A stretch of 64,000 bases of DNA, taken from NCBI GenBank assembly GCA_025936755.1, contig JAICSS010000007.1, forward strand, positions 1 to 64,000. The letters run 5' to 3'. Origin of the DNA: Solirubrobacterales bacterium. GTDB taxonomy: Bacteria > Actinomycetota > Thermoleophilia > Solirubrobacterales > 70-9. This document shows, in pieces, positions 1 to 64,000 of the stretch. The notes under the pieces were generated by a model. The model did not search any database, was not told the origin of the DNA, and saw only the letters and a program-made list of their open reading frames with translations. The position numbers were made by a program, and so were the translations under genes. The stretch's first letter is position 1; each line of letters begins with the position of its first letter.

Positions 1-740
1 AGCGGTTTGCCCCCCTGCATCACCTGCTCGAGCACCGGCAGGATGTCCCGCACGGAGCCGATTTTCTGGTTGGCGATGAGGATGTAGGGGTCGTCCAGCA
101 CCGCCTCCATGCGGTCCTGGTCGGTGACCATGTACGGCGAGATGTAGCCCTTGTCGAACTGCATCCCCTCGGTGAACTCGAGCTCCATCCCGAAGGTCTG
201 GCCCTCCTCGACGTTGACGACGCCGTCTTTGCCGACTTTCTCGATCGCGTCGGCGATCACGTTGCCGATCTCGTCGTCGCCGGCGGAGATGGCGGCCACA
301 CGGGCGATCTGGTCTTTGCCGGCAACCTCTTTGCTCTGCTTGTTGCGGAGGTTGTCGACGACCTCCTCGACGGCCTTCTCGATCCCGCGGCGCAGGGCCA
401 GCGGGTTGGCGCCGGCGGCCACGTTCTTCAGGCCCTGGCGGACGATCGTCTGGGCCAGCAGGGTGGCGGTGGTGGTGCCGTCGCCGGCGACGTCGTTGGT
501 CGCGGTCGCGACCTCGCGGACGAGCTGGGCGCCCTGGTTCTCGAAGACGTCCTCGACCTCGACCTCGCGGGCGATGGTGACGCCGTCGTTGGTGATCGTC
601 GGGGCGCCGAACTTTTTGTCGAGCACGACGTAGCGGCCTTTGGGGCCGAGGGTGACCTTGACGGCGTTGGCGACGGAATCGACGCCGGCCTGCAGGGCCC
701 CCCTTGCCTCCTCTGCGTACTTCAGCTCCTTGTGAGCCAT
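1..740 (-). CDS. groEL: GroEL chaperonin (60 kDa), C-terminus cut by left edge
   Basis: ATP-dependent cytosolic chaperonin that folds proteins inside a double ring capped by GroES. The first 246 residues are present; the rest lies beyond the left edge. Visible hallmarks are LGPKGR (residues 31-36) and the nucleotide-binding [10 protein letters not shown] (86-95), followed by the start of the apical domain. The ATG at 740 is preceded by a strong Shine-Dalgarno sequence (AAGGAGG, complement of 752-758), one of few clear ones in the window. groES lies 41 bases upstream on the same strand, so both are probably one operon under the CIRCE operator. Family assignment is certain. Whether this is the only groEL copy cannot be seen, and many actinobacteria carry two. 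Confidence 0.98.
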
Positions 741-781
741 CTGTTCCTAGTCCTCCTTAGTTGCGTAAATCCGGGTGGGGG

Positions 782-1072
782 TCAGCCGACCTTGGCCAGG
801 ACGTCCGACTCGCGCAGGACGAGCAGCTCGTCGCCCTCGACGGTCACCTCGGTGCCGCCGTATTTGGAGTAGAGGACCTCGTCCCCCTCCGCGACGTCGA
901 GCGGGATCCGCTTCTCGCCGTCCTCGTCCCATTTGCCGTCGCCGACGGCCACTACCTGGCCCTTCTGCGGCTTCTCTTTGGCCGTGTCGGGAAGAACGAT
1001 GCCGCTGGCGGTCGTCTCCTCCTCCTCAATCGGCTTGACGATCAGCCGGTCCCCGAGGGGCTTCAGCTTCAT
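782..1072 (-). CDS. groES: GroES co-chaperonin (10 kDa)
   Basis: Heptameric lid of the GroEL folding chamber. The 96-residue length is normal for the family. It begins [14 protein letters not shown] and contains the mobile-loop sequence [20 protein letters not shown], then a YSKYGGTEV strand. A longer reading frame exists upstream to 1159, but 1072 is chosen because it matches the conserved N-terminus and has a GGAG sequence just upstream (complement of about 1081-1084). It is followed on the same strand by groEL, and the CIRCE element and a promoter-like sequence precede it, so HrcA-repressed heat-shock control is expected. Confidence 0.98.
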
Positions 1073-1152
1073 CCGTGAACCTCCGTTATAGGTCTGGGTG
1101 GTGAAAGTTGAGAATTCGTCGCTCCAGAGCCAAAACTCCGGTCTTGCGACGC

Positions 1153-1179
1153 TTGGCACTCTCGGGGTGAGAGTGCCAA
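1153..1179 (-). promoter_or_regulatory. CIRCE operator (HrcA binding site)
   Basis: Perfect inverted repeat TTGGCACTC, nine bases, GAGTGCCAA. This is the CIRCE layout (consensus arm TTAGCACTC with a nine-base spacer), with one symmetric A-to-G change per arm that keeps full pairing. It lies about 80 bases before groES and directly downstream of a -10-like sequence. HrcA binding is established knowledge for CIRCE. hrcA itself is not in this window. Confidence 0.95.
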
Positions 1180-1187
1180 CAGCAGGA

Positions 1188-1216
1188 AAGATAGCGCAGG
1201 CTCAATCCATCGCCAA
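1188..1216 (-). promoter_or_regulatory. Probable groESL promoter
   Basis: On the minus strand TTGGCG, 17 bases, TATCTT: four of six matches to a housekeeping -35, and a plausible -10 just upstream of CIRCE. Transcription would start close to the operator, as expected for HrcA repression. The -35 lies in the last codons of the neighbouring SRPBCC gene. Confidence 0.55.
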
Positions 1217-1675
1217 GAGCCGGCAGCCCAGGAGGTCGGATATCCCCTCGCCGCCGCGCCGCATCACCCAGTCGTGGTTCCACTCGAAGACCGGGCGCAG
1301 CAGCGGCGCCAGCAGGTTCATCCAGGGCTTCGTCGTCCGCACGTTCCACTCGTAGAGGACCGCGGTCACCCCGTCCTGCTCGTAGAGGCGCCAGCGCCCG
1401 GTCCCTTCCAGCTCCCCCGCCGCCCGGCCCACCAACAGGGCCGGGTACACGATCCGGGTCGTCGTCACCTCGAAGCAGACGCGGTAGGGCAGCAGGCTCT
1501 TCCAGACCATCCGCGAGACGCTGCCGAGGCCGGTGTCGTCGCCGCGACGCAGCTCCCCCGCCTCCTCGACCCCGCGCCACCAGCGCGGCCAGCCGGCCTG
1601 GTCGTGGATCGCCTCCCAGACCGGCTCCCGAGGCGACTCGAGCAGCCAGGTGGTGAGGAAGGCGTACTCGGCCAT
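1202..1675 (-). CDS. SRPBCC / polyketide-cyclase-like hydrophobic-ligand-binding protein
   Basis: Predicted 157-residue cytosolic protein with the START/SRPBCC pattern: an N-terminal strand that leads into SPREPVWEAIHD, a W-rich segment (WPRWWRGVEEA), alternating strands, and a C-terminal helix (WMNLLAPLLRPVFEWNHDWV) that would close the cavity. SRPBCC proteins bind lipids or polyketide-like ligands; the substrate here is unknown. It starts with ATG at 1675 with no obvious Shine-Dalgarno. The 3-prime end overlaps the groES promoter. The upstream gene on the same strand is the ASCH-domain gene, 34 bases away, and a hairpin-forming sequence lies between them. Confidence 0.8.
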   Translation of the reverse strand: MAEYAFLTTWLLESPREPVWEAIHDQAGWPRWWRGVEEAGELRRGDDTGLGSVSRMVWKSLLPYRVCFEVTTTRIVYPALLVGRAAGELEGTGRWRLYEQDGVTAVLYEWNVRTTKPWMNLLAPLLRPVFEWNHDWVMRRGGEGISDLLGCRLLAMD

Positions 1676-1680
1676 CGTTA

Positions 1681-1733
1681 GATGCCTACGCCCTCAGCTG
1701 GCATCAGGTTCAGTTGCGATGAGGGGTCTCCCC
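1681..1733 (-). other. Hairpin-rich leader before the SRPBCC gene, resembling part of a TPP riboswitch
   Basis: On the minus strand there is a tight GGGG-AGA-CCCC hairpin (1723-1733), then TGAACCTGAT, then a hairpin with GATGCC/GGCATC arms (1681-1705) that contains GCGTAGG. The strings TGAACCTGAT and GCGTAGG occur in that order in the 3-prime half of TPP riboswitches, but the 5-prime half (GGGGTGCCC, CTGAGA) is not recognisable, and part of the sequence is the end of the ASCH coding frame. Function unproven. Confidence 0.25.
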
Positions 1734-2114
1734 GTTGCCCAGGTGGGCGCGGGGCGGCTCGACGATCTGGGAGAAGCGGATCACCGTCACCAGGTCGTCG
1801 TCGGAGACCGGCCGGCTGTAGATCTGCTCGAGGAAGCGCTTGGTCTCCTCGAGGCGGCGGAACTCGGGGTTGTCGTGCTCGATGTCGCGGCGGCTGAGGT
1901 CGGCGACGCGCTTGACCTCGACGTCGTCGATCACCGCCGTGAAGATCTTCTCCCGGGGGCTGTGGCGGAACCCGACCGTGATCCAGACGACCTGCCCGCG
2001 CTCGTACTTGTTGCTCTTGTCGCCGAGCCGGATCGTCGCGGTCTTGCGGCCGCGCTTGAGCTGATCGACGAAGACCGCCGAGTAGAAGTTCAAAACGTAG
2101 ATCCCGCCCTTCAT
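1710..2114 (-). CDS. ASCH-domain protein, putative RNA-binding
   Basis: 134 residues from the ATG at 2114. The motif GRKTATIRLGD (residues 22-32) followed by YERGQVVW is the signature start of the ASCH domain, a PUA/EVE-like beta-barrel often linked to RNA binding or to nucleoside processing. A longer frame runs upstream to 2249, but its extra N-terminus is not ASCH-like. A TACGCT box nine bases before the ATG could serve as a leaderless -10. It is divergent from the RTX-like gene. The role in the cell cannot be named from sequence. Confidence 0.82.
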   Translation of the reverse strand: MKGGIYVLNFYSAVFVDQLKRGRKTATIRLGDKSNKYERGQVVWITVGFRHSPREKIFTAVIDDVEVKRVADLSRRDIEHDNPEFRRLEETKRFLEQIYSRPVSDDDLVTVIRFSQIVEPPRAHLGNGETPHRN

Positions 2115-2242
2115 CGCGCTGCGAGCGTATAGGAGAGCGGTTGTAGGCGGGAAGTGGACATTCGTTTGAGGCATCTGGACGAGTTTTGGGTGATTTTCGA
2201 CGCCTCTGAAGGTTCTGGACCTCGGAACCGATGTGCTCAGGG

Positions 2243-4123
2243 ATGCCATCCAAGACCGAATCTCTCCGCCTGCCCCTGCTCGCCCTGATCGCCGCCGTTT
2301 CCCTCCTCCTCTTCGCCAGCCAAGCCCAGGCGATGAAGTGCGACGGCAAGAAGGTGACGATCAAGGGAACGCCCGGCAACGACCACATCGTCGGCAAAAA
2401 GGCCAGCGACGTGATCTACGGCGGCGGCGGCAACGACGTCATCAGCGGCGGCCCCAACGGCAACGACACGATCTGCGGCGGCCCCGGCGACGACACGATC
2501 AAGGGCGGCCGCGGCTTCGACGACCTGCAGGGCGAAGGCGGCAACGACAACCTCGACGGCGAAAGCGGCTCCGACCAGCTCGACGGCGGCGAAGGCGACG
2601 ACGTCCTCGACGGCGAAAAGGGCGCCGACGGCCTCCACGGCGGCGGCGGCGACGACAAGCTGCTCGGCTCGAAGGGCCCCGACAAGCTCGGCGGCGGCGC
2701 CGGCGACGACTACGTCGACGGGCAGCAGGGCAGCGACCAGATCGACGGCGACGGCGGCAACGACAAGCTCCTCGGCGACAAGGGCAACGACAAGATCGAC
2801 GGTGGGGCGGGCTCCGACCACATCGAAGGGGGGCCCGGCGACGACAGCGACCTCGAGGGCGGCGGCGACGCCGACGAAGTCTTCGGCGGCGCCGGCACCG
2901 ACCACGTCGACGGCGGCCCCGGCGACGGCGACATCGTCCGCGGCGACGCCGGCACCGACGACCTCTTCGGCGGCGAAGGCGCCAACGACATCGTCTCCTA
3001 CGCCAGCGCCACCCGCGGCGGGGTCATCGTCAACCTCGCAACCGGCAAGGCCAAAGGCGACGGCCACGACGACCTCAGCGGCTTCGAGGACGTGGTCGGC
3101 TCGCCGCAGGGCGACGAAATCGTCGGCGACGGCGCCGCCAACCGGATCGACGGCGGCGTCGGCAACGACGACCTGCAGAGCGGCGGCGGGGGCGGCCAGG
3201 CCTTCGGCGGCCCCGGCACCGACTCCTGCGAAGGCTTCAGCGCCGAGACCTCCTGCGGCCCCGAAGAACCGCCGCCCCCGAGCCTCGCCTACGGAACCCT
3301 CAACCTCGGCCTCGACGGCTCCAGCCTGATCGTCCAGGGCAGCCCCCAGAACGACGACATCCACATCTCCCGCGGCGACGGCGCCTGGATCGTCTCCTCG
3401 GCGATCCCGATCTTCTCCGGCGACGGCTGCGAAACCCCGCCCTCCAACGGCAACGCGATGGTCTGTCCCGACACCGGCGGCAAAGTGCCGCTGATCGTCG
3501 TCACCGGCGGCAACGGCAACGACACGATCGTCGTCGACCCGAGCGTCCCGGCCGGGGCCAAAGTCCGGATCAACGGCAACGCCGGCGACGACGACCTGGT
3601 CGGCGGCAGCGGCGACGACGTGCTGGAAGCGGGCGAGAACTACAACAACCCCGACGACGGCCACGACCGGCTCGAAGGCAACGGCGGCTCCGACGTCCTC
3701 TACGCCGACCCGGGCGGCGACGTCCTGCTCGGCGGCCCGGGCAACGACCTCCTCGTGAACTCCGTCCCCACCTGCCAGGGCAACGTCTACGACGGCGGCC
3801 CCGGCGAGGACACCGTCTCCTACGCCCGCTCCAAGGACAACCTCCGCGTCAGCCTCGGCGGCAGCGGCGGCCCTCCGGGCTGCGGCAACGACGACAAGGT
3901 CCTCGGCGACAACGAGAGCCTGGAGGGATCCGACGGCCCTGACGTCCTCGTCGGCGACAACGGCCCCAACAGCATCATGGGCCACCTCGGCAGCGACACC
4001 CTGATCGGCAAGGGCGGCGCGGACTTCTTCGAAGCCCTCGACGGGCAGCGCGACAGGATCGACTGCGGCGGCGGGGGCGACGACGTCGTCAAGGACCCGA
4101 AGGACGTCACCACCAACTGCTGA
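2243..4123 (+). CDS. Secreted RTX-like calcium-binding repeat protein
   Basis: 626-residue secreted protein with a signal peptide (hydrophobic LLALIAAVSLLLFASQAQA, cleavage after AQA). Dozens of glycine-aspartate nonapeptides of the GGxGxDxxx type form two blocks, roughly residues 45-240 and 430-600. They are separated by a segment with VSYASATRGGVIVNL and by a Pro-rich linker (EEPPPPS). The repeats form calcium-binding beta-rolls in known RTX proteins. There is no recognisable enzymatic domain and no RTX C-terminal type I signal, so a structural surface or extracellular role is more likely than a toxin. An upstream ATG at 2231 is possible; 2243 puts the signal peptide at the N-terminus. The repeat DNA also creates large false frames on all strands. 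Confidence 0.88.
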   Translation: MPSKTESLRLPLLALIAAVSLLLFASQAQAMKCDGKKVTIKGTPGNDHIVGKKASDVIYGGGGNDVISGGPNGNDTICGGPGDDTIKGGRGFDDLQGEGGNDNLDGESGSDQLDGGEGDDVLDGEKGADGLHGGGGDDKLLGSKGPDKLGGGAGDDYVDGQQGSDQIDGDGGNDKLLGDKGNDKIDGGAGSDHIEGGPGDDSDLEGGGDADEVFGGAGTDHVDGGPGDGDIVRGDAGTDDLFGGEGANDIVSYASATRGGVIVNLATGKAKGDGHDDLSGFEDVVGSPQGDEIVGDGAANRIDGGVGNDDLQSGGGGGQAFGGPGTDSCEGFSAETSCGPEEPPPPSLAYGTLNLGLDGSSLIVQGSPQNDDIHISRGDGAWIVSSAIPIFSGDGCETPPSNGNAMVCPDTGGKVPLIVVTGGNGNDTIVVDPSVPAGAKVRINGNAGDDDLVGGSGDDVLEAGENYNNPDDGHDRLEGNGGSDVLYADPGGDVLLGGPGNDLLVNSVPTCQGNVYDGGPGEDTVSYARSKDNLRVSLGGSGGPPGCGNDDKVLGDNESLEGSDGPDVLVGDNGPNSIMGHLGSDTLIGKGGADFFEALDGQRDRIDCGGGGDDVVKDPKDVTTNC

Positions 4124-4138
4124 GGCCGGGCGGGCTCC

Positions 4139-4780
4139 TCAGCTCTCGAACCCTCCCTCGCCGATCAGCGGCACGAAGCGGCAGGGGGTGATCGGCTCGG
4201 CTTCGAGGCGGTCTCCCTCGCGCCGGTAGAGCGTCAGCACGTCGGCGTCGCCGGCCTCGAGCGGGACGACGAGACGGCCGCCCTCGGCGAGCTGGCCGAC
4301 CAGGGCCGGCGGCGGCGCCGGCGCCGTGGCGTGGACCGCGATCGCGTCGAACGGGGCGCGCTCGGGGACGCCGAGGCTGCCGTCGCCGACGGCCAGCTCG
4401 ACGTTGGCGGCTCCGAGGGCGGCGACCCTCTCCCTCGCTTCGCGCGAGAGCAGCTCGTGGCGCTCGACGGTGACGACATGGCTGACCAGCCGCGAGAGCA
4501 CGACGGCCGAGTAGCCCGAGCCGGTTCCGACCTCGAGCACCAGCTCCGAGCCCTCCAGCTCCATCGCCTGGCAGATCGCGGCGACGATCCAGGGCTGGGA
4601 GATCGTCTGCTCTTCCTCGATCGGCAGGGCCATGTCGGTGTAGGCGCGGTCGCGCAGCAGCTCCGGGACGAACTCCTCCCTCGGCACCTCGCCCATCGCC
4701 GCCAGCACCCGCTCGTCCTCGATTCCCCGCGCCCGTAGCTGACGCTCGACCATGCGGGCGCGATCGCGGGAGGCGGTCAT
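4139..4780 (-). CDS. pcm: Protein-L-isoaspartate O-methyltransferase
   Basis: Cytosolic SAM-dependent repair enzyme that methylates isoaspartyl residues of aged proteins. The 213-residue length is typical. Visible motifs are TISQPW (residues 59-64, substrate loop), the SAM-binding LEVGTGSGY (82-90), VVTVE, and a late VVPLEAG region. Its ATG overlaps the stop of the upstream hypothetical gene by ATGA (4777-4780), implying translational coupling. It ends 15 bases from the convergent RTX-like gene. Confidence 0.93.
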   Translation of the reverse strand: MTASRDRARMVERQLRARGIEDERVLAAMGEVPREEFVPELLRDRAYTDMALPIEEEQTISQPWIVAAICQAMELEGSELVLEVGTGSGYSAVVLSRLVSHVVTVERHELLSREARERVAALGAANVELAVGDGSLGVPERAPFDAIAVHATAPAPPPALVGQLAEGGRLVVPLEAGDADVLTLYRREGDRLEAEPITPCRFVPLIGEGGFES

Positions 4781-5349
4781 GGCCCCAGCGGGTCCTGGTG
4801 GAAGCCCGCGGCGAAGCTCCAGCGCGGGAACCGGCCGTAAAGGCACTCGCGGTGCCCGTCCCAGGCCTCGGGGCCGAGCACGGCGGGCTCGAGGTACTCG
4901 ATCTCCGAGCCCCGTTTCGAGAACCCCCAGCTGAAGCCGAGGATCGCCCGTGCCTCTTTCCGCATCTCGAGCAGCCTGCCGCCGAGCCCGCAGAGAAAGG
5001 TGTGGGCGTGGAAGTTCCAGTCCTCGAGGTAGGTGTGGGGCAGGTCGAACAGGGTGGGGGAGAAGCCGAAGAAGCCGAACGGGTGCCCCGCTTCGCCAAG
5101 CGGTTCGAAGAGGTCGACCCGGAAGCCGGGCCGGTCCTCGTCTGTGTCGACGACCTGGATCCAGCCGAGCATTTCCCCGTAGCCGCAGGCGGGCGGGTGG
5201 ATCGTCGCCCGGCAGTAGGGGAAGCCGCGGGCGATCTCCTCGCAGCCGTATGTGGCCGGATCGTCGTTGGCGCCGACCTCGACCCGGACCTCCCCGCCGA
5301 CTCCGTTCCACCGATACGGCAGCTCCAGCCTTCTCGGTGAGAGGCGCAC
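4777..5349 (-). CDS. Conserved hypothetical protein
   Basis: 190 residues, no signal peptide and no membrane segment. It is rich in aromatic residues (GFFGFSPTLFDLP, WNFHAHTFLCGLGG, GFSWGFSKRG) and looks like a compact beta-rich fold. I do not recognise a family. It is coupled to pcm by a 4-base overlap and lies 12 bases downstream of the Crp/Fnr gene, so the three may form one operon. The first ATG (5349) is taken as start. Confidence 0.75.
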   Translation of the reverse strand: MRLSPRRLELPYRWNGVGGEVRVEVGANDDPATYGCEEIARGFPYCRATIHPPACGYGEMLGWIQVVDTDEDRPGFRVDLFEPLGEAGHPFGFFGFSPTLFDLPHTYLEDWNFHAHTFLCGLGGRLLEMRKEARAILGFSWGFSKRGSEIEYLEPAVLGPEAWDGHRECLYGRFPRWSFAAGFHQDPLGP

Positions 5350-5361
5350 AGCGGCCGCCGC

Positions 5362-6060
5362 TCAGTAGATGTAGTTGCGCAGCTTGTCCGGCTCGAGCAC
5401 GGTGACGCGGCCGCGGCCGGAGCGGACGACGCCGGCCCGCTCGAGCTCGGCGAGAAAGCGGCTGACCGACTCGCGCGAGGTGCCGGCGAGCTGGGCGAGG
5501 TCGGTCTGGTTCATGTTGATCGTCACCTCTTCGGCCGGGTCGCCGTCGCCGTCGTGGGCCTCGCGGCTGAGCTGGGCGAGAATGCCGGCGACGCGGCTGG
5601 GGACGGTCTGGAAGGACTGCCGCGAGAGGCGGACGTTGGCGGCGCGAAGGCGGCGGACGAGGCCGGCGACCAGCTTCAGCGAGATCTCCGGGTGCCGCGC
5701 CAGCAGCCCCCGCACGTCGTTCGCCGGCAGCGCCAGCAGCTCCCCCTCGCTCAAAGCCTCGGCGCTGGCCGAGCGTTTGTCGCCGTCGAGCATCGCCAGC
5801 TCGCCGAAGATCTCCCCCGGCCCCAGCGTCGCCAGCGTGATCGCCCGGCCGTCGGAGTGTTCCCGCGTCACCCGGAAGCTGCCCTCCTTGACGATGTAGC
5901 AGGCGTCGGAATCGTCGCCCTCGTGGAAGACCCGCGTCCCGGCCGGAAAGGTCCGCGGCACGGCGACGTGCGAGAAGCGCTCCAGCTCCCCCTCCTCCAG
6001 GTCGGCGAAGAGCGTCACGCTCTTCAGCAGCTCGACCGCGCTCTGATCTGCCTCAGGCAC
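5362..6060 (-). CDS. Crp/Fnr-family transcriptional regulator
   Basis: 232-residue cytosolic DNA-binding regulator. The N-terminal cyclic-nucleotide-binding fold has GEIFGELAMLDGDKRSASAEA-like phosphate-cassette features (about residues 80-100), with both the Glu and the Arg that contact cyclic nucleotide present. The C-terminal winged helix contains TDLAQLAGTSRESVSRFLAE (about 187-206). No Cys cluster for an iron-sulfur centre is visible, so it is closer to Crp than Fnr. GTG at 6060 is preferred because CATAAT sits seven bases before it. A TTG at 6114 would extend the frame with unlikely sequence. Confidence 0.92.
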   Translation of the reverse strand: MPEADQSAVELLKSVTLFADLEEGELERFSHVAVPRTFPAGTRVFHEGDDSDACYIVKEGSFRVTREHSDGRAITLATLGPGEIFGELAMLDGDKRSASAEALSEGELLALPANDVRGLLARHPEISLKLVAGLVRRLRAANVRLSRQSFQTVPSRVAGILAQLSREAHDGDGDPAEEVTINMNQTDLAQLAGTSRESVSRFLAELERAGVVRSGRGRVTVLEPDKLRNYIY

Positions 6061-6100
6061 TGCATCGATTATGGCAATGGTTTGGTTGGGCGGCCAAACC
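6061..6100 (-). promoter_or_regulatory. Promoter and inverted repeat before the Crp/Fnr gene
   Basis: CATAAT on the minus strand (6068-6073) is seven bases from the GTG start and fits a -10 of a leaderless message. Just upstream is a perfect seven-base inverted repeat GGTTTGG, eight bases, CCAAACC (6079-6100), placed over the expected -35, suitable for an operator. It does not match the Crp consensus (TGTGA/TCACA). Confidence 0.45.
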
Positions 6101-6150
6101 GCGAGCGAGCGCAACCGATTCTTGCCACAGCCGGGTGTGTCGAAACTCGG

Positions 6151-9100
6151 TTACGCGGAGGCCGTGAGTTTCCGCGGACCCCGGCTGAAGCCGGCGCCCA
6201 CCAGGGACTCCTCGTGGCCGGAGCCGATCACGGCTTCGCCGTCGAGCTTCTCGACGGAGAGCTTGGGGAGGTGGCCGTCGCGGACGGCGTCGGCGAGGGC
6301 GCGCATCGCCTCCTCGAGCTCGGGGCCGGCGAGGGCCTCGAGGCGGAGGAGGCCGCGGCCGCCGCGCTCGACGAAGACGAGCGGCTCGCCGTCGCGGAGG
6401 AGGAGGTGGGCTCCGGGGGTGCGGCCGGGACGGCGGCCGCCCTCGAGCTTCGGCCAGGGCAGCGAGGCGCCGTAGGGGTTGGCCGGGTCGGTGGCGGCGA
6501 GGACGAGGTAGGAGCCGTCGCGTTCGGGCAGCGAGCGCAGGCGCTCGACCGCGCCGGGGAGGGCGAACTGGGCGCCGCCGAGGCCCTCGACGAAGTAACC
6601 GCGGCGGGCGGTGCCGAGCAGCTCGAGGTTGCCGAGCTCCCCGTAGAGGGTCGAGAAGCCGCCGGGGATGCCCTCGGCCAGCACGGTCTCGCGGGTGACG
6701 ATCCCGTAGCGCTCGAGCATCAGCTCGGCGGTGGCGCGAAGCTTGGCGCCGGGGCCGGGCGCGTTGGCGAACAGCGGCTCGGTCAGCGACCAGCGGCCCT
6801 GGACGGCGGCGCCGGTGGTGCTGCGACGGCGCGCGAAGCGGCGGCCGGGGCGTTCGGAGGGCGGCACCGCGCGCAGGCGCGGGGCCCGCAGCGGCGCGAA
6901 GGCGTCGTTGGTGACCTCACCGGCCCAGACGAGGTCCCAGAGGGCGTTGTGGATGTCCTCGGCCGGGTGGTCGAGCTCGACCACGAGGTCGAGCCAGAAG
7001 GAGGGGCCGGCGGCGAGGCGCTCGCGGATCGCGTCGTGGACCTCGCCCTGCGGCGACTCCAGCTTCGCGTTGGCCGGCGGCGGGCCGGCGAGGCGGACGT
7101 CCTCGCGGAAGTAGAGAGCGACGCGGCCGTCGTTGCGGCCGAGGGCGCCGGCGCCGATCCAGACCAGCTCGCCGCTGGTGCAGAGCTCGTCCAGCCAGCT
7201 CTGCGAGTAGGCGCCGAGGCGGCGCGGCAGGACGTCCTTCTCCCAGACTTTCGGCGTCAGCGCCACGCCCTGCAGCGGCACCAGCGCCTCGCGCAGGCGA
7301 TCGAGCCCGGCGCCGGTGCGGCGGAAGGCGTCGACGTTCTGCCAGCTCGGCAGGAAGCGGGCGAGCTCCCGCGTGTCGGCCGCCTCGACCTCCTTGCGCA
7401 GGCGGGCGAGGCTGGCGCGGCGGACGCGGCGCAGGACTTCGGAGTCGCACCACTCGCGCTCGGTCCCGCCCGGCGCCAGCTCGCCGCGGACCATCGCCCC
7501 TTCGGACTCGAGCTCGCGCAGGGCCGGCGAGGGGTCGACCCCGTAGCGCTCGGCGAGCTGCTGGGTCGGGAAGGGGCCGTGGGTGCGGGCGTAGCGGCGG
7601 ACCAGGGCGCGCATCGCGTCGGGGTGCTCCTCGAGGAAGGTCTCCGGCAGCCCGGGAGGCTCGGGGACGCCGAGCGCGTCGCGGTAGAGGCCGGCGTCCT
7701 CGGCGGCGATGTAGCGCTCGCCGCCGGCCATCCTCACCAGCGCCACCCGCCGCTCGGCGACGAGCTTGTCGAGCATCGACTTCGCCGAGTAACCCTCGGC
7801 GACGCGCTCCTCGCACTCCTCCAGGGTGAGGTCGCCGAGGTTGCGCAAGAGCTGCTGGAGGGCGTCGCGATCGCCGGCCCGGCCGGCCTCGGTGCGGTGC
7901 TGGAGCTGGGCCTCGACTTCCTCCAGCGCCTCGGGGTCGATCAGCTCGCGCAGCTCCTCCTGGCCGAGCAGCTCGCGCAGGAGGTCGCGGTCGAGCGCCA
8001 GCGCCGCCGCCCGCCGCTCGGCGTTCGGCGTATCCCCCTCGTACATGTACGTCGCCACGTAGTCGAAGAGCAGCGAGGAAGCGAAGGGCGAGGCGGTCGG
8101 CGTCTCCACCTCGACCAGGCTGAGGGCGCGCGAGTGCAGCTTTTCCAGCAGCTCGGCGAGGGCGGGCAGGTCGAGGACGTCGCGCAGGCACTCGCGGTAG
8201 GTCTCGAGCACGACCGGGAAGCGGGGGAAGTCCCGCGCCACTTCGAGCAGGCTCTGCGACTTCAGCCGCTGCTGCCAGAGCGGGGTGCGCTTGCCCGGAT
8301 AGGCGCGCGGGATCAGCAGCGAGCGCGAGGCGTTCTCGCGGAAGCGGGCGCCGAACAGGGCCGAGCCCGAGAGCTCGCCGACGACGAGGTCTTCGATCTG
8401 GTCGGGGTCGATCAGGACGAGGTCGGCGGGGGGCGGCTCGTCGGCGTCGGGGAGGTGGATGACGATCCCGTCGTCGGACCAGATCGCGTCGGCCTCGAGG
8501 TCGCGTTCGTCGCGGATCTTGGCGGCGAGGGCGAGGCCCCAGGCGGCGTGGACGCGGCCGCCGTAGGGGCTGAGGATGCAGAGGCGCCAGTCGCCGATCT
8601 CGTCGCGGAAGCGCTCGACGACGATCGTCTCGTCGGAGGGGACGACGCGGGTCGCCTGCTGCTGCTCGCGCAGGTAGGAGACGAGGTTGTTGGCGGCGCG
8701 CTCGTCGAGGTCGTACTCCCGCGCCAGCTCGGCGGGGTCGCGGGAGACCGCCTCGCGGGCGAAGGCGCCGATCGCCTTCCCCAGCTCGGCCGGACGGCCG
8801 ATCCCGTCGCCCTTCCAGAAGGGGACGGCGCCGGGGGCGCCGGGGGCGGGGGTGACGATCACCCGGTCGCGGGTGATTTCCTCGATCCGCCAGGTGCTCG
8901 AGCCGAGCAGGAAGGTCTGGCCGGCGCGGGCCTCGTAGACCATCTCCTCGTCGAGCTCGCCGACCCGGCGGCCGTCGGGGAGGTGCACCCCGTAGAGGCC
9001 GCGGTCGGGGATCGTGCCGGCGTTGGTGACGACCAGCTGACGGGCGCCTTTGCGGCCGTGGATCGTGCCTTCGGTCCGGTCCCAGACGATCCGCGGCCGC

Positions 9101-10797
9101 AGCTCGGCGAAGCGGTCGGAGGGGTAGCGGCCGTCGAGCATGTCGAGGACGTTCTCCAGCTGTTCGCGGGAGAGGTCGTGGAAGGACTGGGTGGAGGTGA
9201 CCAGGCGCTCGACCTCGTCGACCTCCCACTCCTTGTGGGCCGCCAGCGAGACCAGGTGCTGGGCGAGGACGTCGAGCGGGTTCTGCGGGATCGTCGTCTC
9301 CTCGATCTCGGCCTCGCGCATGCGGCGGGCGACGACCGCGCACTCGAGCAGGTCGCCGCGGTATTTGGGGAAGATCCGGCCTTTGGAGACTTCGCCCATG
9401 CGGTGGCCGGCGCGGCCGATCCGCTGCAGGCCGCGGGTCACCGACTTCGGCGACTCGACCTGGATCACCAGGTCGACCGCGCCCATGTCGATCCCCAGCT
9501 CCAGCGAGGAGGTGGCGACCAGGCAGGGCAGCTCCCCCGACTTCAGCATCTCCTCGACCACGGCGCGCTCCTCGTGGGACAAAGAGCCGTGGTGGGCCCG
9601 GGCTATTTCGACGTAGGGCTGCTGGCCCGCGGGTCCTGTCACGGCAGGGGACCCACCCCCCCTTCCGGTAGCTAAAGCTTCCTCAGGGGGGGTCCCCCCT
9701 ACCGTGCCACCCGCGGGAGGGGCCGATTCGGCAGACGCGTGGCCCGCGTGCTCGGTGGCGGGAAGCTCGCTTTCGCCTTCTCCGTTCGCGAGCTCGTTGA
9801 GTCTCTTCGCCAGACGCTCCGCTGCTCGTCTGTTGTTGACGAAGATCATCGTCGAGGTGTGTTCCTGGACCAGCTCGAGGAGCTTGGGGTAGATGGCCGG
9901 CCAGATCGACCTCACGTGGGCGCTGGGCTCGATTTCGGTCGGCGGCGGCCCGTCCTCGCTGGGATAGGCGGGGGCTCCCGGGTCGGCCATGTCCTCAACC
10001 GGCACCACGATCTCCAGGTCGAGCGCCTTCCTCTGCCCGGCATCGACGATCCGGCACTCCCGCTTCGGCCCGACGAGGAACTTCCCAATCCTCTCCAAAG
10101 GCCTCTGGGTCGCCGACAACCCGATCCGCTGAATCCCCTGCGCCCCGGCTGAGGGGTTGGGGGGGTCCTCACCGGACCCTCCCCGCTGTTTGTCCGGCGA
10201 GGACCCCCCCAACCCCTCCCCCGCCTCGCGGACCAGCCAGTCCAGCCTCTCCAGCGTCAAAGCCAGATGCGACCCCCGCTTGGTCTGCGCCACCGCATGG
10301 ATCTCGTCGACGATCACCGCTTCGACCCCCGTGAGGATCTCCCGCACGCTGGAGCTCAACATCAAGTAGAGCGACTCCGGCGTCGTGATCAGGATGTCCG
10401 GCGGCTCTTTGGCCATCGCCCGCCGTTCTTTCTGCGAGGTGTCGCCGGTGCGGAGGCCGACCGAGATCTCGGCGCCGATCCCGCGCAGGGGGGCTCGCAG
10501 GTTGCGCTCGATGTCGTAGGAGAGCGCTTTCAGCGGCGAGACGTATACCAGCTTCACGCCCGTCCCCAGGTCCTTCGAGCGCGCCAGCTTGTCTATCCCC
10601 CAGAGGAAGCTGGCGAGCGTCTTCCCCGACCCGGTCGGGGCGCAGATCAGCGCGTGCTCGCCGCTGGAGATCGCCTCCCAGCCGCCGCTCTGAGCCGGCG
10701 TCGGCCCCTCGAAGGAGGCCTCGAACCAGCGCCGCACCGGGGCGCTGAACGGCGCCAGGGGGTCAGACTTCGGGGTGCCTTTCGCCTTCGTAGCCAA
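6151..10797 (-). CDS. lhr: Lhr family ATP-dependent helicase, full-length
   Basis: Superfamily 2 DNA/RNA helicase of 1548 residues, close to the roughly 1540 of long Lhr proteins. Visible motifs: Walker A APTGSGKT (53-60), DEIH (164-167), LSAT (227-230), the strand motif MIFVNNRRAAERLA, and motif VI QRIGRAGHRMGE. The Lhr winged-helix and C-terminal regions follow. The start is TTG at 10797 with TAAGAT seven bases before it. Two hydrophilic, Gly/Pro-rich inserts disturb the helicase core: residues about 194-216, just before LSAT, and about 361-391, after motif IV. Both are encoded by long DNA palindromes. The frame stays open, so the protein is probably made. Known Lhr proteins act in nucleic-acid repair. 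Confidence 0.95.
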   Translation of the reverse strand: MATKAKGTPKSDPLAPFSAPVRRWFEASFEGPTPAQSGGWEAISSGEHALICAPTGSGKTLASFLWGIDKLARSKDLGTGVKLVYVSPLKALSYDIERNLRAPLRGIGAEISVGLRTGDTSQKERRAMAKEPPDILITTPESLYLMLSSSVREILTGVEAVIVDEIHAVAQTKRGSHLALTLERLDWLVREAGEGLGGSSPDKQRGGSGEDPPNPSAGAQGIQRIGLSATQRPLERIGKFLVGPKRECRIVDAGQRKALDLEIVVPVEDMADPGAPAYPSEDGPPPTEIEPSAHVRSIWPAIYPKLLELVQEHTSTMIFVNNRRAAERLAKRLNELANGEGESELPATEHAGHASAESAPPAGGTVGGTPPEEALATGRGGGSPAVTGPAGQQPYVEIARAHHGSLSHEERAVVEEMLKSGELPCLVATSSLELGIDMGAVDLVIQVESPKSVTRGLQRIGRAGHRMGEVSKGRIFPKYRGDLLECAVVARRMREAEIEETTIPQNPLDVLAQHLVSLAAHKEWEVDEVERLVTSTQSFHDLSREQLENVLDMLDGRYPSDRFAELRPRIVWDRTEGTIHGRKGARQLVVTNAGTIPDRGLYGVHLPDGRRVGELDEEMVYEARAGQTFLLGSSTWRIEEITRDRVIVTPAPGAPGAVPFWKGDGIGRPAELGKAIGAFAREAVSRDPAELAREYDLDERAANNLVSYLREQQQATRVVPSDETIVVERFRDEIGDWRLCILSPYGGRVHAAWGLALAAKIRDERDLEADAIWSDDGIVIHLPDADEPPPADLVLIDPDQIEDLVVGELSGSALFGARFRENASRSLLIPRAYPGKRTPLWQQRLKSQSLLEVARDFPRFPVVLETYRECLRDVLDLPALAELLEKLHSRALSLVEVETPTASPFASSLLFDYVATYMYEGDTPNAERRAAALALDRDLLRELLGQEELRELIDPEALEEVEAQLQHRTEAGRAGDRDALQQLLRNLGDLTLEECEERVAEGYSAKSMLDKLVAERRVALVRMAGGERYIAAEDAGLYRDALGVPEPPGLPETFLEEHPDAMRALVRRYARTHGPFPTQQLAERYGVDPSPALRELESEGAMVRGELAPGGTEREWCDSEVLRRVRRASLARLRKEVEAADTRELARFLPSWQNVDAFRRTGAGLDRLREALVPLQGVALTPKVWEKDVLPRRLGAYSQSWLDELCTSGELVWIGAGALGRNDGRVALYFREDVRLAGPPPANAKLESPQGEVHDAIRERLAAGPSFWLDLVVELDHPAEDIHNALWDLVWAGEVTNDAFAPLRAPRLRAVPPSERPGRRFARRRSTTGAAVQGRWSLTEPLFANAPGPGAKLRATAELMLERYGIVTRETVLAEGIPGGFSTLYGELGNLELLGTARRGYFVEGLGGAQFALPGAVERLRSLPERDGSYLVLAATDPANPYGASLPWPKLEGGRRPGRTPGAHLLLRDGEPLVFVERGGRGLLRLEALAGPELEEAMRALADAVRDGHLPKLSVEKLDGEAVIGSGHEESLVGAGFSRGPRKLTASA
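9626..9717. repeat. Imperfect long palindrome inside lhr
   Basis: About 92 bases with outer arms CCCGCGGGT (9626-9634) and ACCCGCGGG (9709-9717). Inside, ACGGCAGGGG pairs imperfectly with CCCCCTACCGT, and C-rich and G-rich runs face each other across a loop that contains GGTAGCTAAAGCTT. It is read in frame as a Gly/Pro/Thr-rich loop of lhr (residues about 361-391). Its sequence is unlike the coding sequence around it, suggesting an inserted mobile palindrome. Confidence 0.7.
10151..10218. repeat. 68-base near-perfect hairpin element inside lhr
   Basis: Perfect 20-base arms (10151-10170 and 10199-10218, beginning GAGGGGTTGGGGGGG). One mismatched pair follows, then inner arms CCGGAC/GTCCGG (10172-10177 and 10192-10197) and a 14-base loop. 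This makes a stem of about 27 pairs, far more than expected by chance in coding DNA. It encodes the insert with GGSSPDKQRGGSGEDPPNP before helicase motif III, at a site where Lhr proteins normally have a short turn. Confidence 0.85.
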
Positions 10798-10838
10798 CCC
10801 ACCGATCTTACGCAGATCGACGGGTTGGCTCTAGCGGC

Positions 10839-11972
10839 CTACGGAGTGCCGCCGGCGAACTTGACGTATTCGAACCAGGACTTCTTCGGCGTGAAGCCGG
10901 CGCCGAAGAGGCCGGAGCCGTCGCAGAAGTTGCAGGCGGCGCCGTAGTCGTCGATCGAGAACCAGTAGACGCGCTGGATGCGCCACTTGCGCTGGTTCTT
11001 CCTCAGCAGCGAGAAGGCGCCCCGCAGCTGCTGGGCCTGACCGGCCGGCCCTTTGGCGAAGGAGTTGCCCGGGGTCCTCGGTTCCGAGCTCCAGCCGAGC
11101 TCGGTGATCCAGATCCCGGTGCCGGCGTCGTGGCGCTTCTTCATCACGGCCCGCACTTCTTCGATCTGCGGGGTCAGCAGCTGGTACTTGGTCGAGTAGG
11201 GATGCAGGGCGACCCCGTCGAACTTGGCCGCGATCCCGCGCACCTTGTACAGGCCTTCGAGGAAGTCGGAGGCAAACCAGTTGTGGTTGCCCCGCTTCGC
11301 GTTGCCGCCCTTCGGCCAGGCGAAGAGGCCGGCGAGGATGATCTTCGCCTTCGCATCGGCGGCTTTGATCGTGTTCGAGGAGATCTTCAGCAGCTGCGCG
11401 TATTCGGTCGGGTTCGGCTTGTGGACGAAGAACTTGAAGTTCGGCTCGTTCCAGATCTGCCAGTTGTGGAGCGGGCGGAACGGGACGTCCGGGTGCTCGG
11501 CCCAGAAGGATCCGTTGGAGCCGTAACGGGCGACGACCGCCTGGCAGAAGGCCAGCCAGCCGGCTCGGGCCTTGCCTCGCACCGGCAGGTGCGCCGGCAC
11601 CAGGACACCACCGCCAACCGGCAGCAGGGTTTCGGCCCAGGCCGGGACCCCGGCGAGGAAGGGCAGGACGTCGATGCCGGTGCGGGCGGCCTCGGAGACC
11701 TGCGAGTCGGTGGCGCTCCAGTCGAAGGGCGCGCCTTCGCTCGGCTGCGCGGTCGCCCAGTTGATCGGCAGCCGAATCGTCTCGACGCCGCCGGCGTGGA
11801 CCCGCTGGTACTGCTCGACGGTGAGCGAGGACTGCGGCACCGCGCCCCAGAACTTGGCCGACAGCGCCTGCGCGGCCGAAGCCGTGCAGGCGAGCAGCAC
11901 CAACGCGAGCAGGCCGGCGAGGACTGCACGGGGGCGCACGCCGAGACCGGTGTTACCCCTTGCTCTAAACAC
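10839..11972 (-). CDS. Secreted clan GH-A glycoside hydrolase-like protein (copy 1)
   Basis: 377 residues with a signal peptide (VLAGLLALVLLACTASAAQA). It has a TIM-barrel glycosidase pattern: the proposed acid/base Glu176 in WQIWNEPN and the nucleophile Glu291 in WITELGW, 115 residues apart. ALHPY marks the strand between them. The C-terminus carries NFCDGSGLFG and KKSWFEYVK, shared with two other copies in the window (40345-41460, 50760-51848). The fold resembles GH39/GH5 relatives; the sugar bond cut is unknown. It starts with GTG at 11972, three bases after the stop of the Gly-rich protein gene, so the two are likely cotranscribed. Next to the O-antigen ligase, a role in trimming the exported polysaccharide is inferred. 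Confidence 0.85.
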   Translation of the reverse strand: MFRARGNTGLGVRPRAVLAGLLALVLLACTASAAQALSAKFWGAVPQSSLTVEQYQRVHAGGVETIRLPINWATAQPSEGAPFDWSATDSQVSEAARTGIDVLPFLAGVPAWAETLLPVGGGVLVPAHLPVRGKARAGWLAFCQAVVARYGSNGSFWAEHPDVPFRPLHNWQIWNEPNFKFFVHKPNPTEYAQLLKISSNTIKAADAKAKIILAGLFAWPKGGNAKRGNHNWFASDFLEGLYKVRGIAAKFDGVALHPYSTKYQLLTPQIEEVRAVMKKRHDAGTGIWITELGWSSEPRTPGNSFAKGPAGQAQQLRGAFSLLRKNQRKWRIQRVYWFSIDDYGAACNFCDGSGLFGAGFTPKKSWFEYVKFAGGTP

Positions 11973-11975
11973 CGT

Positions 11976-12533
11976 TCAGCCCGCCTTCGGGGCGGTGGGG
12001 GAGTCCGACTGGCGGCGCTGGCGCACGATCACGATCCCGGCCGAGACCGCCGCCAGGAGCGCGAGCACGATCAGGATCGGCACGAGCGGCGAAGAACCGC
12101 CGCCGTCTTCCTGGGTCTGGCTGCCGACCGGCGCCGCTTCCTGCAGCGCCAGCTTGCCAGCCGCGTCCTTGCCACCGTTCGCGTGTTGGGGATTGGTGGA
12201 ACCGTTTCCGGTCTGACCTCCACCGGCGCCGCCTCCGGAGCCCGTGCCAGCATCTCCACCCGATGAGCCCCCAGATCCAGAGCCCCCACCCCCACCGGCA
12301 GCGCCGGTTTCGTTGGAGGAGTGAGCCTTGCCGCCTTCGCCGCCGCCGCCGACTACCGTCGGGGTGGACGGATGGCTGCCGTAGGCCGAGGGGGTTTCGG
12401 TTTCGTATTCAGCCCCGGACGAATCCGCGTTAGCGGCGACCGGAAGACAGGCAAATGCCAGCAGAGCAAGCACTGACAGAAGCGAGAAAACGGATCGGTT
12501 CCAGGCGTGGCCCTGGTGGCGGCTCCCAAACAT
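11976..12533 (-). CDS. Secreted glycine-rich protein with C-terminal membrane anchor
   Basis: 185 residues. There is a signal peptide (SVFSLLSVLALLAFACLPVAANA), then a low-complexity Gly/Ser/Thr-rich region of about 90 residues. A single C-terminal membrane segment (PLVPILIVLALLAAVSAGIVIV) follows, with a short basic tail. This is a surface stalk layout, anchored from outside with the Gly-rich part in the wall. No LPXTG sorting motif is present. The ATG at 12533 has TAACCT eight bases before it. It is divergent from the O-antigen ligase gene, whose longest frame overlaps it by 79 bases. Function unknown. Confidence 0.75.
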   Translation of the reverse strand: MFGSRHQGHAWNRSVFSLLSVLALLAFACLPVAANADSSGAEYETETPSAYGSHPSTPTVVGGGGEGGKAHSSNETGAAGGGGGSGSGGSSGGDAGTGSGGGAGGGQTGNGSTNPQHANGGKDAAGKLALQEAAPVGSQTQEDGGGSSPLVPILIVLALLAAVSAGIVIVRQRRQSDSPTAPKAG

Positions 12534-14470
12534 GGCGCGCAAGGTTAGAGCAAATCGCGGCGGCTTTCTCCCCAATTTTGCTGATAGGGGGTCTGGCGCT
12601 GACGGGCGGCGGCTACGAGCTCGCCGACCGCCACTTCGCCGGTCTTGCCGTATGGCTGGTGGTTGCTGCGCTTCTGGCGCTGGGCGCCGCTGGCCGTGCC
12701 TCATCGGGGAAACCCTTCTATTGGGGGCCGGGACTGGTTCTCGCGCTTGCGGTTTTCTCTGGCCTCTCATCTTTCTGGTCCGGGTCGGTTGAGTTGAGCG
12801 TGACCGAGGCCGATCGCGTGCTCGTCTACCTCGGCGTCCTCCTTGCCGCGTTCCTGATCGCCCAAACCGACCAAAGGCGCCAACGTTTCGCTGAAGGGAT
12901 CGTTTTCGCCTTGATCCTGGTCGGCCTGCTGGGGCTCGCCACCCGCCTCCTGCCCCACGTCTTCCCCGTCGCTGAGGGGCTGGGGAGCGGGCCGAGGCTG
13001 CGCTATCCGCTCGGCTACTGGAACGCCAACGGCGTCGCCTGCGCGGTCGCCGCGGCGCTGATCCCCTGGTTGAGCCGGCGCTCGCTGACCCCGGCGCTGC
13101 GCTGGCTCGCCGTCGCCTGCCTGCCCGCCGTGCTGCTGACCCTCTACTTCACCTACTCGCGAGGCGGCGTGCTGGCGCTGCTGGTCGCCGGCGGCTGCCT
13201 CGTCGCCCTCTCCCACGACCGCCTCTGGATGCTGGGGACGCTGGGCGCCGGCGTCCTCGGGGCGCTGCCGGCGGTCCTGGCGGTGCAGGCCCGGGGCAGC
13301 CTCGCCGACAACCTCGACAACGCCGCCGCGGTCGACCAGGGCCTCGTCGTGCTCCTGATCCTGCTGGCGGGGACTGCGCTGACGCTCGGCCTCTTCGCGC
13401 TGATGCGGCGGCTGGCCCGCCGCCGCGGCGCCCTGACCGGCCGCGCGATCGCGATCTCGCGCGACCCGCGGGCGCTGCGGGCGGTCGCGATCGGCTTCGC
13501 CGTGCTCGCCCTCGTCGCCGTCGTCGCCGTCGGCGGCCGCGCCTGGCACCAGTTCTCGAGCAGCGACATCGAGTTCCCGAACCAGCCCCAAAAGCACTTC
13601 GGCGACCTCTCCGGGGCCGGCCGCCACGACTTCTACCGCGTCGCCCTCGACGCCTTCGGCGAAAAGCCGATCGCCGGCAACGGCGCCGGCACCTACCAGT
13701 TCTCCTGGGTGAAGCTGCGCACGCTCGAGACCCCCGTCCACAACGCGCACTCCCTCTACCTCGAGGCCTTCGCCGAGCTGGGGCTGATCGGCGGCCTGCT
13801 GGTGCTGGGCATGGTCGGCTTCCTGCTCTGGACCGGCTTCTCCGCCTGGCGCCACTCCAGCGGCGTCGCCCGGGAGCGGAACGCGGCGCTATTGGCGGCG
13901 GCGCTGGCGCTCGCGGTCGGGATGGCGATCGACTGGTTCTGGGAGATCGCCGCCCTCGGCGCCGTCTTCTTCCTCGCCAGCGGCGCCCTGCTGGCCGCCC
14001 GCTGCGGCCAGCTCGCGAGCGCCCGGGCGGCCGGCAACGGGCGCGGCGAGAACCGCGGCATCGGGTTCGCGATCGCCGGCCTCGCCCTCGCCTGGCTGAC
14101 GGCCCTGGCGCTGATCGGGCCGCTCCTGGTCGACCGCGAGATCAACTCCAGCCAGGCTGCGGCGGCGGAAGGCAACTTCGGCGTCGCCGTCGAAAAGGCC
14201 GATACCGCCCGCTCGATCGAGCCCTGGGCGGCAAAGCCCTACGAACAGCTGGGGCTGCTGGCCGAGGTCGAAGGGGATTACACGACGGCGGCCGCGCAGA
14301 TCAGCAAGGCGATCGATCGCGAGGAAGGCAACTGGCTCCTCTACTACCTGCGGGCGCGGATCGAGCACAAAGCCGGCGACGGGGCGGCGGCGCGGGCCGA
14401 CCGGCGCCGGGCGCGCGAGCTGAACCCGCTGGAGAGCTGCCTGCGCGAAGGGTGGGAAGGATGCGGATGA
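12455..14470 (+). CDS. O-antigen ligase / polymerase family membrane protein with TPR tail
   Basis: Up to 671 residues with about 11-12 membrane segments. The family signature lies in the large loop and following helices (GNGAGTYQFSW, then VHNAHSLYLEAFAELGLIGG, the Wzy_C/WaaL pattern). The last 100 residues are tetratricopeptide-like (NFGVAVEKADTARSIEPWAA and YTTAAAQISKAIDREEGNW). Such enzymes join lipid-linked glycan to an acceptor or polymerise it outside the membrane. The start is uncertain: ATG 12455 has a GGAAG eight bases upstream but overlaps the divergent gene, and TTG 12578 would avoid the overlap. The stop overlaps the next start by ATGA, so it is the first gene of a three-gene operon. 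Confidence 0.88.
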   Translation: MPAEQALTEARKRIGSRRGPGGGSQTWRARLEQIAAAFSPILLIGGLALTGGGYELADRHFAGLAVWLVVAALLALGAAGRASSGKPFYWGPGLVLALAVFSGLSSFWSGSVELSVTEADRVLVYLGVLLAAFLIAQTDQRRQRFAEGIVFALILVGLLGLATRLLPHVFPVAEGLGSGPRLRYPLGYWNANGVACAVAAALIPWLSRRSLTPALRWLAVACLPAVLLTLYFTYSRGGVLALLVAGGCLVALSHDRLWMLGTLGAGVLGALPAVLAVQARGSLADNLDNAAAVDQGLVVLLILLAGTALTLGLFALMRRLARRRGALTGRAIAISRDPRALRAVAIGFAVLALVAVVAVGGRAWHQFSSSDIEFPNQPQKHFGDLSGAGRHDFYRVALDAFGEKPIAGNGAGTYQFSWVKLRTLETPVHNAHSLYLEAFAELGLIGGLLVLGMVGFLLWTGFSAWRHSSGVARERNAALLAAALALAVGMAIDWFWEIAALGAVFFLASGALLAARCGQLASARAAGNGRGENRGIGFAIAGLALAWLTALALIGPLLVDREINSSQAAAAEGNFGVAVEKADTARSIEPWAAKPYEQLGLLAEVEGDYTTAAAQISKAIDREEGNWLLYYLRARIEHKAGDGAAARADRRRARELNPLESCLREGWEGCG

Positions 14471-15918
14471 CGACGAAGCCCCCGCAGCCGGCCCGCGTGG
14501 ACGTCGAGAAGCCCCGGCTCGGCGACCAGCAGGGCCCGTGGGGCTCGCGCCGGCGGGGGATGGTCCTGCGCCGCCTGCTCGCCGCCGGCGACTGGCTGGC
14601 GCTGGTGGCGACGCTCTGCGCCGTCACCGCCTCCACCTCGACCACCGACGTCGCGACGCTCTTCTGGGCGACGCTGTTCAGCCCCGCCTGGATCCTCGTC
14701 GTCAAGCTCCACGGCCTCTACGACAACGACCACCGGCGGATCCGCCACAGCACCCTCGACGAGCTGCCCTCGCTGGTCTCGGCCAGCACCCTGGGGACGC
14801 TGCTGCTGGACGGCCTGCTGGCGTTGAGCCCGGTCGGGCCGCTCTCGCCGCAGAGCGCGATCGCCGTCGGCGTCGGCACCCTCGCCGTCAGCTTCGTCCT
14901 GCGGGGTGCGATCCGCTTCCTCTGGCACAGGCTGACCCCGGTCGCGACCGGGGTCGTGGTCGGCCCCTCCGCCGTCGCCGACCTGATCGCCCGCCGCGTC
15001 TCCACCCACCCCGAGGCGCGGCTGGCGCTGGTCGGCTACCTCTCGGCCACCGAGGAGCGGCCGGCGCGGGAGCTGCCGCGGCTGGGCTCGGTCGCAGACA
15101 TCTCCCGCGTCGCCGGCGAACACGCGATCGAGCGGGTGGTCGTGACCGAACTCGAGATGAGCGAGGGAGCGGCCGAGGGGCTGATCGAGGAGTGCAAGGC
15201 GGCGGGGCTGGCGCTCACCTTCCTGCCCCAGCACTACGGCCTGCTCGGGCCGGGGATCGAGCTCAATCGCCTGGCCGAGCTGCCGGTCCTCGACTTCCGC
15301 TTCAGCGACCCGCCGCGCTCGACGGTGGCGATGAAGCGGGCGATGGACGTCGTCGTCTCGGCGGCGATGCTGCTGCTGCTCTCGCCGCTGCTGCTCGCGG
15401 TGGCGCTCTGGATCCTGCTCGACGACGGCCGCCCCGTCTTCTTCCGCCAGCGCCGCGCCGGCAAGGACGGCGCCCCCTTCACGATGCTGAAGTTCCGGAC
15501 GATGGTCACCGACGCCGAGCAGCGGCTGCCGGAGCTGGTCGACCTCGCGACCCTCGACCAGCCCGCCTTCAAGATCCCCGACGACCCGCGGGTGACCCGC
15601 TCGGGCCGCAGCCTGCGCCGCACCAGCGTCGACGAGCTGCCGCAGCTGATCAACGTCCTCCGCGGCGACATGTCCCTGGTCGGGCCGCGGCCGGAGGAGG
15701 AGAGCGTCGTCGCCCTCTACGACGAGCGCCAGCGCAGCCGGCTGGCGATCAAGCCGGGGATCACCGGGCCGATGCAGGTCTACGGCCGCAGCGACCTCAC
15801 CTTCGAGGAGCGGCTGGCGATGGAGCGCGACTACCTCGACAACCTCTCGCTGCTGACCGACCTGGAGATCCTGCTGCGGACGCCGCGGGCGATGGTCCGC
15901 GGCGAGGGCGCCTACTAA
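14467..15918 (+). CDS. Polyprenyl-phosphate sugar-1-phosphate transferase (WbaP/WcaJ type)
   Basis: 483 residues. It transfers a sugar-1-phosphate from a nucleotide sugar to polyprenyl phosphate, the first committed step of lipid-linked glycan synthesis at the inner membrane face. The N-terminal half has four membrane segments and a nucleotide-binding-like domain. The catalytic domain starts about residue 289 (MKRAMDVVVSAAMLLLLSP) and has FRQRRAG, MLKFRTM, RSLRRTSVDELPQLINVL and DMSLVGPRP, all family hallmarks. ATG 14467 is preferred over 14461 because it overlaps the ligase stop (ATGA) and is spaced correctly from GAAGG. The specific sugar is not evident. Confidence 0.93.
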   Translation: MTTKPPQPARVDVEKPRLGDQQGPWGSRRRGMVLRRLLAAGDWLALVATLCAVTASTSTTDVATLFWATLFSPAWILVVKLHGLYDNDHRRIRHSTLDELPSLVSASTLGTLLLDGLLALSPVGPLSPQSAIAVGVGTLAVSFVLRGAIRFLWHRLTPVATGVVVGPSAVADLIARRVSTHPEARLALVGYLSATEERPARELPRLGSVADISRVAGEHAIERVVVTELEMSEGAAEGLIEECKAAGLALTFLPQHYGLLGPGIELNRLAELPVLDFRFSDPPRSTVAMKRAMDVVVSAAMLLLLSPLLLAVALWILLDDGRPVFFRQRRAGKDGAPFTMLKFRTMVTDAEQRLPELVDLATLDQPAFKIPDDPRVTRSGRSLRRTSVDELPQLINVLRGDMSLVGPRPEEESVVALYDERQRSRLAIKPGITGPMQVYGRSDLTFEERLAMERDYLDNLSLLTDLEILLRTPRAMVRGEGAY

Positions 15919-15967
15919 CGCTCGTCTGCTCCTTCTCGGGGAATGGAAACGGAAAGGAACAGGTGAG

Positions 15968-16813
15968 ATGGTCGCGCTCGAGGTGGTGATCGTCAGCCAC
16001 GGCGCCGAAGCGCTGCTGCGGCGCTGCCTGCGCTCGCTGCGGGAGCACCCGCTCGGCGCGGGCGAGATGCGGGTCACCGTCGTCGACAGCGGCAGCCCCG
16101 ACGCGACGCCGGAGATGGTCGAGCGCGAGTTTCCGGAGGTGCGGCTGCTGCGGCGCGGAAACGTCGGCTTCTCGGCCGCCAACAACCTGGTCCTGCGGGA
16201 GGGCGAGGCGGAGGCGGTGCTGCTGCTGAACCCCGACACCGAGGTCTACGCGGGGACGCTCGAGGCGGCGCTGGCGCGGCTGCGCTCGCAGCCGCGGATC
16301 GGGATGGTCGGGGTGAAGCTGGTGACCGAGAGCGGCGAGCTCGACCACGCCTGCAAGCGCTCCTTCCCCAGCCCGGCGAGCGCGCTCGGGCACTTCACCG
16401 GCCTCGGAGGAGCCCAGTACCGGGCAACCCACCTCGGCGACGACGAGCCCGGCGAGGTCGACGCCGTCAACGGCGCCTTCATGCTCTGCCGCGCCGAGGC
16501 GGTCCGCGAGGTCGGCCTCCTCGACGAGGGCTACTGGCTCTACATGGAGGACCTCGACTGGTGCCACCGCTTCTGGGACGCCGGCTGGAAGGTCTTCTAC
16601 GAGCCCGCCGGCGTCGCCCTCCACGTCAAGGGCGCCTCCAGCGGCCGCCGCCGCGCCCCCAGACAGGAGATCGCCTTCCACCGCGGCATGGCCCGCTTCT
16701 ACCGCCGCTTCGACGCCCCGCAGAACAATCCCCTGCTGAACGCCGCCGTCTACGCCGGCATCGCCGCCAAGCTGGCGACGAGCCTGGCGATCACCGCCGT
16801 CCGCGGCCGCTGA
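15968..16813 (+). CDS. GT2 family glycosyltransferase (rhamnosyltransferase-like)
   Basis: 281 residues, cytosolic or membrane-associated GT-A enzyme. Motifs: VVDSGSPD (38-45), LLNPDTEVY (about 86-94, the metal-binding Asp pair), VNGAFMLCRAEA, and WLYMEDLDWCHR, as in WbbL-like rhamnosyltransferases. It probably adds rhamnose or a related sugar to the lipid-linked chain begun by the upstream transferase. It starts at ATG 15968 after GGAAAGGAACAGGTGAG and closes the plus-strand operon. It converges on the toxin-antitoxin pair with 17 bases between. Confidence 0.88.
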   Translation: MVALEVVIVSHGAEALLRRCLRSLREHPLGAGEMRVTVVDSGSPDATPEMVEREFPEVRLLRRGNVGFSAANNLVLREGEAEAVLLLNPDTEVYAGTLEAALARLRSQPRIGMVGVKLVTESGELDHACKRSFPSPASALGHFTGLGGAQYRATHLGDDEPGEVDAVNGAFMLCRAEAVREVGLLDEGYWLYMEDLDWCHRFWDAGWKVFYEPAGVALHVKGASSGRRRAPRQEIAFHRGMARFYRRFDAPQNNPLLNAAVYAGIAAKLATSLAITAVRGR

Positions 16814-16830
16814 CTCCCGCCTGTCCCGTT

Positions 16831-17235
16831 TCAGCTCAACAGCCGAACGTCGACCCGAAGGCCAGAGACTTTGGTCAGCTGCCGATCGCCGGTCACGATC
16901 AGCTCGACTTCCGGATCCGCCTCCGCGGAGGCCAGGATCAAGGCGTCCGGCATTCGGAGCGACTTGAAGCGAGACCTGAGGTAAGCAGCCTTGTCGGCCA
17001 CGGCAAAGTCGACGGGCACGACCCCCGAGAGCAGGCCGGCGAAGAATCCAGCGACATCGCCTTCGTCGTGATGGCCCAGCCGAGCCCCGGTCATTACCTC
17101 GGCGTAGGTAACCGCCGATGCCAGCAATCTCTGTCCGCGGACGAGCTCTCGAACCGCCGCGTCCGCGGCATCGTGGAGAGCGTCCTCCCGGTCGAGGAAG
17201 CCGACCACGACGCCGGAATCGAGAACTACCGCCAC
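16831..17235 (-). CDS. vapC: PIN-domain ribonuclease toxin, VapC family
   Basis: 134 residues from GTG 17235. The PIN fold acidic residues are all present: Asp6 (VVLDSG), Glu46 (YAEVMTG), Asp97 (MPDALIL) and Asp117 (VTGDRQL). VapC toxins are magnesium-dependent RNases that cut tRNA or rRNA. The start overlaps the end of the antitoxin gene by 10 bases, so the two are co-translated. The frame continues upstream to 17289 with low-complexity sequence that I reject. Confidence 0.9.
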   Translation of the reverse strand: MAVVLDSGVVVGFLDREDALHDAADAAVRELVRGQRLLASAVTYAEVMTGARLGHHDEGDVAGFFAGLLSGVVPVDFAVADKAAYLRSRFKSLRMPDALILASAEADPEVELIVTGDRQLTKVSGLRVDVRLLS

Positions 17236-17462
17236 TCCTCGCGCAACCCCTCCACGCGCTGACGCAGATCCCCCCCGGTCGCGAGGCATCCGGAATAGCG
17301 ATCGAGCAACTCGTCGATCCGGGTCAGGACTACCCGGCCGGCCCCCTCGGCCTCAACTTTGAGCGTGTCTCCCGGGGCAAAACCGGCCGTCCGGAATGCT
17401 CCAGCCGGAATCGTCACCTGATGCTTGCTGGAGACCCGGGTTTGACCCTTTACTTTGTGCAT
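17226..17462 (-). CDS. vapB: AbrB/MazE-type antitoxin
   Basis: 78 residues with a swapped-hairpin AbrB domain: VSSKHQVTIPAGAFRTAGFA, PGDTLKVEAEG and RVVLTR, then a C-terminal helix that would bind the toxin active site. It presumably neutralises the PIN toxin downstream and represses its own promoter. The ATG at 17462 has no Shine-Dalgarno; TATTCT lies eight bases before it, suggesting a leaderless message. Confidence 0.9.
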   Translation of the reverse strand: MHKVKGQTRVSSKHQVTIPAGAFRTAGFAPGDTLKVEAEGAGRVVLTRIDELLDRYSGCLATGGDLRQRVEGLREEWR

Positions 17463-17470
17463 ATAGGTAA

Positions 17471-17479
17471 AGAATAGCA
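17471..17479 (-). promoter_or_regulatory. Extended -10 of the first toxin-antitoxin operon
   Basis: TGC followed by TATTCT on the minus strand, eight bases before the antitoxin ATG. The same arrangement (TGC, TACACT, seven bases, ATG) precedes the second antitoxin at 37266. Confidence 0.5.
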
Positions 17480-17491
17480 GCAGGAAGGAGG

Positions 17492-18040
17492 TCAGAAGGG
17501 AAGTGCATCGCGGACTTCGGCGAGCTTCGGGGCGGTCTTGTCACGCTCGCTGAGGAGCGGGGCCTCGACCTCCCAGTCGACGCCGACATCGGGGTCGTCC
17601 CAGGCGATCCCCTTCTCGGTGGCGGGGTCGTAGTAGCTGGAGACCTGGTAGGCGACGTCGGCTTCCTCGGAGAGGACGGCGAAGCCGTGGCCGAAGCCGA
17701 CCGGGACGAAGAGCTGGCGGTGGCGGACGTCGTCGAGGCGGTGGGCCTCCCACTGGCCGTAGGTGGGGGAGCCGCGGCGGAGGTCGACGGCGACGTCGAG
17801 GATCTCGCCGCGGGCGCAGCGGACCAGCTTCGCCTGCCCCGGCTCGGTCTGGAAGTGGATCCCGCGCAGCGTCCCCCGGCGCGAGCGCGAGTGGTTGTGC
17901 TGGACGAACTCGGCCTCGACGCCGAGCTGGCGCCAGCCCTCGCGGCTGTAGGACTCGACCATGAAGCCGCGCTCGTCGCCGTGGACGACCGGCTCGACCA
18001 GGACGACTCCGTCGAGCTTGGTGGGGAGCCGCTGCGCCAC
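17492..18040 (-). CDS. rmlC: dTDP-4-dehydrorhamnose 3,5-epimerase
   Basis: 182 residues, cupin-fold epimerase and third step of dTDP-L-rhamnose synthesis. Key residues are in place: RGFMVESY (24-31), QHNHSRSRRGTLRGIHFQ with the catalytic His62, VPVGFGHGF, and Tyr131 in YQVSSYY. GTG 18040 shares one base with the rmlB stop (TAGTG), so the two genes are tightly coupled. It is the last gene of the rml operon, and the antitoxin gene begins 29 bases further downstream. Confidence 0.96.
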   Translation of the reverse strand: MAQRLPTKLDGVVLVEPVVHGDERGFMVESYSREGWRQLGVEAEFVQHNHSRSRRGTLRGIHFQTEPGQAKLVRCARGEILDVAVDLRRGSPTYGQWEAHRLDDVRHRQLFVPVGFGHGFAVLSEEADVAYQVSSYYDPATEKGIAWDDPDVGVDWEVEAPLLSERDKTAPKLAEVRDALPF

Positions 18041-19023
18041 TAGCCGAGGCTCTTCCCGTACTGCTTTTCGTAGTACTCGCGGTACTCGCCGGAGCGGATC
18101 GGGCCCCACCACTCCTCGTTCTCGCGGTACCACTCGACGGTGCGCTCGAGGCCCTCGGCGAAGTGGACCTGCGCCTCCCAGCCCAGCTCCTCCTTCAGCT
18201 TCGCCGAGGAGAGCGAGTAGCGGCGGTCGTGACCGGGGCGGTCGCTGACGTACTCGATCAGCGACTCGTCGGCGCCGACCAGCTCGATCACCCGCTTGAC
18301 GACCTCGACGTTCTCGCACTCGTCGGGCCCGCCGACGTTGTAGGCCTCGCCGGCCCTGCCCTTCGCCAGCACCGTGTGGATGCCGCGGCAGAAGTCCTCG
18401 ACGTAGAGCCAGTTGCGGACCTGGCGGCCGTCGCCGTAGACCGGCAGCGAGTCGCCGTGCAGCGCGTTCAGGACCATCAGCGGGATCAGCTTCTCCGGGT
18501 ACTGGCGCGGGCCGTAGTTGTTGGAGCCGCGGACGATCGAGGCGTCGAGGCCGTAGGTGTGGAAGTGGGCGGAGACGAGCAGGTCCCCGGCCGCCTTCGT
18601 CGCCGAGTAGGGCGAGGAGGGATCCAGCGGCGAGGTCTCGGTGAAGGAGCCGGACTCGATCGAGCCGTAGACCTCGTCGGTGGAGACCTGCAGGTAGCGC
18701 TCGACGCCGAGCTCGCGCGCCGCGTCGAGCAGCGTCCCGGTGCCGACGACGTGGGTGCGGGCGAAGGCTTCCTGGTCGTCGATCGAGCGGTCGACGTGGG
18801 ACTCGGCGGCGAAGTTGACGACCGCGTCGGCGCCCTGCATCGCCTCCCGCACCGCCGCCGGGTCCTCGATCGCGCCCTCGATCAGCTGCGTTCCCTCCGG
18901 CAGGTTCTCGCGCCGGCCGGCGTAGGTGAGCTTGTCGAGGACGACGACGTCGTGCTCGCCCCCCACCAGCCGCACGTAGGTGGAGCCGATGAAACCCGCC
19001 GCTCCGGTGACCAAAAGCCTCAT
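18040..19023 (-). CDS. rmlB: dTDP-glucose 4,6-dehydratase
   Basis: 327 residues, extended short-chain dehydrogenase fold and second step of dTDP-rhamnose synthesis. It has the NAD-binding GAAGFIGS (7-14), the catalytic STDEVYG (114-120, with the Asp-Glu pair of the dehydratase), Tyr139 and Lys143 (YxxxK), RGSNNYGPRQ and NWLYVEDFC. The ATG overlaps the rmlD stop by ATGA (19020-19023). Confidence 0.97.
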   Translation of the reverse strand: MRLLVTGAAGFIGSTYVRLVGGEHDVVVLDKLTYAGRRENLPEGTQLIEGAIEDPAAVREAMQGADAVVNFAAESHVDRSIDDQEAFARTHVVGTGTLLDAARELGVERYLQVSTDEVYGSIESGSFTETSPLDPSSPYSATKAAGDLLVSAHFHTYGLDASIVRGSNNYGPRQYPEKLIPLMVLNALHGDSLPVYGDGRQVRNWLYVEDFCRGIHTVLAKGRAGEAYNVGGPDECENVEVVKRVIELVGADESLIEYVSDRPGHDRRYSLSSAKLKEELGWEAQVHFAEGLERTVEWYRENEEWWGPIRSGEYREYYEKQYGKSLG

Positions 19024-19868
19024 TCCGAACCCTCCGCTTGTCGTTGGCCGAGATAGCCTGCCAGCCCGTCCTGCCAGCTGGGCAGCCGGATCGCGTGCTC
19101 GCGCTGGCTGGCCAGGGCCGAGAAGGCCGGCCGCGGCGCCGCGGCGCCGAATTCCTCGCTGGTGATCGAGAGCACCCTGCACTCGACCTGCGCCTGCTCG
19201 AAGATCTCGCGGGCGAACTCGTACCAGGAGCACTGGCCCGCGGCCGCCATGTGGTGGATGCCGTACTCGATCCCCTCGATCAGGCGGACGATCCCGTAGG
19301 CGAGGTGCCAGGTGTAGGTCGGCGAGCCGACCTGGTCGCGGACCACGGCGACCTCGCTGCGGTCCTCGGCGAGCTGGAGCATCGTGCCGACGAAGTTGCG
19401 GCCGCCGACGCCGAAGAGGCCGGCGGAGCGGACGATGAAGTGGCGCTTGTTGGCGGCGGCGACCGCCTCCTCCCCGGCCAGCTTGGTGCGGCCGTAGGCC
19501 GAGAGCGGGGCCGGCTGGTCGCTCTCGACGTAGGGCGCGCCCTTGGCGCCGTCGAAGACGTAATCGGTGGAGACGTGGACGATCCGCGCTTCCACCTCGG
19601 CGGCCGCGGCGGCGACGTTGCCGGCCCCCCTGCCGTTGATCGCGAAGGCGGCCTCCTCGGCCGTCTCGGCCCCGTCGACGTCGGTCCAGGCGGCGCAGTT
19701 GATGACCACGTCGGGCCGCTCCAGCTCCAGCCGGCGGTGGAGCTGGGCGGGATCGGCGACGTCGAGCTCGACTCGGCCGTAGCCCACGACCTCGTGGCCG
19801 GCGTTGCCGGCCGCGAGCATGACGTCGCGGCCGAGCATGCCGGCGGCTCCGGTGACGAGCAGCTTCAT
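19020..19868 (-). CDS. rmlD: dTDP-4-dehydrorhamnose reductase
   Basis: 282 residues, NAD(P)H-dependent reductase that completes dTDP-L-rhamnose. Motifs: GAAGMLGRDV (7-16), NCAAWTDVDGAE, HVSTDYVFDG (98-107), Tyr125 and Lys129 (SAYGRTKLAGE), and RSAGLFG. It is in operon order rmlA, mannosyltransferase, rmlD, rmlB, rmlC on the minus strand. Confidence 0.96.
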   Translation of the reverse strand: MKLLVTGAAGMLGRDVMLAAGNAGHEVVGYGRVELDVADPAQLHRRLELERPDVVINCAAWTDVDGAETAEEAAFAINGRGAGNVAAAAAEVEARIVHVSTDYVFDGAKGAPYVESDQPAPLSAYGRTKLAGEEAVAAANKRHFIVRSAGLFGVGGRNFVGTMLQLAEDRSEVAVVRDQVGSPTYTWHLAYGIVRLIEGIEYGIHHMAAAGQCSWYEFAREIFEQAQVECRVLSITSEEFGAAAPRPAFSALASQREHAIRLPSWQDGLAGYLGQRQAEGSE

Positions 19869-19893
19869 ACGGTGGCCAGAGTAGTGACGCGGC

Positions 19894-21138
19894 TCAGGCG
19901 ACGAAGGACCAGAGGGCGAACTGGGCGGTGAATATCGCCATCCCCGCCGCGAAGAGGGCGACGACCCGGGTCGTCCACCCGCGCCTCTCCGTCACCGTCG
20001 CCAGCCAGAGGAAGAGCGGAAAGAGGACGGCGATGAAGCGCGAGGCCGACCAGAAGGGGTCGCCTTCGACCTGCGAGACGAAGGTCGGCGCCAGCGAGAG
20101 CAGCACCCAGGTCCCGTAGGCGGCCGGCAGCGTGCGCAGCATCGCGATCCCGCCGAAGACGGCGAAGGCGACGAAGACCAGCTGCATGATGTTGAGGTAG
20201 TCGAGGGTGCCGTGGTAGGAGCCGGTGGCGAGGTGCCCGACCCCGTTCCCCGCTTCCCGGAAGCCGGCCCAGATCCCCGTCAGCGGATCGACGGTGTGGC
20301 GGCCGAACAGCGCCTGGGCGTCGTTCCACGCCATCCAGTTGCCGAGCGTGAAGTGGAGGTAGGCGCTGAAGGCGATCAGGCCGAGCGGCGCCAGCAGCAG
20401 CCAGAGGAAATCCGGCCGCAGGCGATAGCGCGGCCAGCGCCCGTCGTGCAGCTCCCGCTCGCGGTCGGTCCGCGGCCCGTAGAGGTAGAGCATCGCCACC
20501 GGGACGACCAGCAGCAGCCCCGGGACGCGGGTCGCGGAGGCGAGAGCGAGGACGATCCCGGCGACGGCCCAGTGGCCGGTGCGGGCGGCGAGGAAGGCGC
20601 CGACGGCGAGCAGCAGGAACATCGACTCGCTGTAGGGGATGCCGAAGAAGAGCGCGGTCGGGAAGAAGGAGAGCAGCAGCAGCGTCGGCGCCGCGAACCG
20701 CTCCCCGAGCTCGATCGCGGTCAGCCGGTGGAGCAGGGCGAGGGCGCCGAAGAAGCAGGCGAGCGAGACCGCGTAGGCGACGATCAGGATCAGTCCCGGG
20801 CTGGCGCCGAAGCCGCTGAACAGGTGGACGACCCCGGGGTAGAGCGGGAAGAAGGCCGGCCGGTTCTCGACCGGGGGCAGCCCTTCGAAGCTCTGGACGT
20901 AGCCGTCGTAGGCGATCGCCAGGTAGTGCTGGGTGTCCCACTTCGCCATCGGCGAGAAGACGAGGTCGAGGAGGTTGTGCCCCGGCCAGGCGGCGAAGGG
21001 GTGGGAGAGCGAGGCAGATTCGCCGACCACGTTGGGGATGAAGCCGGAGATCGTGACCCAGATGGCGACGCCGAAGACAACCAGGCGGCTGGGCCAGAAC
21101 GCCGCCCAGGCAGCGCGAGCGCTGGAGCGCCAGCCCAC
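19894..21138 (-). CDS. PIG-V-type mannosyltransferase (GT-C membrane protein)
   Basis: 414 residues with about nine membrane segments. The PIG-V family pattern is clear: KWDTQHYLAIAYDGY in the first extracellular loop, AFFPLYP, FFPTALFFGIPYSESMFLLL and LALASATRVPG. These GT-C enzymes use polyprenol-phosphate-mannose on the outer membrane face; the polyprenol-phosphate sugar synthase at 39605-40339 could provide the donor. GTG 21138 shares one base with the rmlA stop (TAGTG), the same geometry as rmlB-rmlC. The longer frame upstream is antisense to nothing useful and is rejected. Acceptor unknown. Confidence 0.88.
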   Translation of the reverse strand: MGWRSSARAAWAAFWPSRLVVFGVAIWVTISGFIPNVVGESASLSHPFAAWPGHNLLDLVFSPMAKWDTQHYLAIAYDGYVQSFEGLPPVENRPAFFPLYPGVVHLFSGFGASPGLILIVAYAVSLACFFGALALLHRLTAIELGERFAAPTLLLLSFFPTALFFGIPYSESMFLLLAVGAFLAARTGHWAVAGIVLALASATRVPGLLLVVPVAMLYLYGPRTDRERELHDGRWPRYRLRPDFLWLLLAPLGLIAFSAYLHFTLGNWMAWNDAQALFGRHTVDPLTGIWAGFREAGNGVGHLATGSYHGTLDYLNIMQLVFVAFAVFGGIAMLRTLPAAYGTWVLLSLAPTFVSQVEGDPFWSASRFIAVLFPLFLWLATVTERRGWTTRVVALFAAGMAIFTAQFALWSFVA

Positions 21139-22217
21139 TAGACGAGTTTGATCTCGGAGCGGTCGCCGACGAGGAGGCGGAGCGTCTTCGGCATCCCCTC
21201 GCTGCGGGTCAGCTTCACTTCCTTGCCCAGCAGGCTCGCCTCCATCCGCGTGCCGAGGTCCTCGACGACGGAGCCGGAGAGGACGATCGAGTTCTCGACT
21301 TCGGAGCGGCGGACGTGGACGTCGTCGCCGATCGAGGTGTAGGGGCCGACGAAGGCGTCCTCGACGACCGCGCCGGCGCCGATCACGGCGGGGCCGCGGA
21401 CGACCGAGCGCTCGAGCCGGGCGCCGGGGCCGAGGACGACGCGGCCCTCTACCTTGGAGTCCTCGTCGACCTCCCCCTCGATCGCGGTCACCAGCTCCTC
21501 GAGCACGAGCCGGTTGGCCTCGAGCATGTCGGCGAGCTGGCCGGTGTCCTTCCACCAGCCGCGGACGACCTCGGAGCGGACGCTGCGGCCGTCGTCGATC
21601 AGCTTCTGGATCGCCTCGGTGATCTCCAGCTCGCCGCGCCAGGAGGGCTCCAGCGAGCGGGCGGCGTCGAAGATCAGGTTGCCGAAGAGGTAGACGCCGA
21701 CCAGCGCGAGGTTCGAGGGCGGGTCTTTCGGCTTCTCGATCAGGCGGACGATGTGGTCCTGGTCGTCGAGCTCGGCGACGCCGTAGGACTGCGGGTCCTC
21801 GACCGGGGTGAGGAGGATCAGCGCGTCGGGGCCATGCTCTTCGAAGCTGCCGACGAGGCCGCGGAGGCCGTCGCGCAGGAGGTTGTCGCCGAGGTACATG
21901 ACGAAGGGCGAGCCGCCGATGAAGTCCTCCGCGGTCAGCACCGCGTGGGCGAGGCCGGCGGGCTCGTCCTGGACGATGTAGGTGATCTCGGCGCCGAAGC
22001 GGGAGCCGTCACCGGCCGCCTCGCGGATCTCGTCCCCGGTCTCGGGGGCGATGATGATCCCGATCTCCTTCACGCCCGCGTCCACGAGCGCCTCGATCCC
22101 GTAGAAGAGCACCGGTTTGTTGGCCACCGGGACGAGCTGCTTGGCCGAGGTGTGGGTGATCGGGCGCAGCCGGGTTCCGGCGCCGCCGGAGAGGATCAGT
22201 CCCTTCAGGGGCTCCAT
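21138..22217 (-). CDS. rmlA: Glucose-1-phosphate thymidylyltransferase, long form
   Basis: 359 residues. It makes dTDP-glucose from glucose-1-phosphate and dTTP, the first step of the rhamnose route. N-terminal nucleotidyltransferase: LILSGGAGTRLRP (7-19), TSAKQLVPVANKP, YLGDNLL and EKPKDPPS. Residues about 245-359 form a left-handed beta-helix-like tail (VVLGPGARLERSVVRGPAVI). This is the actinobacterial and archaeal long form of the enzyme rather than the 290-residue RmlA. It is the first gene of the minus-strand rml operon. Confidence 0.93.
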   Translation of the reverse strand: MEPLKGLILSGGAGTRLRPITHTSAKQLVPVANKPVLFYGIEALVDAGVKEIGIIIAPETGDEIREAAGDGSRFGAEITYIVQDEPAGLAHAVLTAEDFIGGSPFVMYLGDNLLRDGLRGLVGSFEEHGPDALILLTPVEDPQSYGVAELDDQDHIVRLIEKPKDPPSNLALVGVYLFGNLIFDAARSLEPSWRGELEITEAIQKLIDDGRSVRSEVVRGWWKDTGQLADMLEANRLVLEELVTAIEGEVDEDSKVEGRVVLGPGARLERSVVRGPAVIGAGAVVEDAFVGPYTSIGDDVHVRRSEVENSIVLSGSVVEDLGTRMEASLLGKEVKLTRSEGMPKTLRLLVGDRSEIKLV

Positions 22218-22226
22218 CGGGCTGGA

Positions 22227-22254
22227 ACCCTATCTGCTCCATCCCACCTAGGAT
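22227..22254. promoter_or_regulatory. Divergent promoters between rmlA and the 72-residue gene
   Basis: On the minus strand TAGGGT (22227-22232) is nine bases before the rmlA ATG. On the plus strand TAGGAT (22249-22254) is nine bases before the ATG at 22264. Both fit leaderless -10 boxes. The plus-strand box is part of CACCTAGGAT, a ten-base string repeated exactly before the phosphopantetheinyl transferase gene. Confidence 0.5.
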
Positions 22255-22263
22255 TGTGGGTTC

Positions 22264-22482
22264 ATGGTCGCCGCCACCGATCAGCCCCGGGACGAGCTGA
22301 CGGCGCTCCGCGAGCAGCGCGAGGCGCTGCACCGGGAGCTCGTCCGCAAGACCTACCGCATCGGCGAGCTCGAACAGGAGATCGCCGAGGTAGCCCGCAC
22401 CTACGAGGAGAGCCTCAGCTGGAGGCTGACCCGGCCGGTGCGCGGCCTCAAGCCGACCCTGAAGAAGCTCCTCGGCCGCTGA
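22264..22482 (+). CDS. Small coiled-coil protein ending in SWRLTRPVR membrane-tag motif
   Basis: 72 residues. A charged coiled coil (about residues 8-48, heptads rich in Glu/Leu) leads to SLSWRLTRPVRGLKPTLKKLLGR. The SWRLTRPxR motif is seen at the ends or linkers of many bacterial glycosyltransferases and recurs at the C-termini of the proteins at 45799-48459 and 48456-49646. It overlaps the next glycosyltransferase by TGATG, so the pair may work as a split version of one longer enzyme. No catalytic residues. Confidence 0.75.
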   Translation: MVAATDQPRDELTALREQREALHRELVRKTYRIGELEQEIAEVARTYEESLSWRLTRPVRGLKPTLKKLLGR

Positions 22483-24185
22483 TGCGACGCGACCTGCGCC
22501 TGCTGAAAAGCATCCTCCCCGCCTGGGCGATCGCCCTCCTGCGCCGGCTCCGCGGCCTGCTCCGCCGCGGGCGCCAGCTGCGCCTGCAGACGCCGCGGGC
22601 GCGCCGCGAAGCGGCGCTGCAGGAACTGGAAGCGCTGCCGCGGCGGCCGCTGATCTCCTTGGTGATGCCGACCTACCGGACCGACCCCAAGTACCTGCGC
22701 GAGGCGGTCGACTCGGTCCGCGCCCAGCACTACCCCGAGTGGGAGCTGATCGTGGTCGACGACGGCTCCGAAGACCCGGCGCTGGAACGGGCGATGAGCT
22801 CCTACGCCGCCGACCCGCGGATCCGGTTCCGGCCGCTGCGGGAGAACGCCGGCATCTCCGCCGCCACCAACGCCGGCATGGAGCTGGTGCAGGGCGAGTT
22901 CGTCGGCTTCCTCGACCACGACGACACCCTGACCCCCGACGCGCTGCTGCGGGTCGCCCAGGCGCTCGCCGAGGACCCCGAGCTCGACGTCGTCTACTCG
23001 GACTCCGACAAGCTGACGATCGGCGGCGTCCGCGCCGACCCGTTCCTGAAGCCGGACTGGTCGCCGGTCTACGCCCTGGGAGCGATGTACATCGGCCACC
23101 TGCTGGTCGTCCGTACCGCGGTGGCGAGAGCCGCCGGGGGGTTCGACTCGGCCTTCGACAAGATCCAGGACTTCGAGTTCATGCTGCGGGTCTCCGAGCG
23201 GACCGGCCGCATCCACCACATCCCGCAGATCCTCTACCACTGGCGGGCGATCCCCGGCAGCATCGCCGCCGGCACCGAGCAGAAGAGCGGGGTCGAGGAG
23301 CTGCAGGCGCGGGCGGTCTCCGCGCACCTGGAGCGGCTGGGGCTGCCGGCGCGGGCGGAACCGCACCCGGCGATCCCGCACCGGGCGGTGCTGGCGCCGG
23401 CGAACGGGGCGACGGTGCAGCCGAAGGTGAGCGTCGTCGTCCGCGGCCGCGAGGGCAGCCCGGAGCTGGGGCGGCTGCGGCGCTCGCTGGAGAAGACCGC
23501 CTATCCGGAGCTGGAGACGATCGTGGTCGCGAAGGGCAGCCGGGCGGAGGCTCACAACAGGGGCGCCGCCGAGGCTTCCGGCGAGTACCTGCTCTTCCTC
23601 GCTCCCGACACCGAGATCGCCGACCCGGCCTGGCTCTCGCAGCTGGTCCTCCACGCCTCCCTCCCGGACGTCGCCGCGGTCGGGCCGAAGCTGATCCGCC
23701 CCGACGGCAAGGTCGAGCAGGCGGGGCTGGCGATCGGCCTGCGGGACCCGGCGGCGCCGATGCTGGCCGGGGTCGACGCCGAAGGCGACGGCTACTACGG
23801 CGCCCTGCCCTGCTCGCGCGAGGTCTCGGGCCTGAGCGCCGAGTGCATGCTGGTGGCGCGGGGCGACTTCGAGCGCGAAGGCGGGTTCCTGGACCTGTAT
23901 GCCTGCGAGTACGAGGACCTCGACCTCTGCCAGCGGCTCGCCCGCGGCGGCCGCAAGTGCGTATACGCCGCGACCGCGGTCGTGGTCACGCACCGCAGCG
24001 AGGTCTCCCGGCGCGCCGGCAGCGACATCGTCGACCGGGCCCTCTTCGTCGACACCTGGTACGACCGGATCGCGGCCGGCGACCCCTACTTCAACCCCGG
24101 CTTCGCCCGCCAGCGCGCCGACTACGTCCCCTCGGGCTGGCTGGAGCCGGTCCACCGCGCGGTCGGAGCGATGAGGTCGCGGTGA
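22482..24185 (+). CDS. Two-domain GT2 glycosyltransferase
   Basis: 567 residues with two GT-A domains in tandem. A basic amphipathic N-terminus (residues 1-45, RLLKSILPAWAIALLRRLRG) could sit on the membrane. Domain 1 (about 55-300) has SLVMPTYRT, VVDDGSED, FLDHDDTL and WRAIPGSIAAG. Domain 2 (about 310-540) has VSVVVRGREG, FLAPDTEIAD, AECMLVARGDFE and ACEYEDLDLCQRL. Such tandem enzymes often build a disaccharide repeat. It starts at ATG 22482 and is followed by a GT4 gene with a GTGA overlap. Confidence 0.9.
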   Translation: MRRDLRLLKSILPAWAIALLRRLRGLLRRGRQLRLQTPRARREAALQELEALPRRPLISLVMPTYRTDPKYLREAVDSVRAQHYPEWELIVVDDGSEDPALERAMSSYAADPRIRFRPLRENAGISAATNAGMELVQGEFVGFLDHDDTLTPDALLRVAQALAEDPELDVVYSDSDKLTIGGVRADPFLKPDWSPVYALGAMYIGHLLVVRTAVARAAGGFDSAFDKIQDFEFMLRVSERTGRIHHIPQILYHWRAIPGSIAAGTEQKSGVEELQARAVSAHLERLGLPARAEPHPAIPHRAVLAPANGATVQPKVSVVVRGREGSPELGRLRRSLEKTAYPELETIVVAKGSRAEAHNRGAAEASGEYLLFLAPDTEIADPAWLSQLVLHASLPDVAAVGPKLIRPDGKVEQAGLAIGLRDPAAPMLAGVDAEGDGYYGALPCSREVSGLSAECMLVARGDFEREGGFLDLYACEYEDLDLCQRLARGGRKCVYAATAVVVTHRSEVSRRAGSDIVDRALFVDTWYDRIAAGDPYFNPGFARQRADYVPSGWLEPVHRAVGAMRSR

Positions 24186-25369
24186 ACCGGGTCGTCTTCG
24201 TCATGTACGGGCCGCTCGACGTCAACAGCGCGATCCAGGCCTTCCACTTCGGCGAGGAGCTGACCGAGCAGGGCTGGGAGGTGACGCTGGCGGGGGTCGG
24301 AGACCCGAGCCGGATCGAGGCGGTCGGGCATCCCAGCTTCGAGTGCGTCTCCCACGAGACGCTGGAGGAGCGGATCCGCGCCGGGTCGATCCCGCGGGAG
24401 GGGACGATCGTCTGCGGCTGGACGCCCCGCGAGCGGGTGCGGCGGCTGACCACGAGCCTGGCGGCGCGGCTGGGCGTCCCCTACACGGTCCACCTCGAGG
24501 ACAACGAGAACTACCTGCTGGAAACGATCACCGGGATGACGCTGCCGCAGCTGCGGCGGCTGCCGCCGCGGGCGCAGGACCGGATGAGCACCCTGGACAC
24601 GATCCACCCCACCCATTACGAGGAGTTCCTACGCGGCGCCGCCGGGGTCACCGTGATCACCGAGGAGCTGAACGACTTCAACTACGGCGGGCGCCCCCAC
24701 CACGTGGCGCGGCCCGGGATCGACACCGAGCTGTTCAGCCCGGAGCGGCCGACGCGGAAGACCCGCGAGCAGCTCGGGCTGCGGCCGGAGGAGTTCGTCC
24801 TCGTCTACCACGGGACGATCCACTACGCGAACCAGCACGAGATGATGAGCCTCTACGTCGCCGTGCAGCTGCTGCGGCGGCGCGGCCACCCGGTGCGGCT
24901 GGTGCGGCTCGGCCACAGCGAGTTCGGTGGCGTCGACCCGCGCGCCTTCCGCGCCGTCTCCGACGGGGTGCTGGAGCTGGGCCGGATCGACTGGCGCGAG
25001 ATGCCCGACTACCTGGCGCTGGCCGACGCCTTCGTCCAGCCGGGCGCCTGCGACGACTTCAACCGCTACCGGCTGCCCTCGAAGCTGCCGGAGTTCCTGG
25101 CGATGGGGCGCCCGACTATCGTGCCCCACTGCAACATCGGTCACGACCTCACCCACGGGGAGAACGCACTCTTGCTCGAGCAGGGCAACGCAATCGAGAT
25201 CACGGCGCGGGTCGAAGACCTGCTCGGCGACCGCGAGCTGGCCGCGAGGCTCGGCGCGGGGGCGCGCCGGTTCGCCCTCGAGGAGTTGAGCTGGCGCGAC
25301 AACGCGGCCGGCCTCGGCGAGTTCTACCGCGAGCTGATGAGCGGCGCTCCGGCGGAGCAGGCGGCGTGA
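24182..25369 (+). CDS. GT4-like glycosyltransferase
   Basis: 395 residues, GT-B fold. N-terminal Rossmann domain starts VNRVVFVMYGPLDVNSAIQA. The C-terminal domain has VLVYHGTIHYAN, RLGRI-type turns, YLALADAFVQPG, RLPSKLPEFLAMGRP and HGENALLLEQGN, which form the nucleotide-sugar site; the usual Glu-x7-Glu motif is replaced by a KLPEFLAMG version. GTG 24182 overlaps the previous stop (GTGA). Nucleotide sugar not identifiable. Confidence 0.87.
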   Translation: MNRVVFVMYGPLDVNSAIQAFHFGEELTEQGWEVTLAGVGDPSRIEAVGHPSFECVSHETLEERIRAGSIPREGTIVCGWTPRERVRRLTTSLAARLGVPYTVHLEDNENYLLETITGMTLPQLRRLPPRAQDRMSTLDTIHPTHYEEFLRGAAGVTVITEELNDFNYGGRPHHVARPGIDTELFSPERPTRKTREQLGLRPEEFVLVYHGTIHYANQHEMMSLYVAVQLLRRRGHPVRLVRLGHSEFGGVDPRAFRAVSDGVLELGRIDWREMPDYLALADAFVQPGACDDFNRYRLPSKLPEFLAMGRPTIVPHCNIGHDLTHGENALLLEQGNAIEITARVEDLLGDRELAARLGAGARRFALEELSWRDNAAGLGEFYRELMSGAPAEQAA

Positions 25370-26253
25370 GCAAGCTGAAGGAACAGGCGGCGCGGGCTCG
25401 GGCGGTGGCGCGCAGCTCCCCGGCCGTGCGCAAGGCGGCGAGCAAGGTGCTGGGGCGGGTCCCCCCGCCCGGCGGCGAGAACGCCTCGGCCTGGACGATC
25501 AAAGACACGCCGCTGAGGACCCTGGTCGACCGCTACCAGGGGAGCTTTCCGCTTCCGGCCGCCTCCTACGGGACCGTCGAGGACTTCGCCGACAGCGCCG
25601 ACAACATGCCGGGGCTGGCGGGGGCCAACTTCGACATGAAGGACCTGCAGCGCTGCTGGATGCTGAAGGCGATCCTCGGCAACGTCCCGGTCGGGTCGCG
25701 GCTGCTGGAGATCGGCGCGGGCGAACCGCTCGTCGCCGGCGCCCTCTCGCGGATCGGCTACGACGTCACCGTCGTCGACGCCTACGACGGCAGCGGCAAC
25801 GGCCCGAAGGAATTCGAGACCTTCCGCACCGCCTACCCCGACCTCGCCTTCGTCCGCGAACACTTCCCGCCGCAGACGCCGGTCGGCGACGACTTCGCCG
25901 CGATCTACTCGATCTCGGTCCTCGAGCACGTCCCCCTCGACGTGATCGACTCGGTCATGGGCCGCTCCCGCGAGTTGCTGGCCAAGGAGCGGGGCGTCTC
26001 CATCCACGCCGTCGACCACGTCCTCGCCGGCTGGGGCGCCGAGGAGCACCTGGAGAAGCTCCGCCGCATCGCCACCGGCATGGGCCTCGGCGACGCCCAG
26101 CTCGACGCCGCCCTCGCCGAGCTCGAAGACGACCCGGAGACCTACTTCGTCTCCGCCGAGTCCCACAACCGCTGGCGCGGCGCCCTCCCCTACGACCAGT
26201 ACCGCATGCGCCGCATCGTCTCGGTCAACCTCTTCTCCGGCGCGACTTCTTAG
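25366..26253 (+). CDS. SAM-dependent methyltransferase (class I)
   Basis: 295 residues. The SAM-binding site is LLEIGAGEP (113-121), with VVDAYDGSGNG after the second strand and YSISVLEHVPLDVID for the motif-III region. A basic Ala-rich N-terminus precedes it. It is coupled to the GT4 gene by GTGA, so it is likely to methylate a sugar or chain end of the exported glycan; terminal methylation is a known stop signal for Wzm/Wzt export, here only inferred. It ends convergent to the wzm gene. Confidence 0.85.
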   Translation: MSKLKEQAARARAVARSSPAVRKAASKVLGRVPPPGGENASAWTIKDTPLRTLVDRYQGSFPLPAASYGTVEDFADSADNMPGLAGANFDMKDLQRCWMLKAILGNVPVGSRLLEIGAGEPLVAGALSRIGYDVTVVDAYDGSGNGPKEFETFRTAYPDLAFVREHFPPQTPVGDDFAAIYSISVLEHVPLDVIDSVMGRSRELLAKERGVSIHAVDHVLAGWGAEEHLEKLRRIATGMGLGDAQLDAALAELEDDPETYFVSAESHNRWRGALPYDQYRMRRIVSVNLFSGATS

Positions 26254-26255
26254 CC

Positions 26256-26278
26256 CGCGTTTCGCGAGACCGCAAAAA
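26256..26278. repeat. Copy of a short repeated palindromic element between convergent genes
   Basis: CGCG-TTT-CGCG (26256-26266) followed by a 16-base string (26263-26278) that is an exact reverse complement of 29550-29565 inside a glycosyltransferase gene. It lies in the 61-base gap between the methyltransferase and wzm stops and may act as a terminator; no clear T-run follows on the plus strand. Confidence 0.55.
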
Positions 26279-26314
26279 CCCGTCGTATACGCCTCCACCC
26301 TCCCCCAAACCGCC

Positions 26315-27172
26315 CTACAACCGCTCGGCGATCTTGGGGGCCTCGCGCTTGAAGACCCAGACGCCGAGGACGCAGGTGAGGACGTAGATCGCGGTGGCGG
26401 GGAGCATCGCCGCCCAGCTACCGGCGGCCTGAAGGGCGGTTTCGGCTTCCGGATCGATGATCCAGTGATGGGCCTGGGCGAAGATCAGGGTCAGGGGATT
26501 GGCGAGGAGTACGTCGCGGAGGAAGCTCGGTTCGATGATGCTGAGGGGATAGATGATCGGCGTGCCGTACATCAGCACGGTGGCGGCAACCGTCCAGATG
26601 ATCGCGACGTCGCGGAAGCGGACGTTCAGCGCCGAAAGAAGGAGCGAGACGGCGCAGGTGAGGACGACGATGAGCAGCAGGATCACCGGCAGCAGCAGCC
26701 AGGTCCACATCGGGGTGATGCCGTAGATGAGGATGAAGGCGAAGACGGCGATCAGGTTGAGGGCAAGGGTGAAGAAGGCGACCATCACCGACGAGAGCGG
26801 GATCACCAGGCGGGGGAACTGGGTCTTGCGGACGATCCCCTCCTGGGCCAGGACCGAGCCGACCGCCGCCCCGGTCCCTTCCTGGAAGAGGCCGAAGACG
26901 ACGAGGTTGAAGAGCAGCAGGACCGGATAGTTGGGCACTTCGAAGCGGATGATCCGCGTGAACACCACCAGCAGGACGCCGAACAGCATCAACGGCCTGA
27001 CCAGCGACCAGATGTAGCCGAAGGCGGTGCCGTGGAAGCTTTTCTTGAATTCCGTGGCCGAGATCAGCCAGAGGAGTTCGAAGAAGCGGCGGCTGCCGCC
27101 GCCGGTGGCGGAGGGGCCGCGGACCTCGCGCAGCTCCACCGGCTGCGCCGGCGCCTGGGCCTCGGCGCTCAC
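26315..27172 (-). CDS. wzm: Polysaccharide ABC exporter, permease
   Basis: 285 residues, ABC-2 permease with six predicted membrane segments (from GYIWSLVRPLMLFGVLLVVF to TAIYVLTCVLGVWVF). Conserved features are FFELLWLISATEFKKSFHGT and FPRLVIPLSSV before the second helix pair, and MYGTPIIYPLS, typical of Wzm/TagG. It works with the adjacent ATPase to move lipid-linked polysaccharide across the inner membrane. GTG 27172 overlaps the wzt stop by GTGA. Confidence 0.93.
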   Translation of the reverse strand: MSAEAQAPAQPVELREVRGPSATGGGSRRFFELLWLISATEFKKSFHGTAFGYIWSLVRPLMLFGVLLVVFTRIIRFEVPNYPVLLLFNLVVFGLFQEGTGAAVGSVLAQEGIVRKTQFPRLVIPLSSVMVAFFTLALNLIAVFAFILIYGITPMWTWLLLPVILLLIVVLTCAVSLLLSALNVRFRDVAIIWTVAATVLMYGTPIIYPLSIIEPSFLRDVLLANPLTLIFAQAHHWIIDPEAETALQAAGSWAAMLPATAIYVLTCVLGVWVFKREAPKIAERL

Positions 27173-28428
27173 CGGGCCTCGCCCTCCTTCAGCTCGAACT
27201 CGACCTCGGTCTCGAAGAAGGCCACCCCGGCCTCGTCTTTGCCGAAGACGACGAAGTCGAGGATGTGGGGGGAGTAGAGGACGATGTCGGAGATGTTGCG
27301 GTTGCGATGGACCCAGCAGCGAACGACGTAGCGGCCGGGGGCGAGGCGGTTTTCGACCCTGCTGCGGATCTGGATCCGCTCGCCGGCGGCGACCCGCTCG
27401 GGCAGGTCCTCCTTGGGGACGCCGAAGCCCATCACCTCGACGCCGTCGGGGTTGACGAAGGTGAAGCCGAAGATCGGGCCCTCGACGTCGCGCTTCGCCT
27501 CCAGCTCGGCGCAGAAGTGGAGCTCCTCGCCCTTCTCGACGTTGGCCGCCCGCCGGCCCGCGCCGTCCTGGAGCCAGGCCTCCCCGACGACGATGTCGGC
27601 GACCTCGCCGAGCGAGTCCTCGCCGCTGCTCGGCGCCGATTCGAAGTTCAGCCGCAGGTACTTGCGGGCGACCTCGCCCGGATCCCCCATCCCCCGCACC
27701 TCGCCGTCGTGGAGGAGCATCGCCCGGTGGCAGTAGTGCTCGACGGCGCCCATGTCGTGGGTGACGAGGATGACCGTGCGCTCGGAGTCGCGCATCTCGT
27801 GGAAGACGTCGGCGCACTTCTGCTGGAAGGCGGCGTCGCCGACCGCCAGCACCTCGTCGATCAGGAGGATCTCGGCGTCGGACTGGATCATCACCGAGAA
27901 GGCGAGCCGGACCAGCATCCCCGAGGAGTAGTTCTTCAGTTTCATGTCGACGAACTCCTCGAGCTCGGCGAACTCGAGGACGGCGCCGAGACGGCTGCGC
28001 GCCTGCCGCCGCTCCAGCCCCATCATCACCCCGTTCAGCTCGACGTTCTCGCGCGCGGTCAGCTCCGGGTTGAAGCCGACCCCGAGCTCGATGAAGGGGG
28101 CCAGCCGGCCGGCCATCCGCACCCGCCCCGCGTCGGCGGCGTAGATGCTGGCGAGGACTTTCAGCAGCGTGCTCTTGCCGGAGCCGTTGCGGCCGACGAT
28201 GCCGAAGAACTCGCCGCGGCGGATCTCGAAGGAGACGTCGCGCAGGGCGTGCAGCTGGCGGTAGTCGGGGCGCGAGAAGGTGGTGATCTGCTCTTTCAGC
28301 GAGCTGATCTTGTTGACCGGGAGGCGGAAGGACTTGGTCACCCCGCGCGCCTCGATCACGACCGGCTCGGCGTCGAAGTCGCGCCCGCGCGGGGTCGCGG
28401 GGCCGTCTTGGGTGGTGTCGACCGCCAT
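27169..28428 (-). CDS. wzt: Polysaccharide ABC exporter, ATPase with Wzt carbohydrate-binding tail
   Basis: 419 residues. ABC ATPase: Walker A GRNGSGKST (79-87), signature NYSSGMLVRLAFS (about 167-179), Walker B ILLIDE (187-192) and His224. Residues about 265-419 match the Wzt C-terminal beta-sandwich (FGFTFVNPDGVEVMGFG), which in known systems recognises the modified end of the O-polysaccharide. This tail means export is probably tied to a chain-terminating modification, consistent with two methyltransferase genes in the cluster. It lies 51 bases downstream of the coiled-coil gene in the same direction, with a GC-rich palindrome between. Confidence 0.94.
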   Translation of the reverse strand: MAVDTTQDGPATPRGRDFDAEPVVIEARGVTKSFRLPVNKISSLKEQITTFSRPDYRQLHALRDVSFEIRRGEFFGIVGRNGSGKSTLLKVLASIYAADAGRVRMAGRLAPFIELGVGFNPELTARENVELNGVMMGLERRQARSRLGAVLEFAELEEFVDMKLKNYSSGMLVRLAFSVMIQSDAEILLIDEVLAVGDAAFQQKCADVFHEMRDSERTVILVTHDMGAVEHYCHRAMLLHDGEVRGMGDPGEVARKYLRLNFESAPSSGEDSLGEVADIVVGEAWLQDGAGRRAANVEKGEELHFCAELEAKRDVEGPIFGFTFVNPDGVEVMGFGVPKEDLPERVAAGERIQIRSRVENRLAPGRYVVRCWVHRNRNISDIVLYSPHILDFVVFGKDEAGVAFFETEVEFELKEGEAR

Positions 28429-28479
28429 CTGCCGACTAGATAATCGAGCATCGACCGGCCGCGCGCCGGCCGCGCCGTC

Positions 28480-28788
28480 TCAGCGGTTGAGCAGACGGGC
28501 GCGGGCCCGCCGCAGAAAGCCGAGGTAGCCGCCGCGCAGGCGCTCGATTTCCTCGCGCAGCTGCGGGTTCTCCCGGCGCAGGTGCTCGAGCTCCGGGCGC
28601 AGCTCGGCCAGCTCCGCCTGGGCGCCGTCGCGTTCGCCGACCAGCTTCGCCACCGATCGCGCCGCCGGCGTCGCCAGGGCGGGACGGCGGCCGGCCTCGG
28701 CCGCGACCAGCTCGCGCCCGAGCCGTTCGTTGACCCGGCGCAGCTCCTCGACCCGGCGCTCGAGCCCGGCCGTGCGCTCGTCGCTCAC
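28480..28788 (-). CDS. Coiled-coil protein coupled to a glycosyltransferase
   Basis: 102 residues, almost wholly coiled coil (RRVEELRRVNERLGRELVAA and later LRRENPQLREEIERLRGG) with a basic C-terminus FLRRARARLLNR. GTG 28788 overlaps the glycosyltransferase stop (GTGA), so the two proteins are made together. It may be a scaffold or chain-length ruler like the coiled coils of other ABC-dependent O-antigen systems, by analogy only. No enzymatic motif. Confidence 0.78.
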   Translation of the reverse strand: MSDERTAGLERRVEELRRVNERLGRELVAAEAGRRPALATPAARSVAKLVGERDGAQAELAELRPELEHLRRENPQLREEIERLRGGYLGFLRRARARLLNR

Positions 28789-30737
28789 GAGCCCGCCTCC
28801 TCGAGCATCCGCCGGCGCCGCCGCGAGAGCGCTTCGTCCCAGGAGAGGGCGTGCAGGTCGCCGGTCCCGACACTCGAGAGCGAGTCCGGGCGAACGCGGT
28901 AGTTGGCCTCCAGGGCTGGGATCACGGCGCCGAAGCGACCGTCCTCGCGCAGCCGCCGGTAGAGCTCCCAGTCGGCCATCAGCACCCCCTCCTCCTCGTA
29001 GGAGTAACCCTCCCGCGTGAACAGCCGCCGGGGCATGAGGGCGATCGAGTCGCCGTCGGAGTTGATCGCGTCGTCGCTGCGGACGGCATTGCCGAGCGCA
29101 GCGTAGCCGCCCGTGCCCGCGGCGGCGAGCGCCTCCGGCTCGCCGAAGAAGCGCAGCCAGGAGGTGACGTAGGCGATCCCCGGGTCGGCCTCGACCATCG
29201 CCACCGCGCGGGCGACGAAGCCGGGCTCCAGGGTGTTGTCGGCGTCGAGGAAGACGACGTACTCGCCGTCGGCGAGGAGGATCGCGAGGTTGCGGGCGGT
29301 GCTCTCGCCCCCGTTCGGCTTGTAGAGGACGCGGACTCGGTCGAGTTCGGCCAGCTCCAGCAGGACCCGGTCCTCGGCGCGGAAGGAGCCGTCGTCGACG
29401 ACGATCACCTCGAGGTTGCGGTGGCTCTGGGCGAGCAGCGAGTCGACCGCCTCCCGCACCTCCTCGTGCTCCCCGAAGTAGGTGACGACGCCGGTCACCA
29501 GCGGCTCCGACGAATCGCCGAAACCGCGAAAAGGGTCACTGGAGAACCCTTTTTGCGGTCTCGCGGAAAAGAGGTCCCGGTATTCCTTCAGCACCTCGTC
29601 TTCGTTCGTCAGCTCGAGGAAGCGGGCGCGGGGGGCGCCGGAGGCGCGGAGGCGCTCGACCTCGGCGCGATCGGCCAGCAGGCGTTCGAGCCCGCGGCGA
29701 ATCGTTTCGCGGTCGCTGCCCTCGAGGTGCCAGCCGCTGACCCCGTCCTCGACGATCTCGGCGAGGCCGCCGGCCGGGGCGGCGAGCACCGGCACGCCGG
29801 CCCGCAACGCCTCCAGGGCGACGTTGCTCCAGCACTCGAACCGGGAGGGGACGGCGACGAGGTCGAACTCGCCGTATAGGTCCTGCAGCTCCGCGTGGGG
29901 AAGCGGGCCGCGGATGTCGACCCGCTCGTCCTCGCCGGCCATCAGCTCGATCGTCCTGCGCACCGACTGGTTCATCGGCGCGGTCTCGGTGTCGGCGCCG
30001 GCCAGGGTCAGGCGCCAGCCCGGGTCTTCGCTGGCGAGGCAGGCTTCGACCAGGGGCAGCACCCCCTTGACCCGCTGCAGCCGCCCGGCGAAGAGGATCC
30101 GCAGGGGCCCCCCGGCCTGGCGCGGGCGATCCGGCGGCTCGGCCCCCGGCTCGAAGGAGAGCCGGACCCGCCCGGCGGGCGAGAAGTCGAGGCCCGGGAC
30201 GTCCCTGCGGTAGGTCTCCAGCACGCTCTCGCCCGGGTGGACGATGCGGTCGGCGAGCCGCAGGGCCTCGCGCTCGAGGTCGAAGACCATCCGGTGGGCA
30301 GGCCGCGGCCAGGTGCCGTCGTGGAGGCAGATCAGCTCCGCCATCCCCCGCAGCCGGATCGCGATCGTCGTCCCCCGCAGCGCCGGGCTGCCGGCCGCCC
30401 GGGCCTGCAGCGGCACCAGCGCGTGGCCGCGGTAGTCGGGGAACTCGGCGTAGTCGGGCGGCGGCTCGGAGCCGTAGGCCTCCTCGATCGCCAGCGCCAC
30501 CGCCGCCGAGCGGGCGTGGTCGTCGCAGGAGAAGGCGATCGGCGGCAGCCGCGCCGGGTCGACGACCAGGTGCCGCGGGTTGGGCGCGTCGCCGGGGGCC
30601 GCCGGGGGCGCCGCGTCCTCGTAGGCGTGGACGATCGTCACCTCGTGCTCGCGCGCGAGCAGGCGGCCGAGCCGTCCCACGGAGAGGCCGAGACCGCCGT
30701 TCCGGCCGTGCTCGGAGGAGACGAGGAGGACGCGCAT
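28785..30737 (-). CDS. Bifunctional GT4-GT2 glycosyltransferase
   Basis: 650 residues. The N-terminal GT-B enzyme (about 1-385) has MRVLLVSSEHGRNGGLG, LRILFAGRLQRVKGV, and the Glu-x7-Glu type PSRFECWSNVALEALRAGVP. The C-terminal GT-A enzyme (about 400-640) has VTGVVTYFGEHEEV, VVDDGSF, FLDADNTLEPGF and MADWELYRRLRED. The linker DLFSARPQKGFSSDPFRGFG is encoded by a palindromic repeat element. Two sugars could be added in turn. ATG 30737 is chosen because TATCTT lies nine bases before it. It is the first gene of the operon that continues to the coiled-coil protein, wzt and wzm. Confidence 0.9.
   Translation of the reverse strand: MRVLLVSSEHGRNGGLGLSVGRLGRLLAREHEVTIVHAYEDAAPPAAPGDAPNPRHLVVDPARLPPIAFSCDDHARSAAVALAIEEAYGSEPPPDYAEFPDYRGHALVPLQARAAGSPALRGTTIAIRLRGMAELICLHDGTWPRPAHRMVFDLEREALRLADRIVHPGESVLETYRRDVPGLDFSPAGRVRLSFEPGAEPPDRPRQAGGPLRILFAGRLQRVKGVLPLVEACLASEDPGWRLTLAGADTETAPMNQSVRRTIELMAGEDERVDIRGPLPHAELQDLYGEFDLVAVPSRFECWSNVALEALRAGVPVLAAPAGGLAEIVEDGVSGWHLEGSDRETIRRGLERLLADRAEVERLRASGAPRARFLELTNEDEVLKEYRDLFSARPQKGFSSDPFRGFGDSSEPLVTGVVTYFGEHEEVREAVDSLLAQSHRNLEVIVVDDGSFRAEDRVLLELAELDRVRVLYKPNGGESTARNLAILLADGEYVVFLDADNTLEPGFVARAVAMVEADPGIAYVTSWLRFFGEPEALAAAGTGGYAALGNAVRSDDAINSDGDSIALMPRRLFTREGYSYEEEGVLMADWELYRRLREDGRFGAVIPALEANYRVRPDSLSSVGTGDLHALSWDEALSRRRRRMLEEAGS
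29523..29565. repeat. Palindromic repeat element inside the GT4-GT2 linker
   Basis: Inverted repeat with 14-base arms and one mismatch (29523-29536 ACCGCGAAAAGGGT, 29546-29559 ACCCTTTTTGCGGT), spacer nine bases. Bases 29550-29565 are an exact reverse complement of 26263-26278 in the wzm-side intergenic gap. It sits exactly between two enzyme domains, so an in-frame insertion is plausible. Confidence 0.7.
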
Positions 30738-30746
30738 GCAGGAGCG

Positions 30747-30756
30747 AAGATAACTT
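30747..30756. promoter_or_regulatory. Symmetric bidirectional -10 between divergent polysaccharide genes
   Basis: AAGATAACTT is palindromic except for one central base pair step. Read on the minus strand it gives TATCTT nine bases before ATG 30737; read on the plus strand it gives TAACTT (30751-30756) six bases before GTG 30763. It is the only AT-rich patch in the 25-base gap, so one element may serve both genes. Confidence 0.5.
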
Positions 30757-30762
30757 TCCCGG

Positions 30763-32499
30763 GTGGCGACCGGTACCAACGGCCCTCGCCCCGCACCCGC
30801 AGGAGCATTGCGCGGGGGCGGGCCGAGCACTCCCGTCCTCCTGCTGCTGACCTGGCTCTTCGGCGCCTCGGCCTGCCTGCTGCTCTACCTCGGCTCGAAG
30901 CTGACCTTCCTGCTCGACGACTGGGAGTTCCTCCTCTACCGCCACGGCGTCGACGCCGACTCGGTGCTCGACCCCCACGGCGAGCACATCGTCGCCCTGC
31001 CGGTGCTGATCTACAAGGCGCTGATGGCGACGGTCGGGATGGGCTCGGCCCTGCCCTACCGGGTCGTCTCGGTCGGCCTCTTCCTGCTCGGCGCCGCCCT
31101 CCTCTTCGTCTACCTGCGGCGCCGGGTCGGCGACTGGCCGGCGCTGGCGGCGACCGCGGTCGTCCTCTTCCTCGGCTCCGCCTGGGAAGACCTGCTCTGG
31201 GCCTTTCAGATGACCTACTTCGGCTCGGTCGCCGCCGGGATCGGGGCCCTGCTGGCGCTGGAACGGGAGGACCGCCGCGGCGAGGCGGTCGCCTGCGCCC
31301 TGCTGGTCGTCTCGATCCTCTTCTCCAGCCTCGGCCTCTCCTTCGCGATCGGCGTTGCCGTCTACGTCCTGCTGGGAGGCGAACGGCGGCGGCGGCTCTA
31401 CGTCTTCCTCGTCCCGCTCGCCGTCTACGGGCTCTGGTGGCTGGGCTGGGGCCACACCGCCGAATCGAGCCTCAGCTTCCACAACGTCGCCCGGACGCCG
31501 CTCTACGTCCTCGACGGGCTCGCCAGCTCGGTCGGGTCCGCCACCGGCCTCGGCAACTTCAGGCTCTCCGTCCACGACCCCCTGTTCTGGTCGCGGCCGC
31601 TGGCAGTCGTGCTCGTCTTCCTCTCCGCCTGGCGGCTCTACCGGCTGCCGCGGGTCCCGCGCTGGTTCTGGGTGGCGCTCGCGGTCGGCGGCTCCTTCTG
31701 GATCCTCGCCGGCTTCAACCAGATGCCGGGCCGCGAGGCCGGCTCCAGCCGCTACCAGTACCTCGGCGTCGTCTTCGGCTTCATGCTCGCCGCCGAGGTC
31801 CTGCGGCCGGAGCTGGAACGCGGCCTGCGGATCGGCAGGGCGGCGCTGGCGGCGATCGCCGTCCTCGTCGTCTTCTCCGTCGCCAGCAACCTGGACCAGC
31901 TCCATACCGCCTACAAGGGGACCTACCACCCGATCAGCCAGCTGGAGAAAGCCGGCCTGGGATCGCTCGACATCGCCGAAGCTACGGTCGAACCGGGCTT
32001 CGTCCTCAGCGAAGACGTCGTCGACACCGGCTTCGTCAACGTCGACGCCGGCTCCTACTTCGCCGCCCGCGACGCCTACGGCTCGCCCGCCTACTCCGCA
32101 GCGGAAATCGCCGCCAGCCCGGAGTTCGTCCGCTACGCCGCCGACAAGGTCCTCTTCGGCGCCCTGGGGATCGAAGAGGAAACGCTGCGGGGCGCGGCGC
32201 TGGCGCGGCAGGTGCCGACGGCGAGCTGCGAAACCGTCCCCAGCGACGGCACCGCCTCGCCGCTGCTGCGCGTGCCCCCGGGCGGGATCGCGATCAGGGC
32301 CGGCGGGGCGCCGATCGAACGCCTCGAGGTCAGCCGCTTCTCCACCGGCTCGGCCCCGGTCCTGGTCGCCGGCATCGGCGCCGGCGAAGCCGGGAGGCTG
32401 GCGATCCCGCGCGACGACGCCGGCGAGCCCTGGAAGCTGCGGCTGATCACCTCGGCGCCGGCGCTCGCCTGCCCGCTGGACGCAGGGGGCGGCGGATGA
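30763..32499 (+). CDS. Multi-pass membrane protein, GT-C-like (family copy A)
   Basis: 578 residues with about ten membrane segments, then an extracellular C-terminal domain of about 180 residues. The first external loop has LLDDWEFLLYRHG and HGEHIVALP, an Asp pair followed by a GEH, which fits the acidic site of GT-C glycosyltransferases. The C-terminal part holds FVNVDAGSYFAARDAYGSPAY. Three relatives lie nearby (33236, 34870, 37918). Polyprenol-linked donor use is inferred from context. GTG 30763 start; it overlaps the next gene by ATGA. Confidence 0.8.
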   Translation: MATGTNGPRPAPAGALRGGGPSTPVLLLLTWLFGASACLLLYLGSKLTFLLDDWEFLLYRHGVDADSVLDPHGEHIVALPVLIYKALMATVGMGSALPYRVVSVGLFLLGAALLFVYLRRRVGDWPALAATAVVLFLGSAWEDLLWAFQMTYFGSVAAGIGALLALEREDRRGEAVACALLVVSILFSSLGLSFAIGVAVYVLLGGERRRRLYVFLVPLAVYGLWWLGWGHTAESSLSFHNVARTPLYVLDGLASSVGSATGLGNFRLSVHDPLFWSRPLAVVLVFLSAWRLYRLPRVPRWFWVALAVGGSFWILAGFNQMPGREAGSSRYQYLGVVFGFMLAAEVLRPELERGLRIGRAALAAIAVLVVFSVASNLDQLHTAYKGTYHPISQLEKAGLGSLDIAEATVEPGFVLSEDVVDTGFVNVDAGSYFAARDAYGSPAYSAAEIAASPEFVRYAADKVLFGALGIEEETLRGAALARQVPTASCETVPSDGTASPLLRVPPGGIAIRAGGAPIERLEVSRFSTGSAPVLVAGIGAGEAGRLAIPRDDAGEPWKLRLITSAPALACPLDAGGGG

Positions 32500-33239
32500 A
32501 GCTCTCGGTCGTGATCCCCGCCCACGACGAGGAGGGCTCGGTCGGGGCGACCGTCGAAGGCGTCGCCGCCAGGCTCGGCGAGGAGGCGATCGAGTACGAC
32601 GTCCTCGTCGTCGACGACAACAGCAGCGACCGCACCAAGGAGATCGTCGAGGAGATCGGCGCCTCGAACCCGCGGGTCCGCTGCCTCACCTCCTACCACC
32701 CGCCGGGCTTCGGCTTCGCCGTCCGCTGCGGGCTCGAGCAGTTCGGCGGCGACGCGGTGGCGATCATGATGGCCGACGGCTCCGACAGCCCGGAGGACCT
32801 GGTCGCCTACCACCGGTTGCTGGAGGAGGGCTACGAGTGCGCCTTCGGTTCCCGCTTCGTCCGCGGCGCCCGGGTGATCGACTACCCGCGGACGAAGCTG
32901 ATCATGAACCGGATCGTCAACTTCGGCATCCGCGTCCTCTTCCGCCACGGCTACAACGACACCACCAACGCCTTCAAGGCCTACCGGCGGGAGACGATCG
33001 AGGCGATCCAGCCGCTCCTCTCCCACCACTTCAACCTCACCGTCGAGCTGCCGCTGAAGGCGGTGGTGCGGGGCTACAGCTACGGCGTCGTGCCGATCTC
33101 CTGGACCAACCGCAAAGCCGGGGTCTCGAAGCTGGCCCTGAGCGAGATGGGCAGCCGCTACCTCTTCATCGTCCTCTACGTCTTCCTCGAGCACCACCTC
33201 ACCCGCGGCGACTACCGGCGGCGGTCGAGCGGCCGATGA
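32496..33239 (+). CDS. GT2 glycosyltransferase, polyprenol-phosphate sugar synthase-like
   Basis: 247 residues resembling dolichol-phosphate mannosyltransferase: SVVIPAHDEEGSV, VVDDNSSD, MADGSDSPEDLV, YRRETIEAIQPLLSHHFNL and ISWTNRKAGVSKL. There is no C-terminal membrane domain. It is flanked on both sides by ATGA overlaps with GT-C-like membrane proteins, so it may make the polyprenol-phosphate sugar that those proteins use. The sugar is not determined. Confidence 0.88.
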   Translation: MKLSVVIPAHDEEGSVGATVEGVAARLGEEAIEYDVLVVDDNSSDRTKEIVEEIGASNPRVRCLTSYHPPGFGFAVRCGLEQFGGDAVAIMMADGSDSPEDLVAYHRLLEEGYECAFGSRFVRGARVIDYPRTKLIMNRIVNFGIRVLFRHGYNDTTNAFKAYRRETIEAIQPLLSHHFNLTVELPLKAVVRGYSYGVVPISWTNRKAGVSKLALSEMGSRYLFIVLYVFLEHHLTRGDYRRRSSGR

Positions 33240-34873
33240 GCGCCCGCCGGATCGGCGCGACGCCGGTGCTGCTGGCGGCGATGGCGGCCGCCGCCGCCTA
33301 CATCGTCGTCCTCGGACAGAAACTGAGCTTCCTGCTCGACGACTGGGGCTACATCGTCCTCCGCCGCGGCGGCGACTTCGAGAACTGGGTGCGGCCGGAC
33401 AACGAGCACTTCGTCGCCGGCCCGGTGACGATCTGGAAGCTGCTGATCGCGGCCTTCGGGATCGACTCGATGCTCCCGTTCAAGCTCGTCTCCACCGCGC
33501 TCTTCCTCGCCGGGGTCTGGTTCCTCTTCCTCTGGTGCCGGCGCCGGGTCGGCGAGTGGGCGGCGCTGATCGGGATGGTGGCGCTGCTCTTCTGCGGCGC
33601 CGCCTTCGACGACCTCCTCTGGTTCGCCTCGATCACCTTCCTCGGCTCGACCCTCGGCGGCCTGATGATGCTGGTCGCGCTCGACCGCGAGGACCGGACC
33701 GGCGACCGCCTCGCCTGCCTGGCGCTGACCCTCTCGCTCGTCTTCTCCAGCCTCTGGGTCGCCTTCGCCGCCGGCGCCGCGCTCGACGTCTTCCTGGGGC
33801 GGCGCGAGCGCCCTTGGCTCGGGCGCGCCTTCATCGTCGCCGTGCCGGCGGCGATCTACGTCGCCTGGTGGATCGGCTGGGGGCACGAGGCCGAAAGCGC
33901 GCTCTCGCTGCACAACGTCCTCCGCTCGCCGGCCTGGGTCTTCGACTCGGCCGCCGGCGCCCTCGCCGCCCTGATCGGGCTGGCGATCCCGGCGGAAGGG
34001 ATCACCGAGCCCAACGGGCTCGACTGGGGCCGGCCGCTGGCCGCGATCCTGCTGCCGCTGGCGCTCTGGCGGCTCTGGAAGATGCCGCGGGTGCCGCGCG
34101 CCCTCTGGGTCGTGATCGCCGTCGCCCTCGTCTACTGGTTCCTCGGCGGCTTCGACGTCAAGCCGGGAAGGGCCGCCTCGGCCAGCCGCTACCAGTACAC
34201 CAGCGCCGCCCTCGTCCTGATGATCGCCGCCGGCCTGCTCGGCGGCCTCCGCCTCCAGCGCCGGCTGCTGATCCCGGCCCTGGTCGTGCTGGCCGCCGCG
34301 GTGCTGCCGAACGCCGTCTTCTTCCACGAAGCCTACGAGAGCTACCGCCGCACCAGCCAGATCGAGCGGGCCGACCTCGCCGCCCTGGAAATCACCCGCC
34401 CGCGGGTCGTTCCCGGCTTCCGGATCGAAGAAGAGGACGCCGACACCGGCTACGTGCCGGTGGAAGCGAGCGCCTACTTCGAAACCCGCGACGAAGACGG
34501 CTCGCCGGCCTACGACGAAGCCGAACTGGCGGCGGCGCCCGAACACGCGCGCGTCCCCGGCGACAAGGTGATGGCGGCGGCGCTGGGCGTCGCGCTCGCG
34601 CCGGGCAAGACGGGCAGGGCCTGCCGCCCGGCGCCGCTCGACGAAGGCTCGCTGGTCCTGCCGCTCGACCGCGGGGGAGCGGCGCTGATGGCGACCAAGC
34701 CGCTGCAGCTGGCGCTCGGTCGCTTCTCGGAGTCCTTCCCGGTCGCGCTCGGCGAACTGGCCCCCGGCACCTGGACGACGCTGCGGATTCCCCCCGACCT
34801 CTCGCCGCAGCCGTGGAAGCTGCAACTGAGCGGCGCAGGGCAAGTGACGATCTGCCGGGCGCCCGGAGCATGA
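33236..34873 (+). CDS. Multi-pass membrane protein, GT-C-like (family copy B)
   Basis: 545 residues, same layout as copy A: about ten membrane segments and a C-terminal external domain. First loop LLDDWGYIVLRRGG and DNEHFVAGPVTIWKLL; later ASRYQYTSAALVLMI, and tail TGYVPVEASAYFETRDEDGSPAYDEAELAAAPE. Copies A and B share the DDW/(G/N)EH version of the loop. It is coupled on both ends by ATGA. Confidence 0.8.
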   Translation: MSARRIGATPVLLAAMAAAAAYIVVLGQKLSFLLDDWGYIVLRRGGDFENWVRPDNEHFVAGPVTIWKLLIAAFGIDSMLPFKLVSTALFLAGVWFLFLWCRRRVGEWAALIGMVALLFCGAAFDDLLWFASITFLGSTLGGLMMLVALDREDRTGDRLACLALTLSLVFSSLWVAFAAGAALDVFLGRRERPWLGRAFIVAVPAAIYVAWWIGWGHEAESALSLHNVLRSPAWVFDSAAGALAALIGLAIPAEGITEPNGLDWGRPLAAILLPLALWRLWKMPRVPRALWVVIAVALVYWFLGGFDVKPGRAASASRYQYTSAALVLMIAAGLLGGLRLQRRLLIPALVVLAAAVLPNAVFFHEAYESYRRTSQIERADLAALEITRPRVVPGFRIEEEDADTGYVPVEASAYFETRDEDGSPAYDEAELAAAPEHARVPGDKVMAAALGVALAPGKTGRACRPAPLDEGSLVLPLDRGGAALMATKPLQLALGRFSESFPVALGELAPGTWTTLRIPPDLSPQPWKLQLSGAGQVTICRAPGA

Positions 34874-36534
34874 CCGCCCGGCGCGCCACCGGGATCGTCC
34901 TAGGAGCGGCGATGGCCGTCTCGCTGGGCCTGATCGTCGCGGCGACGAACGGCCAGGGCTTCGCGATCGACGAACTGTATTACTACGCCCGGGTCGCGAT
35001 CAAAGACGGCGGCCTCTTCCACTACGACTCGCCGTTCAGCCCCGAGTACCTGCTCTCCCCGTTCAACGGCCACCTCGCGCTCGGCGGCCGCTTCGTCTAC
35101 GAGACGGTCTTCGCCACCGTCGGCGCCCACTACACCGTCTTCGTCGTCGTCGACGCACTCGGGATCTGCGCCAGCGCCGGCCTCCTCTTCGTCTTCGCGC
35201 GGCGGCGGCTCGGCGACGTCGCGGCGCTGGCGCCGGCGCTGCTGGTCCTCTTCTTCGGGATCGCCCGCGAGCAGTTCCTCTGGCCGCTCGACTTCAACAC
35301 CTCGGTGGCGCTGGCCACCGGTCTGGCGGCGATCCTCTGCCTCCAGCGCGAGAGCCGGCGCGGCGACCTCGCCGCCTGCCTGCTGCTGGCGGTCTCGGCG
35401 GCGATGATCGAGGTCGGCCTCGCCTTCATCGCCGGCGCCGCGCTGCTGATCGCCCTCGGCCCGGGCCGCTGGCGGCGGGCCTGGATCGTCGCCGCCCCGC
35501 TGGCCCTCTACGCGATCTGGTGGATCTGGTCGGCCAAGTTCGGCCAGGGCGAAACCGAGCTCTCGAACATCACCGCGGCGCCGAAGACCTTCTTCGAATC
35601 GATCGCCGTCTCCCTCGGCGCCCTGACCGGCACCAACCCCGTCCACGCCGACTCCTTCGGCACCGAAGCGACGACGCTGGGGCGGGTGCTGGCGGTCGTC
35701 GGCCTCGTCGCCCTAGCCGTGCGGATCGCCCTCCGCGACCTGCCGCGGACGATCTGGGTCTGGCTCCTCGTCGCCGCCACCTACTGGACCCTGCTGGCGA
35801 TCGCCGGGCGGCCGCCGCAGAGCACCCGCTACCTGCTGGTCAGCGCCGTCCTCGTCCTCCTGGTCGCCGCCGACTGCTTCCGCCGCCCGCTGCCGGCCCG
35901 GGCGGGGGCGGTCCTCGTGGTCCTGGCGCTGCTGCCGCTGCCGGCGAACGTCGGCGCCCTCTTCACCGGGAAGGACCAGAACGTGCTGCGCACCGACATC
36001 CCCAAGAGCCGCGCCGAGTTCGCGATGCTGGAGCTGGCGGGCGAACGCGTCGACCCCGGCTACGTCGTCTCCGCCGATCCCAGGGTCGCCGAACTCGGCG
36101 GCGGCCTCTACCTGGGGATTCCGGCCGGCGCCTACCTCGACGCCGCCAGGGAGAACGGCTCGATCGCCTACAGCCTCGACGAGCTGCGCGAACAGCCGGA
36201 GGAAATCCGCGAGATCGCCGACGCGGCGCTGGCCGGGGCGATTCCGATCGAACTCGAACCCGCGGACGCGCCCGGGCCGGCCGAGACCTGCCGCACGACC
36301 GAACCGGGCAATGGGCACGCCGCCGTGGTGGAGATGGCGGGCGGCTTCAACCACGTGCGGGCCGCCGGGCGGGGGGCGCCTTTGATCGGGCTGCGGCGCT
36401 TCGCAAGCTCCGGTCCCGGCGTCCCGATCGCGAAGCTGCAGGCGGGCGGCTGGGCCGTCCTGCGGCTCCCGCAGGACGGCGCGGGGCACTGGCAGCTGGT
36501 CACCCACGCCACCGTCACCACCTGCTCGATATAA
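34870..36534 (+). CDS. Multi-pass membrane protein, GT-C-like (family copy C)
   Basis: 554 residues, about eleven membrane segments and an external C-terminal domain. The first loop carries a DE version (FAIDELYYYARVAIKDGG) and NGHLALGGRFVYE instead of DDW and EH. Tail: GGLYLGIPAGAYLDAARENG and SIAYSLDELREQPEEIREIA, alignable by eye to the tails of copies A and B. It is most similar to copy D at 37918-39594. It ends the run of ATGA-coupled genes. Confidence 0.8.
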   Translation: MTARRATGIVLGAAMAVSLGLIVAATNGQGFAIDELYYYARVAIKDGGLFHYDSPFSPEYLLSPFNGHLALGGRFVYETVFATVGAHYTVFVVVDALGICASAGLLFVFARRRLGDVAALAPALLVLFFGIAREQFLWPLDFNTSVALATGLAAILCLQRESRRGDLAACLLLAVSAAMIEVGLAFIAGAALLIALGPGRWRRAWIVAAPLALYAIWWIWSAKFGQGETELSNITAAPKTFFESIAVSLGALTGTNPVHADSFGTEATTLGRVLAVVGLVALAVRIALRDLPRTIWVWLLVAATYWTLLAIAGRPPQSTRYLLVSAVLVLLVAADCFRRPLPARAGAVLVVLALLPLPANVGALFTGKDQNVLRTDIPKSRAEFAMLELAGERVDPGYVVSADPRVAELGGGLYLGIPAGAYLDAARENGSIAYSLDELREQPEEIREIADAALAGAIPIELEPADAPGPAETCRTTEPGNGHAAVVEMAGGFNHVRAAGRGAPLIGLRRFASSGPGVPIAKLQAGGWAVLRLPQDGAGHWQLVTHATVTTCSI

Positions 36535-36569
36535 GAGCGCTACCCGAGTCCACCGAGGAGAAGATCGAA

Positions 36570-37214
36570 CTGAACTACGAGCGCCTCTACGCATACCGGT
36601 TCCGCGACGTCGACCAGGGCGCCCGCACCGCCGTCTGGGAGGAGATCGCCCCACACGTTCACGGGCTGATGGGCTCGCCCGGCCGGGTGCTCGACCCCGC
36701 CGCCGGCCGCGGCGAGTTCATCGAGGCGATCCCGGCCCGGGAGCGGGTCGCGGTCGACGAGGTCGCCTACCCCGAGGCCGGCCACAGCTCCGGCGTGCGC
36801 CGGATCACCTCGAAGATCGAGGACGCGGAGCTGCCGGCCGAGCACTTCGACGGCATCTTCGTCTCCAACTTCCTCGAGCACCTGCCGAGCCAGGAGGCGA
36901 TCTCCCGGTTCCTGGAAAAGATGCACGGCGCGATGGCCCCCGGCGGCCGGATCGCGATCATGGGGCCCAACTACCGGTACGCCTCGAAGGAGTACTGGGA
37001 CATGGCCGACCACATCATCGCCCTCACCCACCTGGCGATCGAGGAGCACCTCTACACCGCCGGCTTCGAGCCCGAGCGCACGATCCCCCGCTACCTCCCC
37101 TACTCCTTTCGCGGCATCCTCCCCCCCTCGCGCAAGCTCACCGCCGCCTACCTCCGCGCCCCCCTCGCCTGGCGCCTGCTGGGCAAGCAGTTCCTGGTGA
37201 TCGGGCGAAAGTAG
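36570..37214 (+). CDS. SAM-dependent methyltransferase (class I), non-AUG start likely
   Basis: 214 residues from CTG 36570. SAM-binding GRVLDPAAGRGEFIEAIP, acidic VAVDEVAYPEAG, and FDGIFVSNFLEHLPSQEAI are normal for the fold. The N-terminal YERLYAYRFRDVDQGARTAVWEEI is part of the conserved family core, so the true start must be upstream of the first ATG (about 36668). No in-frame ATG, GTG or TTG is available there after the preceding stop. CTG 36570 has GAGGAG seven to eight bases upstream. It probably methylates a glycan. Confidence 0.8.
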   Translation: MNYERLYAYRFRDVDQGARTAVWEEIAPHVHGLMGSPGRVLDPAAGRGEFIEAIPARERVAVDEVAYPEAGHSSGVRRITSKIEDAELPAEHFDGIFVSNFLEHLPSQEAISRFLEKMHGAMAPGGRIAIMGPNYRYASKEYWDMADHIIALTHLAIEEHLYTAGFEPERTIPRYLPYSFRGILPPSRKLTAAYLRAPLAWRLLGKQFLVIGRK

Positions 37215-37225
37215 CGAGGCCAAGC

Positions 37226-37258
37226 AGGTGCAGCACCTTTAGGGGCGGGTGCTACACT
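37226..37258 (+). promoter_or_regulatory. Promoter and operator-like palindrome of the second toxin-antitoxin operon
   Basis: Palindrome AGGTGC-A-GCACCT (37226-37238) covers the expected -35. TGC-TACACT (37250-37258) is an extended -10 ending seven bases before the antitoxin ATG at 37266. The layout suggests antitoxin autorepression and a leaderless message. Confidence 0.5.
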
Positions 37259-37265
37259 CGCTTCC

Positions 37266-37520
37266 ATGCCGACTACCCGTCCCCGTTACACGCTCACCGA
37301 CACCGGCGCGCTGCGCGAGCAGTTGGACCAGGCACAGCGCCGTTGGCCGCGCGTTCGAGACCGCAAAGAGCTGCTGCTCAAGCTCGCCGCTGCCGGACAG
37401 AGGGCGATAGAGCGCGAAGCGGAAGAGCGCAGGAGGACGATCGCGGAGACCGCTGGAGCGTTTACCGGCGTCTACCCGCCCGACGCGCTCGCGCGGCTGC
37501 GCGAAGACTGGCCGGAGTGA
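37266..37520 (+). CDS. Putative antitoxin of a PIN-toxin pair
   Basis: 84 residues, basic and helical: LREQLDQAQRRWPRVRDRKE followed by LLLKLAAAGQRAIEREAEER, a Thr/Ala stretch and DALARLREDWPE. I see no AbrB or ribbon-helix-helix pattern beyond doubt. Assignment rests on size, position and the GTGA overlap with the PIN gene. The end of the protein probably wraps into the toxin. Confidence 0.7.
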   Translation: MPTTRPRYTLTDTGALREQLDQAQRRWPRVRDRKELLLKLAAAGQRAIEREAEERRRTIAETAGAFTGVYPPDALARLREDWPE

Positions 37521-37912
37521 TCGTCTTCGACGCCAGCGTCCTGATCGCCTACCTCAACGGGTCCGATCCGCACCACGCCAGAGCTCGAAGCCTGCTGGAA
37601 GCCCATAGCGGCGAGCCGTGGGGAGCCGGCTCGATAACCCTCGCCGAGACGCTGGTCTACCCCGCGCGCGCAGGGCGCCTCGAGGAGGCGGAAGCGGCTC
37701 TCCTCGGGCTTGACCTTCAGGTGCTTCCGATGGGGACAGGCGCGCCTGGCCGCCTGGCCGAGATGCGCGCCGACCTGGGGCTGAACATGCCGGACTGCTG
37801 CGTGCTTCTGACGGTGCAGAACAACGAAGCCATCGTGGCGACCTTCGACGCCGGCATGCGCGCCGCGGCCGGGAAGCTGGGGGTCGACCTCGCCCCCGAC
37901 GCTCCCGGGTAG
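37517..37912 (+). CDS. vapC: PIN-domain ribonuclease toxin, VapC family (second)
   Basis: 131 residues from GTG 37517. The four acidic PIN positions are Asp5 (IVFDASVLI), Glu44 (TLAETLV), Asp93 (NMPDCCVLL) and Asp111 (ATFDAGM). It is only distantly similar to the first PIN toxin, so the two pairs are independent acquisitions. It ends five bases from the convergent membrane-protein gene. Confidence 0.9.
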   Translation: MIVFDASVLIAYLNGSDPHHARARSLLEAHSGEPWGAGSITLAETLVYPARAGRLEEAEAALLGLDLQVLPMGTGAPGRLAEMRADLGLNMPDCCVLLTVQNNEAIVATFDAGMRAAAGKLGVDLAPDAPG

Positions 37913-37917
37913 AAGTC

Positions 37918-39594
37918 TCAGGGCAGCGGGCAGACGTAGACGGGGCCCCGCACCACTGCCAGCCAGGGGTCGGGGGCGGAGTCGCGGGGGATGCGCACAG
38001 CCGCCCAGCCACGGGCCGGGAGGTTGCCGACGGGGACGCCGTAGGCGCCCTTGGAGAAACGGCTGAGGCCCACCTCGACCGCGGCGCCGCGGGAGCCGAG
38101 GAGGGCGCCGCCCGGAGGCAGCTCGAAGTAGGCGGCGTCCTTCGCGGTGGCGTCGGTGACGCTCGGGCAGGAGGAAGGATCGGCGGGGGCCGGCGATCGC
38201 CGCAGCTCGAGGCCGAGGGCGGCGACCAGAGCGGCGTCGGCGATGTCGCGGACGCCCGGGCCCTCGCCGCGCAGGCGCTCCAGGGAGAAGCCGAGGGGCC
38301 CGTAGCGGTCCTCGCCCTCGAAGTAGTCGCCGGCGGCCATCGGGACGAAGACCGCTCCACCCGCTTTCTGCACCCGCGGGTCGCCGGCGGCGACGAAGTC
38401 CGGCGAGACGCGCGCGCGGGCCAGGTCGAGCATCGCGTACTCGGCCCGGTTGGCGTTGGCTTCCGGCAGCATCGCCGCCCGGCCGTCTTCGAGCTTCGCC
38501 AGGTTCCCCGGCAGCGCCAGGGCGACGACCAGGAAGACCGCGGCGATCGCCAGCGCCGGCAGGCGCCGGCCCCGCAAGGCGTCGGCGGCGACCAGCAGCG
38601 CCATCGTCGCGGCGACGAAGAGGTAGCGGGCGGTGTCGGCCTCGCGCCCGCCCATCGCGATCTGCACCCAGTAGGCGAGGAGGACCGACAGCGAGACCCA
38701 GAGCGTCGGCGGCACGCCGCGGCGGCGGATCCGCAGGGTCAGGGCCAGGGCCCCCAGGGCGGCGAGGACGACGCCGCCCGTCGTCACCGTCGTCTGCCCG
38801 GCCGGGACGTCGCCGCCGGTCGGGTTGAGCCCGGTCAGGGAGCCGGCGACCGCCGCCGCCCCGTCGAGGATCGCGCCCGGGATCAGCCGGACGTTGGCCA
38901 GCTCGGTCTCCGACTGCCCGAACTTCCGCGCCCAAAGCCACCAGACCCCGTAGAGGGCGACGGGAACGAGGAAGATCCAGAGGCGGCGGGCCCGATCCTC
39001 GCGCAGGAGGACCGAGACCGCGGCGCCGACCGCGAAGGCGAGGCCGACCTCGAGGGTGGCGACGGAGAGGACGAGCAGCAGGCAGGCGGCGACGTCGCCG
39101 CTCCTGTCTTCCCGTTCCAGTGCCAGCAGGGCCCCGAGGCCGAGACCGAGCGAGTAGACCGTGTGCAGGTTGAAGGGCCAGAGAAAGGTCTCGTTGGCGT
39201 AGCCGAGGAAGAGCAGCGAGAGGCTGAAGGCGAGGGCGATCAGGGGGTCGGTCCGCCGCCGCACGAGGACGAAGAAGACGCCGACGCAGACGAGGATCCC
39301 GGCGATCTCGGCGAGGCGGAAGACGACGTAGTCGGTTCCCGCAATCGCAAACAGCGCTTCGAAGACGACCCGCCCGCCGAGAACGAGGTGGCCGTTGTGG
39401 GGGGCGAAGAGGTATTCGACGCCGTGCAGCGGCGCGACAACGCCGTCGCGGATGACGAAGTGGGCGAAGTAGAAGACTTCGTCGCCGTTGAGAGCCAGGT
39501 CGCGGCCGACGTGGAGGGTCCAGGCCGCCGCGGCCGCCATCGCCACGAGCAGGAGCGCGGGAGCCACGACCGGCTTGCGCAGCAGCTCGCGCAC
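37918..39594 (-). CDS. Multi-pass membrane protein, GT-C-like (family copy D)
   Basis: 558 residues, about eleven membrane segments with an external C-terminal domain. First loop LALNGDEVFYFAHFVIRDGV and HNGHLVLGGRVVFE match copy C (DE and NGH). Tail: GGAVFVPMAAGDYFEGEDRYG and LGFSLERLRGEGPGVRDIA. GTG 39594 lies ten bases after the stop of the polyprenol-phosphate-mannose synthase gene, in the same direction, which supports use of that donor. Confidence 0.8.
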   Translation of the reverse strand: MRELLRKPVVAPALLLVAMAAAAAWTLHVGRDLALNGDEVFYFAHFVIRDGVVAPLHGVEYLFAPHNGHLVLGGRVVFEALFAIAGTDYVVFRLAEIAGILVCVGVFFVLVRRRTDPLIALAFSLSLLFLGYANETFLWPFNLHTVYSLGLGLGALLALEREDRSGDVAACLLLVLSVATLEVGLAFAVGAAVSVLLREDRARRLWIFLVPVALYGVWWLWARKFGQSETELANVRLIPGAILDGAAAVAGSLTGLNPTGGDVPAGQTTVTTGGVVLAALGALALTLRIRRRGVPPTLWVSLSVLLAYWVQIAMGGREADTARYLFVAATMALLVAADALRGRRLPALAIAAVFLVVALALPGNLAKLEDGRAAMLPEANANRAEYAMLDLARARVSPDFVAAGDPRVQKAGGAVFVPMAAGDYFEGEDRYGPLGFSLERLRGEGPGVRDIADAALVAALGLELRRSPAPADPSSCPSVTDATAKDAAYFELPPGGALLGSRGAAVEVGLSRFSKGAYGVPVGNLPARGWAAVRIPRDSAPDPWLAVVRGPVYVCPLP

Positions 39595-39604
39595 CGCGGC
39601 TCCG

Positions 39605-40339
39605 CTACTTCTTGCGCCGGTCGTTGAACCGCATCCGCGGCACCCGCCACATCGCCTCGCCGACGATCGAGCTGTCCATCTTCGACTTGCCGACCTCGCG
39701 GTCGCGGAAGACGATCGGCACCTCGGCGACCTCGAACCCGGCCTCCAGGGCGCGGTAGGTCATCTCGATCTGGAAGGCGTAGCCGCGGGCGTCGACGGCG
39801 TCGAGGTCGATCGCCTCCAGCACCTCGCGGCGGAAGCACTTGAAGCCGCCGGTCAGGTCCTTGACCTCGACCCCGAGGATGAAGCGCGCGTAGGCGCTGC
39901 CGCCGCGGCTGATCGCCCGCCGCAGCGGGCCCCAGTTGCGGACGCCGCCGCCCTCGACGTAGCGGGAGCCGATCACCAGGTCGGCCCGCTTCGCCGCCTC
40001 CAGCAGGCGCGGCAGGTAGGCCGGGTCGTGGGAGAAGTCGGCGTCCATCTCGAGCACCAGCCCCGCGCCTTCGGCCAGCGCCCTGCGGAAGCCGGCGATG
40101 TAGGCGGGGCCGAGCCCTTCCTTCCGCTCGCGATGGAGGACCCGCACCCGCTCGTCCTCCTTCTCCAGGCGTTCGGCGATCTCGCCGGTCCCGTCGGGCG
40201 AGTTGTCGTCGACGATCAGGACCCGCGCCCCGGCCGGCAGCTTGGGCAGGACGGCGGCGACGAAGGGCTCGAGGTTCTCGGCCTCTTCGTAGGTGGGCAG
40301 GACGACCCAGGCGGGCCCCCGCGGTTCGGTCGCGGTCAC
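39605..40339 (-). CDS. Polyprenol-phosphate mannose synthase-like GT2 enzyme
   Basis: 244 residues, DPM1 family without membrane domain: VVLPTYEEAENLEPF, IVDDNSPDGTGEIA, EMDADFSHDPAYLP (catalytic DxD region), GSRYVEGGGVRNWG, LTGGFKCFRREVLE and RDREVGKSKM. It transfers mannose, or a similar sugar, from its nucleotide to polyprenyl phosphate at the inner face. GTG 40339 is five bases from the upstream glycoside hydrolase stop. Confidence 0.92.
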   Translation of the reverse strand: MTATEPRGPAWVVLPTYEEAENLEPFVAAVLPKLPAGARVLIVDDNSPDGTGEIAERLEKEDERVRVLHRERKEGLGPAYIAGFRRALAEGAGLVLEMDADFSHDPAYLPRLLEAAKRADLVIGSRYVEGGGVRNWGPLRRAISRGGSAYARFILGVEVKDLTGGFKCFRREVLEAIDLDAVDARGYAFQIEMTYRALEAGFEVAEVPIVFRDREVGKSKMDSSIVGEAMWRVPRMRFNDRRKK

Positions 40340-40344
40340 GGCGC

Positions 40345-41460
40345 CTAGGGCCGGGCCCGTCCGCCGGTCATCTTCACGAACGCGTGCCAGGAGGGCTTCG
40401 CCTTGAAGCGGGGCCCTGCGCGGAAGAGGCCGACCGAGTCGCAGAAGTCGCAGAGCAGGGGCGTGTCCTTCCAGGAGAACCAGACCACCTGCTTCAGGTT
40501 CAGCCGCCGCTGGTTGGCGATCAGGTAGCCGTAGGCGCTCTTCAGCTGGCGGACCTGGCCGCGCACCCCCTGCTCGAAGGCGTCGTGCTGGAAGTCGTTC
40601 TGTGAGCCCCATCCCATCTCGGTCACGTAGAAGCCCGGGCGGTCGTGGTTCTCCTTGCTGACTTCGTGGAATTCCTCGACCATGTCTTCGAGTTCGCCGG
40701 TGTCGATCGCGTAGGGGTGGAGGGCGACGCCGTCGAACTTGCTCTTGATCCCGGGCCGGCGGTAGAGCTGTTCGAGGAAGGCGGCCGCCGGCATCCCCCT
40801 CTTGCCGCGCGCGTTGGGCCGCGCGAAGAGGCCGCTGAGAAGGATCCTGGCGCCGGGCTGGACCGACTTGATCGCCCGCTGGCTGATCGTCAGCAGCTTC
40901 GCGTAGTCGCCGACGGAGACCGGGAAGGCGAAGTAGAAGAAGTTGGCCTCGTTCCAGATCTGCCAGGTCCGCACCGGCTTCGCCGCCGTGATCGCCGGTT
41001 CGTAGTCGACCCCTTCGGTTTCGTGTTCGCGCCAGAACTGGCCGCCGGGCCCGTAGCGTTCGACCGCAGCCTTGACGAAGGCGGTCCAGGCGGCGCGCTG
41101 GCGGGCGTTGTGGACCGGCAGCTTGGTCAGCCTGCCGAGCCAGGGCGGGGTGCCGGCGAGGAAGGGGAGGATTTCGAGCCCGCCGCGGGCGGCGACTTCG
41201 ACCGTGGGGTCGATCGAGGACCAGTCGTAGCCGCCCCTGCGGGTCGGCTGCACGGCCGACCAGGCGATCGGCATCCGCAGCGTTTCGATCCCACCCGCCC
41301 GCATGTAGCGGATGTCTTCGTCGGTCAGCGGCGTCTGCGGTGCGACGCCGAAGAAGCCGCGCGGCAGCTGCGGCTGCGGCTTGGCGCTGCCGCCGGCGGT
41401 GAAGACGAGCAGCGCGAGGACGCCGGCCAGCGCGAAGGCGGCGAGGATCCGCAGCTTCAC
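40345..41460 (-). CDS. Secreted clan GH-A glycoside hydrolase-like protein (copy 2)
   Basis: 371 residues with signal peptide ([24 protein letters not shown]). Proposed acid/base Glu171 in WQIWNEANF and nucleophile Glu281 in [17 protein letters not shown] between. C-terminal [14 protein letters not shown] and [13 protein letters not shown]. It is closer to copy 3 than to copy 1 ([18 protein letters not shown]). GTG 41460 overlaps the epimerase stop by GTGA, tying it to nucleotide-sugar and mannose-donor genes in one operon. Substrate unknown. Confidence 0.85.
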
Positions 41461-42530
41461 GCCCTGACCGTCCAGCGCTCGAGGTTCTGCTCGTACATCT
41501 CCTGGAGGATCTCCTCGATCCCGTAGCGCAGCTTCCACTCGGGGTAGTCGGCCTGGAAGGGGGCGAGGTCGGAGATCCACCAGCGGTGGTCGCCGATCCG
41601 CGGCTCCTCCCCCATCTCCCACTGCAGCTCGCGCCCGGCGATCCGCTCGCAGACCTCGATCGCCTCCAGCATCGAGCAGTTGCTGGAGCGGCCGCCGCCG
41701 ATGTTGTAGACGGCGGCGGGGCGCGGCGCCTTGCGGAAGGCGTCGAAGGCGGCGATCAGGTCGGCGCTGTGGATGTTGTCGCGGACCTGCTTGCCCTCGT
41801 AGCCGAAGACGGTGTAGGGCGTGCCGGTGGCGACGCACTTCATCAGGTAGGCGAGGAAGCCGTGCAGCTTGGCGCCGGCGTGCTGGGGGCCGGTCAGGCA
41901 GCCGCCGCGGAAGGCGACGGTCGGCATCCCGAAATAGCGCCCGTACTCCTGCACCAGGAGGTCGGCCGCGGCCTTGGAGACCCCGAACAGCGAGTGGGTC
42001 GAGTGGTCGATCGACATGCTCGTGTCGATCCCCTTGAAGTAGGGGTGGTCCTCCGGCAGCTCCAGCCGCTTCTCCAGGCTCTGCAGCGGCAACCGGTTCG
42101 GCGTGTCGCCGTAGACCTTGTTGGTCGAGCAGTGGACGAAGGGGGCGTCGGGGCAGTGGGCGCGCGCCGCCTCCAGCAGGTTGAGGGTGCCGTTGGCGTT
42201 GACGCCGAAGTCGGTCTGGGGCTCGCTCGCGGCCCAGTCGTGCGAGGGCTGGGCGGCGGTGTGGACGACCAGCTCGATCCGGCCGGCGCGCTCGCGGAAG
42301 ATCCGGTCGACCGCCTCGGCGTCGCGGATGTCGGCGTTCTCCCAGCGGAACTCGGCGGGGTGGGCCTCGATCAGCCGCCGGGTGACGTGCGAGGTCGAGG
42401 ATTCGGGGCCGAAGAAGCGGGCCCGCATGTCGTTCTCGATCCCGACCACGTCGAAGCCCTCGCGGACGAAGTGCTCGACCGCCTCGGACCCGATCAGGCC
42501 ACCTGCACCCGTGATGATCGCCACCGGCAT
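41457..42530 (-). CDS. NAD-dependent epimerase, CDP-paratose 2-epimerase-like
   Basis: 357 residues, extended SDR fold. NAD-binding [12 protein letters not shown] (6-17), [25 protein letters not shown] and [11 protein letters not shown] resemble CDP-paratose/tyvelose 2-epimerase relatives. The usual catalytic YxxxK is here FGVSK (in [14 protein letters not shown]), so Tyr is Phe. ATG 42530 is preferred to 42539 because AAAGGG is better spaced. It probably makes an unusual nucleotide sugar for the locus; substrate inferred only by family. Confidence 0.85.
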
Positions 42531-42549
42531 ACGCGTCATTCCCTTTCGT

Positions 42550-43626
42550 TCACTGGGGTTCGATTTGGAGGGCGTCGGCGATCCGCGCCTCGTCGGCGGC
42601 GATCCACTGGTGGATGTCCGCCAGCACCTGCTCGGCGCTGCGCCGGGGTCGCCATGCGTCGAGACCGAAGAGCCTCGCGCAATCGGAAAGGTACACGGGC
42701 ACGTCCCCGGAACGGGTCTCCGGCACGGCTGCAATCGGCACTTCGTTGCCGGTCAGCCGCCGGCAGATCGCCGTCGTCTCCAGCAGCGAGAGGCTGCGCT
42801 CGCGGCCGCCGCCGACGTTCACCGTGCGCCCGTCCCAGGCCGCCTGGTCCATCAGCTGCAGCTCGACCAGGTCGACCAGGTCCTCGACGTGGAGGAGATC
42901 CCGCACCTGCTTGCCATGCCCCCCGAACCCGATGTAGCCGAGGGGGTTGCGGAAGTGGTGGGCGAGCATCCAGTGGGTGAAGACCCCCTGGTCGACCTTG
43001 CCCATCTGCCAGGGGCCGGCGATCACCCCGCAGCGGTCGATCGCCGCGGGGAGGCCGAAGGCCGCCCGGTACTCCTCGATCAGCAGCTCGGCCGCGAGCT
43101 TCGTCGTCCCGTAGAGGGTGCGGGCGCCCGCCAGCGGGAACTCCTCCGAGATCCCGGCCGGGGAGACGCCGGGCACCTCCTGCTCGGCGGCGATCTCGAA
43201 CCGGGTCTCCCCCTCCTCCAGGTTCAGGCCCACCTGCGGCGCCACCGGGTAGACCCGGCTGGTCGAGAGGAAGAGGAAGAAGGCGCCGTCGCGGCGGGCC
43301 AGCTCGAGGCAGTTGTAGGCGCCGGTGAGGTTGGTGTGGAGGAGGTAGGAGGTGTCGCCGTCGACGCCGCTCATCGCCGAGGGCTCGGCCGAGCACTCGG
43401 CCAGCGCCGTGATCGGCGGCAGCGCCGCCAGGTCCCCGGGCTCGCGGACGTCGCCGCGGCGGAACTCGACCCCCGCCTGCTCCAGCCGCGGCAGGTTCAG
43501 CTCCGAGCCCTTGCGGTAGAGGTTGTCGAGCGCGATCACCTCCCAGTCCGGGTGCCGGGAGGCGAGGGAGACCGCGAGGTTGGAGCCGACGAAGCCGGCG
43601 CCGCCGGTGATCAGCAGCCGCTGCAA
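42550..43626 (-). CDS. NAD-dependent epimerase/dehydratase, second CDP-paratose 2-epimerase-like protein
   Basis: 358 residues from TTG 43626: [19 protein letters not shown] at the N-terminus, STSRVYP, intact [11 protein letters not shown] (Tyr and Lys of YxxxK), [19 protein letters not shown] and [14 protein letters not shown]. It differs clearly from the downstream epimerase, so the pair may act in sequence or as a heteromer. TTG 43626 is favoured by TAGCTT eight bases before it; a GTG at 43644 would add six residues. It is divergent from the phosphopantetheinyl transferase gene. Confidence 0.85.
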
Positions 43627-43634
43627 GGCTGGCG

Positions 43635-43651
43635 AAGCTATCACCTAGGAT
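43635..43651. promoter_or_regulatory. Divergent promoters between epimerase and phosphopantetheinyl transferase
   Basis: Minus strand TAGCTT (43635-43640) is eight bases before TTG 43626. Plus strand TAGGAT (43646-43651) is eight bases before TTG 43660. The two start codons are only 33 bases apart, leaving no room for ordinary leaders. CACCTAGGAT also occurs before the gene at 22264. Confidence 0.5.
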
Positions 43652-43659
43652 CGGCCCAC

Positions 43660-44226
43660 TTGGAGTTCGAGGCGCCTCCCGACAGCCCTGACCTGAGCGC
43701 CGGCGAAGTGCACGTCTGGCGGGCGGAGCTGGAGACGGTTCCCGCCAGCCTCACCCTGCGCCGGGTGCTGGCCGCCTACCTGGGCGGCGCCCCCGGGGAG
43801 ATCGAGCTGACCGAGGGCGAGCACGGCAAGCCGCGGCTCGCCGCGGAGCCGGCCCGGCTCGCCTTCAACCTCAGCCACTCCGGCGAGCTGGCCCTGGTCG
43901 CGGTCGCCCGCGACCGCGAGGTCGGGGTCGACGTCGAGCGGGTCAAGCCCGAGCGCGACCTCGTCGCCGTCGCCGAGCGGGCGCTGGCGCCGGGCGAAGC
44001 GGCGGCCGTGCGGGCGGCGGCCGAACCGGAGCGGGCGCGGCTCTTCTACGGGCTCTGGACCCGACACGAGGCGCGGCTCAAGTGCCTCGGCGTCGGCCTC
44101 GCCGCGCGGCCGGCCTGGCCGCCGCCCGCGGTCGCGGTGCAGGCGCTGCCGATCGACCCCGGCTTCGCCGCCGCGGTGGCGGCGGGCGGCGGCCCGGTTC
44201 CGGTCCGCTGCTGGACGTTCGGCTAA
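43660..44226 (+). CDS. 4-prime-phosphopantetheinyl transferase, Sfp type
   Basis: 188 residues. It moves phosphopantetheine from CoA to a serine of carrier proteins. Motifs: RLAFNLSHSGELALVAV, GVDVERVKPERDL (metal-binding Asp and Glu) and WTRHEARLKCLGVGL (W..HEA..K). The start is TTG 43660; an alternative is GTG near 43708. No polyketide, peptide or fatty-acid synthase gene is in the window, so its carrier-protein partner must be elsewhere. Confidence 0.88.
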   Translation: MEFEAPPDSPDLSAGEVHVWRAELETVPASLTLRRVLAAYLGGAPGEIELTEGEHGKPRLAAEPARLAFNLSHSGELALVAVARDREVGVDVERVKPERDLVAVAERALAPGEAAAVRAAAEPERARLFYGLWTRHEARLKCLGVGLAARPAWPPPAVAVQALPIDPGFAAAVAAGGGPVPVRCWTFG

Positions 44227-44260
44227 CCGCGACCATTTGCCGGCGGGAGGGTTAGCTACC

Positions 44261-45760
44261 TTGAGCACCTTGATCAGGGCCGCGGGAAAGATCGCCGTCG
44301 TCGCCATGCTCCTCGCGGGGCTGTGGTGCGCCAGCGCGCAGGCGCTGACCCTGCAGCAGGTCGGCAGCTTCGAAGACCCGATCTTCGTCACCTCCGCCCC
44401 CGGCAACCCCGACCGGCTCTTCGTCGTCGAGCGCCAGGGCCGGATCGTCGAGTCCGAAAACGGGACCAGCACGGTCTTCGCCGACATCCATACGCTGGTC
44501 TCGACCGCGGGCGAGGGCGGCCTGCTCTCGATCGCCCTCGCGCCCGACTTCCAGACCAGCGGCCGGCTCTTCGTCTACTACACCGGCAAGGAAGAAAGCC
44601 CGGCCGAGATCCACGTCGCCGAACTGGTCGCCGGTGGCGGCGTCGCCCCGCTCTCGAGCCTGCGGAACCTGCTGACGATCCCCCACCCCGACCACACCAA
44701 CCACTACGGCGGCCAGCTCCAGTTCGGCCCCGAAGGGAACCTCTTCATCGGCACCGGCGACGGCGGCGGGGAAGACGACCAGGAGCACAACTCCCAGGAC
44801 CTCGGCAGCGAACTCGGCAAGATCCTGCGGATCGACCCCGACACCGACGGGGTCGTCGTCTACAGCGTCCCGCCCGGCAACCCGTTCCTGGGGACCCCCG
44901 GAGCCGCCCTCGACGTCTGGGCCTACGGCCTCCGCAACCCCTTCCGCTTCTCCTTCGACCGGCAGACCGGCGACCTGCTGATCGGCGACGTCGGCCAGGG
45001 CGCGCGGGAGGAGGTCGACTACGCCGCCGCTCCGGGCCTCGGGGCCGGCGCCGACTACGGCTGGAACTGCCGCGAGGGGCTGATCGCCGGGCCGGCCACC
45101 GACGAAGGCTGCGACGCGGGGCCCTTCACCGACCCGATCTTCGACTACCCGCACTCCGAACCGCCCGGCGACGTCGCCCACGGCTGCGCGATCATCGGCG
45201 GCTACGTCGTCCGCGGGCCCGGCTACGGCGACCTCAGCGGCCGCTACCTCTACGGCGACCTCTGCGTCGGCGAGCTCCGCTCCCTCCTGCCCGCCCTTCC
45301 CTTCGCCGGCGGCGACCGCTCCGAGGGGGTCTCGGTCGCCAACCTCAACTCCTTCGGCGAGGATTCCTGCGGGCGTCTGTACGCCGTCTCCGGCGACGGG
45401 CCGGTCTACCGGCTCGTCGGCCCCGGCGGCGACTCCTGCACGCCGCAGGCGCAGCCGCCCGCGCCGAAATCCTCCTTCATCGGGATCAGGGCGCTGCGGC
45501 GCAAGGTGAAACGCAACCGGCGCGCTTTCATCACCGCCTTCGTCTCTCCCTGCAGCGGCCGCCGCGGCCAGCCGGTCAGCCTCTGGCAGGGCCGGCGCAA
45601 GATCGGCACCCGCCGGCTCGACCGCGTCTGCACGGTACGGTTCAGGCCGCGGATCAAGCACCGCGTCGCGTTCCGGGCAAGGGTCCCATCCGACGGCACC
45701 TACGCCGAAGCGACCTCGCGGCGGCTGAAGATCCGCATCCTGCGCCGGCACCGCCACTAG
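44261..45760 (+). CDS. Secreted PQQ-dependent sugar dehydrogenase-like protein
   Basis: 499 residues with signal peptide (KIAVVAMLLAGLWCASAQA). Six-bladed propeller of the soluble aldose sugar dehydrogenase family: GEGGLLSIALAPDF, NHYGGQLQFGPEGNLFIGTG, VWAYGLRNPFRFSFD, TGDLLIGDVGQGAREEVDY and YGWNCREG. After residue about 385 comes a basic extension (RRKVKRNRRAFITAFVSPCS) of about 110 residues that may bind the wall. It would oxidise sugars outside the cell if PQQ is supplied. TTG 44261 follows GGGAGGG; TTG 44270 is an alternative with TACCTT seven bases before it. Confidence 0.85.
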   Translation: MSTLIRAAGKIAVVAMLLAGLWCASAQALTLQQVGSFEDPIFVTSAPGNPDRLFVVERQGRIVESENGTSTVFADIHTLVSTAGEGGLLSIALAPDFQTSGRLFVYYTGKEESPAEIHVAELVAGGGVAPLSSLRNLLTIPHPDHTNHYGGQLQFGPEGNLFIGTGDGGGEDDQEHNSQDLGSELGKILRIDPDTDGVVVYSVPPGNPFLGTPGAALDVWAYGLRNPFRFSFDRQTGDLLIGDVGQGAREEVDYAAAPGLGAGADYGWNCREGLIAGPATDEGCDAGPFTDPIFDYPHSEPPGDVAHGCAIIGGYVVRGPGYGDLSGRYLYGDLCVGELRSLLPALPFAGGDRSEGVSVANLNSFGEDSCGRLYAVSGDGPVYRLVGPGGDSCTPQAQPPAPKSSFIGIRALRRKVKRNRRAFITAFVSPCSGRRGQPVSLWQGRRKIGTRRLDRVCTVRFRPRIKHRVAFRARVPSDGTYAEATSRRLKIRILRRHRH

Positions 45761-45798
45761 CGCCGGCCTCGTCACGTCCAACCGCACCCCTGGCCTCG

Positions 45799-48459
45799 AT
45801 GGGCTCCCCCCGTTCCGATCACGAGATAACCAGCCTGCGCACCGCCCCCGGCGAGCTTTCCTTCGATGCGCGCGTCGGCGAGCGGACGACGAAGGTCTGG
45901 ATGCGGACCGATTCGCCGCTGACCCCCACCGCCGACGCGGCGCTGGCGGCGGCGGCGATGCCGGCGATGGCCCACGGCGGGACCTTGCGGATGAGCGACC
46001 CGGTCAGCCCGCGAATGCTGCGCGGCCAGCGCGAGTTCCAGGCGATCCAGCGAAGCTGGTCGCTCGACTGGCCGTTCACCGAGCCCCTGCACGAGGTCGA
46101 GGTGAGCGCTCCCGTCCGCGAGGTGAGGGAGGTGGCCCCGAAGGGAAGGGTGGCGGCCTTCTTCAGCGGCGGCGTCGACTCCTGGGGGACGGTCCTCGAC
46201 AACCCCGACCTCACCGACCTGATCTTCGTCCGCGGCTTCGACCTCGCCCATGAGGGACCGCATGCCCAACTGGCGGAAGAGGTCGAAGTCCGGTTGCGGG
46301 AGGCCGCCGATGGGCTGGGCCTGCCACTTCACGTGGTCACCACCAACCTGCGTCAGTTGAGCGATCCGCACGTCCCCTGGGACGTCTATTACGGCTGCGG
46401 GCTGACCTCCGTCGCCCTCTTCATGGGTCCGGCCTTCGACCGCATCCTGATCGCCAGCGACGGCGACTACGAGGTCCAGGGGGGATGGGGCACCAACTGG
46501 CTGGTCGATCGACTCTGGAGCACCGAGGAGCTGGAGATCGTCGACGACGGTGGATCCCACAGCCGGATGGATCGGCTGCGGCGGGTTGCCGAGGACCCGG
46601 TCGCCTGCCGCAGCCTCAGGGTCTGCTGGGAGAACCCCGACCGCACCTACAACTGCGGTCGCTGCCAAAAGTGCCTGATGACGCTGATCCCCCTGGAGGC
46701 GATCGGCGCCCGCGAGCGGGTCACCTCCTTCCCGCCCGAGCTCGAGCTCGATCCCCAGGGTCTCGCCAAGCTCGTAATCCCCAACACCGTCTCGCTCTCC
46801 TACTGGGAAGACATGCTGGATGCCAGCCGGCAGGCCGAACGGAGCGATCTGGAGGCGGCGCTGGCGCCGGTGGTCGCAAAGGCGAAGGCCGGTCTCGGTC
46901 TCCCCCGGAGCTTCCGGCGGCGGCGCCGGCCGGGCCCGCCGCCCTCGGGAGCGGCCCAGAGCCAGACGCTCTTCCCCGCCGACTCGCCGCCGGCGCTCTT
47001 CGCCACACCGGAGACCGCCGCCGCGGTCGCCGAGGCGACCTCGGTCGCCTTCCTGGTCGGCGGCTACGACGGCTCCGGCAACTTCGGCGACGTGCTGATG
47101 CTCGACGTCGCCCTCGAGCTGCTGGCGCCGCTGGAACCGGGGCTCCTGGTGCTGCCGGTGCTGGAGCGGCGCTACGCCCCGCACCATCCGGGGATCGCCG
47201 AGCAGATGCTGCGCCCGCCGCGGCACCCCGTCTACTTCGACCCCGAGGGCGACGGCGAGGACGGCCTGGTTCCGATCGCCGCCGGCCCGGGCCTCTCCAC
47301 CGCGATCTCCTACTTCTACGGCGGCGGCTACTTCAACGGTCTCTGGGGCGACCGCAAGCTGGCGATGATGCGGGCGGCGGAGGGGCTCCTGGCGGCGGCA
47401 CAGCCGCGCGAAATCCGCCGCGTCGGCTCCGGGCTGCAGGTGGAAGCCGCCTGGCTCGCCGGCCTCTCCGGCGGCGACAGGGCCCAGCTGCGCAGCTTCG
47501 AGCTGCTGGGAACGAGGGACCCGCGCTCGGGAGAGCTCCTTGCCGGCTTCGGCTCGGCGTTCGTCCCCGAAAGCGGCGACGACGCGCTTGGCGCGCTCGG
47601 CCGCCTCCGCCCCGCCGCCCCGGCGGAGGCGGGGCCGTTGCGGGTCAACCTCCACTACACCGAGCACGACTGGGTGACCGGGGAGTCGCAGTCGCTGCTG
47701 GACTTCTACGTCGACCTGCTGACCGCGCTGGGGCAGCGGCTCGGACGGCCGCTCGTCGCCCAGCCCCTGGTCGCCTACCTCGACCCCCGGGTGGACGAGC
47801 AGCCGGCGGCGCGGCGCCTCGCCGAGGCCCTCTCCGCGCGCGCGATCGAGGTGCGGCCGCCGGTCGTCCTGCAGCCCGCCCGCCTCGGCGCCGCCGCGGC
47901 CGAGATCGGAGCCGCATCGCTCACCGTCGCCTGCTCCTACCACGCCGCCCTCACCTCGCTGATGCTGGGCCTGCCGACCCTGACCGTCGCCCACAACCCC
48001 TCCTACGAGCAGAAGGCCGCCGGGCTCCTCGACGCCTTCGGCCAGCCCCCCGAGTTCACGATCCGCCCCGGCGCCGACCCCGGCGCCTGCGCCGAGCTGC
48101 TGGGGAAGACGGTGTTCGACCCCGAGGCGGGGCGCCGGCTCCGGGTCCGGCTGGCGCTGGACGCGCGGCGGCAGCGGCGCCGGCGCGCCGGCGCCGAGGC
48201 AGACCTCTTCGCGCGGATCGCCGGCACCGTCGCCGGGGTCGAGGAAGCGGGGCCGCAATGGGCCGGCGGGGAAGCCGACGCCGACCGCCGGGTGCGGGAG
48301 GCCGAGGGCCGCGTCCGCGCAACCCAGGAGCACGCCGCCCATGCCGAGGCCCACGCCGCGAACCTGGAAGCCCGGATCGCGGAGCTGACCCGGTCCACCT
48401 CCTGGCGCCTGACCCGGCCGCTGCGACGGCTGACCGAGAGGGCGCGGCGGTACCGGTGA
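45799..48459 (+). CDS. Fusion: QueC-like PP-loop ATPase and polysaccharide pyruvyl transferase
   Basis: 886 residues. Part 1 (1-380): a conserved N-terminal region (GELSFDARVGE, about residues 20-110), then the PP-loop FFSGGVDSWG (Ser123-Ser128) and a four-cysteine site Cys276, Cys286, Cys289, Cys292 (YNCGRCQKC), the layout of the zinc site of QueC. Part 2 (about 410-770): polysaccharide pyruvyl transferase fold with GGYDGSGNFGDVLMLDVALE, FYGGGYFNGLWGD, LHYTEHDW and VACSYHAALTSLMLGLPTL. Part 3: coiled coil and STSWRLTRPLRRL. It likely activates a substrate with ATP and adds ketal pyruvate or another group to a glycan; the PP-loop substrate is unknown. GTGA overlap with the next gene. Confidence 0.85.
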   Translation: MGSPRSDHEITSLRTAPGELSFDARVGERTTKVWMRTDSPLTPTADAALAAAAMPAMAHGGTLRMSDPVSPRMLRGQREFQAIQRSWSLDWPFTEPLHEVEVSAPVREVREVAPKGRVAAFFSGGVDSWGTVLDNPDLTDLIFVRGFDLAHEGPHAQLAEEVEVRLREAADGLGLPLHVVTTNLRQLSDPHVPWDVYYGCGLTSVALFMGPAFDRILIASDGDYEVQGGWGTNWLVDRLWSTEELEIVDDGGSHSRMDRLRRVAEDPVACRSLRVCWENPDRTYNCGRCQKCLMTLIPLEAIGARERVTSFPPELELDPQGLAKLVIPNTVSLSYWEDMLDASRQAERSDLEAALAPVVAKAKAGLGLPRSFRRRRRPGPPPSGAAQSQTLFPADSPPALFATPETAAAVAEATSVAFLVGGYDGSGNFGDVLMLDVALELLAPLEPGLLVLPVLERRYAPHHPGIAEQMLRPPRHPVYFDPEGDGEDGLVPIAAGPGLSTAISYFYGGGYFNGLWGDRKLAMMRAAEGLLAAAQPREIRRVGSGLQVEAAWLAGLSGGDRAQLRSFELLGTRDPRSGELLAGFGSAFVPESGDDALGALGRLRPAAPAEAGPLRVNLHYTEHDWVTGESQSLLDFYVDLLTALGQRLGRPLVAQPLVAYLDPRVDEQPAARRLAEALSARAIEVRPPVVLQPARLGAAAAEIGAASLTVACSYHAALTSLMLGLPTLTVAHNPSYEQKAAGLLDAFGQPPEFTIRPGADPGACAELLGKTVFDPEAGRRLRVRLALDARRQRRRRAGAEADLFARIAGTVAGVEEAGPQWAGGEADADRRVREAEGRVRATQEHAAHAEAHAANLEARIAELTRSTSWRLTRPLRRLTERARRYR

Positions 48460-49646
48460 GCGCCGAGCCGGCCAGCGCCGCGACGGAGCTCCGCGCGGAG
48501 GCGGGCGAGCTCTCCTTCCTCGCCCGCGCCGGCGAGCGCGAGCAGCGGCTCTGGTTCCGCTGCCGGAGCGCAACCGCACCGCCCGCCGAGCCGGCCCTGG
48601 CGACGCTGCTGATGCCGGCGATGACTCGCGGCGGCAGCCTCGCCGTCGAGGTCCCGATCAGCGCCCGCCTGCTGCGAAACCAGGCCGAGTTCCAGTCGGT
48701 CCAGCGCGCCTGGTCGTCGCGGTGGCCGTTCGGGCAACCGCCGCTGCGCGAGGTCGAGGTCAGAGCCCCCTCGCGGCTGGCGCCGGGGCCGGGCGAGCCC
48801 GGCCGCGTCGCGGCCTTCTTCAGCGGCGGCGTCGACTCCTGGGCCGCCGTCCTCGCCAACCCCGACGTCACCGACCTCGTCTTCGCCCGCGGCCTCGACC
48901 TGATCCCGGGCGCGCCGCAGCACGCGAAGCTCGCCGACGAGGTCGAGGCGCGGCTGCGGGAGGCGGCCGGGGGGCTGGGGCTGCCGCTGCACGTCGTCGA
49001 CACCAACGTCCGCGCCTTCTCCGACCCGCTGGTGCGCTGGGAGACCTACGCCCCCTCGGTCCTCGCGGCGATCGCCCTCCTCCTCGCACCGCTCTTCGAA
49101 CGGGCCCTGATCGCCACCGACCTCGAGCACCGGCGCCAGATCCCGCTCGGCGCCGCCCGGCTCGTCGACCACCTCTGGAGCACCGAGGGGCTGGAGGTCG
49201 CCGACTGGGGCGGTCGCTTCAACCGGACCGAACGGCTGGAAGCGATCGTCGACCACCCGCTGGTGCAGCGCACCCTGCGGGTCTGCTGGCAGAACCCCGG
49301 CGGCGCCTACAACTGCGGCCGCTGCGGCAAGTGCCTGCTGACGATGATCGCCCTGGAGGCGATCGGCGCCCGCCGGAGGGTCCGCACCTTCCCGGCCGAG
49401 CTGGACCTCGGCCCCCTGCGGGACTACGCGCTCTCGACGCCGCTGCAGGTCGCCTTCTGGGAGGAGCTGCTGGAGACGACGCGTCGCACCGGGCGGCGCG
49501 ATCTGGAGGAGCCGGTGGCGGCGGTGGTCGCGACGGGCCGCCGCGCGGTCGGCGGACCGAGGCACGAGCTGGCGCAGGTGCTCGGCTCCAGCTCCTGGCG
49601 GCTGACGGCGCCGCTGCGCCGCCTCGCCCGGCTGCGCCGGCGCTAG
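48456..49646 (+). CDS. Stand-alone QueC-like PP-loop protein, paralogue of the preceding domain
   Basis: 396 residues from GTG 48456. It aligns end to end with part 1 of the upstream fusion: GELSFLARAGEREQRLWFR, FFSGGVDSWAAVL, LWSTEGLEVADWGG, LRVCWQNPGGAYNCGRCGKC (same four-cysteine spacing) and LTMIALEAIGARRR. It ends SSSWRLTAPLRRLARLRRR, the same tag as the fusion. Its translation is coupled to the fusion by GTGA. The pair may form a heteromer, or each may treat a different sugar. Four bases overlap the convergent gene at the shared CTAG. Confidence 0.85.
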   Translation: MSAEPASAATELRAEAGELSFLARAGEREQRLWFRCRSATAPPAEPALATLLMPAMTRGGSLAVEVPISARLLRNQAEFQSVQRAWSSRWPFGQPPLREVEVRAPSRLAPGPGEPGRVAAFFSGGVDSWAAVLANPDVTDLVFARGLDLIPGAPQHAKLADEVEARLREAAGGLGLPLHVVDTNVRAFSDPLVRWETYAPSVLAAIALLLAPLFERALIATDLEHRRQIPLGAARLVDHLWSTEGLEVADWGGRFNRTERLEAIVDHPLVQRTLRVCWQNPGGAYNCGRCGKCLLTMIALEAIGARRRVRTFPAELDLGPLRDYALSTPLQVAFWEELLETTRRTGRRDLEEPVAAVVATGRRAVGGPRHELAQVLGSSSWRLTAPLRRLARLRRR

Positions 49647-50110
49647 TAGGCGCCGCCGAGCTTGCGGTGGTCCCAGGTCGCCGTCCGCAGCGGGCGGAAC
49701 CGGATCGCCACCCGCTTCGGCGCCTGCGCTTCCAGCGCCGCCCTGGCGTCGCCCTCGACCGCGGAGATGCCCTCGGCGTAGCGCAGGGTCAGCTCCTGGG
49801 CGAAGCCGATCACGGTCTCGAAGTCGCGGTGGAGCTCGGCCTCGGCCTCGATCATCGCCCCCCGCAGCTCCCCGTACTCGCGGCCGGTCTCGACCAGCAC
49901 CGTCGCCCGCGGGTCGCGTTCGAGGTTGCGGACCTTCTGCGACTTGGCGTAGGTCCAGATCCAGACCTCGCCCTGGCGGGGGACGAACCAGAGCGGCATC
50001 GAGTGCGGCCACCCGCGCGAGCCGAGGCTGGAGACGACGGCGATCCGCTCCCCCTCGAGCAGCTCCAGCAGCTCCTCCTCGCCGAGCTTGATCTGGTCGC
50101 GCCGGCTCAC
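49643..50110 (-). CDS. PPOX-class (FMN/F420-type) oxidoreductase
   Basis: 155 residues, split-barrel flavin-binding fold. Features: IAVVSSLGSRGWPHSMPLWFV, VWIWTYAKSQKVRNLERDPRATVLVETG and a GAMIEAEAEL strand, as in small F420- or FMN-dependent pyridoxamine-phosphate-oxidase relatives. GTG 50110 is the start. Function not linked to the glycan genes. It is divergent from the DJ-1/PfpI-type gene with 45 bases between. Confidence 0.85.
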   Translation of the reverse strand: MSRRDQIKLGEEELLELLEGERIAVVSSLGSRGWPHSMPLWFVPRQGEVWIWTYAKSQKVRNLERDPRATVLVETGREYGELRGAMIEAEAELHRDFETVIGFAQELTLRYAEGISAVEGDARAALEAQAPKRVAIRFRPLRTATWDHRKLGGAY

Positions 50111-50155
50111 CCCCCGACTCTATGCGCGCTTGCGACGCCGTGAGAAGATCGGGCC

Positions 50156-50785
50156 GTGAAGATCGCGATCCTGATCTACGACGGGTTCACCGCCCTCGAC
50201 GCGATCGGGCCCTACGAGGTGCTGCGCTCGGTGCCGGGCTGGGAGGTCGAGTTCGTCGGGAAAACACGCGGCGAGGTCCGCACCGACAGCGGCGCCGTCG
50301 GGCTCTGCGCCGACCGCGGCATGGCCGAGGTGACGAGCGCCGGGATCCTCCTCGTCCCCGGCGGCAGCGGCAACCGCGAGCTGCTGGAGGACCGCGAGCT
50401 GCTCGCCTGGCTGCGCGAGGTCGACCGCACCACGACCTGGACGACCTCGGTCTGCACCGGCTCGCTCCTGCTCGGCGCCGCCGGGCTGCTCGAGCGCCGC
50501 CGCGCCACCGGCCACTGGCTCTTCCTCGAGCAGCTGCGCGAGTACGGGGCCGACCCGGTCGGCGGCCGCTACGTCGAGGACGGCAAGGTGATCACCGCCG
50601 CCGGCGTCTCCGCCGGGATCGACATGGCGCTCTACCTGGTCGGCCGCGAGGCCGGCCCGGAGGTCGCCCAGGCCGTCCAGCTGGGGATCGAGTACGACCC
50701 CGACCCCCCCTTCGACGCCGGCTCGCCGGAGAAGGCGCCGGCGGCGGTCGTCGAGGCGGTCAGCGCGATCGCGCGCGACGGGTGA
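50156..50785 (+). CDS. DJ-1/PfpI superfamily protein
   Basis: 209 residues. Class I glutamine-amidotransferase-like fold: KIAILIYDGFTALDAIGPYE at the N-terminus with the conserved acidic residue, PGGSGNRELL, and the nucleophile elbow SVCTGSLLLGAAG with Cys100, then RRRATGHW. This matches isonitrile-hydratase-like and regulator-derived DJ-1 subfamilies without a DNA-binding domain. GTG 50156 start. The last 26 bases overlap the convergent glycoside hydrolase gene. Confidence 0.88.
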   Translation: MKIAILIYDGFTALDAIGPYEVLRSVPGWEVEFVGKTRGEVRTDSGAVGLCADRGMAEVTSAGILLVPGGSGNRELLEDRELLAWLREVDRTTTWTTSVCTGSLLLGAAGLLERRRATGHWLFLEQLREYGADPVGGRYVEDGKVITAAGVSAGIDMALYLVGREAGPEVAQAVQLGIEYDPDPPFDAGSPEKAPAAVVEAVSAIARDG

Positions 50786-51848
50786 CCTGAACGAAGGCGT
50801 GCCAGGCCGGCTTCGGCCGGAAGCGGGCGCCCTTGCGGAAGAGGCCGACCGAGTCGCAGAAGCTGCAGAGCATCGGCGCGTCCTTCCAGCTGAACCAGTC
50901 GACCTGCTGCAGGTGGAGGCGGTGGCGGTTGCCGAGCAGGTAGCCATAGGCGGCGCGGAGCTCCCGGGCCTGCCCGCGCAGACCGACCTCGAAGGAGACC
51001 GGGCTGCGCGCCTGCGATCCCCAGCCCATCTCGGTCAGGTAGAGGCCGCCGCGGCGGTCGCCGTGGCGCAGCATCGTCCCCCGCACCCCCTCGACCAGCG
51101 CCCGCAGCTCGGCGGCGTCGCGCGCATAGGGGTGCAGCGCCACCGCATCGAAGTCCGCCTTCGCCCCGCGCACCCCGTAGAGGCGGTCGAGGAAGTCGGC
51201 CGCGTCCATCGCCGCCGGCGGGCTCTGCTTGGGGTTGCCGAAGAGGCCGCCGATCACCACCGTCGCCCGCGGGTCGGCGCGGTGGATCGCCCGGTGGGAG
51301 ATCCGCAGCAGCCTCGCGTAGCGGCTCGGCGAGGCGGGCCGGGTGAAGTAGAAGAAGTTCTCCTCGTTCCAAATCTGCCAGGCGTGGATCGGCATCCGCG
51401 GCAGCGGCTTCTTCGTCCCCGGCGCGTGCTCTTCCCAGAAGCTCCCCCGCGGCCCGTAGCGTTCGACCGCGGCCCGGGCGAACTCTTCCCAGCCCTGCCG
51501 CTGCCGAGCGTTGTCAACCGGCAGGCGGGTGTCCCGGCGGCTGGCCCAGTTCGGCGGCGCGCAGAGGAACGGCAGCACTTCCAGCCGGGCTTCGGCGGCG
51601 GTTTCGACCGTCGCGTCGAAATAGCTCCAGTCGAAGCCCCCGTTCCGCCTCGGCTGCACCCCGCCCCAGAACAGCGGCGCCCGGATCGTTTCGATCCCCC
51701 CGCCCCGCATCCGCGCCGTGTCCTTCGGTCCCAGCCCCGTCTGGGGCGCGATCCCGAAGAACCCCCGCGGCAGCGCCTGCGCGCCTGCCGGCAGCAGCAG
51801 GAGGGCGACGGTCAGAAACAGGGGGAGAGCAACTTTGGTCCGTGGCAT
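50760..51848 (-). CDS. Secreted clan GH-A glycoside hydrolase-like protein (copy 3)
   Basis: 362 residues with signal peptide (LPLFLTVALLLLPAGAQA). Proposed acid/base Glu162 in WQIWNEENFFYF and nucleophile Glu273 in YLTEMGWGS; ALHPYARD between. C-terminal [15 protein letters not shown] and KPAWHAFVQV. Clearly a duplicate of copy 2. It lies 25 bases downstream of the penicillin-acylase-family gene on the same strand. Substrate unknown. Confidence 0.85.
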   Translation of the reverse strand: MPRTKVALPLFLTVALLLLPAGAQALPRGFFGIAPQTGLGPKDTARMRGGGIETIRAPLFWGGVQPRRNGGFDWSYFDATVETAAEARLEVLPFLCAPPNWASRRDTRLPVDNARQRQGWEEFARAAVERYGPRGSFWEEHAPGTKKPLPRMPIHAWQIWNEENFFYFTRPASPSRYARLLRISHRAIHRADPRATVVIGGLFGNPKQSPPAAMDAADFLDRLYGVRGAKADFDAVALHPYARDAAELRALVEGVRGTMLRHGDRRGGLYLTEMGWGSQARSPVSFEVGLRGQARELRAAYGYLLGNRHRLHLQQVDWFSWKDAPMLCSFCDSVGLFRKGARFRPKPAWHAFVQVTRRARSR

Positions 51849-51873
51849 CCCTGGAGAAACCCGGGCGCCGGGC

Positions 51874-54249
51874 TCAAGTCGCGCTCGGGACCATCTCCAG
51901 CTCCGACCACGGCCCCTCGCCGCACATCGGCTGGGTCCGCCCCTGCAGCCAGTCGACCTGGAGGTCGTCGTAGTGGGGGCTGGCGGGGTGGCCGGACTGG
52001 CCGGTGAAGGCCTGCCAGCGGGAGCGGTCGGGGTCGGCCGGGTCGGCGACCATGCGCCAGCTCGGCGCCCAGACGGCGTTGTAGGGGTCGTTGGGGTCGT
52101 AGGCGATCTGGCTCACCGTCTCCTGGGCGCCGCCGGCGCGGAGGCGGCGGTTGAGCAGGCGGTCGAAGAGGGGGTTGGCGTCGCCCAGCGGGTGCGGGAA
52201 CTTCATCTCGTGGACCTGGCCCCAGCGCCAGCCCTCGGGGTCGGGGCCGAAGCGGTCGCCGAGGTCGTCGAGCGCGCCGGCCAGCGCCTCCAGCGCCAGC
52301 TCCTCCCAGGGGCGGCCGATCAGCTCCTCGTCGGCTTCGGCCCAGAGGTCCATCAGGTGCGAGTGCCAGCGCCAGGGCGAGGTGACATGCGGGAGGAAGC
52401 CGTTGTCGGCGCGGTCGAGCCAGCGCTCGCAGAGGTCGCGATCGCCGATCGCGCAGCGGGCGACTTCGCGGGCCAGCCGCAGCAGGAAGGCCTGGTAGAT
52501 CGTGCCGGCGATCGAGTCCGGGTCGAGGCAGCCGTCCCAGCTGCGCAGCCGCTCGATCGCGCTGCGCTCGCGCTGCCCCCGCGGGTGCAGCCGGCTCAAC
52601 CGCGCCGCCGCCTCCATCCCCGGCAACGAGAAGTTGTCTTTCTGGATCGCCTCGAAGCTCTCCAGGTCGTGCTTCTCGGTCGCCTCCAGCAGTTCCTCGA
52701 TCCGCTTGGCGCGGTAGCCGTCGAGCCAGTCGCTGGTGATGTGGTGCGGGTACTCGTCGCCGACGATGCGGTTGTTGGCGGTGACCAGGTATCCGCTCTC
52801 GGGGTCGACGACCTCGGGCAGCTCGTCGTAGGGGACCGTCCCCTCCCACTCGAACTCGCCGCTCCAGCCCGGCTTCGGCAGGTCCGGGCAGCCCCCGCTC
52901 CGGATCGGCAGCCGGCCGATCAGCTTGTAGCCGATCGAGCCGCCGCGATCGGCCCAGATCATGTTCGACGGCGGCGCCGTGTGGCCCTCGAGCCTGGCGA
53001 CGAGCTCGGGGCCGGAGGCGATGTCGAGCAGCTCGAAGGCGGCTTCGAAGGCGGTCGATTCGCGCAGCGCCTGCCAGGCCAGCGCCAGCGGCTCCCCCTC
53101 GTCGGCGCCGAGCGCCTCGTTGACGATCGGCCCGTGATGCGTCTGCCGCACCTCCAGCACGACCGGCTCGGCACGGCCCTTGACGACGATCTCCTCGCGC
53201 ACGACCTCCAGCGGCCGCCACTCGTCCTCGAAGCGGTACCGGTCCCCCTCGACGCGCTCGACGAAGAGGTCCTGGGTGTCGGCCATGACGTTGGTGATCG
53301 TCCAGCTGACGTCGTTGTTCTGGCCCATGTAGACGCCGGGCATCCCCGGCAGCGAGGCGCCGCGGACGAAGCGCTCGCCATGGCGAAGGCTGACCTCGTA
53401 CCAGATGCCGGGCATGCTCGGGGAGAGGTGAGGGTCGCCGGCGATCAGCGGCGTGCCGGTCTTCGAGCGGGCGCCGCTGACGGCCCAGTTGTTCGACCCC
53501 GAGGCCTCGGCGGCGAGGCCGAGCGAGCGCCGCACCGCGTCGATCTGCTCGACCAGCGGCATCCCTTCGCCGCTGAAGGGAAGCTGGTCGACCACCGGGT
53601 TGCCGGCGGGGTAGACCGGATCGAGGCGCGCCGCCAGCTCCGGGCCCAGCTCGCGCACGAGGTCGGACCGCAGCAGCTCCCGCTCCCAGTTGGTCGAGAG
53701 CCCGAAGGCGAGCAGCTTGCCGAGGCTGAGGATGTCGACCGGCCGCCACGGCTCGAAGCCGAGGCGCAGAACCTGCATCTCGAAGGGCAGCGCCCGGGCG
53801 TCGCGGGCGGCGGCGTTGACCCCGGCGCAGAAGCGCTCGAGCTCGGCGCGCAGCTCGGGCGCCAGCTCCGCCACCTCGCGCTCGGCGGTCCGCCGGATCC
53901 CCAGCGTCCGCATCAGCCGGTCGAGGGCGAGCCCCTCCTCGCCGGCCATCTCCGCGACCCGGCCCTCGACCACCCGCCGGTAGAAGTCCATCTGGAAGAG
54001 CCGGTCCTGCCCGTGGCAGTAGCCCTGGGCGAAGAAGAGGTCCTCCCGCTCGGCCGCCTCGACGTGCGGGACGCCCCAGCGGTCGCGGCGCACGCGCACC
54101 GATCCGCGCAGCTCCGGGACCTCGATCCTGCCCTCCGCCGGGGGCAACGGCCGCCGCGCGAGACGGTGCCAGAGGACGACGGCGGCGGATCCGGCCAAAC
54201 CGGTTCCAACCGCACCCCCAATAAGTCCAACCCGCGCCGCCCGCTTCAT
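51874..54249 (-). CDS. Penicillin acylase family N-terminal-nucleophile hydrolase
   Basis: 791-residue precursor that should self-cleave before Ser252 (GSNNWAVSG), giving an alpha chain of about 220 residues and a beta chain of about 540 whose N-terminal Ser is nucleophile. Other conserved parts are RDRWGVPHVEA, QGYCHGQDRLFQMDFYRR, AGDPHLSPSMPG, and Asn in NNRI. One N-terminal membrane segment (GLIGGAVGTGLAGSAAVVLW) could anchor it outside. Family members cleave penicillin, acyl-homoserine lactones or other amides; the substrate is not readable. TACCCT is six bases before the ATG. Confidence 0.92.
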   Translation of the reverse strand: MKRAARVGLIGGAVGTGLAGSAAVVLWHRLARRPLPPAEGRIEVPELRGSVRVRRDRWGVPHVEAAEREDLFFAQGYCHGQDRLFQMDFYRRVVEGRVAEMAGEEGLALDRLMRTLGIRRTAEREVAELAPELRAELERFCAGVNAAARDARALPFEMQVLRLGFEPWRPVDILSLGKLLAFGLSTNWERELLRSDLVRELGPELAARLDPVYPAGNPVVDQLPFSGEGMPLVEQIDAVRRSLGLAAEASGSNNWAVSGARSKTGTPLIAGDPHLSPSMPGIWYEVSLRHGERFVRGASLPGMPGVYMGQNNDVSWTITNVMADTQDLFVERVEGDRYRFEDEWRPLEVVREEIVVKGRAEPVVLEVRQTHHGPIVNEALGADEGEPLALAWQALRESTAFEAAFELLDIASGPELVARLEGHTAPPSNMIWADRGGSIGYKLIGRLPIRSGGCPDLPKPGWSGEFEWEGTVPYDELPEVVDPESGYLVTANNRIVGDEYPHHITSDWLDGYRAKRIEELLEATEKHDLESFEAIQKDNFSLPGMEAAARLSRLHPRGQRERSAIERLRSWDGCLDPDSIAGTIYQAFLLRLAREVARCAIGDRDLCERWLDRADNGFLPHVTSPWRWHSHLMDLWAEADEELIGRPWEELALEALAGALDDLGDRFGPDPEGWRWGQVHEMKFPHPLGDANPLFDRLLNRRLRAGGAQETVSQIAYDPNDPYNAVWAPSWRMVADPADPDRSRWQAFTGQSGHPASPHYDDLQVDWLQGRTQPMCGEGPWSELEMVPSAT

Positions 54250-54255
54250 CCGCTC

Positions 54256-54335
54256 AGGGTACTGGCTGGGCAGCCAGTCTGCCCGGACAGCTTCGTCTGT
54301 TCCTTATGGGCTCATAGGAACAAAATGGAACAGAC
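54256..54335 (-). promoter_or_regulatory. Inverted-repeat-rich promoter region of the acylase gene
   Basis: TACCCT on the minus strand (54256-54261) is a leaderless-type -10. Upstream are a perfect palindrome CTGGCT-GGGC-AGCCAG (54262-54277) and an inverted repeat GTCTGTTCC/GGAACAGAC (54295-54303, 54327-54335) whose right half also repeats GGAACA. It probably holds regulator sites; the regulator is unknown. Confidence 0.45.
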
Positions 54336-54355
54336 GAGTGGGGGCGGGCTCCCGC

Positions 54356-55018
54356 CTAGGGCTCCAGGTCCCCCGGCAGCCGCCCCTCCCCCTCGAGCTT
54401 TTCGAGGTGGGACTCCATCGCCATCGCCGCCATCGGCAGCAGCTCGATCGGGATGTCGTCCCAGACCGCGGCGAGGAGGCTGGCGCGGGAGCGCTCGCCC
54501 TGCTCCAGGGCGGCGAGGAGGCGGCGCTCGCGCATCAGCCGGTGCTCGACGTACTCGGCGAGCTTCGCCTCCGGGTCGGCGATCCAGGGCCCGTGGCCGG
54601 GGGCGATCAGCTCGATCTCCTCGGCCTGCAGGAGGGCGAGCGAGTCCATGAACGCGGCGAGCGAGTTGCCGCCGGGCGGGACGATCGTCGAGCCGAGGCC
54701 GAGGACGAGATCGCCGCTGAAGCAGACGCCGGTCTCGGTCAGGAAGCAGACGTGGTCCTCGGCGTGGCCGGGGGTGGCGAGAGCGCGGAGGCCGAAGTGC
54801 TCCTCGCCGCCCGCGGGCAGGACCACCTCGGCCTCGAGCCGGTCGGCCCCGGCGGTGTGGTCGCCGTGGGAGTGGGTGAGGAGGACGAGCCCGATGCCGC
54901 CGCGCTCCCTGGCGGCGGCCCGAATCGCCTCCAGGTGTCCCGGGTCGTCGGAGCCCGGGTCGATGACGACGCAGGGGTCGCCGCCGAAGAGGTAGGTGTT
55001 GGTCCCTTCCAGGGTCAT
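54356..55018 (-). CDS. MBL-fold metallo-hydrolase (glyoxalase II-like)
   Basis: 220 residues from ATG 55018. Metal site HSHGDH (49-54), TPGHAEDHVCF, SGDLVLG and APGHGPW supply the His/Asp ligands for two metals. The C-terminal helix-turn part MAMESHLEKLEGEGRL is the winged-helix-like tail of this subfamily. The family usually begins some 20 residues earlier (IVAPNPGPMTLEGTNTYL), and those codons are present up to CTG 55078, which overlaps the PafBC stop; a non-AUG start is possible. Confidence 0.88.
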   Translation of the reverse strand: MTLEGTNTYLFGGDPCVVIDPGSDDPGHLEAIRAAARERGGIGLVLLTHSHGDHTAGADRLEAEVVLPAGGEEHFGLRALATPGHAEDHVCFLTETGVCFSGDLVLGLGSTIVPPGGNSLAAFMDSLALLQAEEIELIAPGHGPWIADPEAKLAEYVEHRLMRERRLLAALEQGERSRASLLAAVWDDIPIELLPMAAMAMESHLEKLEGEGRLPGDLEP

Positions 55019-55074
55019 CGGCCCCGGGTTGGGGGCGACGATCTTCAGGACCTCGGGGTGACCCGGCGCCTCGT

Positions 55075-57135
55075 TCAGTTGGAGGCGGCTTCGACTTCCT
55101 TGGCGATCGCGTCACGGGCGTCGGATGGCTCGAGCACGACCAGGTCGCCGGCGCCGCGGAGGATCTCCCGCACCAGCCAGGGCTTGCCGGCGTAGGGCAG
55201 CTCGACGACGACGGCGCCGTCGGCCAGCTCCTCGACCACGGTCCGCTCCTCGCGCAGCCAGCGCGCCCGCTCGGGCGAGACCCAGACCCGCGCCACCTCG
55301 GCGGTCGGCACCTCGCCGTGGGTCATCCAGCCCTCGACCCCGGCGAACTCCTCGACTTCGGGCCGCGGCTCGAACTTCTCCTCGGAGAGGCGCGCCTCCT
55401 TGACCCGGTCGAGCTTGAAGTGGCGGACCCCTTCTTTGGTCAGGTCGTAGCACTCGACGTACCAGCCCTCTTTGCCGTTCTCGAGCCGGTAGGGCTCGAC
55501 CCGGCGCTCGGTGAACTGGTCCTCGTTCTCCTTGTAGTAGCTCAACTCGAGCACCCGGCTCTCGGCGATCGCCTCGTTGACGAGCCGCGCGACCTCGGCG
55601 TCGCCGCCGCCGGCAGAGGCGATCTCCAGCCCCTCCTCGGAGGGGTCGTGGCCGAGCGCCTTGACGATCTTGTCGCGGGCGGTCTCCAGGTTCGACTGCG
55701 GCAGGTGGTCGCCGAAGAGGTCGATCGCCGCCACCAGCGCCTTCGCCTCCAGCGGCAGCAGGCGGGCGGGCCGGGCGAAGTTGTCGCCGTAGGGCTGCGA
55801 GTCGACCTCGATCTCGTCGCCGAGGATTTCGGCGTAGAGCACGTAGGTGCCGCCCCCGAAGTTGACGACGTTGAGCAGGTCGACGTCCTCCTGCAGCTCC
55901 TCGCGGGTCAGCTCCAGCCGCTCGCAGAGGTCGGCGACATCCAGCCGCTCCCCCTTTTTGGCCGATTCGATCAGCAGGCCGGCGAGGGTGACGAGACGGG
56001 CGAACCGCTCGGGGCGGATCGCTGCCTCGCCGCGGCCGTTGGAGCGGCTGCGCTTCGGCTGCTCCTCCAGCGGGCGGTCGACGACCTTGGCCGGGCGGAA
56101 GCCGTTGACGTGGCGCTCGAGCAGCAGGTCGCGCCGCTTCTCGGCCTCCTCGCGGAGGTCGCCGGGGGCGAGCACCTGGGCGTTCTGGCGCCAGCGCAGG
56201 ACCCAGGCGATCAGCTCGCGCTCCGACGCGTAGGCGGTCTCGAAGACGCGGCCCTTGCCGGGGGCGGCGTCGGACTTCTTCGCGTTGCGGAGCTCCCCGT
56301 AGCCGCCGAAGTCGCGCTCGATCAGCCAGGCGATCCGCTCGCGGATGAAGATCTTCGCCGTCCCCTTCGTCTCCCCCAGCTGCCAGTCGGCGCGGCTGCC
56401 GTAGTCGCGGCGGTCGAAGTCCTCGGGGGGCGAGAAATCGTGCTCGGCCTTGGAGGCGTAGCCGACCTTGCCCTGGATCCGCGAGAGCCGGAAGACCCGC
56501 ACCGCGTCGCGCTCGTGCGAGTGGCCGATCAGGTAGAACTGCCCGCCGCGGAAGACCAGGTGGTAGGGGTCGACCCTGCGCTTCTCGGTCTCGCCCCGCT
56601 CCATCGTGTAGTAGGTGAACTCGATCGTCTTCCGGCGTGAGATCGCGGTCTCGATCTTGGAGAGGCGCTGGGAGAGATCGCGGCCGCCGGCGGAGGCGGT
56701 CATCGCCATCTCCACCGGCGCGCGCTCGCCCTCGGCGAGCGGGTTCGGGTGCCCCCAGGCGACCTGCTGCAGGGCCAGCCGCAGCGGCTCGGCGTAGGCG
56801 AAGCCGCCGTCGGTGAGCAGCATCAGCGCCGTCGAGAGCGCCGCGAGCTCGTCGTCGGAGAAGGAGATCGGGTCGAGGTAGAAGTTCTCCGGCGGCAGCG
56901 AGTAAAGCTCGGCCTCGAAGAACCCCTCACCCGGCTTCTCGACCCCGAGCTGGATCCCGAGGCTCTCCAGCTCGGCGCGATCGGCATAGAAACGGCGCGC
57001 GAACGCGTCGTCGTTCATGTCGCTGTAGCCCTCCACCTCCCGCTTGATCTCGAGGGCCGAGACCGGCCTCCCCTGAGCCATCAGGAACGAGATGAGAGAG
57101 AGCTGGCGAATCAGCTTCTCGGTGTCCTTCGCCAC
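55075..57135 (-). CDS. pafBC: Fused PafB-PafC, WYL-domain transcriptional activator
   Basis: 686 residues made of two similar halves. Each has an N-terminal winged helix (half 1 KLIRQLSLISFLMAQGRPVS, half 2 from about residue 355, LVTLAGLLIESAKKGERLDV) and a WYL domain (KTIEFTYYTMERGE region and VLELSYYKENEDQF region). In mycobacteria separate PafB and PafC form a DNA-damage activator controlling repair genes independently of LexA; here one gene encodes both. GTG 57135 has TATTCT eight bases before it. No proteasome genes are in the window. Confidence 0.9.
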   Translation of the reverse strand: MAKDTEKLIRQLSLISFLMAQGRPVSALEIKREVEGYSDMNDDAFARRFYADRAELESLGIQLGVEKPGEGFFEAELYSLPPENFYLDPISFSDDELAALSTALMLLTDGGFAYAEPLRLALQQVAWGHPNPLAEGERAPVEMAMTASAGGRDLSQRLSKIETAISRRKTIEFTYYTMERGETEKRRVDPYHLVFRGGQFYLIGHSHERDAVRVFRLSRIQGKVGYASKAEHDFSPPEDFDRRDYGSRADWQLGETKGTAKIFIRERIAWLIERDFGGYGELRNAKKSDAAPGKGRVFETAYASERELIAWVLRWRQNAQVLAPGDLREEAEKRRDLLLERHVNGFRPAKVVDRPLEEQPKRSRSNGRGEAAIRPERFARLVTLAGLLIESAKKGERLDVADLCERLELTREELQEDVDLLNVVNFGGGTYVLYAEILGDEIEVDSQPYGDNFARPARLLPLEAKALVAAIDLFGDHLPQSNLETARDKIVKALGHDPSEEGLEIASAGGGDAEVARLVNEAIAESRVLELSYYKENEDQFTERRVEPYRLENGKEGWYVECYDLTKEGVRHFKLDRVKEARLSEEKFEPRPEVEEFAGVEGWMTHGEVPTAEVARVWVSPERARWLREERTVVEELADGAVVVELPYAGKPWLVREILRGAGDLVVLEPSDARDAIAKEVEAASN

Positions 57136-57143
57136 TGGTCGGC

Positions 57144-57149
57144 AGAATA
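57144..57149 (-). promoter_or_regulatory. -10 box of the pafBC gene
   Basis: TATTCT on the minus strand, eight bases before GTG 57135, identical in sequence and spacing to the box before the antitoxin at 17462. Suggests a leaderless message. Confidence 0.45.
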
Positions 57150-57210
57150 GTCCGCAAGCCGCCCCTGGACCTCCTCCCAAACCTCTTCGGCGGCCTAACC
57201 GCGGGCATTA

Positions 57211-57246
57211 TCCGGCTTTTGATGACCGCCGGAACCCTCGTCGAGG
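57211..57246 (-). terminator. Hairpins downstream of the HD-domain gene
   Basis: Two small inverted repeats follow the HD gene stop on the minus strand: CCTCG-A-CGAGG (57236-57246) and TCCGGC/GCCGGA with an 11-base loop (57211-57233). There is no T-run, so termination is only a possibility. Confidence 0.25.
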
Positions 57247-57257
57247 CCTGTTTCCCG

Positions 57258-58304
57258 TCAGGCGGCGCGCTGGGCGAAGAAGGCCGAGCCGGAGAGCGCG
57301 CGGTCGAAGCCCGACCAGGACTCGCCGGCGGGGAGCTGCTTCTCGAGGCGGTCGAAGCTGCCGAGGCGGCCGCCGAGGTTGTCGATCATGTGGACGAGGA
57401 CGGCCTCGCGGGTGGCGGGGACGACCGGCGAGCCGTGTTCGAGCGAGCCGTGGTGGCTGAGGATGATGTGGAGGACGCACTGGGCGAGGTGAGGGTCGAA
57501 GCCGGGCAGGTCCTCGATCGCGCGCCGCACCGTGTAGTAGCCGAGCGGGATCTCGCCCTGCAGGCGGCCGGCGTCGGTGAGGTCGATCGCCAGCGGGTCG
57601 TCGTTGTAGGCGAGGCACTTGCCGATGTCGTGCAGGAGGGCGCCGGCGACGGCGACCTCGCGGTCGATCCCGGGGAAGAAGTTGGCCGCCGCGGAGACCG
57701 CCTGGGCGACCGAGAGCGTGTGCTCGAGCAGCCCGTAGCGGTAGGCCTGGTGGTAGGTCTTCGCAGCCGGCGCGACGGAGAAGCGCTTCCAGGTCTCCGC
57801 GTCGGGGCCGAAGAAGTGGTCGAGCAGCTCACGCAGCTCGGGGCTCTGGACCGTCGCCAGCAGTTCGCGCAGCTCGCTCTCGAGCTGCTCCAGGGAGACG
57901 TCGGACTCGGCCGCCAGGTCGGCGGTCTCGAACTCGTGCGGCTCGGCCGCCCGCAGGCCGTTGAGCTTGATCTTCGCCCCCCAGCGCTCGCTGACCTCGA
58001 AGATGCCGGTGACGAAGACCGGCTCGCCGCTGCAGCAGACCGCGTGCAGGGCCTCCGCCTCCTCCCAGCAGACCGCCTCGGCGGTGCCGGTGGCGTCGCC
58101 GACCGAGAGCCGCAGCCAGGGGTCGCCGTTGCGCTTGCGCCGCAGCTCCCGCTCCCGCACCGCGTAGACGCCGGCGACGCGCTGGCCGTCCTCGAGATCG
58201 CGCAGGGGGACCCTCGCCGCGGGCTCGGCGGGATCGCGGGCCGGCCGCTCGGCTGCCTCCGGCACGGGCTCGGCGAACGCCTCGATCTGCGTCTGCTCCG
58301 TCAC
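57258..58304 (-). CDS. HD-domain phosphohydrolase with OB fold, YhaM-type 3-prime exonuclease-like
   Basis: 348 residues. After an acidic N-terminus, an OB fold (about 30-130: VPLRDLEDGQRVAGVYAVRE, WLRLSVGDATGTAEAV) precedes an HD domain with LLEHTLSVAQ, GALLHDIGKC and HIILSHHGSLEHGSP, the metal-binding His/Asp set. The order OB then HD matches YhaM exoribonucleases. GTG 58304 has both a GGAG and a TACCTT nine bases upstream. It is divergent from the DUF2600 gene. Confidence 0.88.
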   Translation of the reverse strand: MTEQTQIEAFAEPVPEAAERPARDPAEPAARVPLRDLEDGQRVAGVYAVRERELRRKRNGDPWLRLSVGDATGTAEAVCWEEAEALHAVCCSGEPVFVTGIFEVSERWGAKIKLNGLRAAEPHEFETADLAAESDVSLEQLESELRELLATVQSPELRELLDHFFGPDAETWKRFSVAPAAKTYHQAYRYGLLEHTLSVAQAVSAAANFFPGIDREVAVAGALLHDIGKCLAYNDDPLAIDLTDAGRLQGEIPLGYYTVRRAIEDLPGFDPHLAQCVLHIILSHHGSLEHGSPVVPATREAVLVHMIDNLGGRLGSFDRLEKQLPAGESWSGFDRALSGSAFFAQRAA

Positions 58305-58352
58305 AGTTTCTCCAAGGTAGAGACGAGGGCGGACGCGCCATAAGGTGCGTTC

Positions 58353-59315
58353 GTGGGATCGGCGATACGAGAGACCGGGGCAGCGGCGGGCGCCCTCGGC
58401 GCCTACCTGACGACCGTCCTGCCGCGGGCGCGACAGGAGCTGCGGCGGTGGGGACCGCTGCCGGCGGACAAGCAGCGAAATGCCGAGGCGGTCGCGGTCT
58501 TCGCGACGCTGGCTCCCCGATCGAGGCGGGCGGGCGTGCTGCGGGCGATCCTCGCTTTGCAGGTCGCGATCGACCTTCGCGACGAGCGCGAAGAGGAAGG
58601 TGCCTCGACCGCGGCCGATGCGGCGCTGCTCGAGCGGCTGCGGGAGGCCTGGCGGCGGGAGGTGGCGGCGCTGCCCGCGCACGAGGCGGTCGAGCCGCTC
58701 CTGGAGCGCGCCGTCGAACGCTGCGAAGAAGGCCAGCGGCGGACGCATGCAGCCGCGGCGGAGGGGGCGGCGGCGATCAGCGCCTGGGCCGAAGCCCTCG
58801 GCGCTCCACCCGAGTACCGCTGGTGGGAGGCGGCCGCCGGCGCCAGCTCCTCGGTCGCCGCGCATGCGCTGATCGCCGCCGCCGCCGCTGCCGCCACCAC
58901 GGCGGAGACCGCGGCCCTGATCGACGTCGCCTACCAGCCGCCGGTCGGCGCCCTCACCGTCTTCCTCGACGACCTCGTCGACCGCGACGAGGACCGTGCA
59001 GCCGGCGAGCACAACTACCTGCGCTACTACGCGAGCTCCCAGGAGGCGGCCGAGCGCCTGGGTCTGCTCGCCGGGCGGGCCGCGCAGCTGCTGGCACGGC
59101 TGCCGAGCCCGGAGCGCCACCGGGCGATCCTCGCCGGCGTCGCCGCCTTCTACCTCAGCGCGCCCGCGGCGGAAGCCCCCTACGCGCTACCCGTCCGCGC
59201 TCGGCTCCTCGAGACCCTCGGCCCGGCGGCCCGCCTCCTCACCGCCTTCATGCGCCTGCGCCGGCTCGGGGAACGCAAACGGCCCGGGCAAGCGGGGAAC
59301 TCGCCCGAGCCGTGA
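58353..59315 (+). CDS. DUF2600 protein, tetraprenyl-beta-curcumene synthase-like
   Basis: 320 residues, all-helical. IDLRDEREEEG and FLDDLVDRDEDRAAGEHNYL with following RYYASS match the acidic region of DUF2600, the family of Bacillus YtpB, which cyclises or dephosphorylates long prenyl diphosphates. GTG 58353 has TAAGGT six bases before it. No terpene partner gene is adjacent. Related possibility: polyprenyl recycling for cell-envelope glycans, inferred only. Confidence 0.72.
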   Translation: MGSAIRETGAAAGALGAYLTTVLPRARQELRRWGPLPADKQRNAEAVAVFATLAPRSRRAGVLRAILALQVAIDLRDEREEEGASTAADAALLERLREAWRREVAALPAHEAVEPLLERAVERCEEGQRRTHAAAAEGAAAISAWAEALGAPPEYRWWEAAAGASSSVAAHALIAAAAAAATTAETAALIDVAYQPPVGALTVFLDDLVDRDEDRAAGEHNYLRYYASSQEAAERLGLLAGRAAQLLARLPSPERHRAILAGVAAFYLSAPAAEAPYALPVRARLLETLGPAARLLTAFMRLRRLGERKRPGQAGNSPEP

Positions 59316-59324
59316 ATTTGCGTT

Positions 59325-59372
59325 GGGACCGTGGCCCCAGGGTGTGACGACACGGTCCCGAACTGGCGCCAG
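59325..59372. other. Intergenic inverted repeats after the DUF2600 gene
   Basis: The 120-base gap 59316-59435 contains GGGACCGTG/CACGGTCCC (59325-59333 and 59351-59359, spacer 17) and the palindrome CTGGCGCCAG (59363-59372). No T-run and no open frame on either strand that looks real. It could end transcription of both convergent genes or bind a regulator. Confidence 0.4.
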
Positions 59373-59435
59373 CGCCTTCCCCGGCCAGGTGAGCCGGAGA
59401 GGAGCGCTTATGAGAACATAGACGGACCGGAAATG

Positions 59436-59876
59436 TCAAGCAGGTCGCTTGGCAGGGCCGCGGTCCGCCCACCGCTTGGCCTCGCTGAAGCCGAGGTACG
59501 GCAGCAGCGTCAGCAGTACCAGCTCCGGCCGCAGCTCCTCGAGCCGGTCGAGGCGGCCGATTCGCAGATGGTCGCCGACCAGGCCGACCATTCCCGCCAC
59601 CAGGGCCTCGTCCGTGGCCCCGGGAAGGCGCTGATCCGCCGGCGCTTTGACCCGCAAAAACCCCGCTAGACGGCCGACCACGCTTTCGTAGCGGCGCAGG
59701 GTGTCGCTGCCGGGCGCTCCATCGGAAGCGAGCGTCTCCGCCACCTCCGGGTGGGCGATCGCGTAGTCGACACCGGCGTAGATCCCGGCCGCGATCTGGG
59801 CCGGCCACTCCTCCTCCCTGGCGCAGGCGTCGAGCACTTTCGCTTCGAGGTTGGCCAGCGCCAGCGGGAACGCCAT
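59436..59876 (-). CDS. TetR-like C-terminal ligand domain without DNA-binding domain
   Basis: 146 residues that look like helices 4-9 of a TetR regulator (AAGIYAGVDYAIAHPEVAET, LRRYESVVGRLAGFLR and VAGMVGLVGDHLRIGRLD), but no helix-turn-helix precedes them. A TAG stop lies just upstream in frame, and the ATG at 59876 has TAGTGT nine bases before it. Either an orphan effector-binding protein or the remnant of a regulator that lost its N-terminus. No frame-shifted HTH is visible upstream. Confidence 0.65.
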   Translation of the reverse strand: MAFPLALANLEAKVLDACAREEEWPAQIAAGIYAGVDYAIAHPEVAETLASDGAPGSDTLRRYESVVGRLAGFLRVKAPADQRLPGATDEALVAGMVGLVGDHLRIGRLDRLEELRPELVLLTLLPYLGFSEAKRWADRGPAKRPA

Positions 59877-59917
59877 CGAATTGGAACACTAACAGACCAC
59901 AAAGTGCCTCCAGATGA

Positions 59918-60685
59918 CTAGCGAGCGCGACAGCTGCGGGCGATGCCGGTGCTGATGCGATGGCCGTCCTGGAGCGTGAAGGTCGCTTTGGCGAAGGAGA
60001 AGAAGCCGGCGGTGACTCGCTTCGGCAAGGGGCAGGAGGCGCTGAGGTAGCTGAACCGCTCGTTTCGGTAGGTGTAGCGGCGGAAGAGGTCCATCTCGAA
60101 GCGGGCGAAGCGGGGCCAGGGCCCCAGCGTCGCCGGCAGGTGGGCGACGAGCACCGTTCCGAACCTGCCGGGCCGCAGGTGGATCAGGAACGGGAGGACG
60201 ACCGAGGTCGGGGGAAGGAGGGAGATGCCGTGGACGATCACGGCCCGGCGCCCGTGGATCCTGCCGTTGAAGGCGAGCAGCCTGGCGTGGACCGCGAACG
60301 GCGGCTGGTGGGGGACCTTCACCTGCGCCAGCATCCGGCCGGTGCCGATCAATGCCGGCCGGCACTCTTCGAGCGCGCGAGCGCTGGTGGTGTTCCGCAG
60401 CTGCCGCGGCGAGCAGGTCGGCAGGCCGCGGGTGGTGATCACGCCCTGCCCCGGAATTCCCAGTTCGACCTGGGTGACCCGCGGCAGGACGCTGCGATCG
60501 GCCGTTTCGAGGCCGGCCCGCAACTGGACCGAGACCGGTGCCGTCCTGTCCCGGGGCAGGGCCAGCGGCGCGAAGCGGCCGTCGAGGGAGACGATCAGGT
60601 TGCCGCGCTGGACGCGCTCGCCACGGGCGACGCCGGCCAGCGCCAGCGCCGCCAGCAGCAGGGCCACGATGGCCCCTCGCCTCAT
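59918..60685 (-). CDS. Secreted protein of unknown function
   Basis: 255 residues with signal peptide (MRRGAIVALLLAALALAGVARG). The mature part is beta-rich with three cysteines in pattern CSPRQL, ECRPALIG and SCPLPKR near YLSASCPLPKR, and ends TGIARSCRAR. It resembles secreted hypothetical proteins that I cannot name. The ATG overlaps the stop of the upstream secreted protein (ATGA). Confidence 0.75.
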   Translation of the reverse strand: MRRGAIVALLLAALALAGVARGERVQRGNLIVSLDGRFAPLALPRDRTAPVSVQLRAGLETADRSVLPRVTQVELGIPGQGVITTRGLPTCSPRQLRNTTSARALEECRPALIGTGRMLAQVKVPHQPPFAVHARLLAFNGRIHGRRAVIVHGISLLPPTSVVLPFLIHLRPGRFGTVLVAHLPATLGPWPRFARFEMDLFRRYTYRNERFSYLSASCPLPKRVTAGFFSFAKATFTLQDGHRISTGIARSCRAR

Positions 60686-61167
60686 CCGTACCTCGAGAAC
60701 TTGAAGCTGCACCAGTCGAAGCCGAAGGCGAGGACGACGTTGTTGGCGAGGTTGCCGTTGTGGATGAAGCGGGCGGTCAGGCGCTGCGCCTTGATCGGCT
60801 GGTCCCGCCGCAGCGCCTCGGTGATCTTGCGGAGATAGGACTCCTGACGGTTCAGGTAGGTGAACCACCTGGCGAGGCGGTCGACGTCGGCTTCGGGCCT
60901 CGGCACGGCGGAGATCTGCTTGACGGTGCCGCCGAAGATCGAGGCCGCCCTGGCGAACTTCTTCGCCGCCGCCTCGAACCTTTCGGCCTTGATGTCGGCC
61001 CGGGCCCCCTTCATCGCCCGCTGCGTGGCGAGCGCGTCGGGCTTGCAGACCTTCTCCAGCGTCGCGACGTATTCGTCGCGGGTCGGGGCTTCCGCCGCGG
61101 GGGCGGTCGCGGCGGCGAAGAGTGCCGCCGCGAGGAGCGAGAGGGTGACGGCGATCGGTCTAGGCAC
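60682..61167 (-). CDS. Small secreted helical protein of unknown function
   Basis: 161 residues from GTG 61167, signal peptide (IAVTLSLLAAALFAAATAPAAEA). The mature part is helical with two cysteines (EKVCKPDALA, DWCSFKFSRYG), perhaps joined by a disulfide. It overlaps the MMPL gene end by 8 bases and the next gene by ATGA, so the three genes MMPL, this one and the secreted protein at 59918 form one operon. Confidence 0.75.
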   Translation of the reverse strand: MPRPIAVTLSLLAAALFAAATAPAAEAPTRDEYVATLEKVCKPDALATQRAMKGARADIKAERFEAAAKKFARAASIFGGTVKQISAVPRPEADVDRLARWFTYLNRQESYLRKITEALRRDQPIKAQRLTARFIHNGNLANNVVLAFGFDWCSFKFSRYG

Positions 61168-64000
61168 TGCTCGGCCTCGCTTCCGGCTCGGAGATCAACA
61201 GGTTACGGCGGGGAAGGACCCGCTCCAGCAACGGCGGCACCCGCCAGACGCGGTCGCCCAGCAGCAGCATCAGCGCCGGCAGCAGGACGATCCGGACGAC
61301 GGTCGCGTCGAGCAGGATCGCCACCGTCAGCCCCACCCCCATCTGGCTCACGGTCGCGATCGGGGCGGCGGCGAAGGAGACGAAGACGGCGGCCATGATC
61401 GCCGCGGCGCCGGTGACGACGCCGGCGGTGCGCTCGAGGCCGAAGGCGATCGCGGCGCGGTTGTCGCCGTCGGCCTCGTAGCTCTCCCGCATCCGCGCGA
61501 TCAGGAACACCGCGTAGTCGATCGAGAGCCCGAAGGTGACGCCGAAGATCGCACCGGCGCCGACGGTGTCGACGTAGGGGTGGCCGCCGAGCGGATAGCC
61601 GTCGGGGATCCGGCAGACGAGCGTCATCACCCCGATCGCGGCGGCGACCGAGGCGAGGTTGAGACAGACCGTCAGCAGCGCCAGGAGCGGCGCCCGCAGG
61701 ATCACGACGAGGGCCAGCAGGGTGAAGAGGACGAAGGCGCCGATCACCAGCGGCAGCCGCGCTTCGGTCGCTTCGCCATAGGTGTTGAGGGTGGCGGCGC
61801 CGCCGGTGACGCCGGTCCGCAGCCCGCTCGCCGCCGCCAGCCGCGCCGCCTCGGCCTCGAGCCGCGCGCCGGTGCGCCGCGAGCCCTCGCTGTTGAACGG
61901 GTAATCGGAGACGACGAGCATCCGCGCGGCCTGACCGCCGCGATCGACGCTGATCGCCTCGCCGGCTTGGGCGCGCGGCCGCGGCGGCGCGCCGTCGAGG
62001 GCGGAGAGGACGAAGTAGCCGGAGTCGAAGAGGCCGGGGGATTGCCGCCGCAGCGCTTCGGCGCCGAGGGCGAGCGGCGTCGCCACGGCGCTCACCCGGC
62101 CCCCGGCCGCGGCGAGCTTCCTCTGCAGCGGATAGGCGCGGTGGAACCCTTCCGAGAGCCCGCTCCGCAGCGCCCCGGCGCCGCCTTCGAGTTCGACCAG
62201 GCCGCCGGCGAGGCGTTCGGCGCCGTCGCCGAGGCGATCGAGGCCGTCGCCGAGGCCGGCGGTGGCGTCGGCGAGCCTGCCGACCCCGTCTTCGAGCCGG
62301 GCGCCGCCGGGGACGAGGCGGTTGAGGCCGCCGTTGACTCCCTGGGCGACGTCGCGCAGGCGGCGAACTTCGGTGCGGTTGGCGGCGACGGTGCGGGCGA
62401 GGATGCGGGCCTGGTCGGCGAGCGGCTGCAGGGACGGGTCTTCGGCCGCCGCGCCTTCGAGCTCGCGGGCGAGCTTGCGCGACCGGGCCTGCTCGCCGCC
62501 GCGCAGGCGCGGCACCAGCGAGCGCAGGCCGAGGGTGAGGCTGAGGCTGCCGACCGAGACTTCGCGCTGACCGCGGGCGAGGCGCCTGCTGCCCTCCTGC
62601 AGGCGACCGATCGCCGCGGTCGCTTCTTCGCCCCGGCCGGCGGCGCGCTTCAGCTCGGAGGCGATCGTGCCGGCGCCGGCAGCCGCGCGCTGGGAGCCGT
62701 CGGCGAGCAGACCGCTCCCCGCCGCCCCTTCGGCGAGGCCGGAGCGGAGCTCGGAGACCGCGTCGGCGGCGCGGCGCAGGCCGGGCCCGAGCTTCTCGAG
62801 CTGCGCCGTGCCTTCGGCTCCCTCGGCCGTGAGCCTGCTCCCGAGCGAGCGCAGCGGCGCGGCGCGGCGGGCGACCGGTCCCGGCCCGATCACCGTCCTC
62901 ACCCCGGGCTGGGCGGCGATCCGCCGCTGCCAGCGCTCCAGCGCCGCCAGGTGGCGGCGGTCGGTGATCGGACCGTGCTCGCTGGCGGCGACGAGGACGA
63001 ACGGCGCCTCCCAGCCGGGACCGACGGCGCGGTCGATCGCCTCCGCGTCTTCCCGGGCGGGATTCGAGCTCGGCAGCTCGTCGATCCCCGGGGCGCCGGT
63101 GGTGAAGCCGAGCACCGGCAGGGTCAGCAGGAACAGGGGCGCGGCGACCAGGCAGGCGGCCAGCGCCGGGTTGCGCAGCGCCCGCGCCGCCGCGGCGGCG
63201 ACCGTCGAGCGCTCCCCCGGCCGCGACGCTGGCCCGATCCGCGCGGCGTTGATCCGCGGCCCGAGCAGGCCAAGCAACGCCGGCACCGCCAGGGTCGAGA
63301 CGACGACGCTGATCACGGTCACGACCGCCGTCGCGGTGGCGAGAGAGAGCAGCAGCGAGCCCGGCTGGAGGAAGGCGGAGAAGACGAGGGCGACGATCAG
63401 GGTGACGCCGGCGAAGAGGGTGGTGCGGCCGGCCGTCGATCGGGCAATGGCGGCGGCCCGCCAGGGATCCGGATCGCGCTCCAGCTCCTCGCGGAAGCGG
63501 GAGACGATCAGCAGCGAGTAGTCGACCCCGAGCGCCAGGCCCATCATCGTGCAGACGACGAGGGCGAGGGCGTCGATCGTCATCAGCCCGGAGAGCAGCG
63601 AGAGCACGCCGCGCCCGGCGAGGACGGTGAGGGCGCCGAAGGCGAGCGGGATCGCCGCGGCGACGACCGAGCGGAAGACGAAGAGGAGGACGAGGATCAG
63701 CAGCGGCGCCGCCAGCAGCTCCGCCCGCTCGGTCGAGCCGAGCGATTCCTCCTGCAGGGCCCGCGAGACGGTGGCGAAGCCGGACTGGGTGGCGACCACC
63801 GGCTCGCGCACGCGAGCTTCGAGCGTTCGGTCCAGCTCGGGGACCACGTCCCGCATCGCCTGCGCAAGCGGTACGCGGAAGTCGACTAAAACGAGGGCCT
63901 TGTCGCGGTCGGGCCGGAGCGAGTTGAGCGAGCCCCGGTCCCAGGGAGAGAGCACCGTCGCCCGGCGCTCGCGCCGAAGGGCCGCCACCAGGCGCGGCCC
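61160..64000 (-). CDS. MMPL family (RND superfamily) transporter, N-terminus cut by right edge
   Basis: At least 946 residues; the frame is open to position 64000, and the first membrane helix with part of the external domain is missing. Two RND halves: helices with VVCTMMGLALGVDYSLLIVSRFRE and FGVTFGLSIDYAVFLIARMRES (the GxDY motifs used for proton coupling). Between them is a long external region with coiled-coil Gly/Leu repeats (LGDGLDRLGDGAERLAGGLVE). Such proteins export lipids or hydrophobic compounds in actinobacteria; the cargo is unknown. Downstream secreted proteins may help as periplasmic partners. Confidence 0.92.
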   Translation of the reverse strand, partial: GPRLVAALRRERRATVLSPWDRGSLNSLRPDRDKALVLVDFRVPLAQAMRDVVPELDRTLEARVREPVVATQSGFATVSRALQEESLGSTERAELLAAPLLILVLLFVFRSVVAAAIPLAFGALTVLAGRGVLSLLSGLMTIDALALVVCTMMGLALGVDYSLLIVSRFREELERDPDPWRAAAIARSTAGRTTLFAGVTLIVALVFSAFLQPGSLLLSLATATAVVTVISVVVSTLAVPALLGLLGPRINAARIGPASRPGERSTVAAAAARALRNPALAACLVAAPLFLLTLPVLGFTTGAPGIDELPSSNPAREDAEAIDRAVGPGWEAPFVLVAASEHGPITDRRHLAALERWQRRIAAQPGVRTVIGPGPVARRAAPLRSLGSRLTAEGAEGTAQLEKLGPGLRRAADAVSELRSGLAEGAAGSGLLADGSQRAAAGAGTIASELKRAAGRGEEATAAIGRLQEGSRRLARGQREVSVGSLSLTLGLRSLVPRLRGGEQARSRKLARELEGAAAEDPSLQPLADQARILARTVAANRTEVRRLRDVAQGVNGGLNRLVPGGARLEDGVGRLADATAGLGDGLDRLGDGAERLAGGLVELEGGAGALRSGLSEGFHRAYPLQRKLAAAGGRVSAVATPLALGAEALRRQSPGLFDSGYFVLSALDGAPPRPRAQAGEAISVDRGGQAARMLVVSDYPFNSEGSRRTGARLEAEAARLAAASGLRTGVTGGAATLNTYGEATEARLPLVIGAFVLFTLLALVVILRAPLLALLTVCLNLASVAAAIGVMTLVCRIPDGYPLGGHPYVDTVGAGAIFGVTFGLSIDYAVFLIARMRESYEADGDNRAAIAFGLERTAGVVTGAAAIMAAVFVSFAAAPIATVSQMGVGLTVAILLDATVVRIVLLPALMLLLGDRVWRVPPLLERVLPRRNLLISEPEARPSSA

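Follow-up and report, generated by a model that had tools for sequence, protein, structure and literature searches.

The question raised by this locus is what function a pair of PP-loop proteins, P1 and P2, serves behind a region of surface-glycan genes, and why P1 is fused to a polysaccharide-pyruvyltransferase-type domain. The features discussed below are located in the window, the whole 64,000-nucleotide stretch of DNA that was analysed (Table 1).

Table 1. Features of the P1/P2 locus and of the glycan region upstream (window positions)
Feature	Position	Strand	Basis or remarks
P1: QatC/QueC-like PP-loop core + polysaccharide-pyruvyltransferase-type domain + C-terminal helical tail	45799..48459	+	ATG start, 886 aa
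P1 PP-loop core with N-terminal extension (residues 1-370)	45799..46908	+	53% identity to P2; model pLDDT mostly >90
P1 SGGVDS pyrophosphate-binding loop	46165..46182	+	sequence; conserved in relatives' alignment
P1 four-Cys site C276-x9-C286-GR-C289-QK-C292, presumed zinc site as in QueC/QatC	46624..46674	+	sequence; aligns with QatC/QueC Cys site
P1 pyruvyltransferase-type GT-B domain (residues 413-816)	47035..48246	+	PF04230, GT-B fold model, alignment, profile match to Pvg1p
P1 SWRLTRPLRRL tag	48400..48432	+	sequence
P2: second PP-loop core, 396 aa	48456..49646	+	GTG start
P2 SGGVDS loop	48822..48839	+	sequence
P2 four-Cys site C277/C287/C290/C293	49284..49334	+	sequence
P2 SWRLTAPLRRL tag	49593..49625	+	sequence
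Surface-glycan region upstream of P1/P2	14461..43626	.	Pfam for 14461, 27169, 41457, 42550; rest read from ORFs
Bacterial sugar transferase	14461-15918		Pfam
Rhamnose-type sugar genes + nucleotidyltransferase	17492-22217		read from ORFs
Wzm/Wzt-type exporter	26315-28428		Pfam for 27169; rest from ORFs
Two NAD-dependent sugar epimerase/dehydratases	41457-43626		Pfam (41457, 42550)

Fold and family of the shared core

The initial annotation described two translation-coupled proteins sharing a core with an FFSGGVDSW motif and a four-cysteine site, and this was borne out to the base. The GTG start of P2 overlaps the P1 stop codon by 4 nt (GTGA), and the two cores are 53% identical over 362 aa (E = 5e-117) in a sequence comparison. 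FFSGGVDSW is present in both proteins, with SGGVDS at residues 123-128 of each, as is the C-x9-CGRCxKC motif. Because relatives with the same core occur in many phyla, the P1/P2 core is not a product of chance. Both C-termini read SWRLT(R/A)PLRRL, as annotated, but the tag is generic and P1 and P2 are not its sole carriers. Another reading frame, at window position 22417 and immediately upstream of a glycosyltransferase, also closes with this motif, as does family member L024, on a viral contig.

The P1/P2 core has no family match in Pfam, NCBIfam or PADLOC. In the PDB, phmmer with P2 found no matching sequence, Foldseek with the core model found no match under 0.001, and a profile of the relatives retrieved PP-loop proteins only, all insignificant. 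Profile-profile comparison gave 93.4% with QatC (E = 2.5e-7), the motifs being in register; with QueC it gave 54.8%, the PP-loop being the only part aligned. In a second structure comparison, by VIA-align, the only one in which QatC, QueC and Cap9 surfaced, the closest structure to the core model (pLDDT 91.7) was QatC (Z = 15.5, rmsd 4.8, 289 residues aligned, spanning model residues 3-360, almost the whole chain), followed by QueC (Z = 12.4), Cap9 (Z = 11.9) and other adenylating PP-loop enzymes (Z = 8-10). Profile and structure therefore support the annotated membership of the QueC-like PP-loop superfamily; the QueC-type fold stands, but the closest known relative is QatC rather than QueC.

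The predicted model has the overall QatC fold together with its N-terminal extension, a likeness of fold and not of function. None of the 98 members matches the QatC model NF041925 (NCBIfam/PADLOC) at 0.001, and a five-sequence QatC profile reaches L060 (1.8e-5) and L051 (6e-5). In the profile alignment, the substrate-site region around QatC T278/T280 reads GSHPxLDPLWS in the family, and the residues with which QatC contacts adenine show no clear conservation. The QueC-like match in genome G000 (at C26) is a homologue of QatC and not a QueC.

A genome scan probed with the PP-loop and Cys motifs returned 155 relatives of the core in one scan, and 80 loci, from about a dozen phyla, were kept. 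L009 and L010 are MnmA and lie outside the family. The four cysteines are almost invariant across the relatives' alignment, most members keep SGGxDS plus other conserved residues, and the motif set is complete in P1 and P2. Part of this conservation is built in because the probes were those very motifs, but the PP-loop and cysteines, whose loss would have told against the initial annotation, are also conserved in members that came to light independently of such probes (L004, L006-L008 and L012). Tandem copies no more than 2.5 kb apart are found in 16 of 92 loci. The PP-loop is altered in the second copies of L055, L063 and L065; therefore, not all members need be enzymes. With the SGGxDS loop set within a Rossmann-like core, P1 and P2 represent an undescribed family of PP-loop (N-type) ATP pyrophosphatases in the QueC/QatC structural group.

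This family is not a queuosine enzyme. P1 and P2 carry the SGGxDS loop and the Cys4 zinc motif of QueC, with a Cys spacing of x9 instead of x8, but the QueC signatures YxQxHxxE, VPxRN and YPDC (PMC13329287) are absent from both proteins and from the relatives' consensus, and the Y/D deazaguanine contacts of QueC and Cap9 are missing at the aligned position, which is the GSHPxLDPLWS stretch. QueC, QueE and Tgt were not found in Parafrankia (G200) or Timonella (G205), and the window genome gave no match for QueE. Searches for QueD and QueE overlook some genuine cases, so absence of the pathway rests mainly on QueC and Tgt. The missing deazaguanine motif, together with the several host genomes that lack QueC, QueE and Tgt, leads to this conclusion.

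The pyruvyltransferase domain and the gene neighbourhood

P1 had been annotated as fused in one frame to a complete pyruvyltransferase-like domain, and the domain is indeed complete: PF04230 matches residues 564-733 (E = 9.2e-8; 32.8 bits against a Pfam cut-off of 25.3), and the predicted structure of residues 413-816 is an entire GT-B fold. It is the sole PF04230 gene in the window's genome. The PEP site of CsaB includes R148, H308 and K328, and also R306 of the RLH motif (PMC10435577). In sequence alignment, R573, H715 and K739 of P1 correspond to the first three, while R306 is not conserved. P1 reads SYH in place of RLH, and the donor could therefore differ from PEP. A profile built from these pyruvyltransferase domains matches Pvg1p (5ax7) with E = 1e-47. 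The 50 matches listed for the P1 model do not include Pvg1p; other GT-B enzymes occupy all of these places, and its absence is no evidence against the kinship. The C-terminal domain is a ketal-pyruvyltransferase homologue whose donor is expected to be PEP.

Across the family, a same-strand pyruvyltransferase homologue lies within 700 nt at 24 of 92 loci, compared with about 0.05 expected from the PF04230 background (about 0.3 matches per Mb; 35 in about 116 Mb), and within 4 kb at 33 of the 92. Besides P1, six locus-level fusions of the core with a pyruvyltransferase occur, in both domain orders. Most loci have no adjacent pyruvyltransferase. The other neighbours are glycosyltransferases, glutaminase-less asparagine-synthetase-like (AsnB-like) proteins, RimK-type ATP-grasps and Mur ligases; the recurrent AsnB-like proteins are presumably ligases of the beta-lactam synthetase type. 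Glycosyltransferases also lie within the glycan region upstream of P1.

The family is thus associated with surface-glycan genes and pyruvyltransferases. When glycan genes were weighed against queuosine genes as neighbours of the homologues, the former prevailed, above all pyruvyltransferase, and a canonical QueC or QueD homologue stood beside no member in the neighbourhoods examined. In line with the annotated absence of other queuosine genes, none of queC, queD and queE was seen in the neighbourhood. Several members are orphans without a glycan gene alongside, such as the L013 paralog and the L033 fusion, the latter in what looks like a housekeeping region; glycan tailoring may therefore not extend to the whole family.

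Proposed function and rival readings

The pairing with pyruvyltransferase points to an undescribed cell-surface decoration step. Our proposal, which we hold to be evenly poised between right and wrong, is that the family acts as an ATP-dependent carboxylate-activating ligase or amidotransferase that tailors surface glycans with its pyruvyltransferase partner. ATP would be bound by the SGGVDS loop and used to adenylate a carboxylate of a glycan or of its precursor, releasing PPi; attack by ammonia or an amine would then produce an amide, and a further round could lead to a nitrile, as happens in QueC. A structural zinc would sit in the Cys4 site. Given that the partner is fused in P1, both activities would tailor the same surface glycan. 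Against a ligase, P1 and P2 contain no glutaminase or known amine source. Carboxylate activation on glycans, if true, would be a new class of cell-surface chemistry, with the QatC architecture used outside immunity.

One obvious candidate substrate would be the pyruvate-ketal carboxylate that the partner installs. A two-enzyme modification, in which the QatC-like enzyme activates this carboxylate to form an amide, amino-acid amide or nitrile, is a rather unlikely specific form of the proposal; it would imply a class of pyruvyl sugars that are neutral or derivatised. Our literature search found no report of amidated or derivatised pyruvate ketals on bacterial surfaces, and nothing relevant turned up on QueC in connection with pyruvyltransferase, on DUF6395, on PP-loop proteins in connection with pyruvyl or exopolysaccharide, or on the SWRLT tag.

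Alternatively, the enzyme could be a protein ligase like QatC or Cap9, regulating a partner such as the pyruvyltransferase or another glycan enzyme by modifying its N-terminus, and leaving the sugar untouched. QatC, N-terminal extension included, is the closest fold, QatC and Cap9 work alongside partner proteins or act on them (PMC13279940), and P1 starts with Met-Gly, as do the substrates in those systems (MGTS/MGGS). However, P2 has no Met-Gly start, and the missing deazaguanine contacts and the genomes without QueC, QueE and Tgt, or without a QueE match, also weigh against this reading. The most frequent Pfam families of 84 neighbours include neither KAP NTPase nor TatD (QatB has no Pfam model). 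We consider a protein ligase unlikely.

It also seems improbable that the core is a non-catalytic, regulatory ATP-binding subunit controlling the pyruvyltransferase. The tandem copies, some with eroded PP-loops, would suit a scaffold, as would direct fusion to the transferase, but the motifs kept intact in P1 and P2 and largely in most members argue for catalysis, and at most loci there is no adjacent pyruvyltransferase to control. Sulfur transfer, with a sugar or carboxylate adenylated and thiolated and the near-invariant cysteines carrying sulfur or a cluster, is very doubtful: MnmA, TtuA and LarE do resemble the core model (Z = 8-10), but QatC, QueC and Cap9 score clearly higher, the four cysteines align where QueC and QatC bind zinc, and sulfur carriers and cysteine desulfurases are not among the commonest neighbours. 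The last reading, an ordinary queuosine-pathway QueC paralogue making preQ0, shares the superfamily, SGGVDS and zinc-type Cys spacing but is refuted for practical purposes, since, besides the evidence given above, P1 and P2 have no PF06508 match at E 0.1, that profile picks up only 3 of 98 relatives at E<=0.001, and 13 of 24 host genomes have no canonical QueC.

Comparison with known systems

Phage defence was recently found to re-use the QueC fold, in Cap9 and QatC, and a 2026 survey of PF06508 reported no glycan branch (PMC13329287). The present family lies outside the profile of that survey and is bound to surface-sugar pyruvylation by fusion and gene order. P2, stand-alone and with a confident model, is a simple test protein.

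Like the ketal-pyruvyltransferases CsaB, Pvg1p and WbbZ (PDB 5ax7, 6x1l), the P1 C-terminal domain has PF04230 and the PEP-site R/H/K, but it differs in its SYH and sits behind a fused PP-loop enzyme. By analogy, the glutaminase-less asparagine-synthetase-like ligases would share the logic of carboxylate adenylation without a glutaminase; they belong to another PP-loop subfamily and lack the Cys4 site. Cap9 of type IV CBASS (PDB 9nto) shares the QueC core fold, but is minimal (about 185 aa) and retains the deazaguanine site. QueC itself (PDB 3bl5) shares the SGGxDS loop, the C-x8/9-C-xx-C-xx-C site and the core fold, whereas the family has an extra N-terminal domain, and P1 and P2 have neither a Pfam match for the core nor the YPDC and VPxRN motifs. 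The nearest system is QatC of the anti-phage system qatABCD (PDB 9y01/9y02; PMC13279940), with which the family has in common a length of ~400 aa, an N-terminal extension before a QueC-type Rossmann core, the Cys4 site, C-terminal helices and an HP dipeptide in the loop standing where the YPDC motif would be; the family differs from it in sequence (12-14% identity) and in its partners, a pyruvyltransferase and glycan genes.

Extent and conservation of the family

The reading frames of the window confirm the placement of P1 and P2 in the initial annotation (Table). Their cores, each a QatC/QueC-like PP-loop and four-Cys protein, share 53% identity across 362 residues, and in P1 a PF04230 domain follows the core (Pfam search). 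Neither PP-loop core matched any entry in Pfam, NCBIfam or PADLOC. The C-terminal SWRLT(R/A)PLRRL tag of both proteins reads as initially described, but it is generic: another frame of the window ends in the same tag.

Table. Coordinates of the features discussed (window positions unless a contig or locus is named; G000, genome of the window; L, extracted loci)
Feature	Location	Strand	Length	Remarks
P1, core fused to pyruvyltransferase-type domain	45799-48459	+	886 aa	ATG at 45799; stop ends at 48459
P2, second core	48456-49646	+	396 aa	GTG start within GTGA
Short tagged frame	22417			Ends SWRLTRPVRGL; between nucleotidyltransferase and glycosyltransferase genes
Third core copy	G000:C6:108518			Stands alone; more distant (38% identity)
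Separate QatC homologue (L116, L001)	G000:C26:32075-33073			212 bits to NCBIfam QatC model (cut-off 280)
QueD-like PTPS gene (L136)	G000:C34:14846-15226			Amid dehydrogenase-, glycosyltransferase- and riboflavin-type genes
Fused cores	L032:1-1965			Share long near-identical stretches
Fusion gene of another Solirubrobacterales genome	L033:9731-12634			Apparently in a housekeeping region, not a glycan cluster (read from sequence)
Family member on a contig of a viral collection	L022:4977-6910			Directly followed by a pyruvyltransferase homologue

A class-level search of Thermoleophilia gave matches at threshold in 8 of 199 genomes, two of which were MnmA and not family members. Scanning one genome per species yielded 155 relatives in 192 candidate places, and 80 places were kept; the record titles name Actinomycetota, Chloroflexi, Acidobacteria, Planctomycetes, Verrucomicrobia, Omnitrophota, Proteobacteria, Desulfobacterales and others. 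A plasmid search added members from Azospirillum, Gemmobacter, Gloeothece and Nostoc, and viral-contig collections added eight.

In a 98-row alignment, G125, N286, C287, C290, K292 and C293 are invariant, while D127, G146, D148, W195, R257, K260, V276, C277, G288 and T296 are nearly so. Since the scan used VAAFFSGGV-like and NCGRCxKC-like probes, some circularity attaches to the conservation of positions that lie inside the probe by which a member was detected. This circularity does not touch the members from the whole-genome protein search or the tandem copies, which have the same Cys sites. At L008, the spacing before CGxC is shorter. The family is real, conserved and unnamed, with a clear new context, and its function is predicted only in outline.

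Two or more cores lie within 2.5 kb in 16 of 92 loci. The PP-loop is altered in the second copy at several tandem loci; P1 and P2 both look intact. A small tree fully supports a group made up of the L032 copies, P1 and P2, with limited resolution inside it. Pairwise identity is 76% for the L032 copies against 53% for P1 and P2, and duplication on more than one occasion is therefore possible. The long near-identical stretches within L032 suggest that the cores there were duplicated recently, that gene conversion has acted or that the assembly has produced them.

Pyruvyltransferases and other neighbours

Of the 92 loci, 24 have a same-strand pyruvyltransferase homologue, detected with its own profile, no more than 700 nt from the core, and the number rises to 33 at a limit of 4 kb. 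Given a PF04230 background of ~0.30 per Mb (35 matches in ~116 Mb, 24 host genomes), ~0.05 loci with such a transferase within 700 nt would be expected by chance, an expectation that glycan-gene clustering raises. The drop to nine loci at 700-4,000 nt argues that adjacency itself is favoured. Core-transferase fusions occur in the window, L032 and L033 (Solirubrobacterales) and in L081, L094 and L109 (Planctomycetes), and a transferase-core fusion in L096 (a gammaproteobacterium). The L022 genes may be a surface-modification pair carried by a phage, or else host DNA that was mis-binned.

Between 14 and 43 kb, the window has genes for a sugar transferase, rhamnose-type sugars, glycosyltransferases and an ABC exporter, and PF00535 glycosyltransferases account for 11 of 84 near neighbours. 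Asparagine-synthetase-like (AsnB-like) proteins, mostly without the glutaminase Cys, recur beside the cores (cluster 6, nine genes in eight loci), and L050, L051, L052 and L060 contain a compact run of core, AsnB-like gene and transferase. In these four loci and in L081, L094 and L109, the AsnB-like proteins have ~600 residues and LSGGxDSR, and lack the N-terminal glutaminase cysteine. They appear to represent another carboxylate-activating enzyme, likewise uncharacterised, within these gene runs. Further recurring neighbours are RimK-type ATP-grasps, Mur ligases and carbamoyltransferases. In the deltaproteobacterial loci L103, L104, L105 and L108, a RimK-type gene precedes the core, as does a ~620-aa protein in L103 (weak GNAT match) and L105.

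Proposed chemistry and the queuosine pathway

In established PP-loop chemistry, an SGGxDS protein binds ATP and adenylates the oxygen of a carboxyl or carbonyl group, after which N or S attacks. The SGGxDS core would likewise bind ATP and adenylate such an oxygen, with attack by N or S to follow, and pyruvate ketals or uronic acids could supply the carboxylate. The AsnB-like, RimK and Mur neighbours fit an amide-forming pathway. Together, the PP-loop chemistry, these neighbours and the available carboxylates favour a ligase or amidotransferase; that the core is such an ATP-dependent enzyme in glycan tailoring is, in our judgement, an evenly balanced proposition. The bolder version, with the pyruvate ketal as the target, seems improbable.

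A deazaguanine enzyme was rejected. The base is read by a Tyr/Asp pair in QueC and Cap9, replaced by T278/T280 in QatC (PMC13279940). At this position the family has GSHPxLDPLWS, and canonical QueC (>190 bits) is missing in 13 of 24 host genomes. QueC, QueD, QueE and Tgt were all missing in every search of the Parafrankia and Timonella genomes. Because the QueD and QueE models overlook some real cases (Pseudomonas genomes with strong QueC and no QueD match), the argument rests on QueC and Tgt. The neighbourhoods of family members yielded no canonical QueC or QueD homologue, QueD being searched with a single query. The window's genome has Tgt but yielded neither QueC nor QueE, which may mean that the organism salvages queuine.

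Relation to known systems

The AlphaFold2 model of P2 (mean pLDDT 91.7, pTM 0.89) gave no significant E-values in plain Foldseek. When Foldseek's own candidates were re-examined with VIA-align, QatC ranked first (Z 15.5, 4.8 Å, 289 residues), followed by QueC (Z 12.4, residues 115-307), Cap9 (Z 11.9) and other PP-loop enzymes (Z 8-10). The family profile matched that of QatC at 93.4% (E 2.5e-7, 228 columns), with the SGGxDS, HP and Cys motifs in register, and that of QueC at 54.8%, in the PP-loop only; the QatC and QueC profiles matched each other at 98.2%. Both comparisons place the family nearer QatC than QueC. The initial interpretation was right about the sequence and in its direction, but less right in naming QueC as the nearest relative. 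Neither the curated QatC nor the curated QueC model recognised P1 or P2. Several distant family members weakly matched DUF6395 (PF19932) at its Zn-site region, and this DUF could cover a portion of a sister PP-loop family.

The QatC match spans residues 3-360 and thus takes in the N-terminal extension of P2 as well. In the family-linked transferases, the H and K corresponding to CsaB H308 and K328 are invariant and the R corresponding to R148 is near-invariant, and their profile matched yeast Pvg1p at 1e-47 and Klebsiella WbbZ at 1e-19.
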